From: Harmothoe impar
Taxonomy: Eukaryota > Annelida > Polychaeta > Phyllodocida > Polynoidae
Assembly (NCBI GenBank): GCA_947462335.1
Contig: OX381709.1
Span: 84,258,622-84,322,621, forward strand
Direction of reading: 5' to 3'
DNA: 64,000 nt
Position numbers and translations under genes: made by a program. The notes under the pieces were generated by a model. It ran no database searches. It worked only from the letters and a program-made list of their open reading frames with translations, and was not told the DNA's origin. Position 1 is the stretch's first letter, and each line of letters opens with the position of its first letter. Shown in pieces: positions 1 to 64,000 of the stretch.

Positions 1-238
1 TCCACCCTAATCAGCGTGAGCTCCTTCTCTACTCTTGCTGATCTGCAGTATCGGCCAAAGTAAACGTTTGCTGCGTCTTTGAAAGCGACTGAATAGCAAA
101 ATAACATGATTGAAAATCACTGATTTAGAACTAATCTGCTAATATTACATCTGAAACTTTACCCCTCCCCTGCATGGCTATTAGTCTGGAAGTTTACAAA
201 TTGAACCGCGACTTCAAACAGCCTGCTAATCAACAGTC

Positions 239-660
239 AACCCTTTAAGGGCAGCATAGTGCTTCAGAGCATGATGCCCATTTGTCGCCATGATGCATGA
301 ATGCAGCTCTGGTAAGTAACTCACCAGGGATGCATTCAAGCATTATGCCTATCCTTCAGGATGTATACATCATTCCCAAATAGGATGACTGTGATGCTTG
401 AATACAGCACTGCCTAGCTAACAAAAAAACACATTATTTTACGTCAAAATAATGTTTCAAATTTTACATAACGTTATGTCATACCAAAGAGCCGTAGAAA
501 AACGTTGACATATAACGTTATATAACGTTATAAAATGGTGTATAACGTTATTTGTTTACTGGGTGGCATGTTACTCTCCAGGGCTGCATTCAAGCATCAT
601 GCTATCATTATAACAAAGGGCATGATGCATTAATGCACTATGCGGCCCTTTAAAGGTTAA
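239..660. mobile_element. Family B MITE, interrupted by a family A MITE
   Basis: The left end reads AACCCTTTAAGGGCAGCAT and the right end GCGGCCCTTTAAAGGTTAA, the inverted-repeat ends shared by the whole B family. Inside are the usual half-palindromes: GATGCATGAATGCAGC, then a GTAAGTAACTCACCAGGG hairpin. The second hairpin is broken after CAGCACTG by a complete family A element (413-563) and resumes with TGTTACTCTCCAGGGCTGC. No coding capacity. A non-autonomous DNA element is inferred from structure and copy number. Confidence 0.7.
413..563. mobile_element. Family A MITE (AACGTT-type)
   Basis: Ends are CCTAGCTAAC (one change from CCCAGCTAAC) and TTTGTTTACTGGG. The interior has the family signature TTTTACGTCAAAATAATG, a central AGAGCCGTAGAAAAACG and AACGTT words 10 bp apart. 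Both ends are CCCAG(T/C)(A/T)AAC-like inverted repeats. No ORF. It sits inside a family B copy. Confidence 0.8.
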
Positions 661-767
661 CAGCCAAGAATCATGAAAAGTTGAATGGAAGCAATAACAT
701 TAGGTCGAGACCCGCGCGCCAACAGTGGGTCCTGACGACTCCCTCCCAGCTAATGCCAGCTTGTGGG

Positions 768-1013
768 TTAACACTTTAAGGATGGATGCCGTTAAAAATG
801 AAATTTGTCATCATGATGAACAAAGGCAGCCCTGGCGAGTAACTCGCCAGTGCTGCATTGGTGCATCATGCTGACCCTTTCGGATGGTTTTAATCCCATA
901 GGCTCGGCATGATCCTCGAATGCAGTCCTTGTGAGTTACTCACCAGGGCTGCCACCATGCATCATGATAACCAAGAGCATGATGCATGAATGCAGTATGC
1001 TGTCCTTAAAGGT
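768..1013. mobile_element. Family B MITE
   Basis: Begins TTAACACTTTAAGGATGGAT and ends near TGCTGTCCTTAAAGG. It contains both inner hairpins, GCCCTGGCGAGTAACTCGCC and GTGAGTTACTCACCAGGGC, each flanked by ATGCA-rich arms, and a middle block with GACCC...GGCTCGGCATG. No coding capacity. Confidence 0.7.
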
Positions 1014-1123
1014 GCCTTTTTACAGAGTCGGTGTCTAATGTGATTAAACCTCGTCCAACTGGGCGCCTAAATCTGTCCTTATGACCTTACCAGCTAACAA
1101 AAATACGTTATTATATTCCCTAC

Positions 1124-2010
1124 TTGCCTGTATGCCTGTCTGCCTGTGTGCACATGTGTGCCTGTCTGTCTGTCTGCCTGTGTGCCTGTCTGCTTGTCTG
1201 CCTGTCTGCCTACCTTTCCTTCCTGCCTCCCTCCCACCCACCTACCCCTGCCTCTCCCTGCCTCTCTATGCCCATCCCTACTTGCTTTCTTCTCCCCTGC
1301 CCTGCCCTGCCCTGCCCTGCCCTGCCCTGCCCTCCCTGCCCCTCCCTGCCCCTCCCTGCCCCTCCCTGCCCCTCCCTGCCCCTCCCTGCCCCTCCCTGCC
1401 CCTCCCTGCCACTCCCTCCCACCCCTGCCACTCCCTGACAACCTCCCTCCCTGTCCCCCCCTGCCCCCCCTGCCCCTCTCTGCCCCCCCTGCCCTGCCCT
1501 GCCCTGCCCTGCCCTGCCCTGCCCTGCCCTGCCCTGCCCTGCCCTGCCCTGCCCTGCCCTGCCCTGCCCTGCCCTGCCCTCCCTCCCTCCCGCCCTCCCT
1601 CCCCCTCCCACCCTGCCCCTCCCTGCCCCTCCCTGCCCCTCCTTGCCCCTCCCTGCCCCTCCCTGCCCCTTTCTGCCCCTCCCTGTCCCTCCCTGCCCCT
1701 CCCTGCCCCTCCCTCCCCCTCCCTCCCACCCCTGCTACTCCCTGACAACCTCCCTCCCTGTCCCCTCACCCTCCCTCCCTCCCTCTCTCCCTCCCCCTCA
1801 TCCTCCCTCACTCCCGCCCTCCCTCCCCCCTCTCCCTCCCTCCCCCCTCTCCCTCCCTCCCTCCCTCCCCCCTCACCCTCCCTCCCCCCTCTCCCTCCCT
1901 CCCTCCCTCCCCCCTCACCCTCCCTCCCCCTCTCCCTCCCTCCCCCCTCTCCCTCCCTCCCTCCCTCCCCCTCTCCCTCGCTCCCTCCCCCCTCTTCCTG
2001 CCTCCCCCAT
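1124..2010. repeat. C-rich low-complexity block: TGCCTGTC, CCCTG pentamers, CCCTGCCCCT decamers
   Basis: Starts as TGCCTGTCTGCC-type repeats (1124-1220), then becomes CCCTG pentamers (about 1297-1330 and 1490-1580), CCCTGCCCCT decamers (1330-1410 and 1615-1710) and finally CCCTCC tracts to 2010. Long open frames on both strands here (up to 360 codons) follow from the periodicity and the lack of AT-rich stops. They are all proline, leucine, serine and cysteine, or glycine and arginine, and are not genes. Confidence 0.95.
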
Positions 2011-2266
2011 GACCTGGTGTCTCTCGGGCCGGGACGTGTCGTCATTGGGACTGACGGGCCGGACGGCACCCCTGACCCCCCCGTGCCCCACTACCCCCCC
2101 CCCCCCACACACACACTCAGGACGTATCGATATTCTGTCAGGCCTGTTCCTGCAGCTGATTAAGTACCTGTAGATTTGACAGGTCGGGTCCCCCCAGAGG
2201 TGTATCATAATGTAGATAATATATTTGCTGCTACCCTCTATGCCGGCATATCCAGCTAACAAACAT

Positions 2267-2392
2267 CCCAGTAAACAAAAAACGTTATACAACATTTTAT
2301 AACCTTCCTCTAAGGCTCCTTACTATGGCATAACGTTATATAAAGTTTTTAAACGTTTTTTTGACGTAAAATAACGTTTTTTGTTAGCTGGG
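2267..2392. mobile_element. Family A MITE
   Basis: Ends are CCCAGTAAACAAAAAACG and TTTTTTGTTAGCTGGG, with the family core TAAGGCTCCTTACTATGGCATAACG and TTGACGTAAAATAACG. 126 bp. A second fragment of the end (TCCAGCTAACAAACAT) lies just to the left at about 2251, so two insertions may abut here. Confidence 0.85.
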
Positions 2393-2827
2393 ATACAGGT
2401 TTTTTATTACGTCACATGCCGCCCTTAAAGGGTAGATTTGACAGGCCAAGTCAACCCGGGGTGCATCACATAATATAGAACCTGCACACATGGCTGCTAC
2501 ACCTCCTGCCTCTCAGAACACACATGTATCTTTTTTGGAATACAAGATTCACTATCCTTAACTATGAAGAGAATGTGGCCGTATTCAATGAGCTAAGAAA
2601 AATGTTTCTTTTTTCTTCATTTAATGGCTTCAAATAAAAAAATAAACAGAAAAGCCACCTACATTTGACCAACGGCATGATGCATTACATCGCTAAGGGT
2701 TAACATTAAGCAGTCGCTGCTCAGTGGGGCGCGGCACACCCTTACTGACATATAATGATATCACTTGTTAGCCAATCACACAGATCTAAAGCCAAACCAC
2801 ACTGATTATATTCTGTGATTCGACCCT
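2393..2827. other. Repeat-derived spacer, no gene seen
   Basis: Holds short fragments of family B ends (CCCTTAAAGGG near 2427, GGCATGATGCATTA near 2673) and an AT-rich stretch with TTTTCTTCATTTAATGGCTTCAAATAAA (2610-2640). That stretch recurs near 17150-17175, so it is also a dispersed repeat. No ORF of note and no RNA gene. Confidence 0.5.
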
Positions 2828-3072
2828 TTAAAGCTTGACTGTCATGGTAGAAGCTAGGCCAAAAGCACTTTTAGATATAGTTCAGATTTCATTCACAAGA
2901 GGGCTCTTAAGGGCTGGGAGCTCAGCTCTTACAGGCACAAGATAGGGTAAATATGTTGTAGCTGGACAATGCTCATGGACCCCTGTCCAAACACCGCTGC
3001 CCTCTGGTGGAACTGTTATTTTAGTCCATGTATGGAAAATGTTGAACTTTTTCCCTGACGGCCCAGCTTTAA
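2828..3072. mobile_element. Family C MITE, 245 bp, copy 1
   Basis: Ends TTAAAGCTTGACTGTCA and GACGGCCCAGCTTTAA form imperfect inverted repeats of about 17 bp. The interior AAGAGGGCTCTTAAGGGCTGG and CCCTCTGGTGGAACTG is shared almost base for base with copies at 3365-3609 and 58617-58850. Copies 1 and 2 are exactly the same length. Confidence 0.8.
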
Positions 3073-3222
3073 GAACGGTATAATGCATTAATGCGCATGC
3101 AACATGCTCTTGGTCGTCATGATGCTTGACTGCAGCACTGGCAAGTAACTAGCCAGACCTGCATTCAAGCATCATGCCAACCCTTTCGGTTAATACACTC
3201 CCGAAAGATGTAAAGATCGAAA

Positions 3223-3364
3223 GCCAAACACGATTCATTATATCCTATGATTTAGGACTGTGCTAGGTGATCGTTGATCTCCGCTGCCTGACCGGTAATC
3301 CATTGTACCCTAGATCTAACAGGGCATGTTACCTAAGCCGATGTTGGATAATGGCCATAGCCCC
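3223..3364. repeat. Dispersed repeat with GATCTAACAGGGCATGTTACC
   Basis: This stretch, with ATGATTTAGGACTGTGCT and TGTACCCTAGATCTAACAGG, recurs at about 3785-3830 (part) and 3988-4140. I see no coding content. It is probably the inner part of another short element trapped between family B copies. Ends not resolved. Confidence 0.5.
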
Positions 3365-3609
3365 TTAAAGCTTGACCGTCATGGTTGAAGTGAGGCCAAA
3401 AGCACTTTTGGATATAGTTCAGTTTTCATTCACAAGAGGGCTCTTAAGGGCTGGGAGCTCAGCTCTTACAGGCACAAGATAGGGTGAATATGTTGTATCT
3501 GGACCATGCTCATGGTCCCCTGTCCAAACACTGCTTCCCTCTGGTGGAACTGTTATTTTAGGCCATGTATGGAAAATGCTTAACTTATTCCCTGACGGCC
3601 CAGCTTTAA
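3365..3609. mobile_element. Family C MITE, 245 bp, copy 2
   Basis: Same ends and core as the copy at 2828-3072. The right end TTTAA overlaps the start of a family B sequence, AACCCTTTAAG. This suggests both families use or make TTAA-like targets. Confidence 0.8.
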
Positions 3610-4440
3610 CCCTTTAAGTATGGCATGTCATCAAGGGATATTTGTCGTCATGATGCACCAATGAAGCACCAGTGATACCTCACCAGGACTGCATTCATGC
3701 ATCATGATTTAATATGCAGACCCTAATCCTTTAAGAATAGCATAATGCAATATTACATCATGCCCTAGTTGTCATGGTTAGCCTAGATCTAACGGGGCAT
3801 GTTACCTAAGCTGATGCTGGATGACAGCCTTAACCCTTTAAGGATGTATGTCGCTAAAAGAGGACATTTGTCGTCATGATGCCTGAATGCAGCCCTGGCG
3901 AGTTGCCGGCCAGGGCTGCATTCATGTATCATGATGATGGTATGATGGCATGATGCAATCATGCATTATGCCCCCCCCCTTAAAGGATCTAAAGCCCCAC
4001 ACGAGTGACTGCTTATATACTCCATGATTTAGGACTGTGCTCGGTGATCATTGGTCTGATCAGTAACGTATTGTACCCTAGATCTAACAGGGACATGTTA
4101 CCTGAGCAGCTGCTAGGTGACAACTATGGTCTGTGTGTAGGCTTAACCCTTTAAGGACGGATGTCGCTAAAAGAGGACATGTCATCATGATATATCGATA
4201 CAGGCGAGCAGCTCGCTAGATCTGCATTCATTCCTGCATCATGCCGACCCTTTCAGATTGTCTCAACTCTATTGGGTTGGCATGCATGCATCATAGCAAT
4301 TAAGGGCATAATTCATAATGCATAATTCAGAATTTAACCTTTTAAGAATGGCATAACGCACTAATCAACCATGCCTATGGTCGTCATGATGCGTAAATGC
4401 AGCCCTGGCGAGTAACTCATCAGTGTTGAATTATATTACA
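3605..4440. mobile_element. Chain of three family B MITE copies
   Basis: B-type left ends, TTAACCCTTTAAG followed by a GGCATGTC or GGATGTCGC motif, occur near 3605, 3832 and 4144. Each is followed by TTTGTCGTCATGATGC and a GGCGAG/CTCGCC hairpin, and right ends (CCCTTAAAGG) occur near 3986. The copies are diverged and their joints are approximate. The GATCTAACAGGG repeat is interleaved. Confidence 0.55.
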
Positions 4441-5390
4441 GGGCTGGGCAGCTGTCGCCATGTCGCCAAAAAGTGGCGACACTGCCCTTGAAATTGGCGA
4501 CAAACACTCTCAGATTATCCTCCTGGTCTCAAGCTTTCTAAAACTGAAAGAATTTTGAAAATATTCTAACTAGAACCAAAGTTACAATCCATTTTTCAAT
4601 TGCACCAGAATACACTATTTGACTTCAATGTTGTCTATTCCCATTTCCATACAATTCTTACAGCCCTCCCTACTCTGTCTCCTGACCTTCCTTATCCTAA
4701 TGGTTATAGAAATATATAAATTTTAGAATCCACCTTTTACTTCAGATTTTTCAAAATCTTCCTCAATAAAGTGTCAAAATGCCTCAGAATGCACCATTTT
4801 GAGTCTAGACTTCCAAAAATTTCCTAGGATATTAAATTCTTTCTGCAAAATGTCCCAGTCCCAATGGTAGAGGATATTACACTGCAGCCACTTACTATGA
4901 ATATAAGCTACAGCAGCATCTCAAATGGGGCATGTGCTGTTCCCACATTATAAATCGTGTTTCATGAGTACGGGATCAATAGAGATATGAGCTGCAATTT
5001 ATTTTCTTCAAAAATGCACCATTTCATTTCTAGGGTTCGAGAATCTCCCAGTCCCAATGGTTAGGGTATAGATTCAGATCTAATCTGTGATTTAATGCAT
5101 TCCAAAATACATCAGAATACACCATATCAAGTCTAGACTTCCAAAATGTGTTGTGGGTCATGCCTAACTTCCAAGTCTGACCACAACCCAATACTCCCTG
5201 AGAGCTAAATAGTTTTTGAGATGAAAGCACCTAGTTCAGCATAATCCATGTGCAATCTTTAAGCCCAGCACCAAACATGCAGTCAGCTACGGGTATTTCC
5301 TGTCCCCCCTCCCCCGACAATTCTCGATATATTACTGGCTACAGCAAATCCTGTATTGGCTCCAGGACTTTCAGATATGCCCACCCCTGA
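4441..5390. other. AT-rich spacer, no gene seen
   Basis: Opens with a hairpin-forming stretch, GTCGCCATGTCGCC facing GGCGACACTGCCC (about 4450-4495). The rest is AT-rich and contains near-repeats of CCCAGTCCCAATGGT (4853 and 5046) and of AGTCTAGACTTCCAAAA (4800 and 5120), so it is an old internally duplicated repeat. No ORF over 70 codons is convincing. Confidence 0.5.
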
Positions 5391-6304
5391 TTAAGGTGAG
5401 TCGCTACCTCTTGAATATGGACACACTGCGCAGGTATCTGCACATATAGCTTAAATGTATCAGAATGAGCTAACATTACAGTATCTGATACATATATATG
5501 CTGATTAAGCCATGTTAAAATATTGGGAGATTTCGAGAAAAATTGAGCGTTTTATTGGACTTTGCATAGTTGATATATTTAAAGCTAATGATATTTGCTA
5601 TTTTTATCAAAAGTTAGAACATTGAAACTATTTACCAATAAATCATTATCTAGAATGATATAGATCTCATTAAGTAACTAAGAAAAACCAAGGGTATCAA
5701 TTGTAGCCATTTTCTACCCTGATTCTAGCCATTCTACACTTTATTTTTAGCTTTAAATGTAAGATTTAGACCGATTTTGCTATATATTTTAACTTCATAG
5801 GCCAAAAAACCTAAAAATATGCCTGGGACCCCCTATCAAAATCACTTTCATATGTTAGCAAATGATCTGAACTATTTTCTGAGAAAGTTAAAAAAAATTC
5901 TGTTTATTTGGAATACCATTTTTAGCCAATAACGCTACAAAATGATAGCAATTTATTCCTTTTCTTCCCCAAAACATCATATTTTTACCCAGAATTCAAT
6001 GGCATACAACTGTAAAATTAATTTTGCAGTAGAGTGAAACATATAGCCATTTCACATGTGAAGTTTTAGATCTCTGTGCATAATGGTTGATATTTAAAAA
6101 GATTATTGAAGTTTTCACACTTTTTTCTCATTTTTAGAGAAAATTTTAAATACTTTAATTTTTCAAAATTCTGTATTTAAAAAAGTAGGTCGGGACCCCC
6201 CATTTTTCTTTTCATTTTCTGTTTCTATATGATTCAGACTGTCTTTAGAAAAAAGAATAGAGAAATTCTGTTAACTTTGATCAAAGGGTAGCGACCCACC
6301 TTAA
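5391..6304. mobile_element. TTAA-flanked non-autonomous DNA element, about 906 bp
   Basis: TTAA then GGTGAGTCGCTACC at the left, and GGTAGCGACCCACC then TTAA at the right. The inverted ends match at 13 of 14 positions. TTAA target duplication is known for piggyBac and Kolobok elements. The interior is AT-rich with no ORF, so it is a deletion derivative or a MITE. Which superfamily it belongs to cannot be said from the ends alone. Confidence 0.65.
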
Positions 6305-6306
6305 AT

Positions 6307-6415
6307 CATCAAGCATGATGCTTGAATGCAGCACTGGCGAGTTCCTCGCCAGGGATGCATTCATGCATCATAACGACCAAGGGCATAATGCATTAAGGCA
6401 TCATGCCGCCCTTAA
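6307..6415. mobile_element. Family B MITE fragment
   Basis: Holds AGCATGATGCTTGAATGCAG, a GGCGAGTTCCTCGCC hairpin and GCATCATGCCGCCCTTAA at the right end. The left half of the element is missing, apparently replaced by the TTAA-flanked element on its left. Confidence 0.6.
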
Positions 6416-6419
6416 GTAC

Positions 6420-7770
6420 AGGCAGGTTTAACCAGCTAACCCCTGACTGTATGGACCCCCCGGGGGGCCCACTCTCCAAAATTTTGATACTATGTGTGAA
6501 CACGATTTCAAGGGATAGGGTCCGGCTTTTGGGCCATGGGCACGGACCCGCGAGGGCCCTCGATAAGGGTGGTTTTTAGGTAAATTTGGAGGGAAAGGGG
6601 TATATTTTAAGACCATTTGAGAGTTTACAAGGGGAAATTTTGCCCTTTTTTGCTGTCATGTTTAATGATCACCCATAATATTTTGTATTTTTCCTAAAGT
6701 CAACCGTGATAAGGGTATATTTTTCTTATTCTCCATTGATTGAGATATGATTTCTGGCCAATATTCCATTAAAAGCATACTATTTTGTAGATTTTTCTCC
6801 CGTGATAAGGTTACAAAATTTGAGGTGATGTTCACACATAGTTACTATAGAAAGTATAGGGAGTGCCCCGCCCCCCCCCCCCCCGGGATGGACCCCCTCC
6901 AGCTTCCTGTAACAGCATTATGATGTAAGTATAAGCCCCAGGGCTGACCCACCCTGGGGCAGTGGGAGGGGGGGGGGGAGAGCAGGGCCAGCCAACAGAC
7001 AGCCCTGCCAGCGGTAGTTATGTGAGCAATATATTGACTCAGATCATATGTACACATGATGTGATCATTATGGACCCATTTTGACTGTAGGGACCAACAT
7101 AAATCAACCCCTGTTTAACATAAAAAGGCCATAATATAGCTCAAAGTGGTCGGCCGCACTTGCACCTGCATGGGCAGGGGAGGGACCAAAATAATTTCTA
7201 AATAGATTTGGCCGGGTATAGATAGATTCTTTTAAAAATCCATTTGACCTTGGCCTATGTACTCAGCCAGTAGATTGTCTAGATTCAGGTATGTGACCAA
7301 GCTCCAGCCAAACTACCACTATAAGTAAGGGAGGGGTCAATTCTTAACAACAGGGAGGGGGGGGGGGTGAACTTAGACCAAAGAAATTGGACCTCTCTTG
7401 AGGAGGAGAACCGAAAATGTATCGCACATTTTTTGAAAAAAAAGGTCTGCACTTTATACTATAGTCACCCTTGTAAATATGTATTCAATACATTAACTTT
7501 ACAGCCAAACCACCACCATAATTATATGAGTAAGGGTCTGGTCAATTATTAACAAAAAGGGGGGGGGAGGAATTGGACCCCTCTTGAGGAGAGGAACCAT
7601 AATCATTTCACACCTTTTTAGTCTGCATGTTTTCCTATATTCACTATAGTCACTTTACATGCAGTACGTACACAATACACTTGGGGTCCTGTCACCAGGT
7701 CACGTGACAGTCTCGTGCCGGTCACGTGCCGGTCACGTGGGGTGCGTGCTATACCACATCACTCAGCTAC
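6420..7770. other. Spacer with poly-G/C tracts, no gene seen
   Basis: Contains an inverted pair, CTATGTGTGAACACGATTT (6491) and GATGTTCACACATAG (6827), suggesting a decayed fold-back element. Poly-C and poly-G runs lie at 6870, 6967 and 7355, and two diverged copies of a GGAGGGGTCAATT...TTAACAACAGGG motif near 7327 and 7530. The motif belongs to the family seen intact at 12831-13158. Confidence 0.45.
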
Positions 7771-7918
7771 CCCAGTAAACAAAAAACGTTATACAACATT
7801 TTGTAACGTTATTTAACGTTATATAACGTTTCTCTAAAGGCTCCTCACTATGGCATAACGTAATATACAATTTTAGAACGTTATTTTGACGTAAAATAAC
7901 GTTTTTTTGTTAGCTGGG
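7771..7918. mobile_element. Family A MITE
   Basis: A clean 148-bp copy with ends CCCAGTAAACAAAAAACG and CGTTTTTTTGTTAGCTGGG, a core GGCTCCTCACTATGGCATAACG, and three AACGTT-like sites at 10-bp steps on the left side. Confidence 0.9.
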
Positions 7919-8609
7919 ACTGCCGTTACTCCCCCCCCCCCCCCCCACCGTCATGCAAGCCCCAAGCCCCAGGGGGGGGCACTTGGGGGGAGGGCACTTG
8001 GTATATTTTGTATACTCAGGTGTGCGGCTGGGAAGGGTACTTTTTCACCAAAATCCCCCTCACCAAGGGTCACTTTTCAGAGATTTCAACAAAATCCCCC
8101 TAAAAAGGGTCACATCTTGCCAAAATTCTTCGCAAGAGGGGTCACTTTTGACTATAGTAGTGGCATGTAGATTATTATTATGTTTAGATACTGATATTTG
8201 AATAAATTACTAATTTATTTTATTTCCATATATATATATATAGTGTCTCGAAGAGACTTCTAGCAGTCCCCCCCATGAGCCAATATACATGCATCACTAT
8301 CTCACATAGGCCTCTACTTTGACATAGACACAACCTTGAGTCAATACAACAGACCTTTAGGGAAAATAGTGCTTTATCCATTCTTAGAGTTCTTAAAACA
8401 GGTGTCCATGTAGCAGATGTATCTTTATTGCATCGTGATCATAGTGATATAGCATTCAACCCTTGAATCCAGCAATGTGCATTATTATCCTTTTGTATCC
8501 CATGCAATTTGAACTAATTTACTCAGATTTAAGCACTTTTAGAACAGCAATAATGTGGGCTGTGGTTGTAGAATCTACAGTCAACCACAGAGCTGCCATC
8601 TGGTATGTG
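7919..8609. other. Spacer, no gene seen
   Basis: A poly-C run at 7930 is followed by GGGGTCACTTTT-type repeats at 8050-8150 (three near-copies of AAAATCCCCCT...AAGGGTCAC). Then come a short TA repeat (8229-8242) and unique-looking AT-rich DNA. No credible exon. Confidence 0.45.
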
Positions 8610-8842
8610 TTTGATATACTATGATCTAAACACTACATGTTTACTTCCTAAACACCAATTCTCCATACTTATTAAATACTAAACATCTACACATATTCAA
8701 AATAAGTGTTTAGGTGTTTAGAATAAAAGTGTTTAATTCCTAACCAGAAGGATTCAAAAACACAAACCTAGTAAAATATTTAGACTTTAAACATGTTTAG
8801 ACCTAAGCATGTTTAAAACCTAAGCACCTTTTTTGCAGTGTA
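8610..8842. mobile_element. Likely MITE with repeated TGTTTAGG words, right end CACTGCAAAAA
   Basis: TGTTTAG/CTAAACA words recur about ten times. The right edge, TTTTTTGCAGTGTA, is the reverse of a CACTGCAAAAAA terminal motif common in animal MITEs. A matching left end is not obvious, so the copy is truncated or decayed. Confidence 0.45.
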
Positions 8843-8934
8843 TGTATAAAACGTACATGTAATGATTTAGAGGAAATATATTGAAATTAAGAGTATCTTC
8901 AAAAAAGTCAGATGTTTATTCGAGCTGTACTGAA

Positions 8935-9630
8935 TTGTAATATCCATGTTTAGAATCCATGTTCCAAGCACTGTTATTCTTGATATTGATACAAAAAACA
9001 TCCATAATACCTTTCTGATAATATTTATTTTAGCACCTCAATTCATGTCTAGAAGATAATGCATCATTGACAAAATTGCCTAAATACTACAATATTTATA
9101 ACATTATATTTATATAATAGACACAACTAGAACGACAAGACTTGTATTTTAAATGGATTTACTTTACCATATTTAAATATAATGATCACAGCGTTTCGGC
9201 AGTGCTTGCCTTCATCAGGTGATATTTATAACACCTGTTTAAACTTTCTTGAATCAGCCTCCTGGAGATACTGAAGACAAAAAAACACCAGAAAGACAAA
9301 CAAGGTGCAACATCCATCCCTGTTATATATCTAATACGGCGACGGGTTTTAATCAGCAAATGGGAATAAGACGTCTGAGGAGAGGGGAGGGAGGGGGGTG
9401 TACAGAGGATGATATATGAGTGCTGTTGGACCTGTTTAAAGTGGGGCATCCACCTGTGACGTCACCACTTGTTGTGTACCTGCAGCTGCACGTATTATCG
9501 CTCACACCACGTGCAGCACCGATACACGTCAGCTGCACTCTCCTAGCATGTACCTGGTACTATGTCTCTTCCGTGACATATCGGTGAATAACAGGACTTG
9601 GAACATGGATTCTAAACATGGATATTACAA
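8935..9630 (-). mobile_element. Element with about 40-bp inverted repeats; Penelope-like remnant
   Basis: The left arm TTGTAATATCCATGTTTAG (8935 on) is matched in reverse complement at the right, ending 9630, with near-identity over about 40 bp. On the - strand the region carries an open frame (9449-9186) ending Y-K-Y-H-L-M-K-A-S-T-A-E-T-L, the translation of a hammerhead-like motif commonly left at the end of Penelope-like retroelements. No reverse transcriptase domain remains. That this is a Penelope-derived terminal structure is inference. Confidence 0.5.
9185..9223 (-). ncRNA. Hammerhead-ribozyme-like motif
   Basis: On the - strand CTGATGA is followed by a short hairpin (GGC, 7-base loop, GCC) and GAAA, the conserved core order of hammerhead ribozymes. 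ATCAC before and GTGAT after can pair as stem I. The bases before the 3' stem I strand (CT) do not give the expected U-H cleavage step next to the A-U closing pair. So this may be a decayed or non-cleaving copy, as often seen with the tiny stem III forms in Penelope-like elements. Confidence 0.4.
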
Positions 9631-9960
9631 TACATATTACACCTCGAATATACATTGTACATCTAACTTTTTCAAATTCCCAATTTCAATGTTCTTCAAA
9701 TCATAACATGCACTTTGTTTTTGTGAATCAAATGCCATCAGTTAGTGACATCCACCTTTAAAGGGTTGATACATTAATTAACCTCATGTTAATTGCACGG
9801 CAACACTTTCAATCAATAGCATCAAATTGCGTGCAAATTTCTCGACTCCAGATTTCTAATTTATATCACGATAAATGTACCAGGTGGCCTCCCCCTGGAC
9901 AATGCTCGACTCCTGTTCAGCTTGTAATGAAGATTACCTTCCCCTTAGAAGTTCTGAGTT
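9631..9960. other. Unique-looking spacer
   Basis: AT-rich, with no inverted-repeat ends, RNA gene or exon that I can support. A short open frame at 9786-9971 has no recognisable composition. Confidence 0.4.
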
Positions 9961-9961
9961 T

Positions 9962-10217
9962 AGCCCTTTAAGGATGGCATGTTGCTAAAAGATGACTATT
10001 TGTCGGCATGATACACGGTGTCACCAATGCAGCCCTGATAAGCTACTCGCCAGTGCTGCATTGGTGCATCATGTCGACCCTTTGGCAGTGTCTCAACCCC
10101 ATAGGGTCGGTACAATGCATGAATGCAGCACTGGCGAGTCGCTCACCAGGGCTGCATTCATGCATCATGACGATAAAGGACATGATGCATCAATGCATTA
10201 TGCTGTCCTTAAAGGGT
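9962..10217. mobile_element. Family B MITE, near full length
   Basis: Left end GCCCTTTAAGGATGGCATG and right end TGCTGTCCTTAAAGGGTT. The order is: GCTAAAAGATGAC, CACCAATGCAGCCCTG, hairpin one, TGCATCATGTCGACCC, AACCCCATAGGGTCGG, hairpin two, GGACATGATGCATCAATGC. A good reference copy. Because the inner hairpins are palindromic, both strands give similar short open frames. These are not genes. Confidence 0.75.
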
Positions 10218-10964
10218 TGTTAATTAAATTGGTTGTGAGTAGATTATTTATTGATGGAAACAAATGAATCATTACACATCCAGATGGAATCCCTTTTGTT
10301 ATTTTAGATAAGACTGATGGAGCACTCGACATCTTCCAAAGGCATTTTCCAGAGGCATCTTCAAAAAAACACGATTTAGATCAATGGCAACTGCTATAGG
10401 TTGACGAGTGGCGCAAAGGGGCTTATCAATTTTATCTAAGCTCTACCCCGTTGTTCATATGCAGACAAATACGCAGACAAGTGCCAAGTTCCATTGCTAT
10501 CGTCACTGATGTATTTCACAAGTGGAGGCTGGGGCCTGTGGCTTCGTGAGATATGCCCCAGCCCCCATGAATTACGTTACTCGTTATTTGTGATGTTGTT
10601 TATAAGTATACATAGCTAGGGGAGTCACATAGCTCACTGACTTACATAAGAGAGTCAAATAAGAACTAGGGCTCGCCTAGAGAGGGGACTCATTCTGGAG
10701 TCAACCTGGACTCCCTTTCAGTGCTTTTTATTTCCTCTGTGTATGTATGTATTTTTATATGTATACGTATAGTATGTATGGGGTTCGAGATGGGGAGGGG
10801 TTGATGTTTGAATTCAGCACTAATGTGAAAACCGGCTGTACATGCGTGTACAAATGTATTTATGCAATATATATGGCCTTTAAAGATTTAGTGCAATATA
10901 TATGCAACAAGTATAGATGGGGTTGGTTGGAGAGGGGGTAGATGCGGGGGTATGATGTTTAAAT
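10218..10964. other. Spacer, no gene seen
   Basis: Mixed AT-rich DNA. ATATATATGGCC- and GCAATATATATG-type near-repeats occur at 10860-10900, and GTATGTATGTAT near 10742. No RNA gene or exon supported. Confidence 0.4.
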
Positions 10965-12120
10965 GTAACACTGTGTTACTCGCCAGGGGCTGCATTCATG
11001 CATCATGATGACAATGAGCATGATATTAATGCATTTTCAAATGAATTGTTGCAGCCTTCAAAGCTTTAGGTGGCGTATGCACCATCAAGTATAGATGTAA
11101 TAGACGGGGGAGGGGGTGGATGATGGGGGGGGGGGGGGTTATAGCCCGTGCCCATGCAGGTGTGGCTCCCATAGCGTGCTCAGTGCGCGTTCATTGCGGC
11201 GTCAGACATAATTAGACTGAAACTTAATGTACAAAACTCAGCCCTGCCTCCCCCGGGACCGGCCCCAGCCATAATCAAACTCCAATAGTTCAGCCATAGT
11301 GCTTTAACTCTTAAAGGACAGTCGGCTATGTAGCATAAAGTCGGAATGATGCTTGAATGCAGCCCTGGCGAGTTACTCGCCAGGGCTGCATTCATGCATC
11401 ACGACGACCAAGGGCATGATGCATTGAGATATCATGCAGTAATTAGGCTGAAACTTAATGTACAAAACTCGCCCCTCCCTCCCCCGGGACCCGGCCCATC
11501 CATAATCAAACTCCAATAGTTCAATTCATTAACCCTCTAGTGTCGGCTTGTCGCTAAAATATGACATTTAGCGTCATGATGTACTAATGCACCCCCTGTG
11601 AGTTACTCACCAGTGCTGCATTGATGCATCATGCCGACCATCAAGGAGCCCCATGGGATTGGCATGGTGCTTGAATGCAGCAGTGGTGAGTAATTCACTG
11701 GGGTTGCCCTTCATGCATCACGCCGACCAAGGGTATGATGGATTAAGGCATTATGCCATCCTTAAAGGGCTAATGTCCCATGCCCTTTAACATCATCATG
11801 GATGGAGACAGACAAGGGGAGTAACTCGCCAGTGCTGCATTCAAGCATCATGCAGACCCTATGGAAGCCTCCTGGAGCTTGAATGTAGCACTGGCGAGTT
11901 ACTCACTGAGGCTGCATTGGTGCACCAGAAAGAGAAAAATCATCTTTTAATGCCATGCCGTCCTTAAAGGGTTAATGTATCATGCCCTTTAACATCATCA
12001 TAGATAGATACAGACGAGGCGAGTGACTCGCCAGTACAGCCTTTCCTAAATGGTGGGCATTGTGCATGGATGCTGTATACTCTGGTGATTAGTAGTAGGA
12101 CTGCATTCATGCACCATGAG
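10965..12120. mobile_element. Cluster of family B MITE copies
   Basis: At least four B copies or parts: 10965-11060, about 11310-11440, 11531-11771 and 11776-12118. The cleanest, 11531-11771, starts TTAACCCTCTAGTGTCGGC and ends GCCATCCTTAAAGGGC. Two near-identical blocks, TTAGACTGAAACTTAATGTAC (11212) and TTAGGCTGAAACTTAATGTAC (11445), show a local duplication of about 230 bp within the cluster. Poly-G lies at 11117-11141. Confidence 0.6.
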
Positions 12121-12349
12121 TACAAAATGGTATAGCATATCAAAGCATTTGGCAGTCATGAAAGGTTTATTTGAAAGCACCCCCACCCCCTCCCATCTCC
12201 ACTCCAGCCCTTGTCTGATGGTGTGCGTACACATCATGGTTTTAAACCAAATTGGTAAAACACAGTCCACAAATATAACAACAGTACAGCGGGATACTGT
12301 AGGGTGCAATCTCTGATGGTGTACTACTGCTAGTGTATGAAATTGCAAG

Positions 12350-12536
12350 CACAGCCAAAAATAATTTTATTTTTTCAAGAAAAAAAGATTTAAAAAAAGG
12401 ATAAATAAATTCGCCTGGCTGATAAATGACTAGTTTTAATTGTTTTAAACTAGCCATTTTCTAAGCTAGTCATTTGTCCTCCAGGCAACTTTATTTATCT
12501 TGGTTTCTTGAAATGAGAAAATTATTTTTAGCTGTG
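12350..12536. mobile_element. MITE with CACAGCCAAAAATAATTTT ends, 187 bp
   Basis: Inverted ends CACAGCCAAAAATAATTTT and AAAATTATTTTTAGCTGTG, followed inward by TCAAGAAA / TTTCTTGA and CGCCTGG / CCAGGCAA. The whole element therefore folds back nearly end to end, with a CTAGTTTTAATTGTTTTAAACTAG centre. No coding. Confidence 0.75.
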
Positions 12537-12830
12537 AGAGAATTGATTTCGGAGGCGGATCCTGGTTTTGAAAAAGGCAGGGGGCGTGCCATTGTTAACA
12601 TGTTCCCTCAAAATATCGCACATAAAAAATTGTGCAAAATAAATTCCAAATTCAAGGTCAATTCGCAATTACCCCAGAAATGAGCACACGAGAATTACAT
12701 ATTGTTTGGGAATCAAGTTGGTGAAAACATAACTAGCCATAACTTGGTATCCTGACACACATTTACAACAGCAGGATACTATCAAATGAATTTATATACC
12801 AGAATGGGAGTGAACAGGAAACGGTCGTTT

Positions 12831-13158
12831 AGGGAGTGGTCATTTTTTAACAACAGGGGGGGGGGTTGGTGGATTTTCGCGCGAGAGGGTCGAAATTTTT
12901 TTGGTCCCCCCCATGGGAGGGGTTGACATTTTTTTGTCCCCCCCTTAGGCAAGTTGAAATTCAGCCCTGCCAACCCCTTAGAGCTATAGTAACGCGCGGG
13001 CTTTTTCGCTAAAACGGGGTGCAATTTTTTTTGGTCCCCCCCTCAAGAGGAGTCCAAATTTTTTTGTAACCCCCCCTCCAAGGGGTGCAAATTTGTTTGG
13101 TCCCACCCCAAATCCACCAACGCCCCCCCCCCTGTTGTTAAAAATGACCAATCCCTTA
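12831..13158. mobile_element. Fold-back MITE with poly-G/poly-C arms
   Basis: The left arm AGGGAGTGGTCATTTTTTAA, CAACAG then a G10 run and TTGGTGGATTT is mirrored at the right by AAATCCACCAACG, a C10 run, CTGTTGTTAAAAATGACC and AATCCCT. The centre repeats AAATTTTTTTGGTCCCCCC three times. Related fragments occur near 7327, 24170, 30970, 32000 and 50775. Confidence 0.7.
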
Positions 13159-13225
13159 ATATATGGAGGAAGCAGGAAATGGTATTTAGGGCCTGGATAT
13201 GGCCTGGATTTACACCATAAGATAT

Positions 13226-13582
13226 AAGTATAGTCAAGACCGGAGAATTTGGCGAAGCTGCCAAAGAGAAACTTAATTGATAAAACTACAGGGGGTCATT
13301 AGGTGAATGTAACCCTCACAGTGAGGAGCACCCCCAATGCTCTGTGGTCAGTTTTATCACCTCCAGGGTCCACTGTCCATCATAAATGACCACTGTAAAC
13401 CTGTGATGTCTGAGAGTGTGATTCTCATGATGGGGTGAGTTGCTCCTAAATGAATGTTTAAATGGGTTTTTTAAATGGTGAGAGGTGATGGTATCTGATG
13501 TTAATGAGCTAGGACCTAAAATTGGGGATAACGACCTCCCAGTGGGGAGTTTCGCCAACTTCTCTGGTTTTGACTATAACTT
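13226..13582. mobile_element. MITE with AAGTATAGTCAAGACC ends, 357 bp
   Basis: Left AAGTATAGTCAAGACCGGAG...TTGGCGAAGCT and right GTTTCGCCAACTTCTCTGG...TTTTGACTATAACTT are imperfect inverted repeats of about 35 bp. The interior has a few smaller palindromes and no ORF of note. Confidence 0.6.
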
Positions 13583-13682
13583 CGTACGTGTTGCACAGAA
13601 CATTGGCCCCTGGCCAGCATTACTTTCCATCAACCTGCGAATGTTACTAATGTTATCTAGTTGATGTATCATATATTTTATT

Positions 13683-13865
13683 CAGGCCAAAAAAAAAGGT
13701 GTGTTTCAGGTTACATGGTCTGAAATCTAGGGTAGGTAGGTCGGATTTTTTTTTTTTTTTGATTTTTTTTTTTTTTACTCTAGCCTGAAAAGTACCTAGA
13801 AATCGACTCACGAACTACAATGCCGACTCGCCGACGACCGCCTCGACTTTATATGCTGTCCCCAA
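13683..13865. repeat. Dispersed repeat with poly-T, second copy at 27315-27580
   Basis: GGTGTGTTTCAGGTTAC, poly-T, AGCCTGAAAAGTACC and TCGACTCACGAACTACAATG recur in the copy at 27315-27580, part of it in inverted orientation. The copy here appears truncated just before the tRNA gene. Confidence 0.6.
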
Positions 13866-13882
13866 CCACGCTACAGGAAGGT

Positions 13883-13954
13883 GGCTCAGTGGCCAAGTGG
13901 TAAGGCGTCTGTCTCGTAAACAGAAGATCCGGGGTTCAAATCCCCGCTGGGCCT
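13883..13954 (+). tRNA. tRNA-Thr-CGT: tRNA-Thr (anticodon CGT)
   Basis: A complete 72-nt cloverleaf. Acceptor GGCTCAG pairs with CTGGGCC (one T-G). The D arm uses GCC/GGC around AAGTGGTAA. The anticodon stem TCTGT/ACAGA holds loop CTCGTAA with anticodon CGT, reading the threonine codon ACG. T arm CGGGG-TTCAAAT-CCCCG; discriminator T. The A box (TGGCCAAGTGG) and B box (GGTTCAAATCC) are canonical, so it should be transcribed by Pol III. No intron. CCA is not encoded, as expected for a eukaryote. Confidence 0.95.
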
Positions 13955-14762
13955 GAAGTTTTAGATTACAGAACTAATGAAATAATACCAGAAATGTTTG
14001 ATGAACAGAACTTTTGGAAACCCTACTTATTTATAAAACAGCTATAGTACGTGTTCAAAACTAGTCAAAGAGGGTCATTCGATTTCAAATGTACCAGATT
14101 TATTCCCCCTGTATTCTCCTAGTATTGAAGCGGATAAATTTATTGACTGTAAAAAAATCACAAAAAGAATTGTATCATTTCTATATTGGCCAAAACGGTG
14201 CATTCAAAATTACAAATTACAAACAGGCCTATATATCACATATTCAGAGGATATTTTTCTATTAGTAATAGCATTGGGTTCATATCATCTCTTGTATTTA
14301 CTTATCCAAACATGCCCTCACAGGGTTAAGGCATTGTACCGTCTTTAGAAGGTTAGAGTGTTAGATGTACAGGACTGAGGAAGTGACACTGGGAGGTTTT
14401 TAAGGGAATGTTTTCCCCCTCTTGTTTTTTGTATTGGTATTTGTATCTGGGATGGTACTTATTTTCAATCGTGTCTATAAACATTACACTATCCGTATGC
14501 TGTAAAACGTCCCGATAGCAACATATCAGTCATAATATTGATCAAATGTTGTACACTTGCCTCTCTTATGTAATAATGCCACTGCTTCTTATATGCAGTA
14601 TTGTCTATGTAACAGGTTTGATCATGAATCATTGATTATTCTATTCATCATCATATTGCACAATCTCATGTAGGGGTGTAGTGTGGCTAAGCCAAATTGT
14701 GGAAGTAGTATCACCGCGATGTTAAGATACAAAAAAAAACACCAAAAAAAACAAACTTGAAA
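13955..14762. other. Spacer, no gene seen
   Basis: AT-rich, with no strong repeat ends. ATGTAATAATGCCACTGCTT and an AAAAAAAAC tract occur, without coding signal. No T-run terminator stronger than TTTT lies just after the tRNA gene. Confidence 0.4.
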
Positions 14763-14925
14763 AACTTGAATGCAGCGCTGGTGACTTACTCACCTGGGCT
14801 GCATTCATACATCATGACGACCATTAATGCATGCTGCCATCTTTAGCGGGTTAGTGTATAAGGTATAGGACTGAAGAGGTGATAGGATGCTGGTACTGAA
14901 GGCATCATGCCATCCTTAGAGTGTT
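14763..14925. mobile_element. Family B MITE fragment
   Basis: CTTGAATGCAGCGCTGGTGACT, a hairpin, TGCATTCATACATCATGACG and a CATCATGCCATCCTTAGAG right end. It is followed at once by a family A element. Confidence 0.6.
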
Positions 14926-15052
14926 CCCAGCGAACAAAAATACGTTATTTTACGTCAAAATAACGTTTTTAACGTTATATAACATTTTGCCACAATAAGG
15001 AGCCATAGAGAAACGTTATATACCGCTGTAAAACTTTTTCTTATTTACTGTT
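14926..15052. mobile_element. Family A MITE, degenerate right end
   Basis: Starts CCCAGCGAACAAAAATACG. The core TAACGTTTTTAACGTTATATAACATTTTGCCACAATAAGG is split over the usual sites. The right end reads TTATTTACTGTT instead of TGTTTACTGGG. Confidence 0.75.
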
Positions 15053-15099
15053 CTTTTTTTATTTTTTTATTAGTGCATCATGCCAACCCTTCAGGAGTA

Positions 15100-15236
15100 C
15101 CCAGCAATTAAACAAAAAATGTTTTACAACATTTTATAACGTTATATATCGTTTCTGTACTAGGGCTGCTTCCTAAGGTATCATAAAGTTTTAAAACGTT
15201 AATTCTACGTAAAATAACGTTTTCTTGTTAGCTGGG
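15100..15236. mobile_element. Family A MITE
   Basis: Starts CCCAGCAATTAAACAAAA and ends TTTTCTTGTTAGCTGGG. It is in the opposite orientation to the neighbour at 14926-15052, only about 50 bp away. Confidence 0.8.
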
Positions 15237-15528
15237 CATACTGTCCTTAGAGGGTTAGGTATAATATATAATTATATAGGGCCGGGGAGGTAACTGGTGA
15301 CTGGCCAGGTAGGGTCGGCATTATGCTTGAATGCAGCCCTGGCGAGATCATAGAGGGTTAATACACCATGCCGTCCTTAGAGGGTTATATATAGTGTATA
15401 ATGTGTAGGACGGAGGAGTGACAGGTGTGCAGGTAGGCACGGTGCAGGTAACTGCTGACGGAGGGACTGCCATCTGTTTTCACCTGTCGCTACCTGGATA
15501 CACCCTGGATACCACCCCCCCATCACCC

Positions 15529-15976
15529 CCCCCCCCCCACACACACACACACACATTCACGGATATACACACAAATAAGCTTAACACACTGCCCTTAGTC
15601 TGTAGTGGCTATCCCAGGTTGGTCTTGAGGATATTGGTTATAGGCATGACCAAGTGCCATTGAGGAATGCCTGAGGTAAAACAACATATGGCTAATGCCT
15701 TACTCAAAAGGACTAAAAATGGAAAGACTAAGGTGAGTTGCAATTGGTCAGTACTGATCAACCTGATGATATTAGCTAACTGAAGTTAGTCGTATAGGGA
15801 GCCAAAACTGACTAAATTGGTTAGGCACTATAGTGACTTGGAGATTGGCTGCATAGGGAGCCGATGAATATCAGTGCACATACCACCGCCCCCCACCCAC
15901 CACACACACACGCACGCACACACACAGAGGTATATACACACACACACACACACCCACACACACAGGTACACACACT
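15529..15976. repeat. Two CA microsatellites with C runs
   Basis: C-run plus CACACACACACACACA at about 15529-15556 and again at 15893-15976, where CACG and CCCA interruptions occur. Between them a GGTTGGTC / GACCAATT-type inverted pair suggests a decayed fold-back. Similar C-run plus CA junctions occur at 25706, 51458, 53503 and 57170. Confidence 0.8.
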
Positions 15977-16060
15977 ATGTATTCAGTACAGGGCACCTCC
16001 CAATCTACCCTCTCTATACTCTGTCTCTAGGCTCATCACTATATGCAGATAATACTGCTT

Positions 16061-16282
16061 AACCCTTTAAAGACAGCATAAGGCATTAGTGTATCATGCC
16101 CTTTGTCGGCATGATGCATGAATGCAGCTTTGGCGAGTAACTCGCCTGAACTGCATTGAGTTATCATGCCAGGTTGAGACACTCTCACAGGGTCGGCATG
16201 AGTTACTGGACAGGGCTACATTGGTGCTACATTGGTGCACATGACGACAAATGTTTTTTTTTGTGCCATTCTTAAGAGGTTA
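16061..16282. mobile_element. Family B MITE
   Basis: Left end TTAACCCTTTAAAGACAGC, then TTTGTCGGCATGATGCATGA, a GGCGAGTAACTCGCC hairpin, GACACTCTCACAGGGTCGG and right end CATTCTTAAGAGGTTA. Diverged but complete in layout. Confidence 0.65.
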
Positions 16283-16335
16283 TGGGCCCCATATATGTGG
16301 GCCATATAGCTTTCATTTCATAGATTGTTCTGTTA

Positions 16336-16460
16336 AGGAGCCCAATGTCGCATGTCACTAAGATGGCCTTGTCGCATGTCGAATTTAAGATATGCACATG
16401 TCGCCATATAGATTTTAAGAAATGCCTATGTCACTGTATAGAATTCAAGGGTCTAGGGCC
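16336..16460. repeat. Dispersed ATGTCGC repeat
   Basis: Units of the form (A)TGTCGC-A-TGTC-AAT-TTAAGAAATGC are repeated three to four times. The same unit, on either strand, fills 25980-26300 and 47960-48115, as CGATATGGCGACATGGAC with TTTCTTAAAAT. Ends are not clear here. Confidence 0.5.
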
Positions 16461-16857
16461 ATTGTATGAAGTCACAGAAAATCACGGAAAAACCATCACG
16501 CTAAGTATGCAGAGACAGCGTTTACATATCACCTCCCTCCCCCCCTCCCCTCCCTACACCCTCACCGTACACCTCCGCCTACACCCCCTCCTTCCTGTAG
16601 ACACACCCCTCTCTGTCCTCTACCTTTCTTTAATTCACCATGGTAACCAGTACTGCCGGCTGAGGTAGGTGTGTGTGTGTGGGGAGGGGGGGGAGGGGTG
16701 AGGGGGGGGGGCTAGACCTCCGTGCCTGCTGTATCTGGGAGGAATCACACAAGGGGCGGAATACAGAATATATGGTAGTGTCGTTATATGATTTATTTTT
16801 TTGGAAAAAAAATTAACAAAGCAAAATATGTACCATGTATAAGAACAGGAAGCACCG

Positions 16858-17105
16858 TACACAGAGCGAATAAGTAGAATCATGGTGACTCCCAACTTGA
16901 TCACTGAGGTAACTCTCCCCAGGACTCTAAAGTGACCCTCTGACATTAACAGGACTCTATGATAACTCTATAATGTAATGACTCCTATTCAAAGACTCCC
17001 TAATGATTGGGAGTCACTTCAGAGCTGTGGGGAGAGTTACGTCAGTGATCGAGTTAAGAGTCACCCTTTGGGAGTCACCGTGATTCTACCTCTTTTCTCA
17101 GTGTA
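16858..17105. mobile_element. Family D fold-back element, copy 1 (248 bp)
   Basis: Ends TACACAGAG and CTCAGTGTA. Arms GTAGAATCATGGTGACTCCC / GGGAGTCACCGTGATTCTAC and GTAACTCTCCCC / GGGGAGAGTTAC pair over more than 80 bp. The arms are full of gagtc/gactc words, a trait shared with 26854-27246 and 56622-56888. Confidence 0.7.
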
Positions 17106-17373
17106 TTTAATGTCCCCCATTATAAATAATGTGAATGCGTTAAATTTCCTTCATTAAATGGCTTCAAATAAAGGAATTGTAAAAGTGTAAACCCATGCTA
17201 TTGATGATGATACATAACACTTCTGTATTATTAAATATCAATCAAATTATTTACAAAGTTTGGTGAATATAAAATCAGTAAGATATCACACCCTCACTAG
17301 GATATTATTACAAATCAAATCCACCTGTATATATCATGACTCTGTGTGGTTTGCAGTTGAAACAGCTACCCTC

Positions 17374-17527
17374 CCCAGTAAACAAATAAAGTTATGCACC
17401 ATTTTATAACATTATATAACGTTTAATATATGTCAACGTTTTTCTAAGGCTCTTTATTATGGCATAACGTTATGTAAAGATTTAAACGTTATTTTGACGT
17501 AAAATAATGTTTTTTTTATTAGCTGGG
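17374..17527. mobile_element. Family A MITE
   Basis: Ends CCCAGTAAACAAATAAAG and TTTTTTTATTAGCTGGG, with the core CTAAGGCTCTTTATTATGG and TTATTTTGACGTAAAATAATG. Confidence 0.85.
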
Positions 17528-17591
17528 TCTCCCCCCCTGTTTCTCCTGGGTTTCTACATACTCTTATTTATGATATCATATACAAACTGGG

Positions 17592-18584
17592 ATAGGGTAG
17601 ATTCACCCAAAGACGGACATATACCTTAAGTCGGACACCTTTAGCATTAAAAATCATTATATATGATAGGTCCTACATCCTATGTGTGAGGATCATAGCA
17701 AAATTGAACCGTTTTTCTTACCAATAAATAAAATTGCATCTATGCACATCAGTTTCAAATGTCTATGATAATGCACTAAAGTTGACCTGTTTCGTCGTGA
17801 GGAGCTCATGCCTTATTTGTAAGATTATATGGTACTCCATGTCGGACAGGTTGGTGTTAATGCTAAATATACTGTAATATCTAACCCTAGGCAATGTAAC
17901 CAAACCTGAATGGAAAGGTATATGTATTCCAAAGTATGATATAGTAAATAAAACATAATTATCACAAGAAAATAATATTTGCAGATCCTTCAAAGATATG
18001 ATCAAATTTCACCCTGAGACGGACATCACTGTCCACACTGTTTTCTCTTTACTATAAATATGGGGAATGCAAAGGAATCACTTTGCAAGTAAAAGATATC
18101 AATGCCCTAGTACTCAATTTACATCCTCAAATTCCATGGCAGAGAAAATATCAAATTATCTTTGTATAATGAAAGTATTTATAGATTTTCTATATTGGAC
18201 AGGTTCAATAGTGTCAAACGTGTAGCTCAAATGTAAATGTGGTAAATATATCTAGTAATATTTAAACCCTGAATAAATGACGTTATGTTTGCTGTTATAC
18301 CATGGCAAAAGTGTCACTATTACTTGAAATAACAAAGAGAATCCAAAGTGTCCGACATCAGGTGAAATAGGGACATTAAATTCCCGAACTTTAGAGTGAA
18401 ATTTTGCATATTATAATACATAAAAATACATCATTTGATAGCTGTATATAATGTTCAGACATTCTTCTCCCTATAAGCATTTCAATAAAAGCTCTGAGTG
18501 GAGTATTAAGACAACTGTGGTCCAGAAAAAATAGGTCACGTTTGCACTGCCAACGAGCGTCCGAAAGTGGTGAATCTACCCTAT
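17592..18584. mobile_element. Non-autonomous element with ATAGGGTAGATTCACC ends, 993 bp
   Basis: Left ATAGGGTAGATTCACC and right GGTGAATCTACCCTAT are perfect inverted repeats of 16 bp. If TA is the target duplication the element proper is GGGTAGATTCACC to GGTGAATCTACCC, suggesting a Tc1/mariner-type mobiliser. GTCGGACA / TGTCCGAC words recur inside. The interior is AT-rich and has no transposase remnant. Confidence 0.7.
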
Positions 18585-18830
18585 TCACTTTTATGTTGGC
18601 CCATACAAAGTTTGAGATCTGTCTCTCTCATGTATGAATACATGTACTAGGGCATTCAGTCATGGATGTAGATAAGGGACTCCCTAGGTCCTACAATTCG
18701 CCCACCACACCCTGCTCCAACATCTGCCCCTATAGCGGTGCCTATATAATACCTCCACCCTATGGTGTGGTTCCTATGCGTGTGGCTAAGGGGAGGTCGG
18801 CAGATTGTGGTTGGATGTGAGGTTTACTAG

Positions 18831-19049
18831 TAGGGTAAACTGACCTAAAGGTAACCACGTACCATGAGATGTCCACCTTGATTTTGTAGTCATTCATGCA
18901 TGATAAGCCCTATTTTTGTGTATCATAGTACACTTTAAGTGTTACTCTTTCCAGCAAAGGACAAATAAAGACAATACCATACATAAATAACTACAAAATT
19001 AAGGTGGATATCTCATGGTGCGTGGTTACCTTTAGGTCAGTCTACCCTA
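18831..19049. mobile_element. MITE with TAGGGTAAACTGACC ends, 219 bp
   Basis: TAGGGTAAACTGACCTAAAGG at the left is mirrored by CCTTTAGGTCAGTCTACCCTA at the right. The arms continue for about 60 bp through GTAACCACG and ATGAGAT. TA-flanked, so probably a Tc1/mariner-type MITE. Confidence 0.8.
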
Positions 19050-19071
19050 GTAGTGGGTGGTACAGGTGGTG

Positions 19072-19164
19072 TTAAAGGCCCAGCGCCCCTATATATAGGG
19101 CTGAGTACCTGTCCCGACTGCACTCTGACTGTTACTGGACGTGCAGTAAGACCTGCGGGTTTAA
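19072..19164. repeat. 93-bp TTAA-bounded repeat, copy 1
   Basis: Runs from TTAAAGGCCCAGCGCCCC to CCTGCGGGTTTAA. An inverted, nearly identical copy of exactly the same length lies at 56078-56170. It contains a CTATATATAGG stretch that resembles a TATA box when read on the - strand. Not palindromic end to end, so not a simple MITE. Confidence 0.75.
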
Positions 19165-19807
19165 TGTAATCATTGGTATACACTGTTTGTATACTGCTGC
19201 CTGTGGCGTGTGTACTGCTTGTAAAATATACCACACCACTTATAGTATTCCCACCTGTCCTGGTTAGCATGCCAACCAGGACAGGCCTATAATGCATGTT
19301 CATGCGTTCATCTGCTGTTAAAGTTATCGAGTATCAAGTAAATTTCACCTGTTATACCTGTTGCTATTTACATAGCTTTTCTGTTAATAAACACTTGACA
19401 AGTTTATTCAAGAGCCACAATACTCCCAGAAGACACATAGCAGGTATGTCCATGACAACTGGAATGAAAGCGCATGTGGGCTAAAGGTAAAAACCAAGCT
19501 TTCTTAAAAGATAAAAACACCACCTAGGTTCGAAATCGGACTCATGGAGTCAAAATCATGCTTTCTTTAGAGATAAATACATCAATATTTATGAAGCTTC
19601 TTTGATAGAATAGAATTAACATCACCGCATTTTCCTCTTTCCAACGATATATTGAATGACTATAGGGGTCAGGAAAAATCTATTTGTCATGCAAAAATTG
19701 CGACGGGCCTGCCACCTGATGGGCAGTATGACAGAAAGACAAACAGACAGACAGAGAAAGGAAATTGATAAGGAGACTGATATTGTCAATATCTCAAACT
19801 AAAGTAG
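19165..19807. other. Spacer, no gene seen
   Basis: Unique-looking sequence with an open frame of 62 codons at 19296-19484 that I cannot support as coding, and a GACAGACAGAGA tract at 19742-19760. Confidence 0.4.
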
Positions 19808-19879
19808 AGGCACCACCGAGGTTCGAACTCGGGCTCCTGGATTCAAAGTCCAATGTGCTCACCACTACACCATGGCGCC
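19808..19879 (-). tRNA. tRNA-Gln-TTG: tRNA-Gln (anticodon TTG), copy 1
   Basis: 72-nt cloverleaf on the - strand. Acceptor GGCGCCA pairs with TGGTGCC. D arm GTGTAGTGGTGAGCAC. Anticodon stem TTGGA/TCCAG around loop CTTTGAA, anticodon TTG, reading glutamine CAA. T arm CCGAG-TTCGAAC-CTCGG; discriminator T. The loop and D arm match the usual animal tRNA-Gln pattern. Identical over all 72 bases to the copy at 52142-52213, while the flanks differ. Confidence 0.93.
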
Positions 19880-20416
19880 ATATGGATAGCCCACCTGAGA
19901 CAGAGCGGGTGGTTTGGTATGGGTCATTTATAAAGGACAATTAACCAACTATCTTGATATTTGTTTGCTTCATTCTCCTCATACAAATGATGTTTACGAA
20001 TAATCTATATTCCTACAATATGATAATCAATTGCTGTAAATATCATGAAACTTAACTTGAAATAGCCTGAAACGAAATGTTTCTTTGAATAGACCAAATG
20101 TTAATACAATGACTTCTGTTATTTCCCCTCTTTACTTGAACCTGAGATAAAGCTACCTCCGGGAGCTACCTCTCTTTCTTATCAAAGGGGGTTCCTGGAG
20201 ATATCATATCATACTCCAGTACATTCTCAGACACATGATACACACTCAGGGACTTAATACAGTCTCACAGACACCAAAGGGGAGCAGCGGAATGATCTAC
20301 AGAATCCCTGACTCTGTCCTCCGGGGTTCTTCAGGTAGCAAGTCCTTTATTCCCATGTATTCGTATTATTATCCCCCCTCCTTCCCCTTCCTGATGGTTG
20401 TGGTATACGCCCGGCC
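19880..20416. other. Spacer, no gene seen
   Basis: Non-repetitive-looking DNA between the tRNA gene and the large palindrome-word element. It includes the short open frame 20235-20474, which runs into the element's terminal repeat and is not convincing. Confidence 0.4.
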
Positions 20417-20422
20417 CTCCAG

Positions 20423-23138
20423 TATGGGGTGCCGTTGGTTCCTAAAATCCAGAATTGGACTTAAGTCCAATTAATTAGACATATGTCTAATTCGAATTAG
20501 ACATATGTTTAATTCAATTAGACATATGTCTAATTAATTACACTTAAGTCCAATTAATTTTACTTAAGTACAATTCAATTAGCAATATGACTTTTGCATT
20601 TACACATATGTTTAACTGAATTACACATATGTAGAGTTCAATTAAACATAAGTAGAATTCAATTGAACATATGTAGAATAGAAATAGCATTATGTATAAT
20701 TTTACATATCAACAAATCAATTGCACATATGTTTAATTCGGCCATACATAATGAAAAATTTTGTACATAATACTAATACAAGAATTTTACATATCACAAA
20801 TATAATTGTACATATGTGCAATTCAGCCTCGCATATCGGGAATTCATTTATACATATGTATAATTCAATTCTACATATGTAAAATTGGAATTATAGATAT
20901 GTTTAATTTGAATTTCACATATGTACAATTGGAATTAGACTTAAGTACAATTGGAATTAGACTTATGTACAATTCTTCATATGTACAATTTTAATTAGAC
21001 TTATGTACAATTCGAATAAGACTTATGTGTAATTCTATTTAAAGATATCATTAATTCAAATTACACATATCATTAATTCAAATTACACATATCATTAATT
21101 CTTATTTTCATTATGTACCGGCACATAATGCTAATTCAAATTTCACTTATGTACAATTGGAATTAGACTTATGTACAATTGGAATTAGACTTATGTATAA
21201 TTAGAATTAGACATATCATCAAATCAAATTAAACATATCACTAATTCGAATTCTTATTATGTACCGGTACATAATGCTAATTCTAATTACACTTAAGTAC
21301 AATTAGAATTAGACATATCATTAATTCAATTGGACTTATGTACAATTCGAATTAGCATTATGTACCGGTACATAATAAGAATTCGAATTAGTGATATGTT
21401 TAATTTGATTTGATGATATGTCTAATTCTAATTATACATAAGTCTAATTCCAATTGTACATAAGTCTAATTCGAATTGTACATAAGTGAAATTCGAATTA
21501 GCATTATGTACCGGTACATAATAAGAATTCGAATTAGTGATATGTTTAATTCGAATTGATGATAAGTCTAATTCTAATTGTACATAAGTCCAAATGAATT
21601 AGTGATATGTCCAAATTAATTGTACTTAAGTGAAATTAGAATTAGCATTATGTACCGGTACATAATAAGAATTCGAATTAGTGATATGTTTAATTCGAAT
21701 TGATGATATGTCTAATTCTAATTGTGCATAAGTCCAATTGAATTAATGATATGTCTAATTCTAATTGTACTTAAGTGAAATTCGAATTAGCATTATGTAC
21801 CGGTACATAATAAGAATTCGAATTAGTGATATGTTTAATTCGAATTGGTGATAAGTCTAATTCTAATTGTACATAAGTCCAAATGATTTAATGATATGTC
21901 CAAATTAATTGTACTTAAGTGAAATTCGAATTAGCATTTTGTACCGGTACATAATAAGAATTCGAATTAGTGATATGTTTAATTCGAATTGATGATAAGT
22001 CTAATTCTAATTGTGCATAAGTCCAAATGAATTAATGATATGTCCAAATTAATTGTACTTAAGTGAAATTAGAATTAGCATTATGTACCGGTACATAATA
22101 AGAATTCGAATTAGTGATATGTTTAATTCGAATTGATGATATGTCTAATTCTAATTGTACATAAGTCCAATTGAATTAATGATATGTCTAATTCTAATTG
22201 TACTTAAGTGAAATTCGAATTAGCATTATGTACCGGTACATAATAAGAATTCGAATTAGTGATATGTTTAATTCGAATTGGTGATAAGTCTAATTCTAAT
22301 TGTACATAAGTCCAAATGTTTTAATGATATGTCCAAATTAATTGTACTTAAGTGAAATTCGAATTAGCATTATGTACCGGTACATAATAAGAATTCGAAT
22401 TAGTGATATGTTTAATTTGAATTGATGATATGTCTAATTCTAATTGTACATAAGTCCAATTGAATTAATGATATGTCTAATTCTAATTATACTTAAGTGA
22501 AATTCGAATTAGCATTATGTACCGGTACATAATAAGAATTCGAATTAGTGATGTGTTTAATTCGAATTGATGATATGTCTTATTCTAATTGTACATAAGT
22601 CTAATTCCAATTGTACATAAGTCTAATTCAAATTGTACATATGTCTAATTCTAATTTCACATAAGTGTAATTATATTTGTACATATGTGGAATTGTACAT
22701 AAGTGTAATTCGAATTGTACATATGTTTAATTCTAATTGTACATAAGTCTAATTCGAGTTGTACATAAGTCTAATTCAAATTGTACATATGTAAAATTCA
22801 ATTTCACATATGTACAATTTGAGACTACATAATGGGAATAGAATTATACATATGTACAATTGAATTTCACTTATGTAAATTAGAGTATTAGCAATATGTG
22901 AGTAGAAATGATGATATGTACAATTGAATTCTTGATATGTGAAATTTAATTACACATATGTACTATTTAACTTATGTGCTGCTGTTTTGTACATATGTAT
23001 AATTCTAATTCACATAAGTTAAATTGAATTCCCATTATGTAGTGAAGAATTGGACATAAGTGAAATTGAATTTTACATATGTCTAATTAATTAGACTTAA
23101 GTCCAATTCTGGATTTTAGGAACCAACGGCACCCCATA
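20423..23138. mobile_element. 2716-bp element made of palindromic hexamer modules, with TIRs and 6-bp TSD
   Basis: The left end TATGGGGTGCCGTTGGTTCC and its reverse complement at the right match exactly for about 45 bp. The direct repeat CTCCAG flanks both sides (20417-20422, 23139-23144), so this is a mobile insertion with a 6-bp target duplication. The interior is AT-rich modules, each a palindromic or near-palindromic hexamer (CATATG, CTTAAG, CATAAG, GATATG, TTATGT) between AATT words. Hexamer starts are 20-22 bp apart, giving well over 100 modules. From 21261 to 22528 the modules form ten units, each centred on GTACCGGTAC. No protein gene. The mobilising enzyme is unknown. Confidence 0.85.
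21261..22528. repeat. 144-146-bp tandem array centred on GTACCGGTAC
   Basis: The decamer GTACCGGTAC begins at 21261, 21362, 21508, 21652, 21797, 21941, 22085, 22230, 22374 and 22519. After a first step of 101, steps are 146, 144, 145, 144, 144, 145, 144, 145. Alternate units share variants: CCAATTGAATTAATGATATG in some, TCCAAATG followed by TTTAATGATATG in others. That points to a dimeric higher-order unit of about 289 bp. The first unit runs in reversed order relative to the rest. Confidence 0.9.
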
Positions 23139-23165
23139 CTCCAGGCTCGCTGCCGTGCGTCTCCC

Positions 23166-23516
23166 TTAACCATTTAAGGAGAGCATCCCAGCCACATTGG
23201 TCCCTGGGGGCCATATGTGTTTTACTTGGGCCAACTGGGCTTGCCCATATCTGGGTTACGGCCCTTTTTATCCAGGGCTACCAGTGGGAGCCAAGATGGA
23301 CCAGCCAACGAAAACTTTTTTACATAGGTACCGTAAAACCACTTAGAATCTGGGCTGATCCATCTGGACTCCCACTGGTAGCCCTGGACAAAAAGGACCC
23401 TAACCCTGATAAGGGCAAATGAGCTTGCCCAGGTAAAAACATATGCGGGTTCCACTAAGCAATGTTGGCTGGGATTTCCCTATAATTTGAATCATTGTGC
23501 AGCCCTTAAAGGGTTA
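23166..23516. mobile_element. Family B MITE ends around a nested fold-back MITE
   Basis: TTAACCATTTAAGGAGAGCAT at the left and GCAGCCCTTAAAGGGTTAA at the right are B-family ends. Between them nearly the whole interior is the separate fold-back element 23187-23473, inserted in the B element. Confidence 0.6.
23187..23473. mobile_element. Fold-back MITE with CCCAGCCA ends, 287 bp
   Basis: Left CCCAGCCACATTGGTCCC and right AGCAATGTTGGCTGGG, continuing inward through CATATGTGTTTTACTTGGGC / GCCCAGGTAAAAACATATG and CCAGGGCTACCAGTGGGAG / CTCCCACTGGTAGCCCTGG. It folds back over most of its length. A 77-codon open frame on the - strand is a by-product of the arms. Confidence 0.75.
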
Positions 23517-24443
23517 AAGTGTCTATGTATACGTCGGCTTGCATCCATTTTTCAGCCTATCTTTTTGATTGACACAGACTAGGACCCGCCAACAGGTCCA
23601 CGGGTTATTACAATTACAGCAGACCCTTGACTATGACGGAGTGTATGTGGTCTGTGTGTGTGTTGGGGGGGGGGGGGGGGTAATTAAGATACATGCAGAG
23701 GTTAGAGTTTCCTCTATGCTACGTCACAGTGCATGGACTGGGGGGCAAACACAGGTCACCACATGGTTGGGTAGTTTCCACGGGGTAGTTTCACCATAAT
23801 AGTAACATTACCCCTTACTGTATTTTGATATACTCTAATGTGGTTCTAATAATTCTCAGTTTTCACTATAATGATACATGGTACATGTATAAGACAATGT
23901 CGATCTCATTTAGATAGATATATCTATTTTCATAATAATTCTTATATGAGTACTTATGTGTATCAATTTAACTGGGCGAGATTTGGTTCATATACCCTAT
24001 AAAGTTTCACCCACGTGGCTTTTGTTTGGCCCCCCACTATTATTGGGTGCAATCTACAACTCTAACCTCTGCTATGGCACCAAGCTGCACTGCTCACAAC
24101 CACGAGCTGGCATACCTGCACAAGGTATCCAGTATATAAGGGCCCAGTCCTTTATTACTAGCTGGGGGTGCTTGGCGGATTTTCCCAAAAGAGCAATTTT
24201 TTCCAACCCCCCTCCCGACCAATTTGCTGATGGTAAACTGCCCCCCCCCCCTCCCCTACTACATTCGAATTTTCAGAAAATACCCCCCCCTCTCTATATC
24301 CACCAGCCCCCCCTCCCCCGGCTGGTAATAAATGACTCGACTCTAATGGAATGTTTGGTCTCTCACCTGCCACTAGTATGAGCACCACTCAGGCACTACC
24401 ACAGTGTACATGATTATCATGGCACACCCCTCACCGCCGTGTG
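23517..24443. other. Spacer with G/C runs, no gene seen
   Basis: Poly-G at 23664-23681; a C-rich patch at 24170-24320 resembling the poly-C fold-back family; TAGATAGATATATCTATTT near 23913. No RNA gene or exon supported. Confidence 0.4.
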
Positions 24444-24981
24444 TGGCAAGCCATTTGTTTCTCATTCCGATATCAGAGTTTCTAATTTCGATATCGGAAT
24501 TAGGAACCCTGATATCGGAATTAGGAACTCCGATATCGGAATTAGTTTCTAATTCCAATATCACAGTTTCTAACTCCGATATCGAAGATTCTAACTCCAA
24601 TGTCAAAGATTATTGTGCCTCTACATGGGTAAAAATTGACACGTGTGACACGGCGACACAGGCGTTTTAAAAATCGACACTGGCGACACGGCTGTTTTAA
24701 AAATCGACAGACACATGCCTTCTTATAAGGCTCCAGTATATACTATAAACATAAAATTCTACACGACGACACAACCCCCTAGCTAAAATTCGACACAACC
24801 ACACGGTCAAAAGCATGGGACTCCATGTACAGGCACATCATTACTCAGATATCAAAGTTTATGATTCCGATATCAAAGTTTTAAACTCTGATGTCGGAAT
24901 TGGAAACCCTGATATTGGAATTAGAAACTCCGATATCGGAATTAGAAGCTCTGATATCGGGGGTGAACATATCGCTTGCCA
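24444..24981. mobile_element. GATATC-module element interrupted by another MITE
   Basis: Ends TGGCAAGCCATTTGTT and AACATATCGCTTGCCA are inverted repeats. The inside is modules of GATATC (or GATATT/GATGTC variants) joined by GGAATTAGGAACTC-like linkers with a period of about 22-23 bp, on both sides of an insert at 24614-24837. The plan (short ends plus hexamer modules at about two helical turns) is that of the 2.7 kb element at 20423 with a different hexamer. Confidence 0.65.
24614..24837. mobile_element. MITE with TGTGCCTCTACATGGG ends, nested copy
   Basis: TGTGCCTCTACATGGGTAAA at the left and CTCCATGTACAGGCACA at the right, with inner GACACGGCGACAC and TTTTAAAAATCGACA repeats. A second copy at 57832-58032 has better-matched ends. 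It splits the GATATC-module element, so it is the younger insertion. Confidence 0.7.
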
Positions 24982-25431
24982 TAGGCTCACACCAAATACG
25001 TGATATCTAACAGTTTGTAAGTACAGTAGTTGGGGTGGGGTTGGGGGGGGGGGGGGTGGCTGGTGTATGACGAATGCTCCTTGCCCTGGACTATGTATTC
25101 AACTTATCCCAGCAAAGACCAGGGGAAACTACCACCCCCACCCCCAGTGACAATTACCCCTGGTCTAGGTATGGAGTGTCACAGGTTCTTGACTGCCCTT
25201 CCACCATGTCACGTCTCACTGCACTTCAAGATGTATAGCTGGCTGGAGGGGGTGCACAGGGCCGCATTCTGTCTGCCTTACAGTTTATGGTAGCTCCTAG
25301 CACCTCCTACTACAGCCTATAAGTATTGTCGACATACTACTAGGCTGCACCACGCTGTAGCTATACAATGACACTTTAAACAGCAGAAATAGAAGGTATG
25401 TTTCAGGTAACATAAACGATGACATCTACCG

Positions 25432-25632
25432 TCATTGGGAGCGTCTCAATTCTGTAGGATCGGCAGGATGCTTGAATGCATCATGACGACCAACCCAGCA
25501 AACAAGAAAACGTTATACAACTTCATGTTTCTGTATGGCCTCCTTTCATGGCAAAACATTATCTAACGTTAAAAATAACATATTTTTATTAGCTGGGAAA
25601 AGTAAGATGAATTAAGCATCCTCAAAGGGTTA
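25432..25632. mobile_element. Family B MITE fragment carrying a family A insertion
   Basis: B-type GTCATTGGGAGCGTCTCAAT, GATCGGCAGGATGCTTGAATG and CATCATGACGACCAA are followed by a family A element. After it come GATGAATTAAGCATCC and TCAAAGGGTTA, the usual right end. Confidence 0.55.
25494..25597. mobile_element. Family A MITE, internally deleted (104 bp)
   Basis: Ends CCCAGCAAACAAGAAAACG and TTTTTATTAGCTGGG. Shorter than other copies, with parts of the core lost. Inserted right after GACGACCAA of a B element. Confidence 0.8.
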
Positions 25633-25780
25633 CTAGGAGAATAACAAGGTAGCAGCAATGGATTTATAAGGCAGGTGATCCCTCCACCCCCAGTCCCCTC
25701 TGCCCCCCCCCCCCCCCCACACACACACACCTCTGTGACCCCACCTCTCCGTGCCCACAGGAATTAGCGTTGTGTAGTGT

Positions 25781-25896
25781 GGGAGATGTGTCATATTATC
25801 GCCCTGACAGCATGTTGTATGGGAGATGTGTCATATTATCGCCCTGACAGCATGTTGTATGGGAGATGTGTCATATTATCGCCCTGACAGCATGTT
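25781..25896. repeat. Three tandem copies of a 40-bp unit
   Basis: The unit GGGAGATGTGTCATATTATC plus GCCCTGACAGCATGTTGTAT starts at 25781, 25821 and 25861. The copies are identical until the third ends at CATGTT. A recent local minisatellite expansion; no coding role seen. Confidence 0.95.
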
Positions 25897-25979
25897 CCCA
25901 TCCATCACTCAGATGTCTACCTAGGCGTGACGTGGGTTTTATTACAGCATCCAGAACCAAACAAAACCAACATTTTGGG

Positions 25980-26300
25980 GGTAGACCCCTAAATTCCACA
26001 AGGCGCCATGGCCTTTTCATTAAATGGACATGCAACATGATTCCAACCGACATGAGGCGAACAAGATAATGGCCCTAGACCCTTAAATTCGATATGGCGA
26101 CATGGACATTTTGGGCCTTAGTGACATGGGACATGAGGAAAAATAGATAGTGACATGGGACATGGAGCATTTCTTAAAATCGATATGGCGACATGGACAT
26201 TTCTTAAAATCGATATGGCGACATGAGCATTTCTTAAAATCGACATGGGACATGGGGACCCCCTCCCCCCATCAAGGGCCCCAAGATAGTGACAGCGGAC
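25980..26300. repeat. Dispersed CGATATGGCGACATGG repeat
   Basis: Several units of CGATATGGCGACATGGAC followed by ATTTCTTAAAAT stand head to tail. They are related to 16336-16460 and to 47960-48115. GGGACCCCC and CATCAAGGGCCCC occur next to it in both this copy and the one at 48100, so the repeat has a fixed edge there. Confidence 0.6.
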
Positions 26301-26853
26301 GTGCACATTTCTTAGAATCGACTCGGGACAGAGAGACAGAGAGATTAAGCGTGAGAGAGAAAGAAGGAGAGGGGATAGACAGTGAGCGAGAAAGACAGCG
26401 AGAGAAAGAAAGATACAGATACCGACGGAGAGGGGGCACGTAACATGGGTTACAGTATGGAATAACGTATTTGAAAAAAGGACAACTTGTTCCAAAACGT
26501 TTGCACAATAAAACCACTCGAACCAAGTCCATTGACTTACTATAGACCAACGCAGCAAGAAGAGTGACTTTTTCATAATAAAGTTCTGTTGATGTTGGTT
26601 TTAGGAGAATCCTTATAACGTTTGCTGTAATGGCTATGTTTTCAAACATTTTATATCAGTAGATTCAAAAAAGGCAAATCATGTATCAAATAGTATACAT
26701 ATATATATTGGAATGCAAGATTTTGAGATTATATTTATGTATTTGTTGGTTATGCTTCAGAAATGTTCAAAACTTCATTAACCACTTTTTCTGAAAAAAA
26801 ACACCCGTTCTTGCTGCATTGGTCTATAACGGTTGTAGATAGTAACACAATAA

Positions 26854-27246
26854 CACACAGAAAAGTAGAGGAGTCAACTGTGTCTCCCACGTGGCTCTGG
26901 TAAAAAAGAGAGTCAAACTGCTCATGACTCTGCTTATATGAAGGGTCATTGTTTAGGTGACACTGATAGTATTGAGTCAATTTTATAATTTGAGTTGACA
27001 CTGATCGTACAGAGTTAACTAAAGTTGACCCTTCATATAAGCTCCCTGCTAACAAAAATACGTTATCTTAAGTCGAAATAACGTTTCTAACGTTATATAA
27101 CGTTTTGCTACAATAAGGAGCCATAGAGACACGTTATAATGCTGTATAACGTTTTTTGTTTACTGGGGAGGGTCATGAGCAGTTTGACTCTCTATTTTAC
27201 CAGAACCACGTGGGAGACACAGTTGACACCTTTACTTTTCTGTGTG
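26854..27246. mobile_element. Family D fold-back element, copy 2, with nested family A MITE
   Basis: Left arm ACACACAGAAAAGTAGAGG, GTCTCCCACGTGGCTCTGG, GAGAGTCAAACTGCTCATGAC; right arm its reverse complement to CTTTTCTGTGTG. The arm sequence CTTATATGAAGGGTCA is matched at 27024-27040 but the right arm is then broken by a family A element (27044-27167) before AGGGTCATGAGCAG resumes. Confidence 0.75.
27044..27167. mobile_element. Family A MITE nested in a fold-back arm
   Basis: Ends CCCTGCTAACAAAAATACG and TTTTTTGTTTACTGGG, with the TTTTGCTACAATAAGGAGCC core. Because it interrupts one arm of a symmetrical element, it inserted after that element. Confidence 0.85.
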
Positions 27247-27314
27247 AAGGCGCAGATGGAGGTCCGTTATAATACACCTCACCAACCAACACACAGCAGA
27301 TGCTGCAGTACTAA

Positions 27315-27580
27315 GGCCAAATAAATAAAAAAGGTGTGTTTCAGGTTACCCGACCCTACCTAGCAAAATAGGGACTCTAGAAATTTTTATGCAATTTTGA
27401 AAAAATATTTATATTTTGGGTCATTTTGGGGTTATTCAAGGGTCGATCTGATAGTTCACGAGTCGAGGCGGTCGTCGGCGAGTCGGCATTGTAGTGCGTG
27501 AGTCGATTTCTGGGTACTTTTCAGGCTAAAGAAAAAAAAAAATTAAAAAAAAAAAAAAATTCTAACCTTTTTTTTTGGCC
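27315..27580. mobile_element. Element with GGCCAAA ends and poly-A/T, 266 bp
   Basis: GGCCAAATAAATAAAAAAGG at the left and CCTTTTTTTTTGGCC at the right. The inner ACTTTTCAGGCT and GAGTCGGCATTGTAGTGCG blocks also occur, inverted, at 13683-13865 beside the tRNA-Thr gene. Confidence 0.6.
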
Positions 27581-27595
27581 CAACATCCTGGTCGC

Positions 27596-27789
27596 TTAAC
27601 CCTTTAAGGACGGATGGTGCTAAAAGATGACATTTGTCATCATGATGCACCAATGTAGCCCCGGCGAGTAACACGCCGGTGCTGCATTGGTGCATCACGC
27701 TGACCCTACAGGATGTATTCAAGAATGCAGCCCTGGCGAGTTACTCGCCAGGGCTGCATTGGTTTATCATGCCGTCCTTTAAGGGTTAA
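27596..27789. mobile_element. Family B MITE, compact reference copy (194 bp)
   Basis: TTAACCCTTTAAGGACGGAT to ATGCCGTCCTTTAAGGGTTAA with near-perfect inverted ends of about 20 bp. Two nested hairpins, GCCCCGGCGAGTAACACGCC and GCCCTGGCGAGTTACTCGCC, lie around a GACCC block. It is the best-preserved short form in the window. Confidence 0.8.
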
Positions 27790-27863
27790 TTACACATGGT
27801 ATTCCTCCAGCTGCCCTCATCCTCTCTGAACCCGTAAACGCACTGTCGTCAGGCGGTGAGAAT

Positions 27864-27874
27864 CACAGAGAGAC

Positions 27875-27914
<40 letters not shown>

Positions 27915-27990
27915 AGAGAGAGAGACGAAGAGATAGACAGACAGAGACAAAGGGACAGAGGGGGACAGAGAGAGAGACAGAGGGACACAT
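27864..27990. repeat. GA microsatellite
   Basis: Mostly GAGAGAGA with GAGCGAGC and GACAGACAG interruptions. Open frames on either strand here are low-complexity by-products. Confidence 0.9.
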
Positions 27991-28189
27991 ACATAAGAAT
28001 GTAGAGCAATACAGAATTGGTGGAACAAAAAGTATATATATCATTGTTGAACCAAAGACACAAAGAAAGAAAACACAAAGATGCACAAGGGCATTTCCTG
28101 CCCCTGGATATCCCGCCGTCCCTACACCACCCCACTCCTGTCATCTGTCACCTGTCCCTGCCTGCCTTCACGCCAACAGGTGTCTCGTC

Positions 28190-28581
28190 ACGCCCCCCAC
28201 CCCTCCTCACCCCTTCCTACCCCTCTCTCCTACCCCCTCCCTATACCCTCCCCCCTCCCCCTCCCCACTCCCCACTTCCTCTCCCCCTTCCCTCCCCTCG
28301 TACCGCGATTCTTACCCCGTACCCATTCTCTACCCCCTCACCCCTTCCCCCTTTCCCCTCTCTCCCTCTCACCCCTTCCCCCTTTCCCCTCTCTCCCTCT
28401 CACCCCTTCCCCCTTCCCCCTCTCTCCCTCTCACCCTCCCCCCTCTCTCCCACCTCCCCTTCCTCCCCCTCCCCTACCTTACCCCTACCCCTCTCTCCTC
28501 CATCACCCCTTCCTCACCGCTTCCCACTTACCCCACCTCCCTCTCTCCAACCCCCTTCCTCCCCCTCCCCTACCTCACCCC
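28190..28581. repeat. Polypyrimidine CCCCTTCC/CCCTCTC block
   Basis: The + strand is nearly pure C and T, with the TCACCCCTTCCCCCTTTCCCC unit repeated three times at about 28338-28430. The long P/S/L-rich frames (up to 200 codons) are by-products. Confidence 0.9.
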
Positions 28582-28582
28582 T

Positions 28583-28776
28583 ACACTCTAAGAACAGTGT
28601 GTTGCGAGAAAATGCATAAGGAGTTACACACACATATTTGCAACACACTTTTGAGATCATATGTTTTGGGAAAGAGTGTATAGTGTGTAGTGTGTTACAC
28701 CAAAATGTGTGTTAAAAGTGGCTGCAGAAAAGCGTGTTGATAAGTGTGTAAACGTAACACACTATTCTTAGAGTGT
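28583..28776. mobile_element. MITE with ACACTCTAAGAACAGTG ends, 194 bp
   Basis: ACACTCTAAGAACAGTGTGTT and AACACACTATTCTTAGAGTGT are inverted repeats of about 20 bp, bounded by TA on both sides. The inside is rich in GTGTGTT. It sits in the polypyrimidine tract, which resumes beyond it. Confidence 0.85.
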
Positions 28777-29167
28777 ACACCCTCTCATCCCTCACCCCAA
28801 CATCCGTTTCTCCCCACTCACCCCTTCCTGCCTCCCCCACCTCCCCCATGACCCTGGGATTCCCTATAGCCCACCCTAAAAGGGTCTAAAGTTGTCTCCT
28901 TTTTTCTGTCCCTAATCTCTTTTTTTCCTGGCCATATGCGCAGACACAGTGACACATATCAGTAAAATTGATGTCTAATGTAGCTTTCCCGCTGTGAATA
29001 TGGCCGTAGCTGTTGAAATGGTGTTAAACAACCATTACTCACTCACTCCACCCCTCCCTCACCTACCCCCACCTATCCCTCTCCTCCCACCTTCCCCACT
29101 TGTCCTTATTGCCCATTACCCCTCCTACACGCACCACGCGCCCTCCTGCCACACTCTAGACCAGATC

Positions 29168-29193
29168 GGCCTCTCCGCGTCAGCGGAGAGGCC
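29168..29193. other. Perfect 11-bp hairpin with GTCA loop
   Basis: GGCCTCTCCGC, loop GTCA, GCGGAGAGGCC. Isolated, with no poly-T or RNA gene attached. Purpose unknown. Confidence 0.6.
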
Positions 29194-29348
29194 TGCCGAC
29201 TTGCATAGACCAAAATCGACATGCACTGCTCCCTACCTGTATGCACTGCTATGGGCTTATCCGTGGGTGTAGTTCAGTAGCTGACTTGTTGAACATGGGG
29301 TGGGCTAAGTTACTAGAGGGTGGGTAGCCTCTGCAATAAATTATCCAG

Positions 29349-29668
29349 GTTTTGACACTATGAACTGGGCTTTCCCTCCCCAAATGTTTTGGGATCCATT
29401 ACAGGAAGTGTGTCTGCACATGTGCAGGGGAAGTGCCCTCTGTGGCCCTCTGGGTGTAAACAAAGCCCCAGGCCATGTGGAACCAATGATGCATGACCTG
29501 GGCAAACATGGAGGACAGATGCACTGTCTGCCAGACATTGTTTCCCAAGAAAAGAACCTCTTTTGTGCGGTATTCTGTGAAGGCCTATGCCAGCCCAACA
29601 ACCTTCAAGCATGTGTTTCCTCCGGACCCAACAGTGGAGGCTGCACAGTCACAACAACATGGAGAAAA
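29349..29668 (+). CDS. Possible exon, unknown protein
   Basis: An open stretch of 106 codons runs from an acceptor (TTATCCAG/GT) to a good donor (AAAA/GTGAGT). The peptide begins F-D-T-M-N-W-A-F-P-P-Q-M and is cysteine- and histidine-rich. The composition looks coding rather than repeat-derived. The W-A-F-P-P string faintly recalls the stretch after reverse transcriptase in DIRS-like retroelements; I hold this loosely. It lies about 3 kb upstream of the transposase exons on the same strand, but its donor is phase 0 while the first transposase exon needs phase 2. So it cannot join directly. It could be an upstream exon with one more exon between, or an unrelated relic. Confidence 0.35.
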
Positions 29669-29768
29669 GTGAGTATGATTTCTAGATTCCCAGGCAGGAT
29701 TCCCAGGCCTGATTGTCGGTATGTGCGTCTGTGGCATGCCAGAGAGGACATGCATATTGCTAGTTGAA

Positions 29769-29834
29769 TACAGTAAAAGTTTGTTATTACAAACACCTTG
29801 TTACCTCCAATATTTATTCGTTATAAACGAATTT
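29769..29834 (+). mobile_element. Left end of a TACAGTAAAA (mariner-type) element
   Basis: TACAGTAAAAGTTTGTTATT with ACAAACACCTTGTTACC matches the left end of the complete copy at 37255-37455. Here the element runs straight into the CGCACGACGGGCG array, and no right end (TTTTACTGTA) follows within several kb. Confidence 0.55.
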
Positions 29835-30943
29835 CGCACGACGGGCGTGTGTACAGTCTTACTACGCACGGCGGCCGTGTGTATATCGCCACTATACGCA
29901 CGACGGGCGTGCGTATAATGCTACTATACACACGACGGGCGTGCGTATAGCGCTACTATACGCACGACGGGTGTGTGTACAGTGCCACTATACACACGAC
30001 GAAATATTGAATCACTGGTGGAGAGGAGGAGGGAAGGGTTGGGGGAAATATAGGCCTACCAAGGAAAGATTCGGACCCCCCCTCCCCCCCCAAAAAAAAA
30101 ATATATAAAGGGAAATGTACGATTCTGCACAATACACACGGCAGTCTAGGTAGTATAGATCTATGGGGGGGGGGGGTTAGCATTAACAGGATTATCTTCC
30201 TGTAGGCTAATGTCACTGTGGCATTTTCCAAGGCCCCTGTCGCACATATTTTGTGACAGCTGCCCAGCCCTGATTTTAAATAAAAGTACTGTTGTGTATA
30301 ATATGCTCTTATACACACGCCCGCCGTGTGTATAAGGTCACTATATACACGCCCGTCGTGTATACAGACCCACTATACGCACGCCGAATTCATGGCCTTT
30401 CTAGAGCTGAAATAATTTTGTAAATATTCCAACTAGAACCAAAGTTACTAGCCTTTCTATGATCTACACTATACACGACGGCCGTGTGTACAAGAACACT
30501 GACAGCACTGTACACACGGCCGTCGTGTGTACTAGAAGACTGTACACACGGCGGGCATACCTGCCATACCTCGTACAAGAACTAGGTACAAGGGCTAGAC
30601 AACAGTACAAAGTATGTAGATTGTATCACAAAGAGGCGTGTGTATTGTGCTCTTATATACACGGCCGCCGTGTGTATAGCGTCACTGCACACACGACTTG
30701 TCTCTATCATATTTATAAAATTATTATTTAATAACCGTGTGTGTAGTGGTACTGTACACACGCCCGTCGTGTGTAGAAGAGCACTGTACACACGCCCGTC
30801 GTGTGTACAGTGCTCTTCTACACACGCTGGGCGTGCGTATAACAACGCTATACACACGCCCGTCGTGCGTACAACAGCACTGTACACACGCCCGTCGTGT
30901 GTATACCGGTAGCCGTCTTACTATAGTATAGCCTACACACGAC
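29835..30943. repeat. Arrays of ACACACG/CGTGTGT palindromes with short spacers
   Basis: Palindromic units of the type CACACGACGGGCGTGTGTA or CACACGCCCGTCGTGTGTA recur in clusters: 29835-30001 (five units, then half of one), 30305-30384, 30465-30561, 30634-30698 and 30736-30943. In the first cluster the start-to-start step is 32 bp, with 10-13-bp variable spacers (for example ATATCGCCACTAT, ATAATGCTACTAT). Both outer clusters end in CACACGACGAAAT followed by AATCACT and GGAG. Unusual for this window: rich in CpG and GC. Confidence 0.85.
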
Positions 30944-32593
30944 GAAATCATTAATCACTAATGGAGATCAAGATTAGGGGGGGGGGGGTTGTGACCTGTG
31001 CCCAAGGAAAAATGGGGGGGGGGGGGGTTTCCGAATTTTTCCTTTTGGCAAAAGGAGGCAACACACTAGGTCTACTTTTTTTTAACTATGAAAAGTGTTT
31101 TATTGAAGGATTTCGAAGGTGTAGGCCTAGTGTACCACTTTACACACAACGAAATCTCCGTGATCCAGACTTTCTAGAAGTTCTAGTAGAACTGAAATAT
31201 GTTATCTTTAGGCCATGAGAATTAAATTGAGAGTTTACCGTCCACCGCCCGCATGCCTTTAAAAGGGGCCGCTTGAAAAATTCATTGTTTCAAAAGAAAT
31301 TAATTATTTGCATTTTTTCCATATTTTGAAATGAGTTATCTCCAAAAGGTAGGCATATTCGGTATCAAAATAAAGCTTATGATGTCAGGAATCGTTTAAT
31401 CTAGCACATCAGTCATCACTCAGTCTCAGACAAGACGAACTCCCTATTCTCTAGTCTAGCACTCTACCCTGCAGTGGGGGGGGGGGGGATGTTGGGGGGG
31501 CTTTGTTTGTATAGATTAAGATCACATTGAGTAATGCACTGGTACATGTATTAGTGTTAACAGGGATTAGCGGTGGCCTGCATTGTCATAGGCTGAGGTG
31601 CGAATGGGAGGCTTTGACACTGCCCACTCACATTTGTCAGGTGCTTTACCCCCCCTCCCCCCTCCCCCCGCCTTCATACTCTGTGACTCCTTGAGCTATG
31701 TTAAGGGTCATTTTAGAAATTAGAATTTGGAAAAACTCGCGTATTAGCCGCACCCCGAGTTTAGGCCGATCCTATAAGCCGCATCGGCGATCTGATTCGC
31801 GTACTAGCCGCGGCTTCTACGCGAGACTTTACGGTAGACACATTTTTTTCAAAAACAAAAAAAAAAATTAAAAAAAAATTCCTTAGAAACGACCTAATTT
31901 TTTTGGCCTGTGGCGTAATAAATATTGACACTTTATTCCACAGGCCCATTTATCAAAATCCAAACATAGTCGGGGGGGGGGCCTAACTTTTGCCTAGTTG
32001 GTGGTGGGGAGGGGGAGGAAACATTGCCGTTTTGGAAAAATCCATCATCCCCCCCCCAGCTGCTAATCAATTACTCTGAAAGACACACCCCACTACCCAC
32101 TGACATCATTTGCAAAGGATACTTGGGGTGGGCATAAATATTTGGAGCAAGACATTTCCGAATAGCTCGGAGGGCACACATTCTTTTTTATGCTCCAAGG
32201 GAGTAAAAAAGATTTCTTCCTTTCCACTTTTTTTGTTGCTGTGGGGAAGGAGAAATTTTAACCCATCTCTAGGGGGAGTAAAAACTAAACTCCCTTCTTT
32301 CCACCCAAAAAAACAACACAATACTCCCTGAATGTGTAATGACTTATCGTCATGACGGGGAGGGAGTTTGCAAAGACTTATAGTTCATGAAGGCTTCTGT
32401 TACTACTCTCACTGTAGAGACTAACACACTGCAGCCACTATATTCAACCCCTATACACCTGGGCAATACACCTAGTCATGTAGCTTCACAGTAAAGGAAT
32501 ATAGTGACACAGCTTTTGGACCATAGTATTCACCTTTCCTTAAAAATATTGACTGTCACAACGTTTTATCCCCATGTCCTTTCTTATTTTCAG
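30944..32593. other. Spacer with G runs upstream of the transposase exons
   Basis: G runs at 30977, 31016, 31475 and 31971. A patch of GCGTATTAGCCGC / GCGTACTAGCCGCGGC repeats occurs at 31738-31815, resembling the TACCGTA...GCGC element type seen at 39073. An inverted pair GGCCTGTGGCGTAATAAA / TTTATTCCACAGGCC lies at 31903-31946. The missing 5' exon or exons of the transposase gene should be here or further left, but I could not identify one that ends in phase 2. Confidence 0.45.
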
Positions 32594-35500
32594 GACGGTG
32601 ACAGATATAACCGGATTCCTGTGCAGTCAGTGCTTGACAACACTCAAGAAGTACACGAAGCCCAAAAAAGGACGGCATGGTGTCAGATGCACAAAGCGCA
32701 AATGGGTAGACCCTGGGAAAAGTCCAAAGACCCCTGTGGGTCAAACACGATGCGCGACCCAAACCACCCTGAAATCCCCAGAGAAGAAAAGGTCCAAGAT
32801 GGAACCGTCTGCTAGGCGCGCCGGTTTTATTCAAGAATCTTCTGACCTATTGGACCGCTACAGATATAAAAAGGCATTCCGGAAACTGGCCCAAGAAAGT
32901 GGTCCCGCAAAACAAGCCCTCATCACTGTAGTTGGGGAGATGATACAAGATGAGGTAAGGAGGTTATCTGGTCACTCACAGCATACACTGCATGATAGTT
33001 TTATTTTTCCTACCCAACATGCTCATGTCAAGTAAACCTCAAATAGCAGGATATATATATATATTGTTATTAGTCTCGTTTTTACTTCAGTACCCTAGTA
33101 GCAAACACACTGTGGCCCCGGACGGGGCCAGACTGTGTTTGCAAGTCTGGCCCGGAGTGGGCTAACCGACGGGCTCCCGTCGGTTTAGGGCACTGGGCTT
33201 TGGTCTGGCCCCGTGCGGGCTTCCCATGTTGGGCGCAGATCGGGTTTTGGACGGGAAGCCCACTTTGGGCTCAGATCAGTTTTTGGACGGGCTTCCCACT
33301 TTGGGATCAGATTGGTTTTTGGACGGGCTGAAAGTGGGTTCAGATCGGTTTTTGGACGGGTTGAAAGCGGGCTTAGATCGGTTTTTGGACGGGTTGAAAG
33401 CGGGCTAAGATCGGATAATTATGGGTTTTTAGAATCTATTCAATCATTCTCCAATGATTTCTTGTATTTGTTGAACCAGATATCCTAGGTCCTGCTAATC
33501 AACCCAAGGCATAATCATACTCTTCCGACCCAATAATGGAAGTATCAAACAGGCCTATTATCATCAGGTTTGAGCCACATGCAGCATAGACAAGTGTCTA
33601 TGGTGCACATTGGCCCTCAAAGCCATAGTTCATACCTACATGGGGCACATGAGTCTTATATTAAGATTGTAATGCCACAGAAATAGTGTTTACACTGGAT
33701 AGCTGCTGAGAGAACCTCCTTTTCATCATTCAAATATATATCCTATCTAATTTCCAAACTGTGAGAACATCTATTTATTGTTTCCTATTCTACATCACTT
33801 TAACATTTTATTGTATTATTATATAATGTCAATTTCATCTGGCTTTGTTGGAAAACTCTAGATATTGTATAGTAGTGACATCTGGTGTCAATCATCAGAA
33901 CTATTAGACCAGTTGCCCTGTCCAAACCCAACCTCAGCCCTCATCGGCCCGGAGTGGGCTAACCGACGGGCGCCCGTCGGTTTAGGGCACTGGGTTTTGG
34001 TGTGGCCCCAAGTGGGCTGCCCGAATTGGGCTCAGAACGGGTTTTGGACGGGTTTCCTGTCATCTGGCCAACATGAACCCAAAGCGGGTAGCCCTCTTTG
34101 AAACTGATCTGTGCCCAAATCGGGCAGCCCGCTTTGAAACTGATCTGAGCCCAAAATGGGCAGCCCGATCGGGGCCACACTTCAGCCCAGCCATCTGCCC
34201 AACATGAAACCCAGCTCAGTTTTGCCCGACTTCAAACAGCCAATCCGAGCTAAAACCAAATTGGCCCCGTGCGGGCTTGCTACTAGGGTAATGGTCAGGA
34301 TTTATAATTTTTTTCCCAAGTTGAATGCAGTGTTCTGTCTAAATTTGCCCAATTACCTACAATCTAATCCTTTGTTTATCGTTGTGCACCACCCACATAA
34401 GTGTAAACCTTTATAACATATGGGCCATTCTTTACCTAGTCTATTGTGGAGATTTAACATTTTTCAATTGTCACTTTACTCCTTACATGTATGTTATATA
34501 CTAACATTTCAGTTTTACATATATGACTATTCTGCATGAATCAACTCCTGAAAGTGGTTTACCTACTTTTCTATTTCATAACAACTTTTAACAATTGGCT
34601 TTTTTAGAGGAAGGTCCTACATAAGACAGCCACTGCCTTTGGAAAGGAACTAAATCTGGAGACGTTGCAGGACTTCAACTGGCCTGATGCTATCAACGAG
34701 CTGAAAGACGAGGCGCCTGCTATTGTACGCACTTTGCAGAAAATGTTCCCACCCAAGAAAAAAAGGTTTGTATTTATAACACAATAGGTACATGAATCAG
34801 AGTTGGGTTGAATTTCGATACAAACAGGCCAATATAGCGGTGGTTATATGCAATAGTTTGTTGAATTATAATCCCGTTCTTAGCTCCCAATAATCAAATA
34901 TACTGTGTGTCATTAATTGATTCTCACAGTTTGCGATCCATTTCCTTTTTCTATACACTATACATGGAACCTAGTAGAAAAATTCGTTCATCTGTTTCTT
35001 TTCAGTCCAACTAAAGTCCACCAGAACACACTGTTACATAAACGGCTTGGCACAGTGCTGTCTATCATTCTGTTTGCCGTCAACAGACAACGGTTTGCAT
35101 TCATCCCTACCGCTGTCGGGGTGGAGCTATGGATGCAAGGTGCATCCCAAAAGGTCTTCAAGAGTTTGAACCATATGGGCATCTCTCTGTGTGTCGATGC
35201 TGCCAGGTCACATGTAGACCAACTCCGGGTGTGTCATGACAAAGATATCCAGGACTGGAAAGCCACCATTGAGGTTAGCCTATACTATACTATATATTTA
35301 ACATATTACAACTAATCTTTTTGAGCCAGGGTGCCTCTTACACACTACAGGCAGTCACACAACATGCTGCTACCCTGGTTCTTTGTTGATTAGGATCACA
35401 CGCTGGATTTTCAGTTGGGGAATACACCTAGTCCTGAAGCAGTCAACCAATATTAACAATTTGCACTATGATGGCCCAGTTTGGGTGTGATGTCAAGTCA

Positions 35501-38500
35501 CATTACAATTGCAACCAGAAGCTCCCGGTACCTGAATAGATGCCAGGGTCTCTGTTTTTATTGTAATGTCATTTTTCATGACGGACCTAGCTACTATTCG
35601 GCATAAAGTTGTTGATAACTATAAGAAAAAAACATATACGTGAGATCTATGATACATCACATCCTTCATTATTGTTATTTTACTCATCAGGAGACCCACG
35701 AGAAGGGCCCCAAGAAGTTCAACCTGGACAGAGACTTGTCCCGCAAATCCCTTGCCAAGAATACCGGATACGGTGTGTGCTGGGACAATGTGCAACTCGA
35801 TGTTACTGCCAAACACCAGGGACTGGAGCATGGAAATAAGTTCTTGCTGTGGGGTATGACCTTTGGTGTTGCCCACCGAGTACCCACCCTCCACCTCAAG
35901 CGAGATGACACTATCAGGGCAGTTGACGTCCCTCAAACAGCGTTTGTTCCAACAAGGCATGACTTGAACACTCTGAGAGTCCACATGGAACACGTGGTTA
36001 CCCATGTACTGATTGATAACCTTGACTGCCTGGATGGTCTGAAGATTGAAGAGCATATTCCTCACGAGCACACAGCAGCAATGAATTCTAAAAGCGATGT
36101 GGTAAGTCTAAATTCACTATAAGGTAATTACCATCTAACACAGAGTAACCATACCGTCATATAAGAGTGCATAACAGCCTTAGTAAATTAATACCCATAA
36201 GATAGGTTTCCTTGGTAATAAAATGTACACTCACATTTGAACACTGTATTTATGCACCCCCTTAGTAAAAAAGACATTTGTGCACTGTATGGGTGCTATG
36301 TGTCGGATATACTAGGTGTTGTAGTAGATAAGAAAACATTGAATTAAATAACAGTAACATAGGGGGGGGGGGGCCTCTGATGGGTTCCCTCATATCAAAG
36401 CACATGTTTTACAGTAGGAAAAGATAATCCCTGCCAGGAAATTTAGTTCAATAAGTAATGCTAGTGTCCAATTACTTCTTTTTCCTGATGAACATTTGGT
36501 GTATATCTCCCAACAAATTGTTCCTTTAATGACAGATTTCCCCCTTTCTAGTGCCAGCTTGTTGGTACACAAGGGGTTGGATAGCCTTATTTCTTTTCCA
36601 ATTTCAATGAGGGTGTGGTCGCCTGAAACAATTTTCCTAACACTTTACTCCTACATACATACATACATACTGAGCTGATCACCACTTTGTAACTGTTAAT
36701 GGTATGATGTTCAAGTGATGGTTAATCTAACATGTCACCTTATTTTAGGTCAACCTTGGAGTTGTAGAGGCAAATCCCTCATCTACGGATGGAGTTATAA
36801 CAATCATGGAGAGCCTGTATCGTCATGTGCCTGTGGTCAACAAAGAGCCAATACCCATTCTGTGCAGCGGGGATGGTATGTCGATGGAAAGAATGGTGCA
36901 TGCCCACATGGGCCGTTCGAATGGCAGGGATCACAAAGCCCGTTTGGATGGTTTGGTTGAAAGCCCCCAAGAATTTCATAAGGAAATTATTCTACTCCAG
37001 GTAAGTAATTTAATATTATTGGCAGACTAGGCTTTAATTGCTTTTTAGGGGCATTCCTAATCTATCTATATGTTATTCAATAGGTATCATATGAAGTAAA
37101 ATGTAGTTTCTATGTACTTACAATTTATATATGTGGCCATAGCATACATCTGGAGTTTAAGACTTTTCTCAGTGAAACACCGCTTTAAAAGATGTAGTAT
37201 ATGGAATTTGCTATATGTACACCTGTGTAATTGCAATAATTTATTGCATTGAAATACAGTAAAACTTCTTTATTACAAACACCTTATTACCAGCAAGATT
37301 AATTTGTTGTTAACAAATTTTGTTGTAACCTAATTCAGTATTAGTAGGTAGCTTCAATGAGATTGATCTACTCAAATCGGGTTTATATATATACATTAAA
37401 TATCAACAAAGCAGTAAGCTTGAAAACAGAGCTTGTAATAACAAGTTTTACTGTATATCCAAAGCATACCGTTTAACATGTACTTTCAGGACTACATGAA
37501 CACACTGTTCAAGGGGTCTAGTATTGGGGCACGGGGAACACTGGCTAACCTCAAAACGTGCTTCAAACACAAGTCTCTGCAGAAGGAAGTAAAGAATAAT
37601 GTGGACCAGGTCTGGGATATGATGAAGGTGAATTTACATGCATGTTAATGTTGAGTATCCTTTGTTAATGTTCAAGGCCTACCTCTATGACCAGTGAACT
37701 TCTGCAATCAGTGTAAATAACCAATAACTTGTTAGACTATATGAGAATAATTGTTTTACAGTTTGTATAAACAGATGTGTGAGTAATAAGATAATCACAA
37801 TGTGCCACTACAACATGAACGGGTACCAACATCCATCCCTGTCCCACATTATATTTCGTAACAAACCCTATAGGTTGGTGAGCGACTGAGATTATTTCAT
37901 GAATTTTTGTGTTAATTTTCCATTATTGTTTACAGTTCAGTACTGATGCATACATCACAATGGCTGCACTGAAAATGAGATCTATGGAGGGTATTGATGA
38001 CCTTCCAGAGTCATACCCTGTGGACCAAGGCAAGGAAGCACAATTGCAATGGGTTCGTAGTCTGGCAGGGGAAATTGTAGAATTCTGTTGGATGGCCCCT
38101 AGTGACGAGGACCTTGGTGCCATCGGTCTGGCATTGGTAAACAGCAACTCCGATGAAGAAGTCAGTACCGAAGAGCCATTCCCCTACTGTTGTTGGGAGG
38201 GTGAGATACTTAGAATCAACTTGAAAATACACTTAATATATCCAATTATTGCTATGTCTATCTGTGAGTGGTTGTTCTTCCAGTAACCCTCAATGTAAGT
38301 TTGATTCACTACTACAGCAATAGTATTAGGCTATTATATACTTTTCTCTTCACCTTTAGTCTGATAATTAGTAAGCATTGTGATAATTTATAACCATAAT
38401 AAAATAAGATTTTTTAATTACTACCACTGTAATTTAAGCAGTACATAACACTAATTTATGTTTTTCCTAATCCTACTCTAATCTAAAATGTATCATCTAC

Positions 38501-41500
38501 CCCCAAAATAGTACATGCAAGTGGCCTACAATTCAATGCTGGCAGCGGAAGTCATTCTTACCTGAACTCTTTTCATAATCACACTCATTATCATAATGTT
38601 TTGTTTCAGTGTACCCACCCCAGGTTCATGTGAATGTGGAATGAACTGTATCAAAAGTGATTGTACATGTATTTTGTAGACTTGCATTACTTTACAGAAT
38701 CGTAGCCTCACTCAAGATTTGTCCGAGTCGTTTTGCCCTGAAATGCTGGATGTGACACACCAAATTCTCGGATCAGAGTTCAAAATATAGGAGGTGATAT
38801 TTCAATCTTTTGGTTTGAATGGATGAGTAAAAAGAAGGCTTTGGTTCTTTGGTAAATTTTTCCTTTTAAACTGTAATAATCATCATCATGCAAGGTTCAA
38901 TTGACTTTATTCAAGGGTTGGGACTCGCAATTCTGTATAGACTAGGTTTTACTTGTGGTTGAATTCACAATTTCGTACACCTTATATGTTATAGGTTTAT
39001 TCCTTCAATATGATATTATTTCATTAATATTGTTTACTTTCCTTAACTTGGAGATTACTACATAATATATATTACCGTATTTGACGTAATATGCGCACAG
39101 TGCGCTTAAAAGACGATTATGGACACCTTTTAGTAGTTAATAGTTTAATTGGGGTAAAAAATTGCAATTTAAAAAAGAATTTGTAGTATAGAAATTGGCC
39201 AAAAACAGGGCCTGTCCGCTTATTAGGGGGTGTGCGCTTATTACGTCGAATACGGTATGTCAAGATCAGCATGTTTTACATAAGATGAGGCTTACATAAG
39301 TTTATATAATGTTATTTGCACATGTTTTCCCATTTAATGCAACACACTAAGGCTTTAATAAACACAAGTAACTTTAATGTTAATTATAACAATCAAAGAA
39401 AGTATAACATTATGGTCTTGACTTTATTCTTAAGGTAATGTTGTTGCTACCACATTATAAAATTTATCATAATTAAAGTATATAAGAGTTTTTAGTGGCC
39501 ATGTTATTTACATCGATATAGCACTTGCCGATTTGTCAGAGAAAAAACATTAATTGTATCCAGAAAAAAAAAGGAAAAATATTGACTTTTTGTGGGAAAT
39601 GATATATTTTCTGCTTATTTATTCATCACTAAATTTTAGACCAGGCACGTCAAGAACCTATCCAAAAGGGAAATGGGAGTTAAACCTATTGTCTGTATTG
39701 TAACAATTTCATGAGGTTTTTCTGCAGTTTTTAGTAACGGGTGAAATTATTTGTCCACCAAATTAGGATATGGCCATTCACATCTCCCCTGGTTCTTGAA
39801 AATATTACTAAAAATCCCCTTTGAGGGAATTTTTACCCACCTGCCCACATGATTAATTTCTACCAATAACCTATATGTCCCAGGAGGGGATTTTTCAGTT
39901 ATTGTTTGTTATAATGTGTATTGAGCTGCACTAAGTGCTGATGTGTTTGATAGAAAAACCCGGGCTCCAAGTAAGGTGTTGCAGCTGGGAATGTACAACA
40001 TCCTGGTATCACCTAGAATGCACCAATTTGGAAGGTATTCATTGATGGCAAATAATTATATCACTTTAGTTTACAGTCAGGTCTTAACAGTTCATCCTTT
40101 GATAGCAACAAATACACAGGATCAAACCTGATCTGGGTGTTAGTGTTTTAAATTTCTCTTGAAATTTCGTTTGATAGTCAGTCACACTTTTCATTTGACA
40201 TCCATTTGTAACTGTATGGTTATGTTATTGATGGTGTGCGGAGGGGGGGGGGTGTTGACTTGCCATATTAATGTCTACCATTACATACGGAGGCATAGCC
40301 TAATAATGAACACATTAAATGTTTTTAATTTTCATTAGAACCACCCGCTGACGATGAGGATTGGTACTGTTGCAAGCAGTGCAGTGAGGATGGATCATAT
40401 GTGTATTGCTTCTGCCATGACCGGAAGGGTGGATTGATGGTCCAATGTGCCCTCAAAGGAGAATGCTCCCAACACGAGTGGTATCATGTAGAGTGTGTCG
40501 ATTCCTCCCAGGATCTAGAAGGTGCTTATTTGAATACCAATGATAGACTTAAGAAGTGCAACACTAATATTGTACAATGGTTGTAGTAAAAGGGACTGCT
40601 CATTAAGAAAATTTAATGAAGGGGGTAGTGATGAGGGGTCAAAAATATTCCCCCCCCTACCTTGAGAGCTGTGTAAGTTTTTTAATGACCGGCCCAATCC
40701 ACCACCTCCCATGATGATACATATAAAGTGCATTAAGTATTAACATTATAAAGAAAAATTAATTACAACCCACAGAGAATGTACATGTTTGATTAGGAAA
40801 CCCATAATATTCCTTTCATACAGATAGAATAATTTTACTTTTTGTCTGAAATAAGGCGAGTGGTACTGCAGCGACAAGTGTGCACTGGGCAGGCTTGACG
40901 ATGATCCCGTCCTGAACTACTCTCGTGCCCTAATGTGGCTTGGACTCAACAACATTGTGCGAAGGGCAGCAGTGCGTGCTGGAAATGGACCAGTGATAAT
41001 GTCTCATTGGAAGTTCGACATGCTCAACTTCTGGGAGGCGAATCACCCCAAGTACTTCATCATTGGTCACCAACTTCTGGCCAGTAAGTAGTTGTGCCCT
41101 ACATGGCGTTTTACTTTTGAAAAAACAACAACTTGGTGGCACTTGTATCTAAAGATTAGTTACTCCGATGTGTGCGACCAACATATGATTTTCACTAAAC
41201 ATGAGTCTGAAAATTCACTAACAACAGTATCAACTTCCTATATATTGCATTCACCCTCATCCCCTTGCATTTTTATCCAATTTCTTTTATGGTCATTTGG
41301 GAATACAAGTCTAAATGATTTTCTTTCCCCATGTTAAATAAATTGGAGAAGCCCATATTTGGGCCACATAGGATCCCTTTCCTGACCGATTAATACCCAT
41401 GGATGTTATTTCATTGACCCAAAATATTTTGATATAGCCCCCTTTAATTCTAATTACCATACTTAAACTTTAGTGATGGAAGTAGGTGAAGCATTACTGC

Positions 41501-42823
41501 AGGTGGTGGAAGGGTTCCAATTTTGAATAGGACATGTTATAAGGTAGAGCACATTGTTAAATTTGAAATGTCTTAACTTAATTACAACCACCGTAATTTG
41601 ATCTTGGATTACTTATTTGTAGATGTTGGAGGGTTCCTACCCGAACATCTCCGACAAGATCTTGTGTGGAACCGGCTAGCCAATGTGAAAGGACGCAAAG
41701 GCGAGAACATCGGCCTCGATCTTCTGAACGAGTTCATCAATAACGATTTCAAGGGTAAGAAAATAAGTTTGCCTTCATCACCCTACTCACTATGGGCATT
41801 ATTGAAAAAAAATAACCCATATTTCTACTGTTGTATTATTAAGTGCGTATATATGAAGAATGAGACTCTAAATGAGAAATGCATCAAATTTATACTGCGT
41901 TGTGAGTGGAAAAACTACTTAAGTTCCTTCCTACTAAATTAGTTTCTATCACAAATATTTTGCAATACAGTCATTCACAGATGTAATGTCCTCATGAAAA
42001 AAAGACAATATAATTCATGTTTATGCCCTGCCGCACCTCCTTCCAGCCATCCTACTCTACCTAGATAGCAAATATTCCTGTATCCCCTGTAATAGAGATT
42101 CCTAATTTCTAACATGTAGTAGGGTTCATAATGCACTTTAAATTGGACATCCCATGTTGAAGAAGCTAGGAATGTCAGTGAAGGACCCATTATTCAATGC
42201 GCCTATTATAGATAAAATAGGTGGGTATCGCATATTTCAAGTAGCGTGTCTGTTTGCCTATAGTACAATATGAGAGTGTAAGGGTAATTTTTTACTAATC
42301 TAAATTTAACCCCTCTTTTGTTAAAACCACCTACAACCCACAAGGGGTATAAATGTTCCTTATGAGACTTACCCCATACATAAGTGAAAAAGGATTTATT
42401 TACAGCTATACCCATATTATATAATAGTGTATGAAAATTGCAGAGATGATGAAGCACTGCAATGGCCGTTACACCGACCAGCAGGTCGCAAGATGTGCGG
42501 AAGTTGCGGGCGCTTATCAAAGGCACCTCGACCATCTCTTCACCCTGGCAGGCATCGGAATGCTGGATAGCCGTGGGTGGAATGCGAAGCCTGCTTGCTA
42601 CAAGGAGGATATCCGCACCTTCTGCAATGTCTACAAGAAGGAGGCTCTACTGGACTATCTGCCGGGTAGAGAAATAGAAGGATATGAAGACTTCCACCTC
42701 AACACTGCCGTACGGCTACCATCAAAAATGGGCATCAAGATGTCCTCTCTCTGCAAAGACATGGATGATCGTAGGGACATCGTAGAAAGGACCAAGGAAA
42801 GGCATCAGATTGTGCAAGGGTAG
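32594..42823 (+). CDS. DUF6589-type transposase-like protein with PHD finger (5' partial, 11 exons)
   Basis: Exons: 32594-32954, 34608-34765, 35006-35273, 35691-36101, 36749-37000, 37490-37627, 37936-38200, 40339-40521, 40856-41083, 41623-41754, 42444-42823. Every intron is GT-AG and the phases match, giving 924 residues ending in TAG. In residue order: a C-x2-C helix near the start (F-L-C-S-Q-C-L), a basic K-K-G-R stretch, a W-D-N block (W293, D294), G-D-G-M-S-M-E-R-M (D441), F-H-K-E-I, R-G-T-L, an ING-like PHD (641-687), then G-E-N-I-G-L-D-L-L-N-E-F (D787, E791) and a helical C-terminus. D294, D441 and D787 or E791 are candidates for an RNase-H-fold DDE/D triad. Family and fold are from memory of DUF6589 proteins. 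The first exon, which should supply the start codon and probably the other half of a zinc site, is not found. The role in transposition is inferred. Confidence 0.8.
33091..34290. mobile_element. 1.2-kb element with CCCTAGTAGCAA ends in transposase intron
   Basis: TACCCTAGTAGCAA and TTGCTACTAGGGTA are inverted ends bounded by TA. Inner blocks CCGACGGGCTCCCGTCGG (33168) and CCGACGGGCGCCCGTCGG (33962) are near copies in near-copy surroundings, so the element has two related halves. From 33229 to 33412 a unit of about 35 bp, GATCGGTTTTTGGACGGG plus GAAAGCGGGCTTA, is repeated five or six times. No transposase; a Tc1/mariner-type passenger is inferred from the TA. Confidence 0.75.
37255..37455. mobile_element. 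Mariner-type MITE, 201 bp, in transposase intron
   Basis: Inverted ends TACAGTAAAACTTCTTTATT and CTTGTAATAACAAGTTTTACTGTA. TA on both sides. The inner TTGTTGTTAACAAATTT is palindromic. It lies 35 bp before the acceptor of the exon at 37490 without harming it. Confidence 0.8.
39073..39257. mobile_element. MITE with TACCGTATTTGACGTAATA ends, 185 bp, in transposase intron
   Basis: TACCGTATTTGACGTAATA and TTACGTCGAATACGGTA inverted ends, with GCGC / GCGCTTATT next to them. A longer copy lies at 44755-45093. TA-flanked. Confidence 0.85.
40407..40881 (+). other. ING-like PHD finger region of the transposase (spans one intron)
   Basis: Residues 641-687 read Y-C-F-C-H-D-R-K-G-G-L-M-V-Q-C, then C660, W-Y-H-V-E-C (W665, H667, C670) and W-Y-C-S-D-K-C (C683, C687). 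That is a Cys4-His-Cys3 zinc pattern in the ING style (C-x-C start). Y640, M651 and W665 fall where ING PHD fingers have the residues that hold trimethylated H3K4. A second D-W-Y-C-C-K-Q-C end-of-finger pattern (625-632) precedes it. The intron at 40522-40855 splits the finger before W681. Confidence 0.75.
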
Positions 42824-44754
42824 ATTATCTCAACAGGACAGGGGGTTTTGGGGGTTGGGAATTCATAACTGTAAAGAGTCCTTTTGAAAGTGTTGAACAG
42901 TAGTACTCATTGATGTATGAATCTTAGTTGGTTGTTGTTTTTATATGTTACCTTTTGGTTTTAATCACTTTATATTTTTATTCCGGTAAAACCCGGAATT
43001 AATTGGTTCATCATGGGACTATATTATTGACATTCTGGAAAATAACTGGGTTGTTTTAAAAGTGTTTACCTTTTGAACAGAAGTATCTAAACAAGAATGT
43101 ACTGAAATCCCTGCATTCGTACAAATGCTCTCACTGAAAGACCTGTATTGTACTCCAGAAAGTAGATATTTCATGGTCATTGACAGTATCTTGTGAGGCT
43201 GGTTTGCAAAGAAGTTGAAAAAGTATTTATTTTGCCTTTTTAGTTGGAGAAACATTTTTTATGGGTGTGCATATCATTAAAAGCAAATATCATCAAGAAA
43301 CTTTAGTCAAACGTCATTGATTCTATAATTATGGCCGTCGCAAAATTGTTATTGATGAAAGACTATAGAAGTTATTCAAGTGCTCTATAAAAAGTTTAAA
43401 CTTATTAAAATGAACATAGACATTTACCCTGGACATGGCATAGAGGAAGTATGGAGGAGAACCAGCATTTATAGGAAGCATACACAAATGGTATATCAAA
43501 AGTTTTATTTTACAAAGTGCACCAATACCTACATGGAATGCAATGGTTGTATTTTGGGAGGTGATTTACTGTATTCTGTAAAGTATAGTATCTTGTTCTT
43601 ACCATGTTATGTATCACTTGTTTGAAACACATGATAGAATTGTGCTATCAACTTAAAATGCATTGATATCTTGCAATTTTTCAATATTTTGATGAAACCT
43701 TAACAACAGTATATCACATATCTGTGATTATATATGTCAGTGGTTACCTATTGCGTTGTCTTACCTTTGGTGGTAAAATAAAGGAGACATTGCAGCAACT
43801 GTTAATAACATTGTGATGTGTGTTAAAAGTTTTTTTAGTTACTTTTCTAAACTATTGTACGAGTAATATAAGTCGATAGACATATATTAGGCTGAAAAAA
43901 AATAATTTACCACATAGGACGCTCTCAACTACTAAATGGTGTGGTAAAATTGATCCCTCAATGCAGACTCGCACACCATTTGCAGTCACAGATTTTTTTC
44001 ATTAAGATAATTTGTTATGATATGGTGCTCTATTCATAATTTCTGGGAAATGATTAATATCTAATAAGAGGATTTAGAATAATATTTTTGATGGGTTGAA
44101 GCTAAACTAGACATACTTTTTCAGATTGTGACAGGACAATTCCTATATCGGCAATAGAATTAATACACATATGTGATATGCATGCATGTGAGTTATCACT
44201 GTCAGAGTAGAAATTTACAGATAGGGGTGTAATTAATTATGAACTAAACCTCTATGTGGATGTGAGAATCAATCATACCTATCTAATCACTCTCCTAAAA
44301 CAACACTTCATATATAATAGAACATTAATTTTTTGAATCATTTCATATTCAGGTTATGGACTCTTGGAGGCGTCCATTCAAATCTAACATGTGGGACCCT
44401 CACCCTCTTTGTTTCATACTCCCTGCAAAGCTGTTGGGGACCTAATGCAGCTTTAGCCTGGATGCAGGTCCGAATTATATATAACTTCTGCTTTAATATG
44501 ATATATAGATTCACAAATTAGAATCATTACAATTATGATTACTGCTTCTAAGACAAAAGTGTTAAGGCCTTAACACTACTACCTAATAGTGTAAGGTGTG
44601 TTGGGTAGGAGTATCAAAGATTGGTTTGAATATGGTAGTAAGGCAGGCTGGGAACACTCATATATTTGTTAAATTACGGGTAAATAAATGTTACTTGGTC
44701 CAAGGTCAAGTGGATGGTCGAAGCATGTTTTATTATATATCTTTTATAAACATG

Positions 44755-45093
44755 TACCGTATTCAACGTAATAAGCGCCCAGGGTGCTTAAAACATTATC
44801 TTAAGTTGAAAAATCAAACCCTCAAATAGTCATTCTAATAAGCGCCCCCATGGCTGTCATAAACACTCATTATACAGATCTCATGGGCCTCTAGAAGGCT
44901 TCTACACAGCCCTCTTACTTCACACTTGGCTTGACCTTAACACCTGCACAGGTGTGAGGTGCTCCATGTCACAGACAGGTGTGAAAATCAGTAACAAAAT
45001 CAGAGAAATACATTTTAAGAAATTGGGAAAAATCTGAAAAGGGGGGGGGGGGCGCTTATTAGGGGGAGGGCGTTTATAACATCGAATACGGTA
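44755..45093. mobile_element. MITE with TACCGTATTCAACGTAATA ends, 339 bp
   Basis: TACCGTATTCAACGTAATAAG and ATCGAATACGGTA ends, GCGCC / GGCGC next to them, and GCGCTTATTAGGGGGAGGGCG at the right. Same family as 39073-39257, longer in the middle. Confidence 0.8.
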
Positions 45094-45203
45094 CCTAGAA
45101 AATTAGTGGTATTTCATGTCTAATACAGGGAAATTATCAACATGTTTAAACATTTAATTCACCACATTATACCACAAACCAAACACATTTAATTTGTGAA
45201 TGT

Positions 45204-45209
45204 TTTATT
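45204..45209 (-). promoter_or_regulatory. Possible poly(A) signal of the helicase gene
   Basis: AATAAA on the - strand (TTTATT on +), about 80 bases downstream of the helicase stop codon. The position fits; the word alone is common in AT-rich DNA. Confidence 0.4.
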
Positions 45210-45287
45210 GTTTACTTAAATAACTGGTTTGTGCCACTTAGTCAGAGGAGTATGATAAGACTAAAAACTTTCACAAAAGAGCTCTAA

Positions 45288-48200
45288 TTAAGTTGTGTTT
45301 TGGGTGTTGGACTGTGTGCAGAAACTGCAGCATCTGTTGGTGGCAACCAAGCTGGTAGGTGATCCGTGCAGTTTGGAGAGAACCTTCTGGCGTAGGCAGG
45401 TGTTTTTCTTTTTTGCGGCTTTGACAATGTCAATCATATCAGGTTGTGTCACACCTTCCACAACAGATTTCGGGATCATGTATGTGATAGCATGTCCCTC
45501 GGAACCATCCCTGCTGCATCTTCCCACCTCTTGCCAATAGGTCAGTGCATCCTTGGGTGGACCCCAGTGGAGTACGTATTTGATGTTGTGGATGTCCACG
45601 CCTAGACCAAATGCAATCGTCGCAGACACACATCGTAGTGGGGAGTTAGGATTACGGAAGTTCTGGACTACTCTTTGCTGACTCTCCACATCAGTTTTCC
45701 CGTGATACATGTCCACTAATCGAGCATCAACATCCCCTAGCACACTGTTCTTATGTGATTTGTCACCCAGGACACGACTGAGATACAGGTAGATCCTCGT
45801 CACAACGTTGATAGTGCTGTAATGAAATTGGAATAAAATAAAAGAGTCATTGGAAGAACCACTTGTCTAGAGTAATAACATTAAACAATTTACATATACA
45901 GAAATGATAGCGTTCTTATGACAAAAAGAGCTATTAACCTAGTGATGATAAAATGTTATTTATACTGCTGAAAATTACCTGTTTATATTGTAGGGTATAT
46001 TTAGACAAGAATTGGCTCTATTTAGTTTAGTTATCATTAGTGGGGAAATTATTTTTTTGGAAAAAAACAATGGGGCGTTGGCCCTTATGAAGAGATCATT
46101 CAAGGGTGGTCAATGATTTTAAACATGGCTTACTCTGCATATATTATGGCACGTGGACAATCTTCTTGCATTTCCAGAAGCATTTTGGCATACCAGCCCA
46201 GGTTGTCAGCCATACTTTTGTTGCAGTTCTCAAACGTGATAAAGATTTCAGGCCTGTTAGAAATAACAACTGCCAATTATAACAGTAAAACCAATAGAGA
46301 TAAAATGCATAATAAAAAACATTTAACATATGAAGAGTTTGGTTCCAAAACACATTAAGGGCGATTTTGAAATATCTATTTCTTACAAAGGTGTAGGGAA
46401 GGAATAGGTAAAGGCAATTTTGAAACAAATTTACCAAAAAATGCAATTTTTCCTGTCTTTAGGTCCTTTCTGATGTACACATTATATCTGCCGCACTATC
46501 ATTGGCAATATAGTAGCCTTAGAGAAATCACTGCATGCTTCAATTCTGCAAGGGATTTGTCGCCTTTTGCAACTACCCAGTAAACACAACGACGTTGGTC
46601 AGACGTAAATCTACGTTGAATTTTGGTCTGAACTACGTAATTTTAGTAGGTTTATCAACGTCAAAACGTTAAGGTTTATTTACCAATCTCAAACCTGCAG
46701 GTCTGATTTGCGTAGCTCCTGAAGAGGTAAATCTATGTTTAACACATGACATATAATTCTACATAGTGGGACTCAGACAAAGACTTGTAATATATTGCAG
46801 ACAAATTTACATTTACAAACAATATTCATACAAAGTAACTACTATAATTTTCAATCTCATCTCATTCTACATAGTATATTCTTGTTGTTCAATTGAACAG
46901 CCTGACAGTATAGATCTGTTGAATAGTTTTGGCTGCAGAGAGGCTTTGTATTTCTTCCATTACCACCAATGTGGTGTCCTCACAGTAAAGTGCCTCAAAG
47001 CACCTATTCATGCACAATACTTTAATCACCTGTCCTTTATATATAAATATTCTATTGAATGTGGTTTATTTGCATGATATTGAATTCACAATTAATGAGA
47101 ATTTACTGCTTGAATGTGGTAGATTTGTTAAGGAGCTGTAATAATTATACTCTCCATAATTGATAGTGCTGCCACCTAGTGTGACACGGAAAAGTCATCT
47201 ACCCAATTGAAGTTGAAAAGTTACGTCTTTTAACATAGATCTACGTAGAATTTTTACGTCTGAATGAGGTAGGTCAACGTAAATCAGACGTCTACATCTG
47301 TTGAACGTAAATAAACCTTAACGTTTTGACGTCTACACACCTTCCAAAATTACCAATCTCAAACCTTTTGGTTGGACATCTACCTAGAGAAACCTCTGAG
47401 CTACGTTGGAACTACGTAGGGTGTTTACTGGGTAAACTCTTCATATGTTGATATTGTAAATCAGGCAAGGATAAGGATTGGTTGGAGCATGTTTGTCCTA
47501 AGTGCACTCCACATAAGTTAGAGGCTGGCTTAGTTGCATAATTTCTGTTACACTATTACACTTTCGATAGATAATAGTGGAATACAATAAGTAAAATGTG
47601 TGCAAAAAGGATCATGATTTAAGCCCTTATCAAAGAAAATAATAGCAATCATTAATTTTTATGATGGATGGATGGAAGTGTTTACCTGTCTGGAGATAGT
47701 GCAATGATGTTGAAGCTCTTAGGAAGGCCGAGCTTGGTAGCGACATCATTTGTCATTGGTGGGGTAGCTGTGGCTGTGAGACCCAGGATTGTAGCATCTG
47801 GAAGTATGGCCCGCAGTTCTACTACACGGAGGTAGTCCTCTCTGAAATTAGGTCCCCTAAAATGGTAAAAGCACAGATTTAGAGAACTTCTTACAGGATT
47901 AATACTTTTCCTGAATCAAGATGGCAATAAAAAAGAGAGGAACGCAATATTTCATGTTTTCACCCTTACATTAGACATGGGCCGTTTTTGCCTTTAGTGA
48001 CATGGGACATGAGGAAAAATTAGATTGGGACATGGGGTATTTTTTTAAATCAATATGGCGACATGGCCATTTCTTAAAATCTACATGGGACATGGAGACC
48101 CCCCATCAAGGGCCCCCATTTTGGGGAAATTGTTATTATAAAAGTATATATGTCTGGGGAGCAAATTTAGGTTAGGCTGGGAATTGGGTGTAGAGATGAA

Positions 48201-50139
48201 AATATTTCAAATGATTTTAATAAATGAAAGGTCGTGTCAATAAGGTTTACAATTATATAAAATTTAAATTGTGTAACTATTCCTACCAGATGCTAAGGCA
48301 GTGAACCTCATCAACAGCCAACAGTTTCACCTTGCTATCAAGAAGCGTAAAGACATCCCACCAAATGTCCTGGTGCACCACCTCGGGTGAAGCGATAAGA
48401 AGGTCATAGTCACCATTCTTGACAGCTTCAACAGAAAAATAGAGGTGTTAAATCTAGTATGTTATAAAACAAACATTTGAAACTGACATTTATTACATGT
48501 TACTCATTATAATATAGAAGAAAGTTGTGTTTTATGATATAATATAAAAAATACCTAGAATCATCAATATACACAGACTAATATTCAAGTCATGGATATA
48601 CCCCTGGTAGTCGAGAGGCCAAAGAGCAAGGCTTTTATCAATGATATTCACTGGAGAGTATGAGTCCGTGTTTGGCGCAAATTTACAGGACCGGACGCAG
48701 ACTCGTCCCCTTTTTCGTCTAGTCTGTGTCGTGTCCAAGTCCCATCTGTGTTTTTTGCGCCAGCCTATATTCTTTGTCTGTTATCATTGACATACAATGA
48801 GCACAGTCTGAACATCGGGGGTTCCAGTCCCGACAGGTGGACATTTTTACTTAGGTGCTTTATGGTTATTTTACATTATGATGCATAAGTGCAATGGGTT
48901 TTTTTCCTATCAAGTCCCAATAACAAAGATTGAATAGTTGCCTTAAAATATTCCCTTTAGGTATCCCTGTGCTGTCCTGCTTTTTTTTAAATAAATGAGA
49001 TGTCTGCCCATGCACCTGACTGTGGGTCAGCGGGAGGTAAGTTCGATTCACCAAAAGCCTGTGAACATTTTTAGATTTGATTTCTTCCAGGATAAAACAT
49101 AAATTCACAAACCAGTAGTGCATGTCATCTCCTTGACATAGGTCTGCCCCGATGGATTACCCGGTAGAATAGAGGACTGCAGGCTGTAGGGTTTGTGCTG
49201 CTGCGTTCAAATACCAATACAACCATGGTTTTAAATGAGAGACGGTTCTGATAACCTCCTCTCAGACTTGGCCTACTTCATATAACCTCGCGAGGAGGTT
49301 ATACACATATACACCCCTAGGAGGTGGTTATATTTTTCTCTTTGAGAGCCCCTGTATCTAGCAGGATCCGTACCCACAACCTCAGAACATTGAGGCCAAC
49401 AGCTAGCCGACTGCTCCACCGGGACTCATGCAATGATACTAAACAGCCAATAATATATCTAGTGCTTCGGCCTTTTTACAAAAGAGGCTACACTCTTCAA
49501 GCATGTGCTCTGACCATTGTATTTTTATGAGAACACACAGGGGATATGTTTGATGATCATATAACCTCCTAGGAGGGTTATACAGGATATCCTCCTAGGC
49601 CACATGTGTGGAAAAATAGGTGTAATCAGGCTATTTTACATAATCAATATATGAAAGCGGGCTGTATGTCGGATATCCTCCTGCTGTCTCAAGTCAATAT
49701 CATAGATATAAGCTTCGGCCTTGGCTAATATGGATGATATTGCCTCTCGACCCCCACGAGTATATCCAGTACAAACTCCTCACCATGTAATATGAAGTAG
49801 GTCACTCCACCCAGGCTATTTCAGATCAGCTGGTGGTCTGATAGAAGACAACATGGCATGTGACCTGCAGTAACAACAATAAACCAAACACCCAGGCGCA
49901 GTATAAGGAGTAACAACTAGAAGTTATGGGACCATTTATAGGAACTGCAAAAGTATATGTATATGCAAAAATAATTAGGGTTGTATCATAATACCTTCTA
50001 CAGTTTCAGTGGTAACTTCATTTTCCGGTCTTAGAACCAGGGTGTTCACGCCATTCCCCATCCAGCTGTCTTCATGATTTGCAGATAGGGCATTCAGTGG
50101 TGATATAACGAGAGCAATACACTCTTCCCCTGGATGTAG
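45288..50139 (-). CDS. RecQ-type SF2 DNA helicase (5' partial, five exons)
   Basis: Exons in transcript order: 50139-49995, 48425-48287, 47856-47686, 46253-46134, 45816-45288. Phases match at all four GT-AG introns; 367 residues, then a stop. Motifs by residue: Ia V-I-S-P-L (11-15), II D-E-V-H (87-90) followed by C-L-S-I-W, III L-T-A-T-A-T (121-126), IV A-I-I-Y-A-D (187-192), V A-T-I-A-F-G-L-G-V-D (257-266), VI Q-E-V-G-R-C-S-R-D-G (287-296). A cysteine group at the end (C-L-R-Q, R-C-C-S-F-C) may be a shortened zinc-binding region. There is no winged-helix or HRDC domain. RecQ enzymes unwind DNA 3' to 5' using ATP. The exon with Walker A (motif I) is missing from the visible sequence. It faces the transposase gene tail to tail, 2.5 kb apart, which suggests they are parts of one mobile unit. 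Confidence 0.85.
46576..47432. mobile_element. 857-bp element with CCCAGTAAACAC ends in a helicase intron
   Basis: CCCAGTAAACACAACGACG and CCTACGTAGG-GTGTTTACTGGG ends. Subterminal ACGTCAAAACGTTAAGG (left) is mirrored by CCTTAACGTTTTGACGTC (right). Its outer 10 bp equal those of family A, so the two may use the same enzyme, but the interior differs (CTACGT and GACGT words). No ORF worth calling. Confidence 0.8.
47960..48115. repeat. Dispersed ATGGCGACATGG repeat in a helicase intron
   Basis: CAATATGGCGACATGGCC, ATTTCTTAAAATC and GGGACATGGAGACCCCCC with CATCAAGGGCCCCC, close to the copy at 25980-26300. Confidence 0.6.
48600..49440. other. tRNA-like (SINE-like) fragments in a helicase intron
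   Basis: Four B-box-like words lie within 600 bp: GGGGGTTCCAGTCCCGAC (48808), GTAAGTTCGATTCACC (49037), GCGTTCAAATACC (49203), and on the - strand GTGGGTACGGATCC near 49365. The last two are preceded at tRNA-like distance by A-box-like GGATTACCCGGTAGA and GGTGGAGCAGTCGGC. None folds into a proper cloverleaf. Palindromes CCTCGCGAGG and CCTCCTAGGAGG flank the last one (about 49288 and 49567). Confidence 0.35.
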
Positions 50140-50519
50140 CTGAAAGCAAAATGGGCGATGTTTACTTAGCATCATCTTTCTCAAAATACAGTGTGACTGT
50201 AATGTAGGACTTAATAATAGGAAATATTTTGGATGTTGTCAGAGGGTCGGAATATGGCAACCTTCCCCTATAATTTTAATTTTTCACATGACGTCATGCA
50301 CAACATGACCACCACCCCCAACCCTCTTCTCATGTTTGGGGGGATAATTGAAATGTATTCAAAATTTCTTTTTGGTGTAGGGATTTCAACCTTGAATCAA
50401 TGGAGTGTGGGGGTCATATGTTTTACTGGTTGTTGTTTTTTTAACTCAAACTTTGTAATGTGAATATTACAAAATAGAATAACCGGAAATGGAATCACAA
50501 AGTCTGATTGTAAAAATAC

Positions 50520-50720
50520 CATCAAACATTCTGATTCCTGTCCACTGGGTCCAGGCCACCAGGTGGGGTTGGCCTGACCAAGAAAAATACCAAGTTCAAG
50601 GTCATTTGGCCACTACCAGAGCCTTCCTTTGGAGGGAATGAGTTTAGGGTTTCAACTAACTCCGGTCTCCCGTAATCTGGGGAGTTGGCCTTTGGGGAAA
50701 ACCTTTAAAATAAGAATTTA
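50520..50720. repeat. Half copy of the 59697 fold-back element
   Basis: AAGTTCAAGGTCATTTGGCC and CTACCAGAGCCTTCCTTTGG match one arm of 59697-59996. The other arm is absent. It lies just upstream of the first visible helicase exon. Confidence 0.6.
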
Positions 50721-50830
50721 AAATGTATATTCTGGTGAGTTGTGAGAATATTTGAATATGCGAGTGATAATTTGTTAACAAAGGGGGGATGGTGCCTTTC
50801 CGCGTGGAGGGTGGGAAATTTTTTACACCC

Positions 50831-51030
50831 NNNNNNNNNNNNNNNNNNNNNNNNNNNNNNNNNNNNNNNNNNNNNNNNNNNNNNNNNNNNNNNNNNNNNN
50901 NNNNNNNNNNNNNNNNNNNNNNNNNNNNNNNNNNNNNNNNNNNNNNNNNNNNNNNNNNNNNNNNNNNNNNNNNNNNNNNNNNNNNNNNNNNNNNNNNNNN
51001 NNNNNNNNNNNNNNNNNNNNNNNNNNNNNN
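50831..51030. other. Assembly gap (200 N)
   Basis: The left flank (TTAACAAAGGGGGGATGG, TTTCCGCGTGGAGGGTGGG, AAATTTTTTACACCC) matches the start of the poly-G fold-back family seen whole at 12831-13158. The gap probably hides a G-run hairpin. The round number suggests an estimated size. The missing helicase 5' exon could also lie here. Confidence 0.9.
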
Positions 51031-51109
51031 GTTATCTATTCTCTTGTGTTTGAGTTTGATATTCCTTTATTTATAAGGGCCTACTGTAATAAATTAATGG
51101 GCCTATTGT

Positions 51110-51365
51110 ATCATGAATAGGGTCAAACTCGCCAGGGCTTCATTGGTGCATCATGCCAAGCCTTCAGGAGTGTCTCAATCTCATAAGGTCAGCATGATGC
51201 TTGAATGCAGCCAGTTACTCGCCAGTGCTGCATTCATGCATCATGACGACCAAGGGCATGATACATTAAGGCATCATTTTGAGGACGAGTCACTTGCCGG
51301 GGCTTCACTGGTGCATCATGATGACAAATGTCATCTTTAAGCGACATGCATCCTTAAAGGGTTAA
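51110..51365. mobile_element. Family B MITE, left end lost
   Basis: ACTCGCCAGGGCTTCATTGG, TCAGGAGTGTCTCAATCTCA, TAAGGTCAGCATGATGC, hairpin, CAAGGGCATGATACATTAAGG, then a repeated half, ending GACATGCATCCTTAAAGGGTTAA. Two B copies may be fused here. Confidence 0.6.
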
Positions 51366-52141
51366 GGGGCTAATGAGTTATAATTAATGCCACATTGACA
51401 TGTTTACTCCTGCTCTGGACAGAGATCAAGGTACTCCGTATATCACCCCCCCCCCCCCCCCACACACACAACACACCCTCCCCTTGTCTGTCACCGTGCC
51501 AGCAAGGTCCTTGACCCCCCCAACGACCCCCCCCCCCCCCCCCCCCACACCAACTGACCATGGCGTCATTCAGTGATGTGATGTAGTAGTGTACTGGGCC
51601 TACTGCCTACTGGCCACCACTATGTCATGTATACATGTCATGTAGATGGATGGATAGAAAGTTCCTACTCCCCACCCACTTTCCCCGCCCTCCTATTCCC
51701 CTTCCCTAGTCGTTAGACAGAGGCATAGGAAGCAAATCGTCATTGGGGGGGGGGGGCAGGGGGGGCCCAATCCAACCAACTTTAAGTATCGGCTTTAATG
51801 CATGATATATATCATATACACACTTATATTGGATTGTATAGAAAGTAGTATTTGAGCCCCCTTTAGTTCTGGTTGGGGGGCCCAGGCCCCTGTGCCCCCA
51901 CTTTTCCCTATGCAGGAGAGGTGAGAATTGGAAATTGTGTCTATTATATTACGGGTCTTGACAAACTTTGGGGGGGCCCAAACATATTCATTTAATTTTG
52001 AAAGTTTGCTCTAGTTTTAGTAGAAAGCCAATTATAACTAAAACATAATGACATTCTACAGACCCCACACCAACGTTGTAGGTCCCACACACCTGGGGGG
52101 GATCTGAGGACGAGTTTGTTGTCTGTCCTGTAAAAGGATCG
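51366..52141. other. Spacer with C and G runs, no gene seen
   Basis: C runs at 51447 and 51527; G-rich GGGGGGGGGGGCAGGGGGGGCCC at about 51745. A short GGGGGCCCAGGCCCCTGTGCCCCC patch occurs at about 51876. Nothing coding. Confidence 0.4.
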
Positions 52142-52213
52142 AGGCACCACCGAGGTTCGAACTCGGGCTCCTGGATTCAAAGTCCAATGTGCTCACCACT
52201 ACACCATGGCGCC
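52142..52213 (-). tRNA. tRNA-Gln-TTG: tRNA-Gln (anticodon TTG), copy 2
   Basis: Base-for-base the same 72 nt as the gene at 19808-19879, on the same strand, with all stems intact and anticodon TTG. The upstream and downstream flanks share nothing beyond a base or two. That points to gene conversion or selection rather than a recent segmental copy. Confidence 0.93.
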
Positions 52214-53212
52214 AGATGGGCAATCGATGTCTAGTCTGTAGTATAGAAACAGCAGGTGTTATAATAAGCGTCCTATTACATACGTGATCTTAAGAGTTGT
52301 ATAGTATACAATTCGCAGTTAACAGGCCAATAATACATTCTGAATAAAACATTTTGAAAAGAATTCCTCAAAATTGTACATAATTTATGTTCCAATGAGA
52401 ATAATATTGGAAAACTATATTTATTTGATGTAAATTCTTGCTTCATATTGTTAAAGTTAACCTCAGGTGTTCAGACTCCAGGCCTATAAAAACTAAGCCG
52501 GGCCTACAAAATTATATTAAATAGAATATGTCCAGCCAGGTAATAAATGTTTTCGAAAAGACAGTCCATGTATAATGTGTACGGGGTGTGTAACATGAGG
52601 GAGGTATGGGGGCCTTGTGCACAGAGCAATAGGTGGCGACAAGAAATATAGCAAAACCGCAAAGAAAGCACCAAATAAATCTACACAATATATGGTATGA
52701 CATGATGTCTATGTTTACAGTAGAACTTTAGACATATTATCCACTGTTCCCGGAGCTTTAGGGGAAACATTGACCATGCAGCCCGTGGCCAATACATACA
52801 ATGTTGGCAGGCTCCACAGTGTTCAGGGGTCAATGTTATAAATTGAAAATGATTCTTTAAAACCTGGTACCCTGCTGTTTGTCCATCATGGGGGGCAGAG
52901 AGTCTTAGGGTCAGAGCATTGTGTTCAGTGCTAAACATGCCTGCTACCGCTGCTGGGGGAATGGGTGGACATATATGGAGGGATATATATACTTAAACCG
53001 TTAAGGACCGCATAGTGCTTTTATATGATTTATATCATGGTCATTAGCTTTAGGCACTGAAAGCAGTGTCTGAACTGGATAACCAACTTGCATTAACATT
53101 CAATAATCACGCTGCCACACCATCACAACATGGTAGCCGTTTGTTCATATATATATTTTTTAAATGACAAAATTTAGATTGCAAATGGCTAAGCATACAT
53201 CATAAATACGTC
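52214..53212. other. Spacer, no gene seen
   Basis: AT-rich, unique-looking; a few short frames without coding character. AATACATACAATGTTGGC and a GGGGAATGGGTGGACATATATGG patch stand out only mildly. Confidence 0.4.
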
Positions 53213-53358
53213 CCCAGCTAACAAAAAAAACACTTTATTTTACGTCAAAATAACGTGCTAAAACTGTATATAACGTTATGCCATAGTGAGGAGCCGTAGA
53301 AAAACGTTATAGAACGTTAAATAATGTTACAAGATGTTGTAGAAAGTGTTTTACTTGG
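53213..53358. mobile_element. Family A MITE, right end decayed
   Basis: Starts CCCAGCTAACAAAAAAAAC and ends AAGTGTTTTACTTGG. Core GCCATAGTGAGGAGCCG and AACGTTATAGAACGTTAAATAATG present. Confidence 0.8.
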
Positions 53359-54610
53359 TCAAATGTTAAACCTGTGGTACCTTAGTCATGGAGAACCAGC
53401 TCATTCATGGGGATATCGTGCCAGAAGTAGTGTTGTGACATCACTAAGTGAAGTAATGAAATGATCCTATTTTGATCTCACCAACCAGTCATACCCCCCC
53501 CCCCCCCACACACACACACACTGAAAATCCATAGATTGAAAGGGTTAGTCAGTACAGACTATCCTAGGTTGGTCATATGAGTGTTAGTCATAATGGCATA
53601 ATTGTATTCAAAATGACTGAGGGGTCAGTCAGTGGTGGCTAACCTAGGTTCATCATTGGTGTGTTGTATTTGTATACCACTAGTTGGGGCCACCTGTCAT
53701 GACCAACTAGGTTAGGCACTAGTGACTGAGAGGTTGGGCGTATAGGAAGCCTAGGAATATCAGTGCAGCCAGGTGTCACCTCCCCCCATCTCTACTGCCT
53801 TCATCCCCCCTTACCCCCCCCCCCCCCCTACCCCCCGTGCCCCTCCTCCCCCCTTACCCCCCCCTCCCCCCCCGTGCCCCTCCTGTCCGGCCCTCCGGCC
53901 ACTCGCCGCTGGCCCTGGGAGGTCACGTGACCTGAGGGCACCGTGGTGCATGCCGGGAGGACCTCAGCCAATCTCCAAGCACATTCTCTCATTTATTTCT
54001 ACTGGTGCTAATTTCCTCTCTGCCACAATGTAGCAGATTTCCCTGAAAACTTACTTACACCATTCTTTTAAGAACTTCAATTATACAACTATGAATCTAT
54101 TCGAATAATTAATTAAATGTACGAAGAAAAAAGACAATGTCGAATATTACAAAAGTGGTGGTAATATTTTTTTTCGGTGGAAATGAAACATATTTTTCCG
54201 GAAGATTTTTTTATATAGGCACACTGGCACCATGTTATTTTGGTAGGAGAACAGCAAAGAAGAACCATTTTCCTCCCTCCTTCCACAAAAGAGCTCCTGT
54301 AGTCCCAGTCTTTGGGCAGAGTCTTGTTTGAGACTCTGCTGGGAGAGTGGTGGGGCAGAGTCTTATCAGAGACTGTGCTGGGAGAGTGGACCTGTTGGGC
54401 CCCTGGGCAGGGCAGTGTTGGTGGCAGGACCTCAGGTGGGCGTGTGTGGCGGGGGGGGGGGGGGAGGACAGGGCTGGCAGGGCGTCCTGCTGCCCCAGGC
54501 CCTGACACAGTTGGCACTGGGTGGGGGCTGTAGGTCCGTAAGTGGGGGGGGGGGGGCTGTATATGGCGTAGGTCAGGTTGTAGGGCCTGCTTCCACTGGG
54601 GTCTGATTCT
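53359..54610. other. Spacer with C/G runs, no gene seen
   Basis: C-run plus CA junction at 53494-53520; CCCCTTACCCCCCC-type tract at 53800-53890. A GGAGAGTGG...GAGACT repeat at 54312-54390 (CTGGGAGAGTGG twice) is followed by G-rich tracts at 54451 and 54545. Proline- or glycine-rich frames are by-products. Confidence 0.4.
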
Positions 54611-54942
54611 TAACCCTTTAGGGACGGCATATCGCTAAGTTACTGACTATATAAGTTACAATTATGGTTTGTCTAGGGTTGTGAGATAGCCAACGCGGCG
54701 CTTAACTTTGGTCTTGGTCACCAATTTAATTCAGATGCTGTTAACCTTTAAGGACGGCATGTCCCTAAAAGATGCATTTGTCGGCATGATGCACCAATGC
54801 AACCCCGGTGAGTATAACTTACTGATGCTACATGGGTGCATCACGCTGACCATTTCATGAGTGTCCCAACACGGCATGAGGCTTGAATGCAGCCCTGGAG
54901 AGTCACTCATTAATAATTGGAACCTAGTGCAATCAGCGGAAG
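54611..54942. mobile_element. Family B MITE copies, partial
   Basis: TTAACCCTTTAGGGACGGC at 54611 (a lone end), then a fuller copy from about 54739, TTAACCTTTAAGGACGGCATG, with GGCATGATGCACCAATGC, a hairpin and CACGGCATGAGGCTTGAATG. The right half is cut by the family A element that follows. Confidence 0.6.
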
Positions 54943-55050
54943 CCCAGCTAACAAAAAAAACGTTATTTTACGTCAAAATAATGTTTTAAATTTTACATAA
55001 CGTTATGTCATATTAAAGAGCCTTAGAAAAACGTTGTCATATAACGTTAT

Positions 55051-55754
55051 TCCCCTATGTATAAAACGGCATTATTTGGCACCAGCGAATCACCCCATTG
55101 AAATAGGCTAGAGTGCTTGCCGGGAACAGATAAACCAAAAGAGGCTACAGAAAAATGTGTTTTATTTCCAAAGCTAACTCGATTTTCTCCCCAATTTTAC
55201 TTGAATTAATATTATGAGAGGAGCATATGTGTTGAGACTCATCTCCATTGGACTTATCTTAAGATAGCAATTGTATTTACACACTAAATCAAAATCGAAC
55301 ACAATATTCTCGCAGTGTGTGTCTAGCAACAAGAGGCATAAATAGCTGTTTAATTCCGCCATTTTTTCCTAGACTAAAATAACATGTTTATATATAATTT
55401 GTGATTAAATGGGGCGAATTCACACAGTACATACCTAGAACATGTCTCTGCTACAATCTCATTCTAAAGTCAATTAAAATGATTAAGATATATGAGCTCA
55501 AACTTTCCTATCGACGAGCCTCCGTCACCAACACGGCAACGGCCGTATCTAGGTCAAAGGTCAAAGGTCAAAGGTCATGGCCGTATTACGTCACAGATAC
55601 GGCCGTATTACGTCAGGTGGCGCCACATGTTTGGGAGGCTTTGCCGCACTGTTTGGGGGGTTGAAGGTTAAAGAGGAGACGGTGGGGGGGGGGGGGGGGG
55701 GGTAATTCATTTGGACTGTACATAATCACCAACTGCCGAAGGCACTGGTGTAAT
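55051..55754. mobile_element. Foreign insertion inside the split family A MITE
   Basis: About 704 bp from TCCCCTATG to GGTGTAAT. GTTA stands on both sides and may be a 4-bp target duplication. No clear terminal inverted repeat. It carries four AGGTCA half-sites, two GGCCGTATTACGTCA words and a long G run (55685-55702). Confidence 0.55.
55551..55577 (+). promoter_or_regulatory. Four AGGTCA half-sites, one-base spacing (DR1 series)
   Basis: AGGTCA starts at 55551, 55558, 55565 and 55572, each separated by a single A. AGGTCA direct repeats spaced by one base are known binding sites for nuclear receptors of the RXR, HNF4 and COUP-TF types. TACGGCCGTATTACGTCA, a CRE-like palindrome mix, stands on both sides. 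Function in this place is inference. Confidence 0.5.
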
Positions 55755-56077
55755 GTTAAAAATGGTGTATAACGTTATTTGTTTACTGGGAGGACACTGG
55801 TCGGCAGTAACAGTGAGTAAGGCATTTGGCACAGGCTACTGACGGTGAATGAGGATCAAGGATTGAGTACAGTTAGGGTAATCTTACTGCTTAAGGCTGT
55901 AACTTTTAAAGTACATTAATGTTGTCTAACTGGCCAGTGCTGCATTCAAGCATCCTTCTGTCTGCGTGTATAAACCCCGTAGGGTCGGCATGCTTGAATG
56001 CAGCACTGGTGAGTTACTTGCTTGGGCTGTATTGATGCAAATGTCATCATTTGGCGACATTTGGCGACATACCATCC

Positions 56078-56170
56078 TTAAACCCGCAGATCTTACTGCA
56101 CGTCCAGTAACAGTCAGAGTGCAGTCGGGACAGGTACTCAGCTCTATATAAAGGGGCGCTCGGCCTTTAA
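56078..56170. repeat. 93-bp TTAA-bounded repeat, copy 2
   Basis: TTAAACCCGCAGATC to GCGCTCGGCCTTTAA, an inverted copy of 19072-19164 differing at only about four positions. CTCTATATAAAGGGGCGC here reads like a TATA box. Confidence 0.75.
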
Positions 56171-56621
56171 GGGGTTAGTGGTTAAACAGCTCAGGGAGGT
56201 ATGTTTGTGGCCCGGGGCTGTGGCACCTTTGGCAGCTGCTGATAGCTGTGGATGGGACGTTGTAGGAATCCCACTGACCTGGCGTAATACATTACCGCAT
56301 ATAACCACTGATATTCTGTGTTATGGCCCTTTTTAAAACAGTATACGTAAATAGTCGACCCACAAAGAAACATTTCCTACTGCAAACGGACAGTAGAATC
56401 TACTCCTCCAAACGGAATGACGCAAAAAAGTGTCTTGCATATTTCTCGGGAAAAGCACACTTCTATTGTCATGTACACTAATATCGTAGTATGCACTGTA
56501 AAGTGCAAGTGTTTATTTATCTTAATTCCTGGAAAGTAGGAAAAAAAAGGCTGATGTATTCAATCTCAAAAACTAAACGATCTTCACCATTTCTAGAGGG
56601 CAAGAGGAGCATACATGTAGC

Positions 56622-56888
56622 TACACTCAAAGAATAAACTTGTGTCCAGACTCTTCAAAGTGACGGTAATAACATAACCGAGTCAAAAACTCATCTAAGT
56701 GACAAGGAAGCGGGTCTTCTAACTGGAGATAGAGGGACCACTACTCACTGTGCCAGCCCAAAAACCTGACATATGCCAGCTCCAGATTCTATTTGTGGGA
56801 TGGCAACCTAATAGGTTAGACTCGTTTGACTCATTTATTTTATGATAGTCACTTTGACGAGTCTGGAGACAAGTTTACTTTTTCAGTA
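56622..56888. mobile_element. Family D fold-back element, copy 3 (267 bp)
   Basis: TACACTCAAAGAATAAACTTG and CAAGTTTACTTTTTCAGTA ends. Inner CCAGACTCTTCAAAGTGAC pairs with GTCACTTTGACGAGTCTGG. gactc/gagtc words throughout, as in the other two copies. Confidence 0.7.
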
Positions 56889-57460
56889 TAGGACCCCTGC
56901 ACTATGGACCTGCCTTGGCACACCTACCCACACTGCCCTATATCATGCCCTGCACTGCCCCCCCCCCACCCATCTGGTACACTACAGTAATATTACAGTA
57001 TAGACTATGGGAATAATGCACATGTTGGTTAACAGTATAAAAATGCTATTTTAAAGGCGTCTTTTTGGTTTAACTATGTACAGTGTATAGCTGGGACCCC
57101 TGCACTATGGTCAGTAAGAACCTGCCTTGGCACACCTCCCTGCACTGACCCATATCATGAACTGACCCCCCCCCCCCACACCCACCCCCCCCTCCCATCC
57201 CCCCCCCCACACACACACACCTGGTAGAGCCTGAGGTCGCTGACCACCGCAGACAATACTCAACAGTAACAACACCCCCGGGGCATCATGGGTAAAACAA
57301 CAGCCGCAGGGTACCCTGGGTAGGAGCCGCAGGGCATGCTGGGATGGTACTGCTGGTGGTGCCCCCTGGTGGCAAGATGCCGGGAGGGGGGAGCCGGGGG
57401 CAAGGCACGTCCGGACCAACGTGCAGCTAGCAACGATGACACTTTTGTCCCTGTGCATGT
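56889..57460. other. Spacer with C runs, no gene seen
   Basis: Two near-copies of GACCCCTGCACTATGG with CTGCCTTGGCACACCT (56884 and 57096) mark an internal duplication of about 210 bp. C runs and CA at 56961 and 57165-57220. Three CCGCAGGG-type words at 57303-57335. Confidence 0.45.
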
Positions 57461-57464
57461 CTCC

Positions 57465-57645
57465 CCACAGTTTTTACCATGTTGCCATGTCGATCTTTAG
57501 CAAAAGGGCCGTGTCACTGTGTCGATTATTATGTAGATAGAACATAATGAGGTATTATAAAGATGTCTGTGTCCGTCGATTTTTAAAAGGGCCGTGTCGC
57601 CCGTGTCGATTCTTAAAAAGGCGGTGTCGCCGTGTCCCACGCGCC
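57465..57645. repeat. Dispersed GTGTCGATT repeat
   Basis: CCATGTCGATCTTTAGC, AAAGGGCCGTGTCACTGTGTC, CCGTCGATTTTTAAAAGGGCC and so on, four or five units, related to the inside of 24614-24837 and 57832-58032. Its own ends are not clear. Confidence 0.55.
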
Positions 57646-57831
57646 GTTTGTACATACACGATAGGCTAAAAATTAAAAAAGGTCGAAGTACCTTGGGAGA
57701 ATATGGAATTGGAGTGCAAGAAATGACAAGATGGAGAAGTAGGGTTCTTGATATTGTAGAGATGGTCCAGAATTGTTAAACTTTACAGTCCTGTTGTGTG
57801 AGTCCAAACTCTAAATGAGGCTCCACCTTAT

Positions 57832-58032
57832 TGTGCCTCTACATGGGTAAAAGTCGACACCGGCGACACGGCCCTTTTAGGCCATTTTAAAAATCAACGG
57901 ACACAGAAAAATCAGGGATAAAAATCGACCCACAGACATTCTTCTCTAAAAATCGACACGATTTCACGGCCCTTTTGCTAAATATCGACATGGCGACACG
58001 GGCAAAATTGTGAGGACCCATGTAGAGGCACA
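57832..58032. mobile_element. MITE with TGTGCCTCTACATGGGT ends, 201 bp
   Basis: TGTGCCTCTACATGGGT and ACCCATGTAGAGGCACA are perfect inverted repeats of 17 bp. GTCGACACCGGCGACACGG and AAAAATCGACAC repeats fill the inside. Nested partner at 24614-24837. Confidence 0.85.
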
Positions 58033-58454
58033 GCATTGCCTGACCCTCACCCAGTTGCTAGGAATGAACTGGCCCTATGTGCACCAACCTGCTTATAAAT
58101 TCAGTGACTCTGCATAGTGCAAAGCTATCACAACCTAAATACATTTACTCGATCAGATGAATTGTTTCTACAAGGTCTCTAGACAATCAAATTCCTTGGT
58201 CAATTGCCACTTATGCAACAGTGGTGTACCATGGTTCTATTTACAGTCAGATATGGACAGCATAACAGATGTATAAATGAGCGATCGTTTTGTCCGACAT
58301 GAACTATAATTAACGATGATTGTTGAAATGTGACACATATATAAATACTTCTGCCTGTGGGCAATAACAGAAACTAATTAATATAGACTCTCAGACCCTA
58401 CAGTGTCAAACAATGGCTGCCACATTTTACCTATTTACGAATGACGTTATATCT
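58033..58454. other. Spacer, no gene seen
   Basis: Unique-looking DNA without repeats or coding signs that I can support. Confidence 0.35.
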
Positions 58455-58612
58455 CGATGTTCAGACTCATTTGCCGTCATGATGCACCAAAGCAGGAGTG
58501 TATCAACTCCATAGGATAGGTATGATGCAGTAATGCAGACCTGGCAATTACGTTACCAACTGGTGCTAGATAATAAAAAGCATCTCATTGTGCTGCCCTG
58601 CACTTTTTAAAG
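58455..58612. mobile_element. Family B MITE fragment
   Basis: CATTTGCCGTCATGATGCACC, GGAGTGTATCAACTCCATAGG, GGTATGATGCAGTAATGCAG without full hairpins. Flows into family C. Confidence 0.45.
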
Positions 58613-58616
58613 CTTT

Positions 58617-58850
58617 CCCATCATGGTTGAAGTGAGGCCAAAAGCACTTTTGGATATAGTTCGGTTTTCATTCACAAGAGGGCTCTTAAGGGCTGGGAGC
58701 TCAGCTCTTACAGGCATAGCATAGGGTGAATATGTTTTAGCTGGACAATGCTCATGGTCCCCTGTCCAAACACTGCTGCCCTCTGGTGGAACTGTTATTT
58801 TAGTCCATGTATGGAAAATGCTGAACTTATTCCCTGACAGCCCAGCTTAA
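58617..58850. mobile_element. Family C MITE, copy 3
   Basis: TTAAAGCTTTCCCATCATGG to CTGACAGCCCAGCTTAA; the interior is the same as the copies at 2828 and 3365 apart from scattered changes. Confidence 0.8.
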
Positions 58851-59600
58851 AGGACGGTGCTGCTAAAAGATTATATTAGTCGTCATGTTGCACCAATGCA
58901 GCCCAGCGAATAACTAGCCAGTGTTTTGGTGATAGTGCCGCGTTGAATGTCAGAGTTTAATCAGTGCATCATCTTTATAACCATCTGTCAGTCACTCCAC
59001 CCACAGCCTCAGGCGCTCAGGACCATAACCCTTTAAGGGCCGCCTGCTGCTTAAGTGCACTAATCTCCTGTGTCGGCATGATGCATGAATGCAGCCCTGG
59101 CGAGCTACTCGCCAGGGCTGCATTCATGCATCATGCCTACACTGCGGGGCTGATATATTCCCTAATACTCTGCTTGTGTCATCATAGCAAGTCATGATGA
59201 TGGAGCATTGAGACCTTGTGTGGCAATTTAACCCATGTCGTCAAAAGATGACCAACCCAGTAAACAAATAACGTTATACACCATTTTATAACGTTATATA
59301 ACGTTATATGTCAACATTTTTCTCAGGCTCTTTAGTATGACATAACGTTATTTAAAGTCTAAACGTTATTTTGACGTAAAATAACGTTTTTTTGTTAGCT
59401 GGGAATGCAGCTCCGGTAAGTAACTCGCTGGTGCTGCAAGGGTGCATCATGCCGACCCTCTAGGCGTATCCGGACCCTGTAGGGTCGGCATGATGCTCGA
59501 ATGTAGCCCTAGTGAGTTATTCTCCAGGGCTGCATTCATGCATCATGACGACCAAGGGTATGATGCATTAAGGCATGATGCCATCCTCAAAGGGTTTAAG
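58851..59600. mobile_element. Chain of family B MITE copies with a nested family A MITE
   Basis: B-type pieces at 58851-58935, 59027-59140 (TTAAGGGCCGCCTGCTGC, GGCGAGCTACTCGCCAGGGC) and about 59227-59600. The last is interrupted by the family A element 59256-59403 directly after AAAGATGACCAA and resumes AATGCAGCTCCGGTAAG, ending GATGCCATCCTCAAAGGG. Confidence 0.6.
59256..59403. mobile_element. Family A MITE, clean 148-bp copy
   Basis: CCCAGTAAACAAATAACG to CGTTTTTTTGTTAGCTGGG. TTTTATAACGTTATATAACG with 10-bp steps. Nearly the same as 63083-63232. Confidence 0.9.
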
Positions 59601-59696
59601 AGTTAATGATCCCTCATTTACCAGGCTTCACCTCGGTCCTCTTAGTGACCCCAGAGCGTCTCTCAGGGCCGTCAGAACACAGCTGTGACGACGTTA

Positions 59697-59996
59697 CTCT
59701 CATTCCCAAATCCTTCCAAAGGAAGGCTCTGGGGACAGCCAAATGACCTTGAACTTTGGATTTTGCTGGGTCTGGGCAACCCCTGCTGGTAGCTTGGAAC
59801 CAGTGAACAGGAACAGGAAATGGAACCAGAATGTATGATGGTAGTTTTAGGTAGATTTACCATCAGCCTTTCTGGTTCCATTTCCTGTTCCTGTTCGCTG
59901 ATTCCAAGCTACCAGCAGGGGTTGCCCAGACCCAGCAAAATCCCAACATTTGGCAGTTACCAGAGCCTTCCTTCGGAAGGATTTGGGAACAAGAGT
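59697..59996. mobile_element. Fold-back element of about 300 bp
   Basis: Left ACTCTCATTCCCAAATCC, AAGGAAGGCTCTGG, TTGCTGGGTCTGGGCAACCC, CTGCTGGTAGCTTGGAA, GAACAGGAACAGGAAATGG, and the exact reverse order at the right to GGATTTGGGAACAAGAGT. It can fold over its full length with a short loop near 59845. Two mirrored open frames (59672-59881 on -, 59820-60113 on +) are the same arm read from both sides. Confidence 0.85.
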
Positions 59997-60129
59997 ATGA
60001 CGACGTATGTTACATGGCAAGGGTCACGTCTTACACAACTATTACAAATATACATGTATGGTGATTATTTCCTTCTTCTAACAGAAGGCCAATCCAGTTT
60101 GTCAAAAATATAGAAACATACGTATTGAG

Positions 60130-61091
60130 TTAACCCTTTAAGGACCGCATTATGTCATGCGCAATATCGGAATTTGCACAATATTGGAACTTTCACATCT
60201 CCATAACACGTCTAATAAAACAAGTTAGTCCACAAACAGAAAGGTAGGGTAGAAAAAGTATTTGCCAAGAATTGCTACAGTATTAACCCAGCTAACAAAA
60301 AAACTTTTTTTACGTCTTAGTAACGTTATAAAACTTTATATAACGTTATGCCATGGTAGGGAGCCTTAGAGAAACGTTATTTAACGTTATATAACGTTAC
60401 AAAATGTTGTATAACGTTTTTTGTTTACTGGGATATGCCCTTCATCGCCATACTGTTTGAATGCATTCCTCCTGAGGCTATAATCTTTAGGGCTGCATTC
60501 ATGCATCATGCCGACCCTTCGGTACTTAACCAATACTGTACAATTTGGCATGATGCGAGAGCTGCATTCATGTATAATGCTAACCAATAACACAATGTAT
60601 TATCCACCGTATTTCTAAACTGCTTAAGGACGGTATAATGCATTAATACATTATGACCTTGATCGTCTTTATGCATCAATGCAGCCCTGGCGAGTAACTC
60701 ACCAGGGCTGCATTCAAGCATCATGCTGACCTTATGAGGTTGACACACTCCCGAAGGGTCGGCATGATGCACCAATGCAGCACCGGTGAGTTACTCGCCG
60801 GGGCTGCATTGGTGCATCATGGCGACAAATGTCATCTTTTAGCGACATCTGGCCTTAAAGGGTTAAGGACGGTATAATGCATTAATACATTAAGACCTTG
60901 GTCGTCATGATGCATGAATGTTGCCCTGGCGAGTATCTCGCCAGTTCTTCATTTCAACCATCATGGCCATGTGTAGTTGATACACTCAAGAAGGGTCGGT
61001 ATGATGCTCCAATGATCCAACGCCGGGGCTGCATTGATGAAATAAGCCGAAAAATGTCATATTTTAGCAACATGTGTCCTCAATGGGTTAA
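60130..61091. mobile_element. Chain of family B MITE copies
   Basis: B ends TTAACCCTTTAAGGACCGC (60131), TTAAGGACGGTATAATGCATT (60623 and 60863) and AAAGGGTTAA (about 60862). The two inner copies begin with the same 40 or so bases, so one derives from the other or from a close parent. The first copy is interrupted by a family A element. Confidence 0.6.
60287..60432. mobile_element. Family A MITE
   Basis: CCCAGCTAACAAAAAAACTT to ACGTTTTTTGTTTACTGGG with ATTTAACGTTATATAACG. Confidence 0.9.
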
Positions 61092-61221
61092 CCCAGCTAA
61101 CAAAAAATAACGTTTTAAATTTTGCATAACGTTATGTCATACTAAAGAGCCTTAAAAAAACAGTGACATATAACGTTATATAACGTTATGAAATGGTGTA
61201 TAACGTCATTTGTTTACTGGG
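61092..61221. mobile_element. Family A MITE
   Basis: CCCAGCTAACAAAAAATAACG to GTCATTTGTTTACTGGG, 130 bp. It directly follows a B-family right end GGGTTAA. Confidence 0.9.
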
Positions 61222-62199
61222 AAAGCACGATGCCGACCTTAAAGGGTACACGAACTAGGCTAACAACGAATGTAGTGTTTTGTGGTAGACGTGAATATCC
61301 AGGTCACAACAACAGCCTGGGGGCAGTGTACTGGGCGGTACCTGGGGCTAGTAGGAACAGTATGAACAGTTAACTCTTTAAAGATGGTGTATCAGCTAAA
61401 TATTTAGAGATATTTTAGTTTTATCATATTACTATTATATATCCTATCCCATACATCTTCCCTTACTATCAAAATGATTGGCAGTGTCTTAGTCTATGAG
61501 ATGAGCACATGCAGTGCAATATCTTTTACTGTAGGTCGACACTAAAACTGGCTATGTTGTGCTACTGCATGGCTCAGTGCTTTCTCTACCAGGCTAGTTT
61601 CCCCTGTATTCACCTGGGGGAGTGACTGAGTCAGAGAGGTGAATAAGCAACATTATTTTCAATCACAAATCATGCATTTATACACAAATATATTTAACAT
61701 TGAGCACTGCATATCAGCTAAAATAATAACAAAACCCTTGACATTGAAATTATATCCATTTTGAAGAAAAGATTTGGGAAGTCTATTAGCTGATATACCA
61801 TCTTTAAGGTGGGCATATTGGTAAAAGATGCACCCAGGGAGTTACTCAAAAAAAAAATTGTTTCTCATCACCGCGCTTATCATGAAAATCGGGATTCAGG
61901 AAAAACTATTTTTTTTAGATTTTTAATGAAAAATCTGTCAAAAAATTGGACAAATATAGGCATTATTTGGTATCAAATTAAAGCTTATACAGTCAGTAAC
62001 ACAGAGAGATAGGAATAGATTGCATTTTAACAATCTGTATGGATCAATAAACTGTTAACTACTAAAATGTGAAAATGGTGCACGGAAAGTCTTAATTTCC
62101 CTACGAATTTTGACCCCCCCCGTAAAAAAAAAAAACATTAAAAAAAAACGCCCTCTTCATATTTAACAGTGCCAGGTGATGAGAAACAACTTTTTTTTT
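61222..62199. other. Spacer, no gene seen
   Basis: An inverted pair, GAGTTACTCAAAAAAAAAAT (61842) with AACAACTTTTTTTTTGAGTGGC (62186) and TTTCTCATCACCGC / GTGATGAGAAACAAC, suggests an element of about 340 bp (61840-62205). A 62031 ACAATCTG patch and AT-rich filler make up the rest. Confidence 0.45.
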
Positions 62200-62428
62200 G
62201 AGTGGCCTTAGGGGCTGTATCAATCCGACATGTTTGGCGTGATGCTTGACTTCATGACGATCAAGGGTATGATGCATTAATGCATTATGCCGTCTTTCAA
62301 GGGTTAGTGACAGAATGATGGCAAGTCCTGCATTGCTGCATCATTTTTAAATCATTTGGGAGTGTTTCAACCCCATATGGACGTTTAAATGTAGCCCTGG
62401 CAAGTTACCTATCAGTGTTTGCCTAACC
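62200..62428. mobile_element. Family B MITE fragments
   Basis: GGCGTGATGCTTGACTTCATG, GGGTATGATGCATTAATGC, GCCGTCTTTCAAGGGTTA, then a second partial copy with GGGAGTGTTTCAACCCCATA. Confidence 0.5.
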
Positions 62429-62532
62429 CAGTGGGCACAGAACATTGAATCAACATTGTTAAATGATTGTCAATGTTGATTCAATGTTGATGCAATGTTG
62501 ATTCAACGTTGGGCTGAATTTTGTGCCCACTG
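62429..62532. mobile_element. MITE with CAGTGGGCACA ends, 104 bp
   Basis: CAGTGGGCACAGAAC and TTTTGTGCCCACTG ends are inverted over 11 bp. Inside, CAATGTTGATT words repeat four times at about 13- to 14-base steps. Confidence 0.8.
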
Positions 62533-62550
62533 AGAAGTGTATATATATCT

Positions 62551-62675
62551 GCAGTATTCCACCAACGTCGATCGGCCGTAATTCCGTCATCCGATGAAAG
62601 TTTGTAATGTTAAACTCGTGGACAAATCTCATCCCATGACGGAATCTCAGCCGATTTATCTCAGTGGAATACTGC
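62551..62675. mobile_element. MITE with GCAGTATTCCAC ends, 125 bp
   Basis: GCAGTATTCCAC and GTGGAATACTGC are perfect 12-bp inverted repeats; GATCGGCCGTAATTCCGTCAT inside pairs roughly with ATGACGGAATCTCAGCCGAT. Confidence 0.8.
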
Positions 62676-62748
62676 CTTATACTGCATTAAGGCACTATAT
62701 ATGCTGTCTTTAAAGAGATAACACTTTGAATGCCACCTAGTGCATTAA

Positions 62749-62896
62749 CCCAGTAAAAAAAACACGTTATACAACATGTTGTAACGTTATTTAATATTAT
62801 ATAAAACGTTCTCTAAGGCTCCTCACTATGGCATAACGTTATTTACAGTTTTAGAACGTTATTCTGACGTAAAAGAACGTTTTGTTGTTAGCTGGG
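62749..62896. mobile_element. Family A MITE
   Basis: CCCAGTAAAAAAAACACG to CGTTTTGTTGTTAGCTGGG, core AAGGCTCCTCACTATGGC. It sits after GCATTAA and before AATGCAG of a B element. Confidence 0.88.
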
Positions 62897-63082
62897 AATG
62901 CAGTATGTTCCGAATTATCAAGATGCATGAATGCACCCCTGCCAAGTAGCTCGCTGGGGCTGCATTCAAGTATCATGCCAATCCTACGGAGTTGATACAG
63001 TCCTGAAAAAAGTGGCAAGATGCATGAATGCAGCTCTGGCGAGTTAACCGCCGGGGCTGCATTCATGCATCATGAGGACCAA

Positions 63083-63232
63083 CCCAGTAAACAAATAACG
63101 TTATACACCATTTTATAACGTTATATAACGCTATATGTCAACGTTTTTCTAAGGCTCTTTAGTATGGCATAACGTTATGTAAAGTTTAAACGTTATTTTG
63201 ATGTAAAATAACGTGTTTTTTTGTTAGCTGGG
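63083..63232. mobile_element. Family A MITE
   Basis: CCCAGTAAACAAATAACG to TTTTTTTGTTAGCTGGG, 150 bp. It follows CATGAGGACCAA of a B element. Confidence 0.9.
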
Positions 63233-63265
63233 AGGACATTAAAGCACCATGCGGCCCATACAGGG

Positions 63266-63786
63266 TGACGGTTGCAGCTGGTTGTAATTATAAAGACATT
63301 AACCATCAGGACAGGAGGTAAACAAGAAAAGAAAACAGCTACAAAACATGGGGAATATATGGCGAATGTGTAGAGCTATACATATATCATATATTATACA
63401 TTATGTATATCCATATATGCAAAATGGATATTCTGCTCAATTCCTTCTTGAAATAAACGTGTAAATGGTAGGGATCCAGGTGTAGTGGAGGGCGTGTTAC
63501 AGGATATACCAGTATAGTATATATATATACCTGGACCCAGCTATGTCACATGGAGACACGACATCACCATTGTTTTGTATGGGAAGCGCCCTTGTCCACA
63601 CACCCCGAGACAAACTGAATCTAGTTATGTCTTCTCAACTGTGATGTTATTAAAATAGCTATGAACCAAATCTTTTTGATGCATACTCAAATACGTTATT
63701 TTACGTGATGTGTAATGTGTTATAGCTATTCCCCTCCTGATTCATTTAGTCACACCACAAAGTTACAATTCCCATTATGGAGTCTC
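63266..63786. other. Spacer, no gene seen
   Basis: AT-rich with ATATATCATATATTATAC and TATAGTATATATATATACC tracts. No exon or RNA gene. Confidence 0.4.
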
Positions 63787-63901
63787 CCCAACTAACAAAA
63801 GTTTATTATTTTACGTCAAAATGACGTTTTTAACATTGTAATGTTTTGCCATAATAAGGAGCCATAGAGAAACGTTGTATAACGTTGTTTTGTTCACTGG
63901 G
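63787..63901. mobile_element. Family A MITE, shortened
   Basis: CCCAACTAACAAAAG to TTTTGTTCACTGGG. TTTTACGTCAAAATGACG and TTTTGCCATAATAAGGAGCC present. Confidence 0.8.
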
Positions 63902-64000
63902 ATGCTATCAAGATGAACCAAATCTTTTGATGCATGGTTTAATAGGGGAAAAATCAAGAAATCACATAAAATAAAAAAAGATGTCCACTCTAATCAGTAT

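Follow-up and report, generated by a model that had tools for sequence, protein, structure and literature searches.

A predicted DUF6589 transposase gene and a tail-to-tail RecQ-like helicase gene in Harmothoe impar, likely parts of one large DNA transposon of the AcademH type

The window analysed here is a stretch of 64,000 nucleotides from the polynoid annelid Harmothoe impar (GCA_947462335.1, contig OX381709.1, positions 84,258,622 to 84,322,621 of the forward strand). It contains a plus-strand gene for a DUF6589 protein, a predicted transposase, and a minus-strand gene for a RecQ-like helicase. Features are listed by window position; AG/GT stands for an AG acceptor and a GT donor, and C594 is the contig carrying a second copy.

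29157-29193, plus strand: left terminus, TAGACCAGATC, then a hairpin; first base common to 21 left ends
29508-29668, plus strand: first coding exon (MEDRCTVC...), overlooked by the first-pass annotation; identified through tblastn (Branchiostoma relative as query), splices in phase into the following exon, retained in C594
32594-32954, plus strand: transposase exon; AG/GT, in phase, conserved in C594
33093-34288, no strand: unrelated 1,196-bp repeat in a transposase intron, not the element's own; TIR CCCTAGTAGCAA, TA on either side
34608-34765, plus strand: transposase exon; AG/GT, in phase, conserved in C594
35006-35273, plus strand: transposase exon; AG/GT, in phase, conserved in C594
35691-36101, plus strand: transposase exon with WDN, proposed first catalytic D by alignment; AG/GT, in phase, conserved in C594
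36749-37000, plus strand: transposase exon with GDG, proposed second catalytic D by alignment; AG/GT, in phase, conserved in C594
37490-37627, plus strand: transposase exon; AG/GT, in phase, conserved in C594
37936-38200, plus strand: transposase exon; AG/GT, in phase, conserved in C594
40339-40521, plus strand: transposase exon, first part of an ING-like PHD finger; AG/GT, in phase
40856-41083, plus strand: transposase exon, end of the PHD finger; AG/GT, in phase
41623-41754, plus strand: transposase exon with NEF, proposed catalytic E by alignment; AG/GT, in phase
42444-42823, plus strand: last transposase exon, stop codon; AG acceptor, in phase, conserved in C594
45288-45816, minus strand: helicase exon, motifs V and VI, stop; in frame, Pfam match, conserved in C594
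46134-46253, minus strand: helicase exon; in frame, conserved in C594
47686-47856, minus strand: helicase exon, motif III; in frame, conserved in C594
48287-48425, minus strand: helicase exon, DEVH box; in frame, conserved in C594
49995-50139, minus strand: helicase exon, motif Ia, with a Walker-A exon expected before it; in frame, conserved in C594
50831-51030, no strand: scaffold gap of exactly 200 N; the alignment to C594 stops at 50339

The eleven plus-strand exons proposed by the first-pass annotation were borne out: AG acceptors were present throughout, GT donors in all but the last exon, which ends in a stop codon, and splicing gave one open frame. Once the extra first exon (29508-29668) was added, the transposase comprised 978 aa. 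Pfam analysis of this protein returned DUF6589 (PF20231, E 1.9e-30), and the ING-like PHD finger, a predicted histone reader, was found to sit within the presumed catalytic domain. A protein search with the window transposase identified three relatives (Branchiostoma, Patiria); a search with an alignment of these relatives gave at least five matches, all from Branchiostoma, and no fungal relative was present among the matches listed. The element suggests that DUF6589, a Pfam family of "unknown function", is a transposase family.

The five minus-strand exons, correctly described beforehand as a RecQ-like helicase gene lying tail to tail with the transposase gene, encode 367 residues followed by a stop. 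Pfam matches to DEAD (1.6e-10) and Helicase_C (5.8e-13) were detected in the helicase, and its PDB relatives are RecQ enzymes. Its Walker-A exon was not found at 50140-64000 using the corresponding exons of two relatives as queries; this exon is present in copies C1, C3, C21a/b and C2a/b.

The copy on contig C594, which is 97% identical, retains all exons free of indels and stop codons, indicating that the exons are real and not chance open frames. Both genes differ between the two copies mostly at silent sites. By this comparison, both window genes are under purifying selection, which points to the helicase as a functional component of the element and not a passenger.

Genome-wide, 71 DUF6589 clusters were identified, with a convergent RecQ gene within 30 kb in 53 cases, a RecQ gene in another orientation in 2 and none in 16. 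Only 0.18 convergent pairs were expected by chance, and the sequences of the 53 pairs are strongly diverged. That two separate transposons were inserted side by side by chance could be argued from the clusters standing alone (16/71 for DUF6589 and 10/65 for RecQ) and from the nested insertion at 33093-34288, which does exist in an intron. The excess of convergent pairs speaks against this explanation, as does the finding that both genes are enclosed by single pairs of ends in the C3, C2 and C21 copies; for these three it is refuted by shared ends and target-site duplications (TSDs), and overall its probability is close to negligible.

The first base of the element is 29157, and all 21 left ends read begin at this same base of the element, with flanking DNA unrelated between copies. 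The termini common to copies are TAG...CTA. In the window family, all 16 short copies for which both flanks were read had TSDs 9-10 bp long that differed in sequence from copy to copy (the two repeats exact in 14, one mismatch in 2), and it is these short copies that provide the TSD evidence for the family, the window copy itself being without a right end. The TSD was 9 bp in the C3 and C21a copies and reads as 6-8 bp in the C2 family. The right end of the window copy, expected as ...GGCTA followed by (T)GCCACACTC, did not turn up in searches with the left flank of this copy or with the right end known from short copies; the scaffold gap probably swallowed this terminus together with the first (Walker-A) exon of the helicase. 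The extent of 32594-50139 given by the first-pass annotation held for the exons inside it but not for its boundaries, as the element starts further left, one exon lies outside and the right end is missing. No right end was found for the C1 copy within the stretch examined, and no ends were found for the same-strand C51 copy. A TA-ended search, requiring exact 8-10 bp duplications and filtered by TIR score, recovered the ends of C21 and missed those of C2 and C3, whose inverted repeats match too poorly.

Three findings support the earlier proposal of a single large DNA transposon carrying both genes: the convergent adjacency in 53 of 71 clusters, common termini with unrelated flanks, and the TSDs. 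Repeated adjacency of both proteins and shared ends, which had been singled out beforehand, were found within this genome; neither proteins standing mostly alone nor alignments ending at the genes with no common terminal repeats were seen there. Purifying selection on both genes, which are intact, as far as assembled, in two copies, would also fit a host gene pair or a former transposon domesticated for a host function. This reading was rejected, since the same left end occurs at different sites with unrelated flanks and 53 convergent places hold strongly diverged sequences, and we regard it as very unlikely. We conclude, with a probability of about 0.82, that a single copy of a large DNA transposon, likely AcademH, is present in the window, that its DUF6589 protein is a predicted DDE cut-and-paste transposase, and that its tail-to-tail RecQ-type helicase would likely unwind DNA, either at the element's termini or at the gap that it leaves. 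This helicase-bearing lineage is diverse, with at least one end defined in five subfamilies (short copies are known for one of the five), and was mobile in this genome in the fairly recent past.

The left end of the window copy carries a hairpin with an 11-bp stem (29168-29178 / 29183-29193) and a 4-nt loop, whose stability exceeded that of 300/300 shuffles. A hairpin was found about 10-12 nt inside each of the nine ends examined, one of them weak, and the stems are unrelated in sequence. The similar distance in nine ends of five subfamilies suggests that something acts at the ends. In the mechanism we propose, the transposase would pair both ends, cut, and join them to target strands offset by 9-10 bp, and repair of the resulting gaps would create the TSD; RecQ would melt the tip, allowing the hairpin to fold and mark the end. 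Alternatively, RecQ may act in repair by clearing an intermediate that is paired or structured.

Cellular RecQ enzymes are active at replication forks and in recombination. This favours a variant of the transposon reading, with somewhat less than an even chance of being right, in which the helicase of the same element does not act on the ends but helps to repair the gap at the donor or target site, or removes proteins while DNA is replicated. In the same direction, PMC10045372 suggests a relation between TSD length, which differs between AcademH and AcademX, and the encoded helicase and nuclease; the recurrent hairpin distance argues instead for a factor acting at the ends. A bolder version of the end-melting model is doubtful: ends would be marked by shape (a hairpin 10-12 nt from the tip, its letters free between subfamilies), exposed by the element's own RecQ and read by the DDE transposase, while the ING-like PHD finger would steer insertion to histone-marked chromatin. 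Single-strand end signals are otherwise known from Helitrons and IS200/IS605, and this version, if true, would describe a DDE transposon using a signal of that type. The near-fixed hairpin distance makes it testable why a cut-and-paste element carries its own helicase.

Helitrons carry a hairpin some 10 nt from one end and are not known to produce a TSD. The window family resembles them in combining a helicase with a hairpin at that distance. Unlike Helitrons, which encode a helicase and a Rep/HUH nuclease (PMC12730594, in excerpt), it has 9-10 bp TSDs and a predicted DDE enzyme. According to PMC9587614, a DDE transposase is also accompanied by RecQ in KolobokH elements, and in one rhodophyte Kolobok the helicase gene lies on the complementary strand. 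The same text reports KolobokH only from fungi and gives TTAA as the Kolobok TSD, in contrast to the varied 9-10 bp TSDs of the 16 short copies; a KolobokH-like origin was rejected on the TSDs and is highly improbable.

Within Academ, a RecQ helicase was reported by Kapitonov et al., as cited in an excerpt of PMC3627910, and AcademH TSDs of 9 or 10 bp, as opposed to 3 or 4 bp in AcademX, are given in that of PMC10045372; with these already in print, the suggestion that the RecQ and transposase pairing was undescribed is not supported. Literature searches (DUF6589; Academ with nuclease or helicase; PHD in transposases; subterminal hairpins) returned no paper on a DUF6589 and RecQ pairing, on a PHD-bearing form of the transposase or on such ends in a DUF6589 and RecQ element, which is weak evidence of absence, the AcademH defining paper (Kojima 2020) lying outside these searches. 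A nuclease-bearing Academ would be expected to look like L049, a 1,644-aa ORF of the same genome in which PF20231 scores above the cut-off and an XPG/FEN1-like nuclease domain is predicted; this lends indirect support to an Academ-type DDD/E transposase in the window. Against it, among five relatives of the L049 protein, PF20231 was sub-threshold in two and absent in three, and a profile comparison of window-type and nuclease-fused transposases was not significant. Sequences in the PDB gave no meaningful match to the nuclease part of L049. Unlike AcademX as published, the two window proteins contain no nuclease family in Pfam, and the TSDs are 9-10 bp and not 3 or 4. The ING-like PHD finger and the hairpins may be the less expected features relative to known AcademH, although Kojima 2020 perhaps describes them. 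AcademH is known from animals and fungi by the title of its defining paper, and its helicase domains are named DEAD and Helicase_C, both in the excerpt of PMC10799480. The window element shares these helicase domains, and its short copies share the 9-10 bp TSDs; set beside published descriptions of AcademH and not reference sequences, it most likely represents a new family of AcademH.

Both genes predicted by the first-pass annotation were recovered. The 11 plus-strand exons it proposed join into one spliced frame at 32594-42823, with AG acceptors throughout, GT donors and a final exon that closes on a stop, and the five minus-strand exons (50139-45288) encode 367 residues and a stop. The assigned identities also held: the plus-strand protein matched DUF6589 (Pfam PF20231, E 1.9e-30) and the minus-strand protein matched Pfam DEAD and Helicase_C, its nearest solved structures by sequence being RecQ-family helicases. 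The following features were added to the window:

13883-13954: tRNA-like gene, Thr (ARAGORN)
19807-19879: tRNA-like gene, Gln (ARAGORN)
29508-29668, plus strand: first coding exon of the transposase, revealed by a Branchiostoma floridae relative
33093-34288: TA-flanked 1,196-bp repeat (TIR CCCTAGTAGCAA) inserted within the first long transposase intron, not itself part of the element
50831-51030: scaffold gap of exactly 200 N, seen in the sequence
52141-52213: tRNA-like gene, Gln (ARAGORN)

With its first exon added, the transposase is 978 aa long and is interrupted by no stop. A copy 97% identical to that of the window (on contig C594) represents a separate insertion, since its left flank is unrelated to the window's. 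Across the 978 transposase codons these two copies show 26 synonymous and 6 non-synonymous differences (dN/dS 0.062); across the 368 helicase codons the figures are 13 and 7 (dN/dS 0.156), and neither gene has an indel or a stop. Judged from these sequences, both genes are maintained. A cysteine-rich stretch (VPTPGSCECGMNCIKSDCTCIL, then a stop) was noticed by eye behind an AG at 38618-38673, inside an intron of the transposase gene; it is possibly an alternative last exon, whose use would truncate the protein ahead of both the PHD finger and the proposed catalytic E.

The PHD finger of the window transposase, searched alone, matched YNG1 (E 6.2e-8). In the alignment it keeps the Tyr, Met and Trp positions that belong to the H3K4me3 pocket in ING proteins; an Asp is not conserved. 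Histone-mark reading by this finger is a prediction only.

The expected repeated adjacency of the two proteins was found across the 736 contigs (1.51 Gb) of the genome that contains the window. Searches gave 52 matches to a transposase fragment, 67 to Pfam PF20231 and at least 98 to RecQ (111 of 186 candidates scored), which clustered into 71 DUF6589 and 65 RecQ clusters. A convergent RecQ lay within 30 kb at 53 of the 71 DUF6589 clusters, for a chance expectation of 0.18 pairs; because some clusters are near-identical or on small unplaced contigs, these 53 do not equal independent insertions, and some may be duplicates or alternative alleles. No RecQ was present within 30 kb at 16 DUF6589 clusters, and 10 of the 65 RecQ clusters had no DUF6589 nearby. 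Over the 22 loci, window excluded, at which hits of the transposase fragment and of RecQ paired up, the identities of both proteins to the window's covaried (Spearman 0.78; 0.74 on bits).

Two of the 71 clusters (C51 and C11:38.26M) had a RecQ within 30 kb but on the same strand as DUF6589. At C51 (C51:27001-34500) the transposase is a single open frame, the RecQ has a zinc-binding domain, and no PHD finger of the window type was seen in the protein. Eight RecQ-less DUF6589 clusters had open frames of 1,061 to 1,671 codons; the sole one examined (C1:17914501-17920500) contains a 1,644-aa ORF, still open at the region's end, that combines a DUF6589-type transposase with a predicted XPG/FEN1-like nuclease domain. 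Isolated DUF6589 exon-like fragments with no RecQ within 30 kb occurred at C18:67161942, 67192574 and 67946303, two of them 20-51 kb from a window-type left end at C18:67212724.

Comparison with C594 placed the element start at 29157, and the alignment stopped at 50339 on the right side. Neither the Walker-A exon of the helicase nor the right end of the window copy was found past the gap; the exon is present in copies C1, C3, C21a/b and C2a/b. Because the alignment ends at 50339, 200 N follow, nothing was found beyond and other copies have the exon, the missing piece is probably located at the gap. The 1,196-bp repeat is missing from the corresponding intron in C594, and its first ~500 bases have at least 39 other copies at 98-100% identity (40 of 1661 candidates scored); it is a short DNA transposon that was active recently. 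Downstream of the first exon, the intron contains, at 30300-30950, many short imperfect palindromes centred on ACACACG(G/C)CCGTCGTGTGT. Elsewhere in the window, the tRNA-like genes may be SINE parts, and 1048-2163 is a long C-rich, strand-asymmetric low-complexity stretch with reading frames open on both strands.

Common ends between loci, the other expectation for a transposon, were observed. The terminal 134 bp of the window copy occurred at 28 genomic places, 21 of which matched from base 1; all 21 left ends read, window and C594 included, start with TAGACCA in unrelated flanks (the seven matches starting further in were left out). One short copy's right end recurs at 25 places. Target-site duplications (TSDs) were read in short copies; the window copy is unscorable with its right end missing. 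With the element end fixed at GGCTA, 16 of 16 short copies (~0.7-1.9 kb, both flanks read, 4 + 12) had TSDs of 9 or 10 bp, 14 exact and two with one mismatch (L058/L069 and L056/L073); one is set in a C tract, the last base is altered in another, and some permit one base more. This is a manual reading: a script that looked for the longest exact match in the 12-copy subset returned lengths between 7 and 11 bp for 11 copies and no match for L058/L069. Among longer copies, C2a and C2b were alignable in several pieces across ~14.4-14.7 kb, and C21a and C21b across ~12.6-12.8 kb, both with unrelated flanks. C21a has a 9-bp TSD (ACCTTTCAT), C21b sits in a run of C, the TSD of C2a/C2b reads 6 to 8 bp depending on end placement, and the C3 copy (8213855-8228289, 14,435 bp) has the TSD AGGTGGGTC. 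Termini are TAG...CTA, with TAA at one end in C2 and C3.

At nine ends from five subfamilies, a hairpin 5' arm starts ~10-12 nt from the tip, with unrelated stem sequences. Three are not independent, since the hairpin search led to C1_L, which has no confirming duplication, and C3_L, and C3_R followed by its duplication. The six ends located by alignment or duplication scored 11, 11, 7, 10, 12 and 8 with arms starting at offset 10-13, a range picked after seeing the ends; among 2000 internal 70-mers scanned likewise, 74 reached 7, 31 reached 8, 8 reached 10 and 6 reached 11. Folding energy was no better than shuffles for C3_R (44/300 equally stable) and modest for C21a_R (4/300). The hairpin is nearly invariant within the window family and therefore allows no covariation test there.

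Ends, duplications, short copies, convergent genes and conserved coding are established at the sequence level, and transposase catalysis is predicted to be of the DDE type. Joining to the target would be staggered by 9-10 bp and followed by gap repair. The helicase might melt the element tip, so that the hairpin folds and is recognised; alternatively, it might clear intermediates. Action at the element ends is suggested tentatively, at somewhat less than even odds, and a role in repair is put forward with the same reserve.

The first-pass annotation knew of no description of this RecQ and PHD-transposase pairing; that the pairing is undescribed is not supported by the literature consulted, in which the PHD-bearing form itself did not turn up. 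RecQ helicase in Academ was reported by Kapitonov et al., as stated in PMC3627910, and TSDs are given as 9 or 10 bp for AcademH and 3 or 4 bp for AcademX (PMC10045372). KolobokH also carries RecQ, Kolobok targeting TTAA (PMC9587614), and PF00270 and PF00271 are named among domains of AcademH, KolobokH or Helitron (PMC10799480). Since RecQ in Academ and the 9 or 10 bp TSDs of AcademH appear in these papers, the element is best placed in an already known kind, likely AcademH, of which the hairpins and the PHD finger are possibly variant features.
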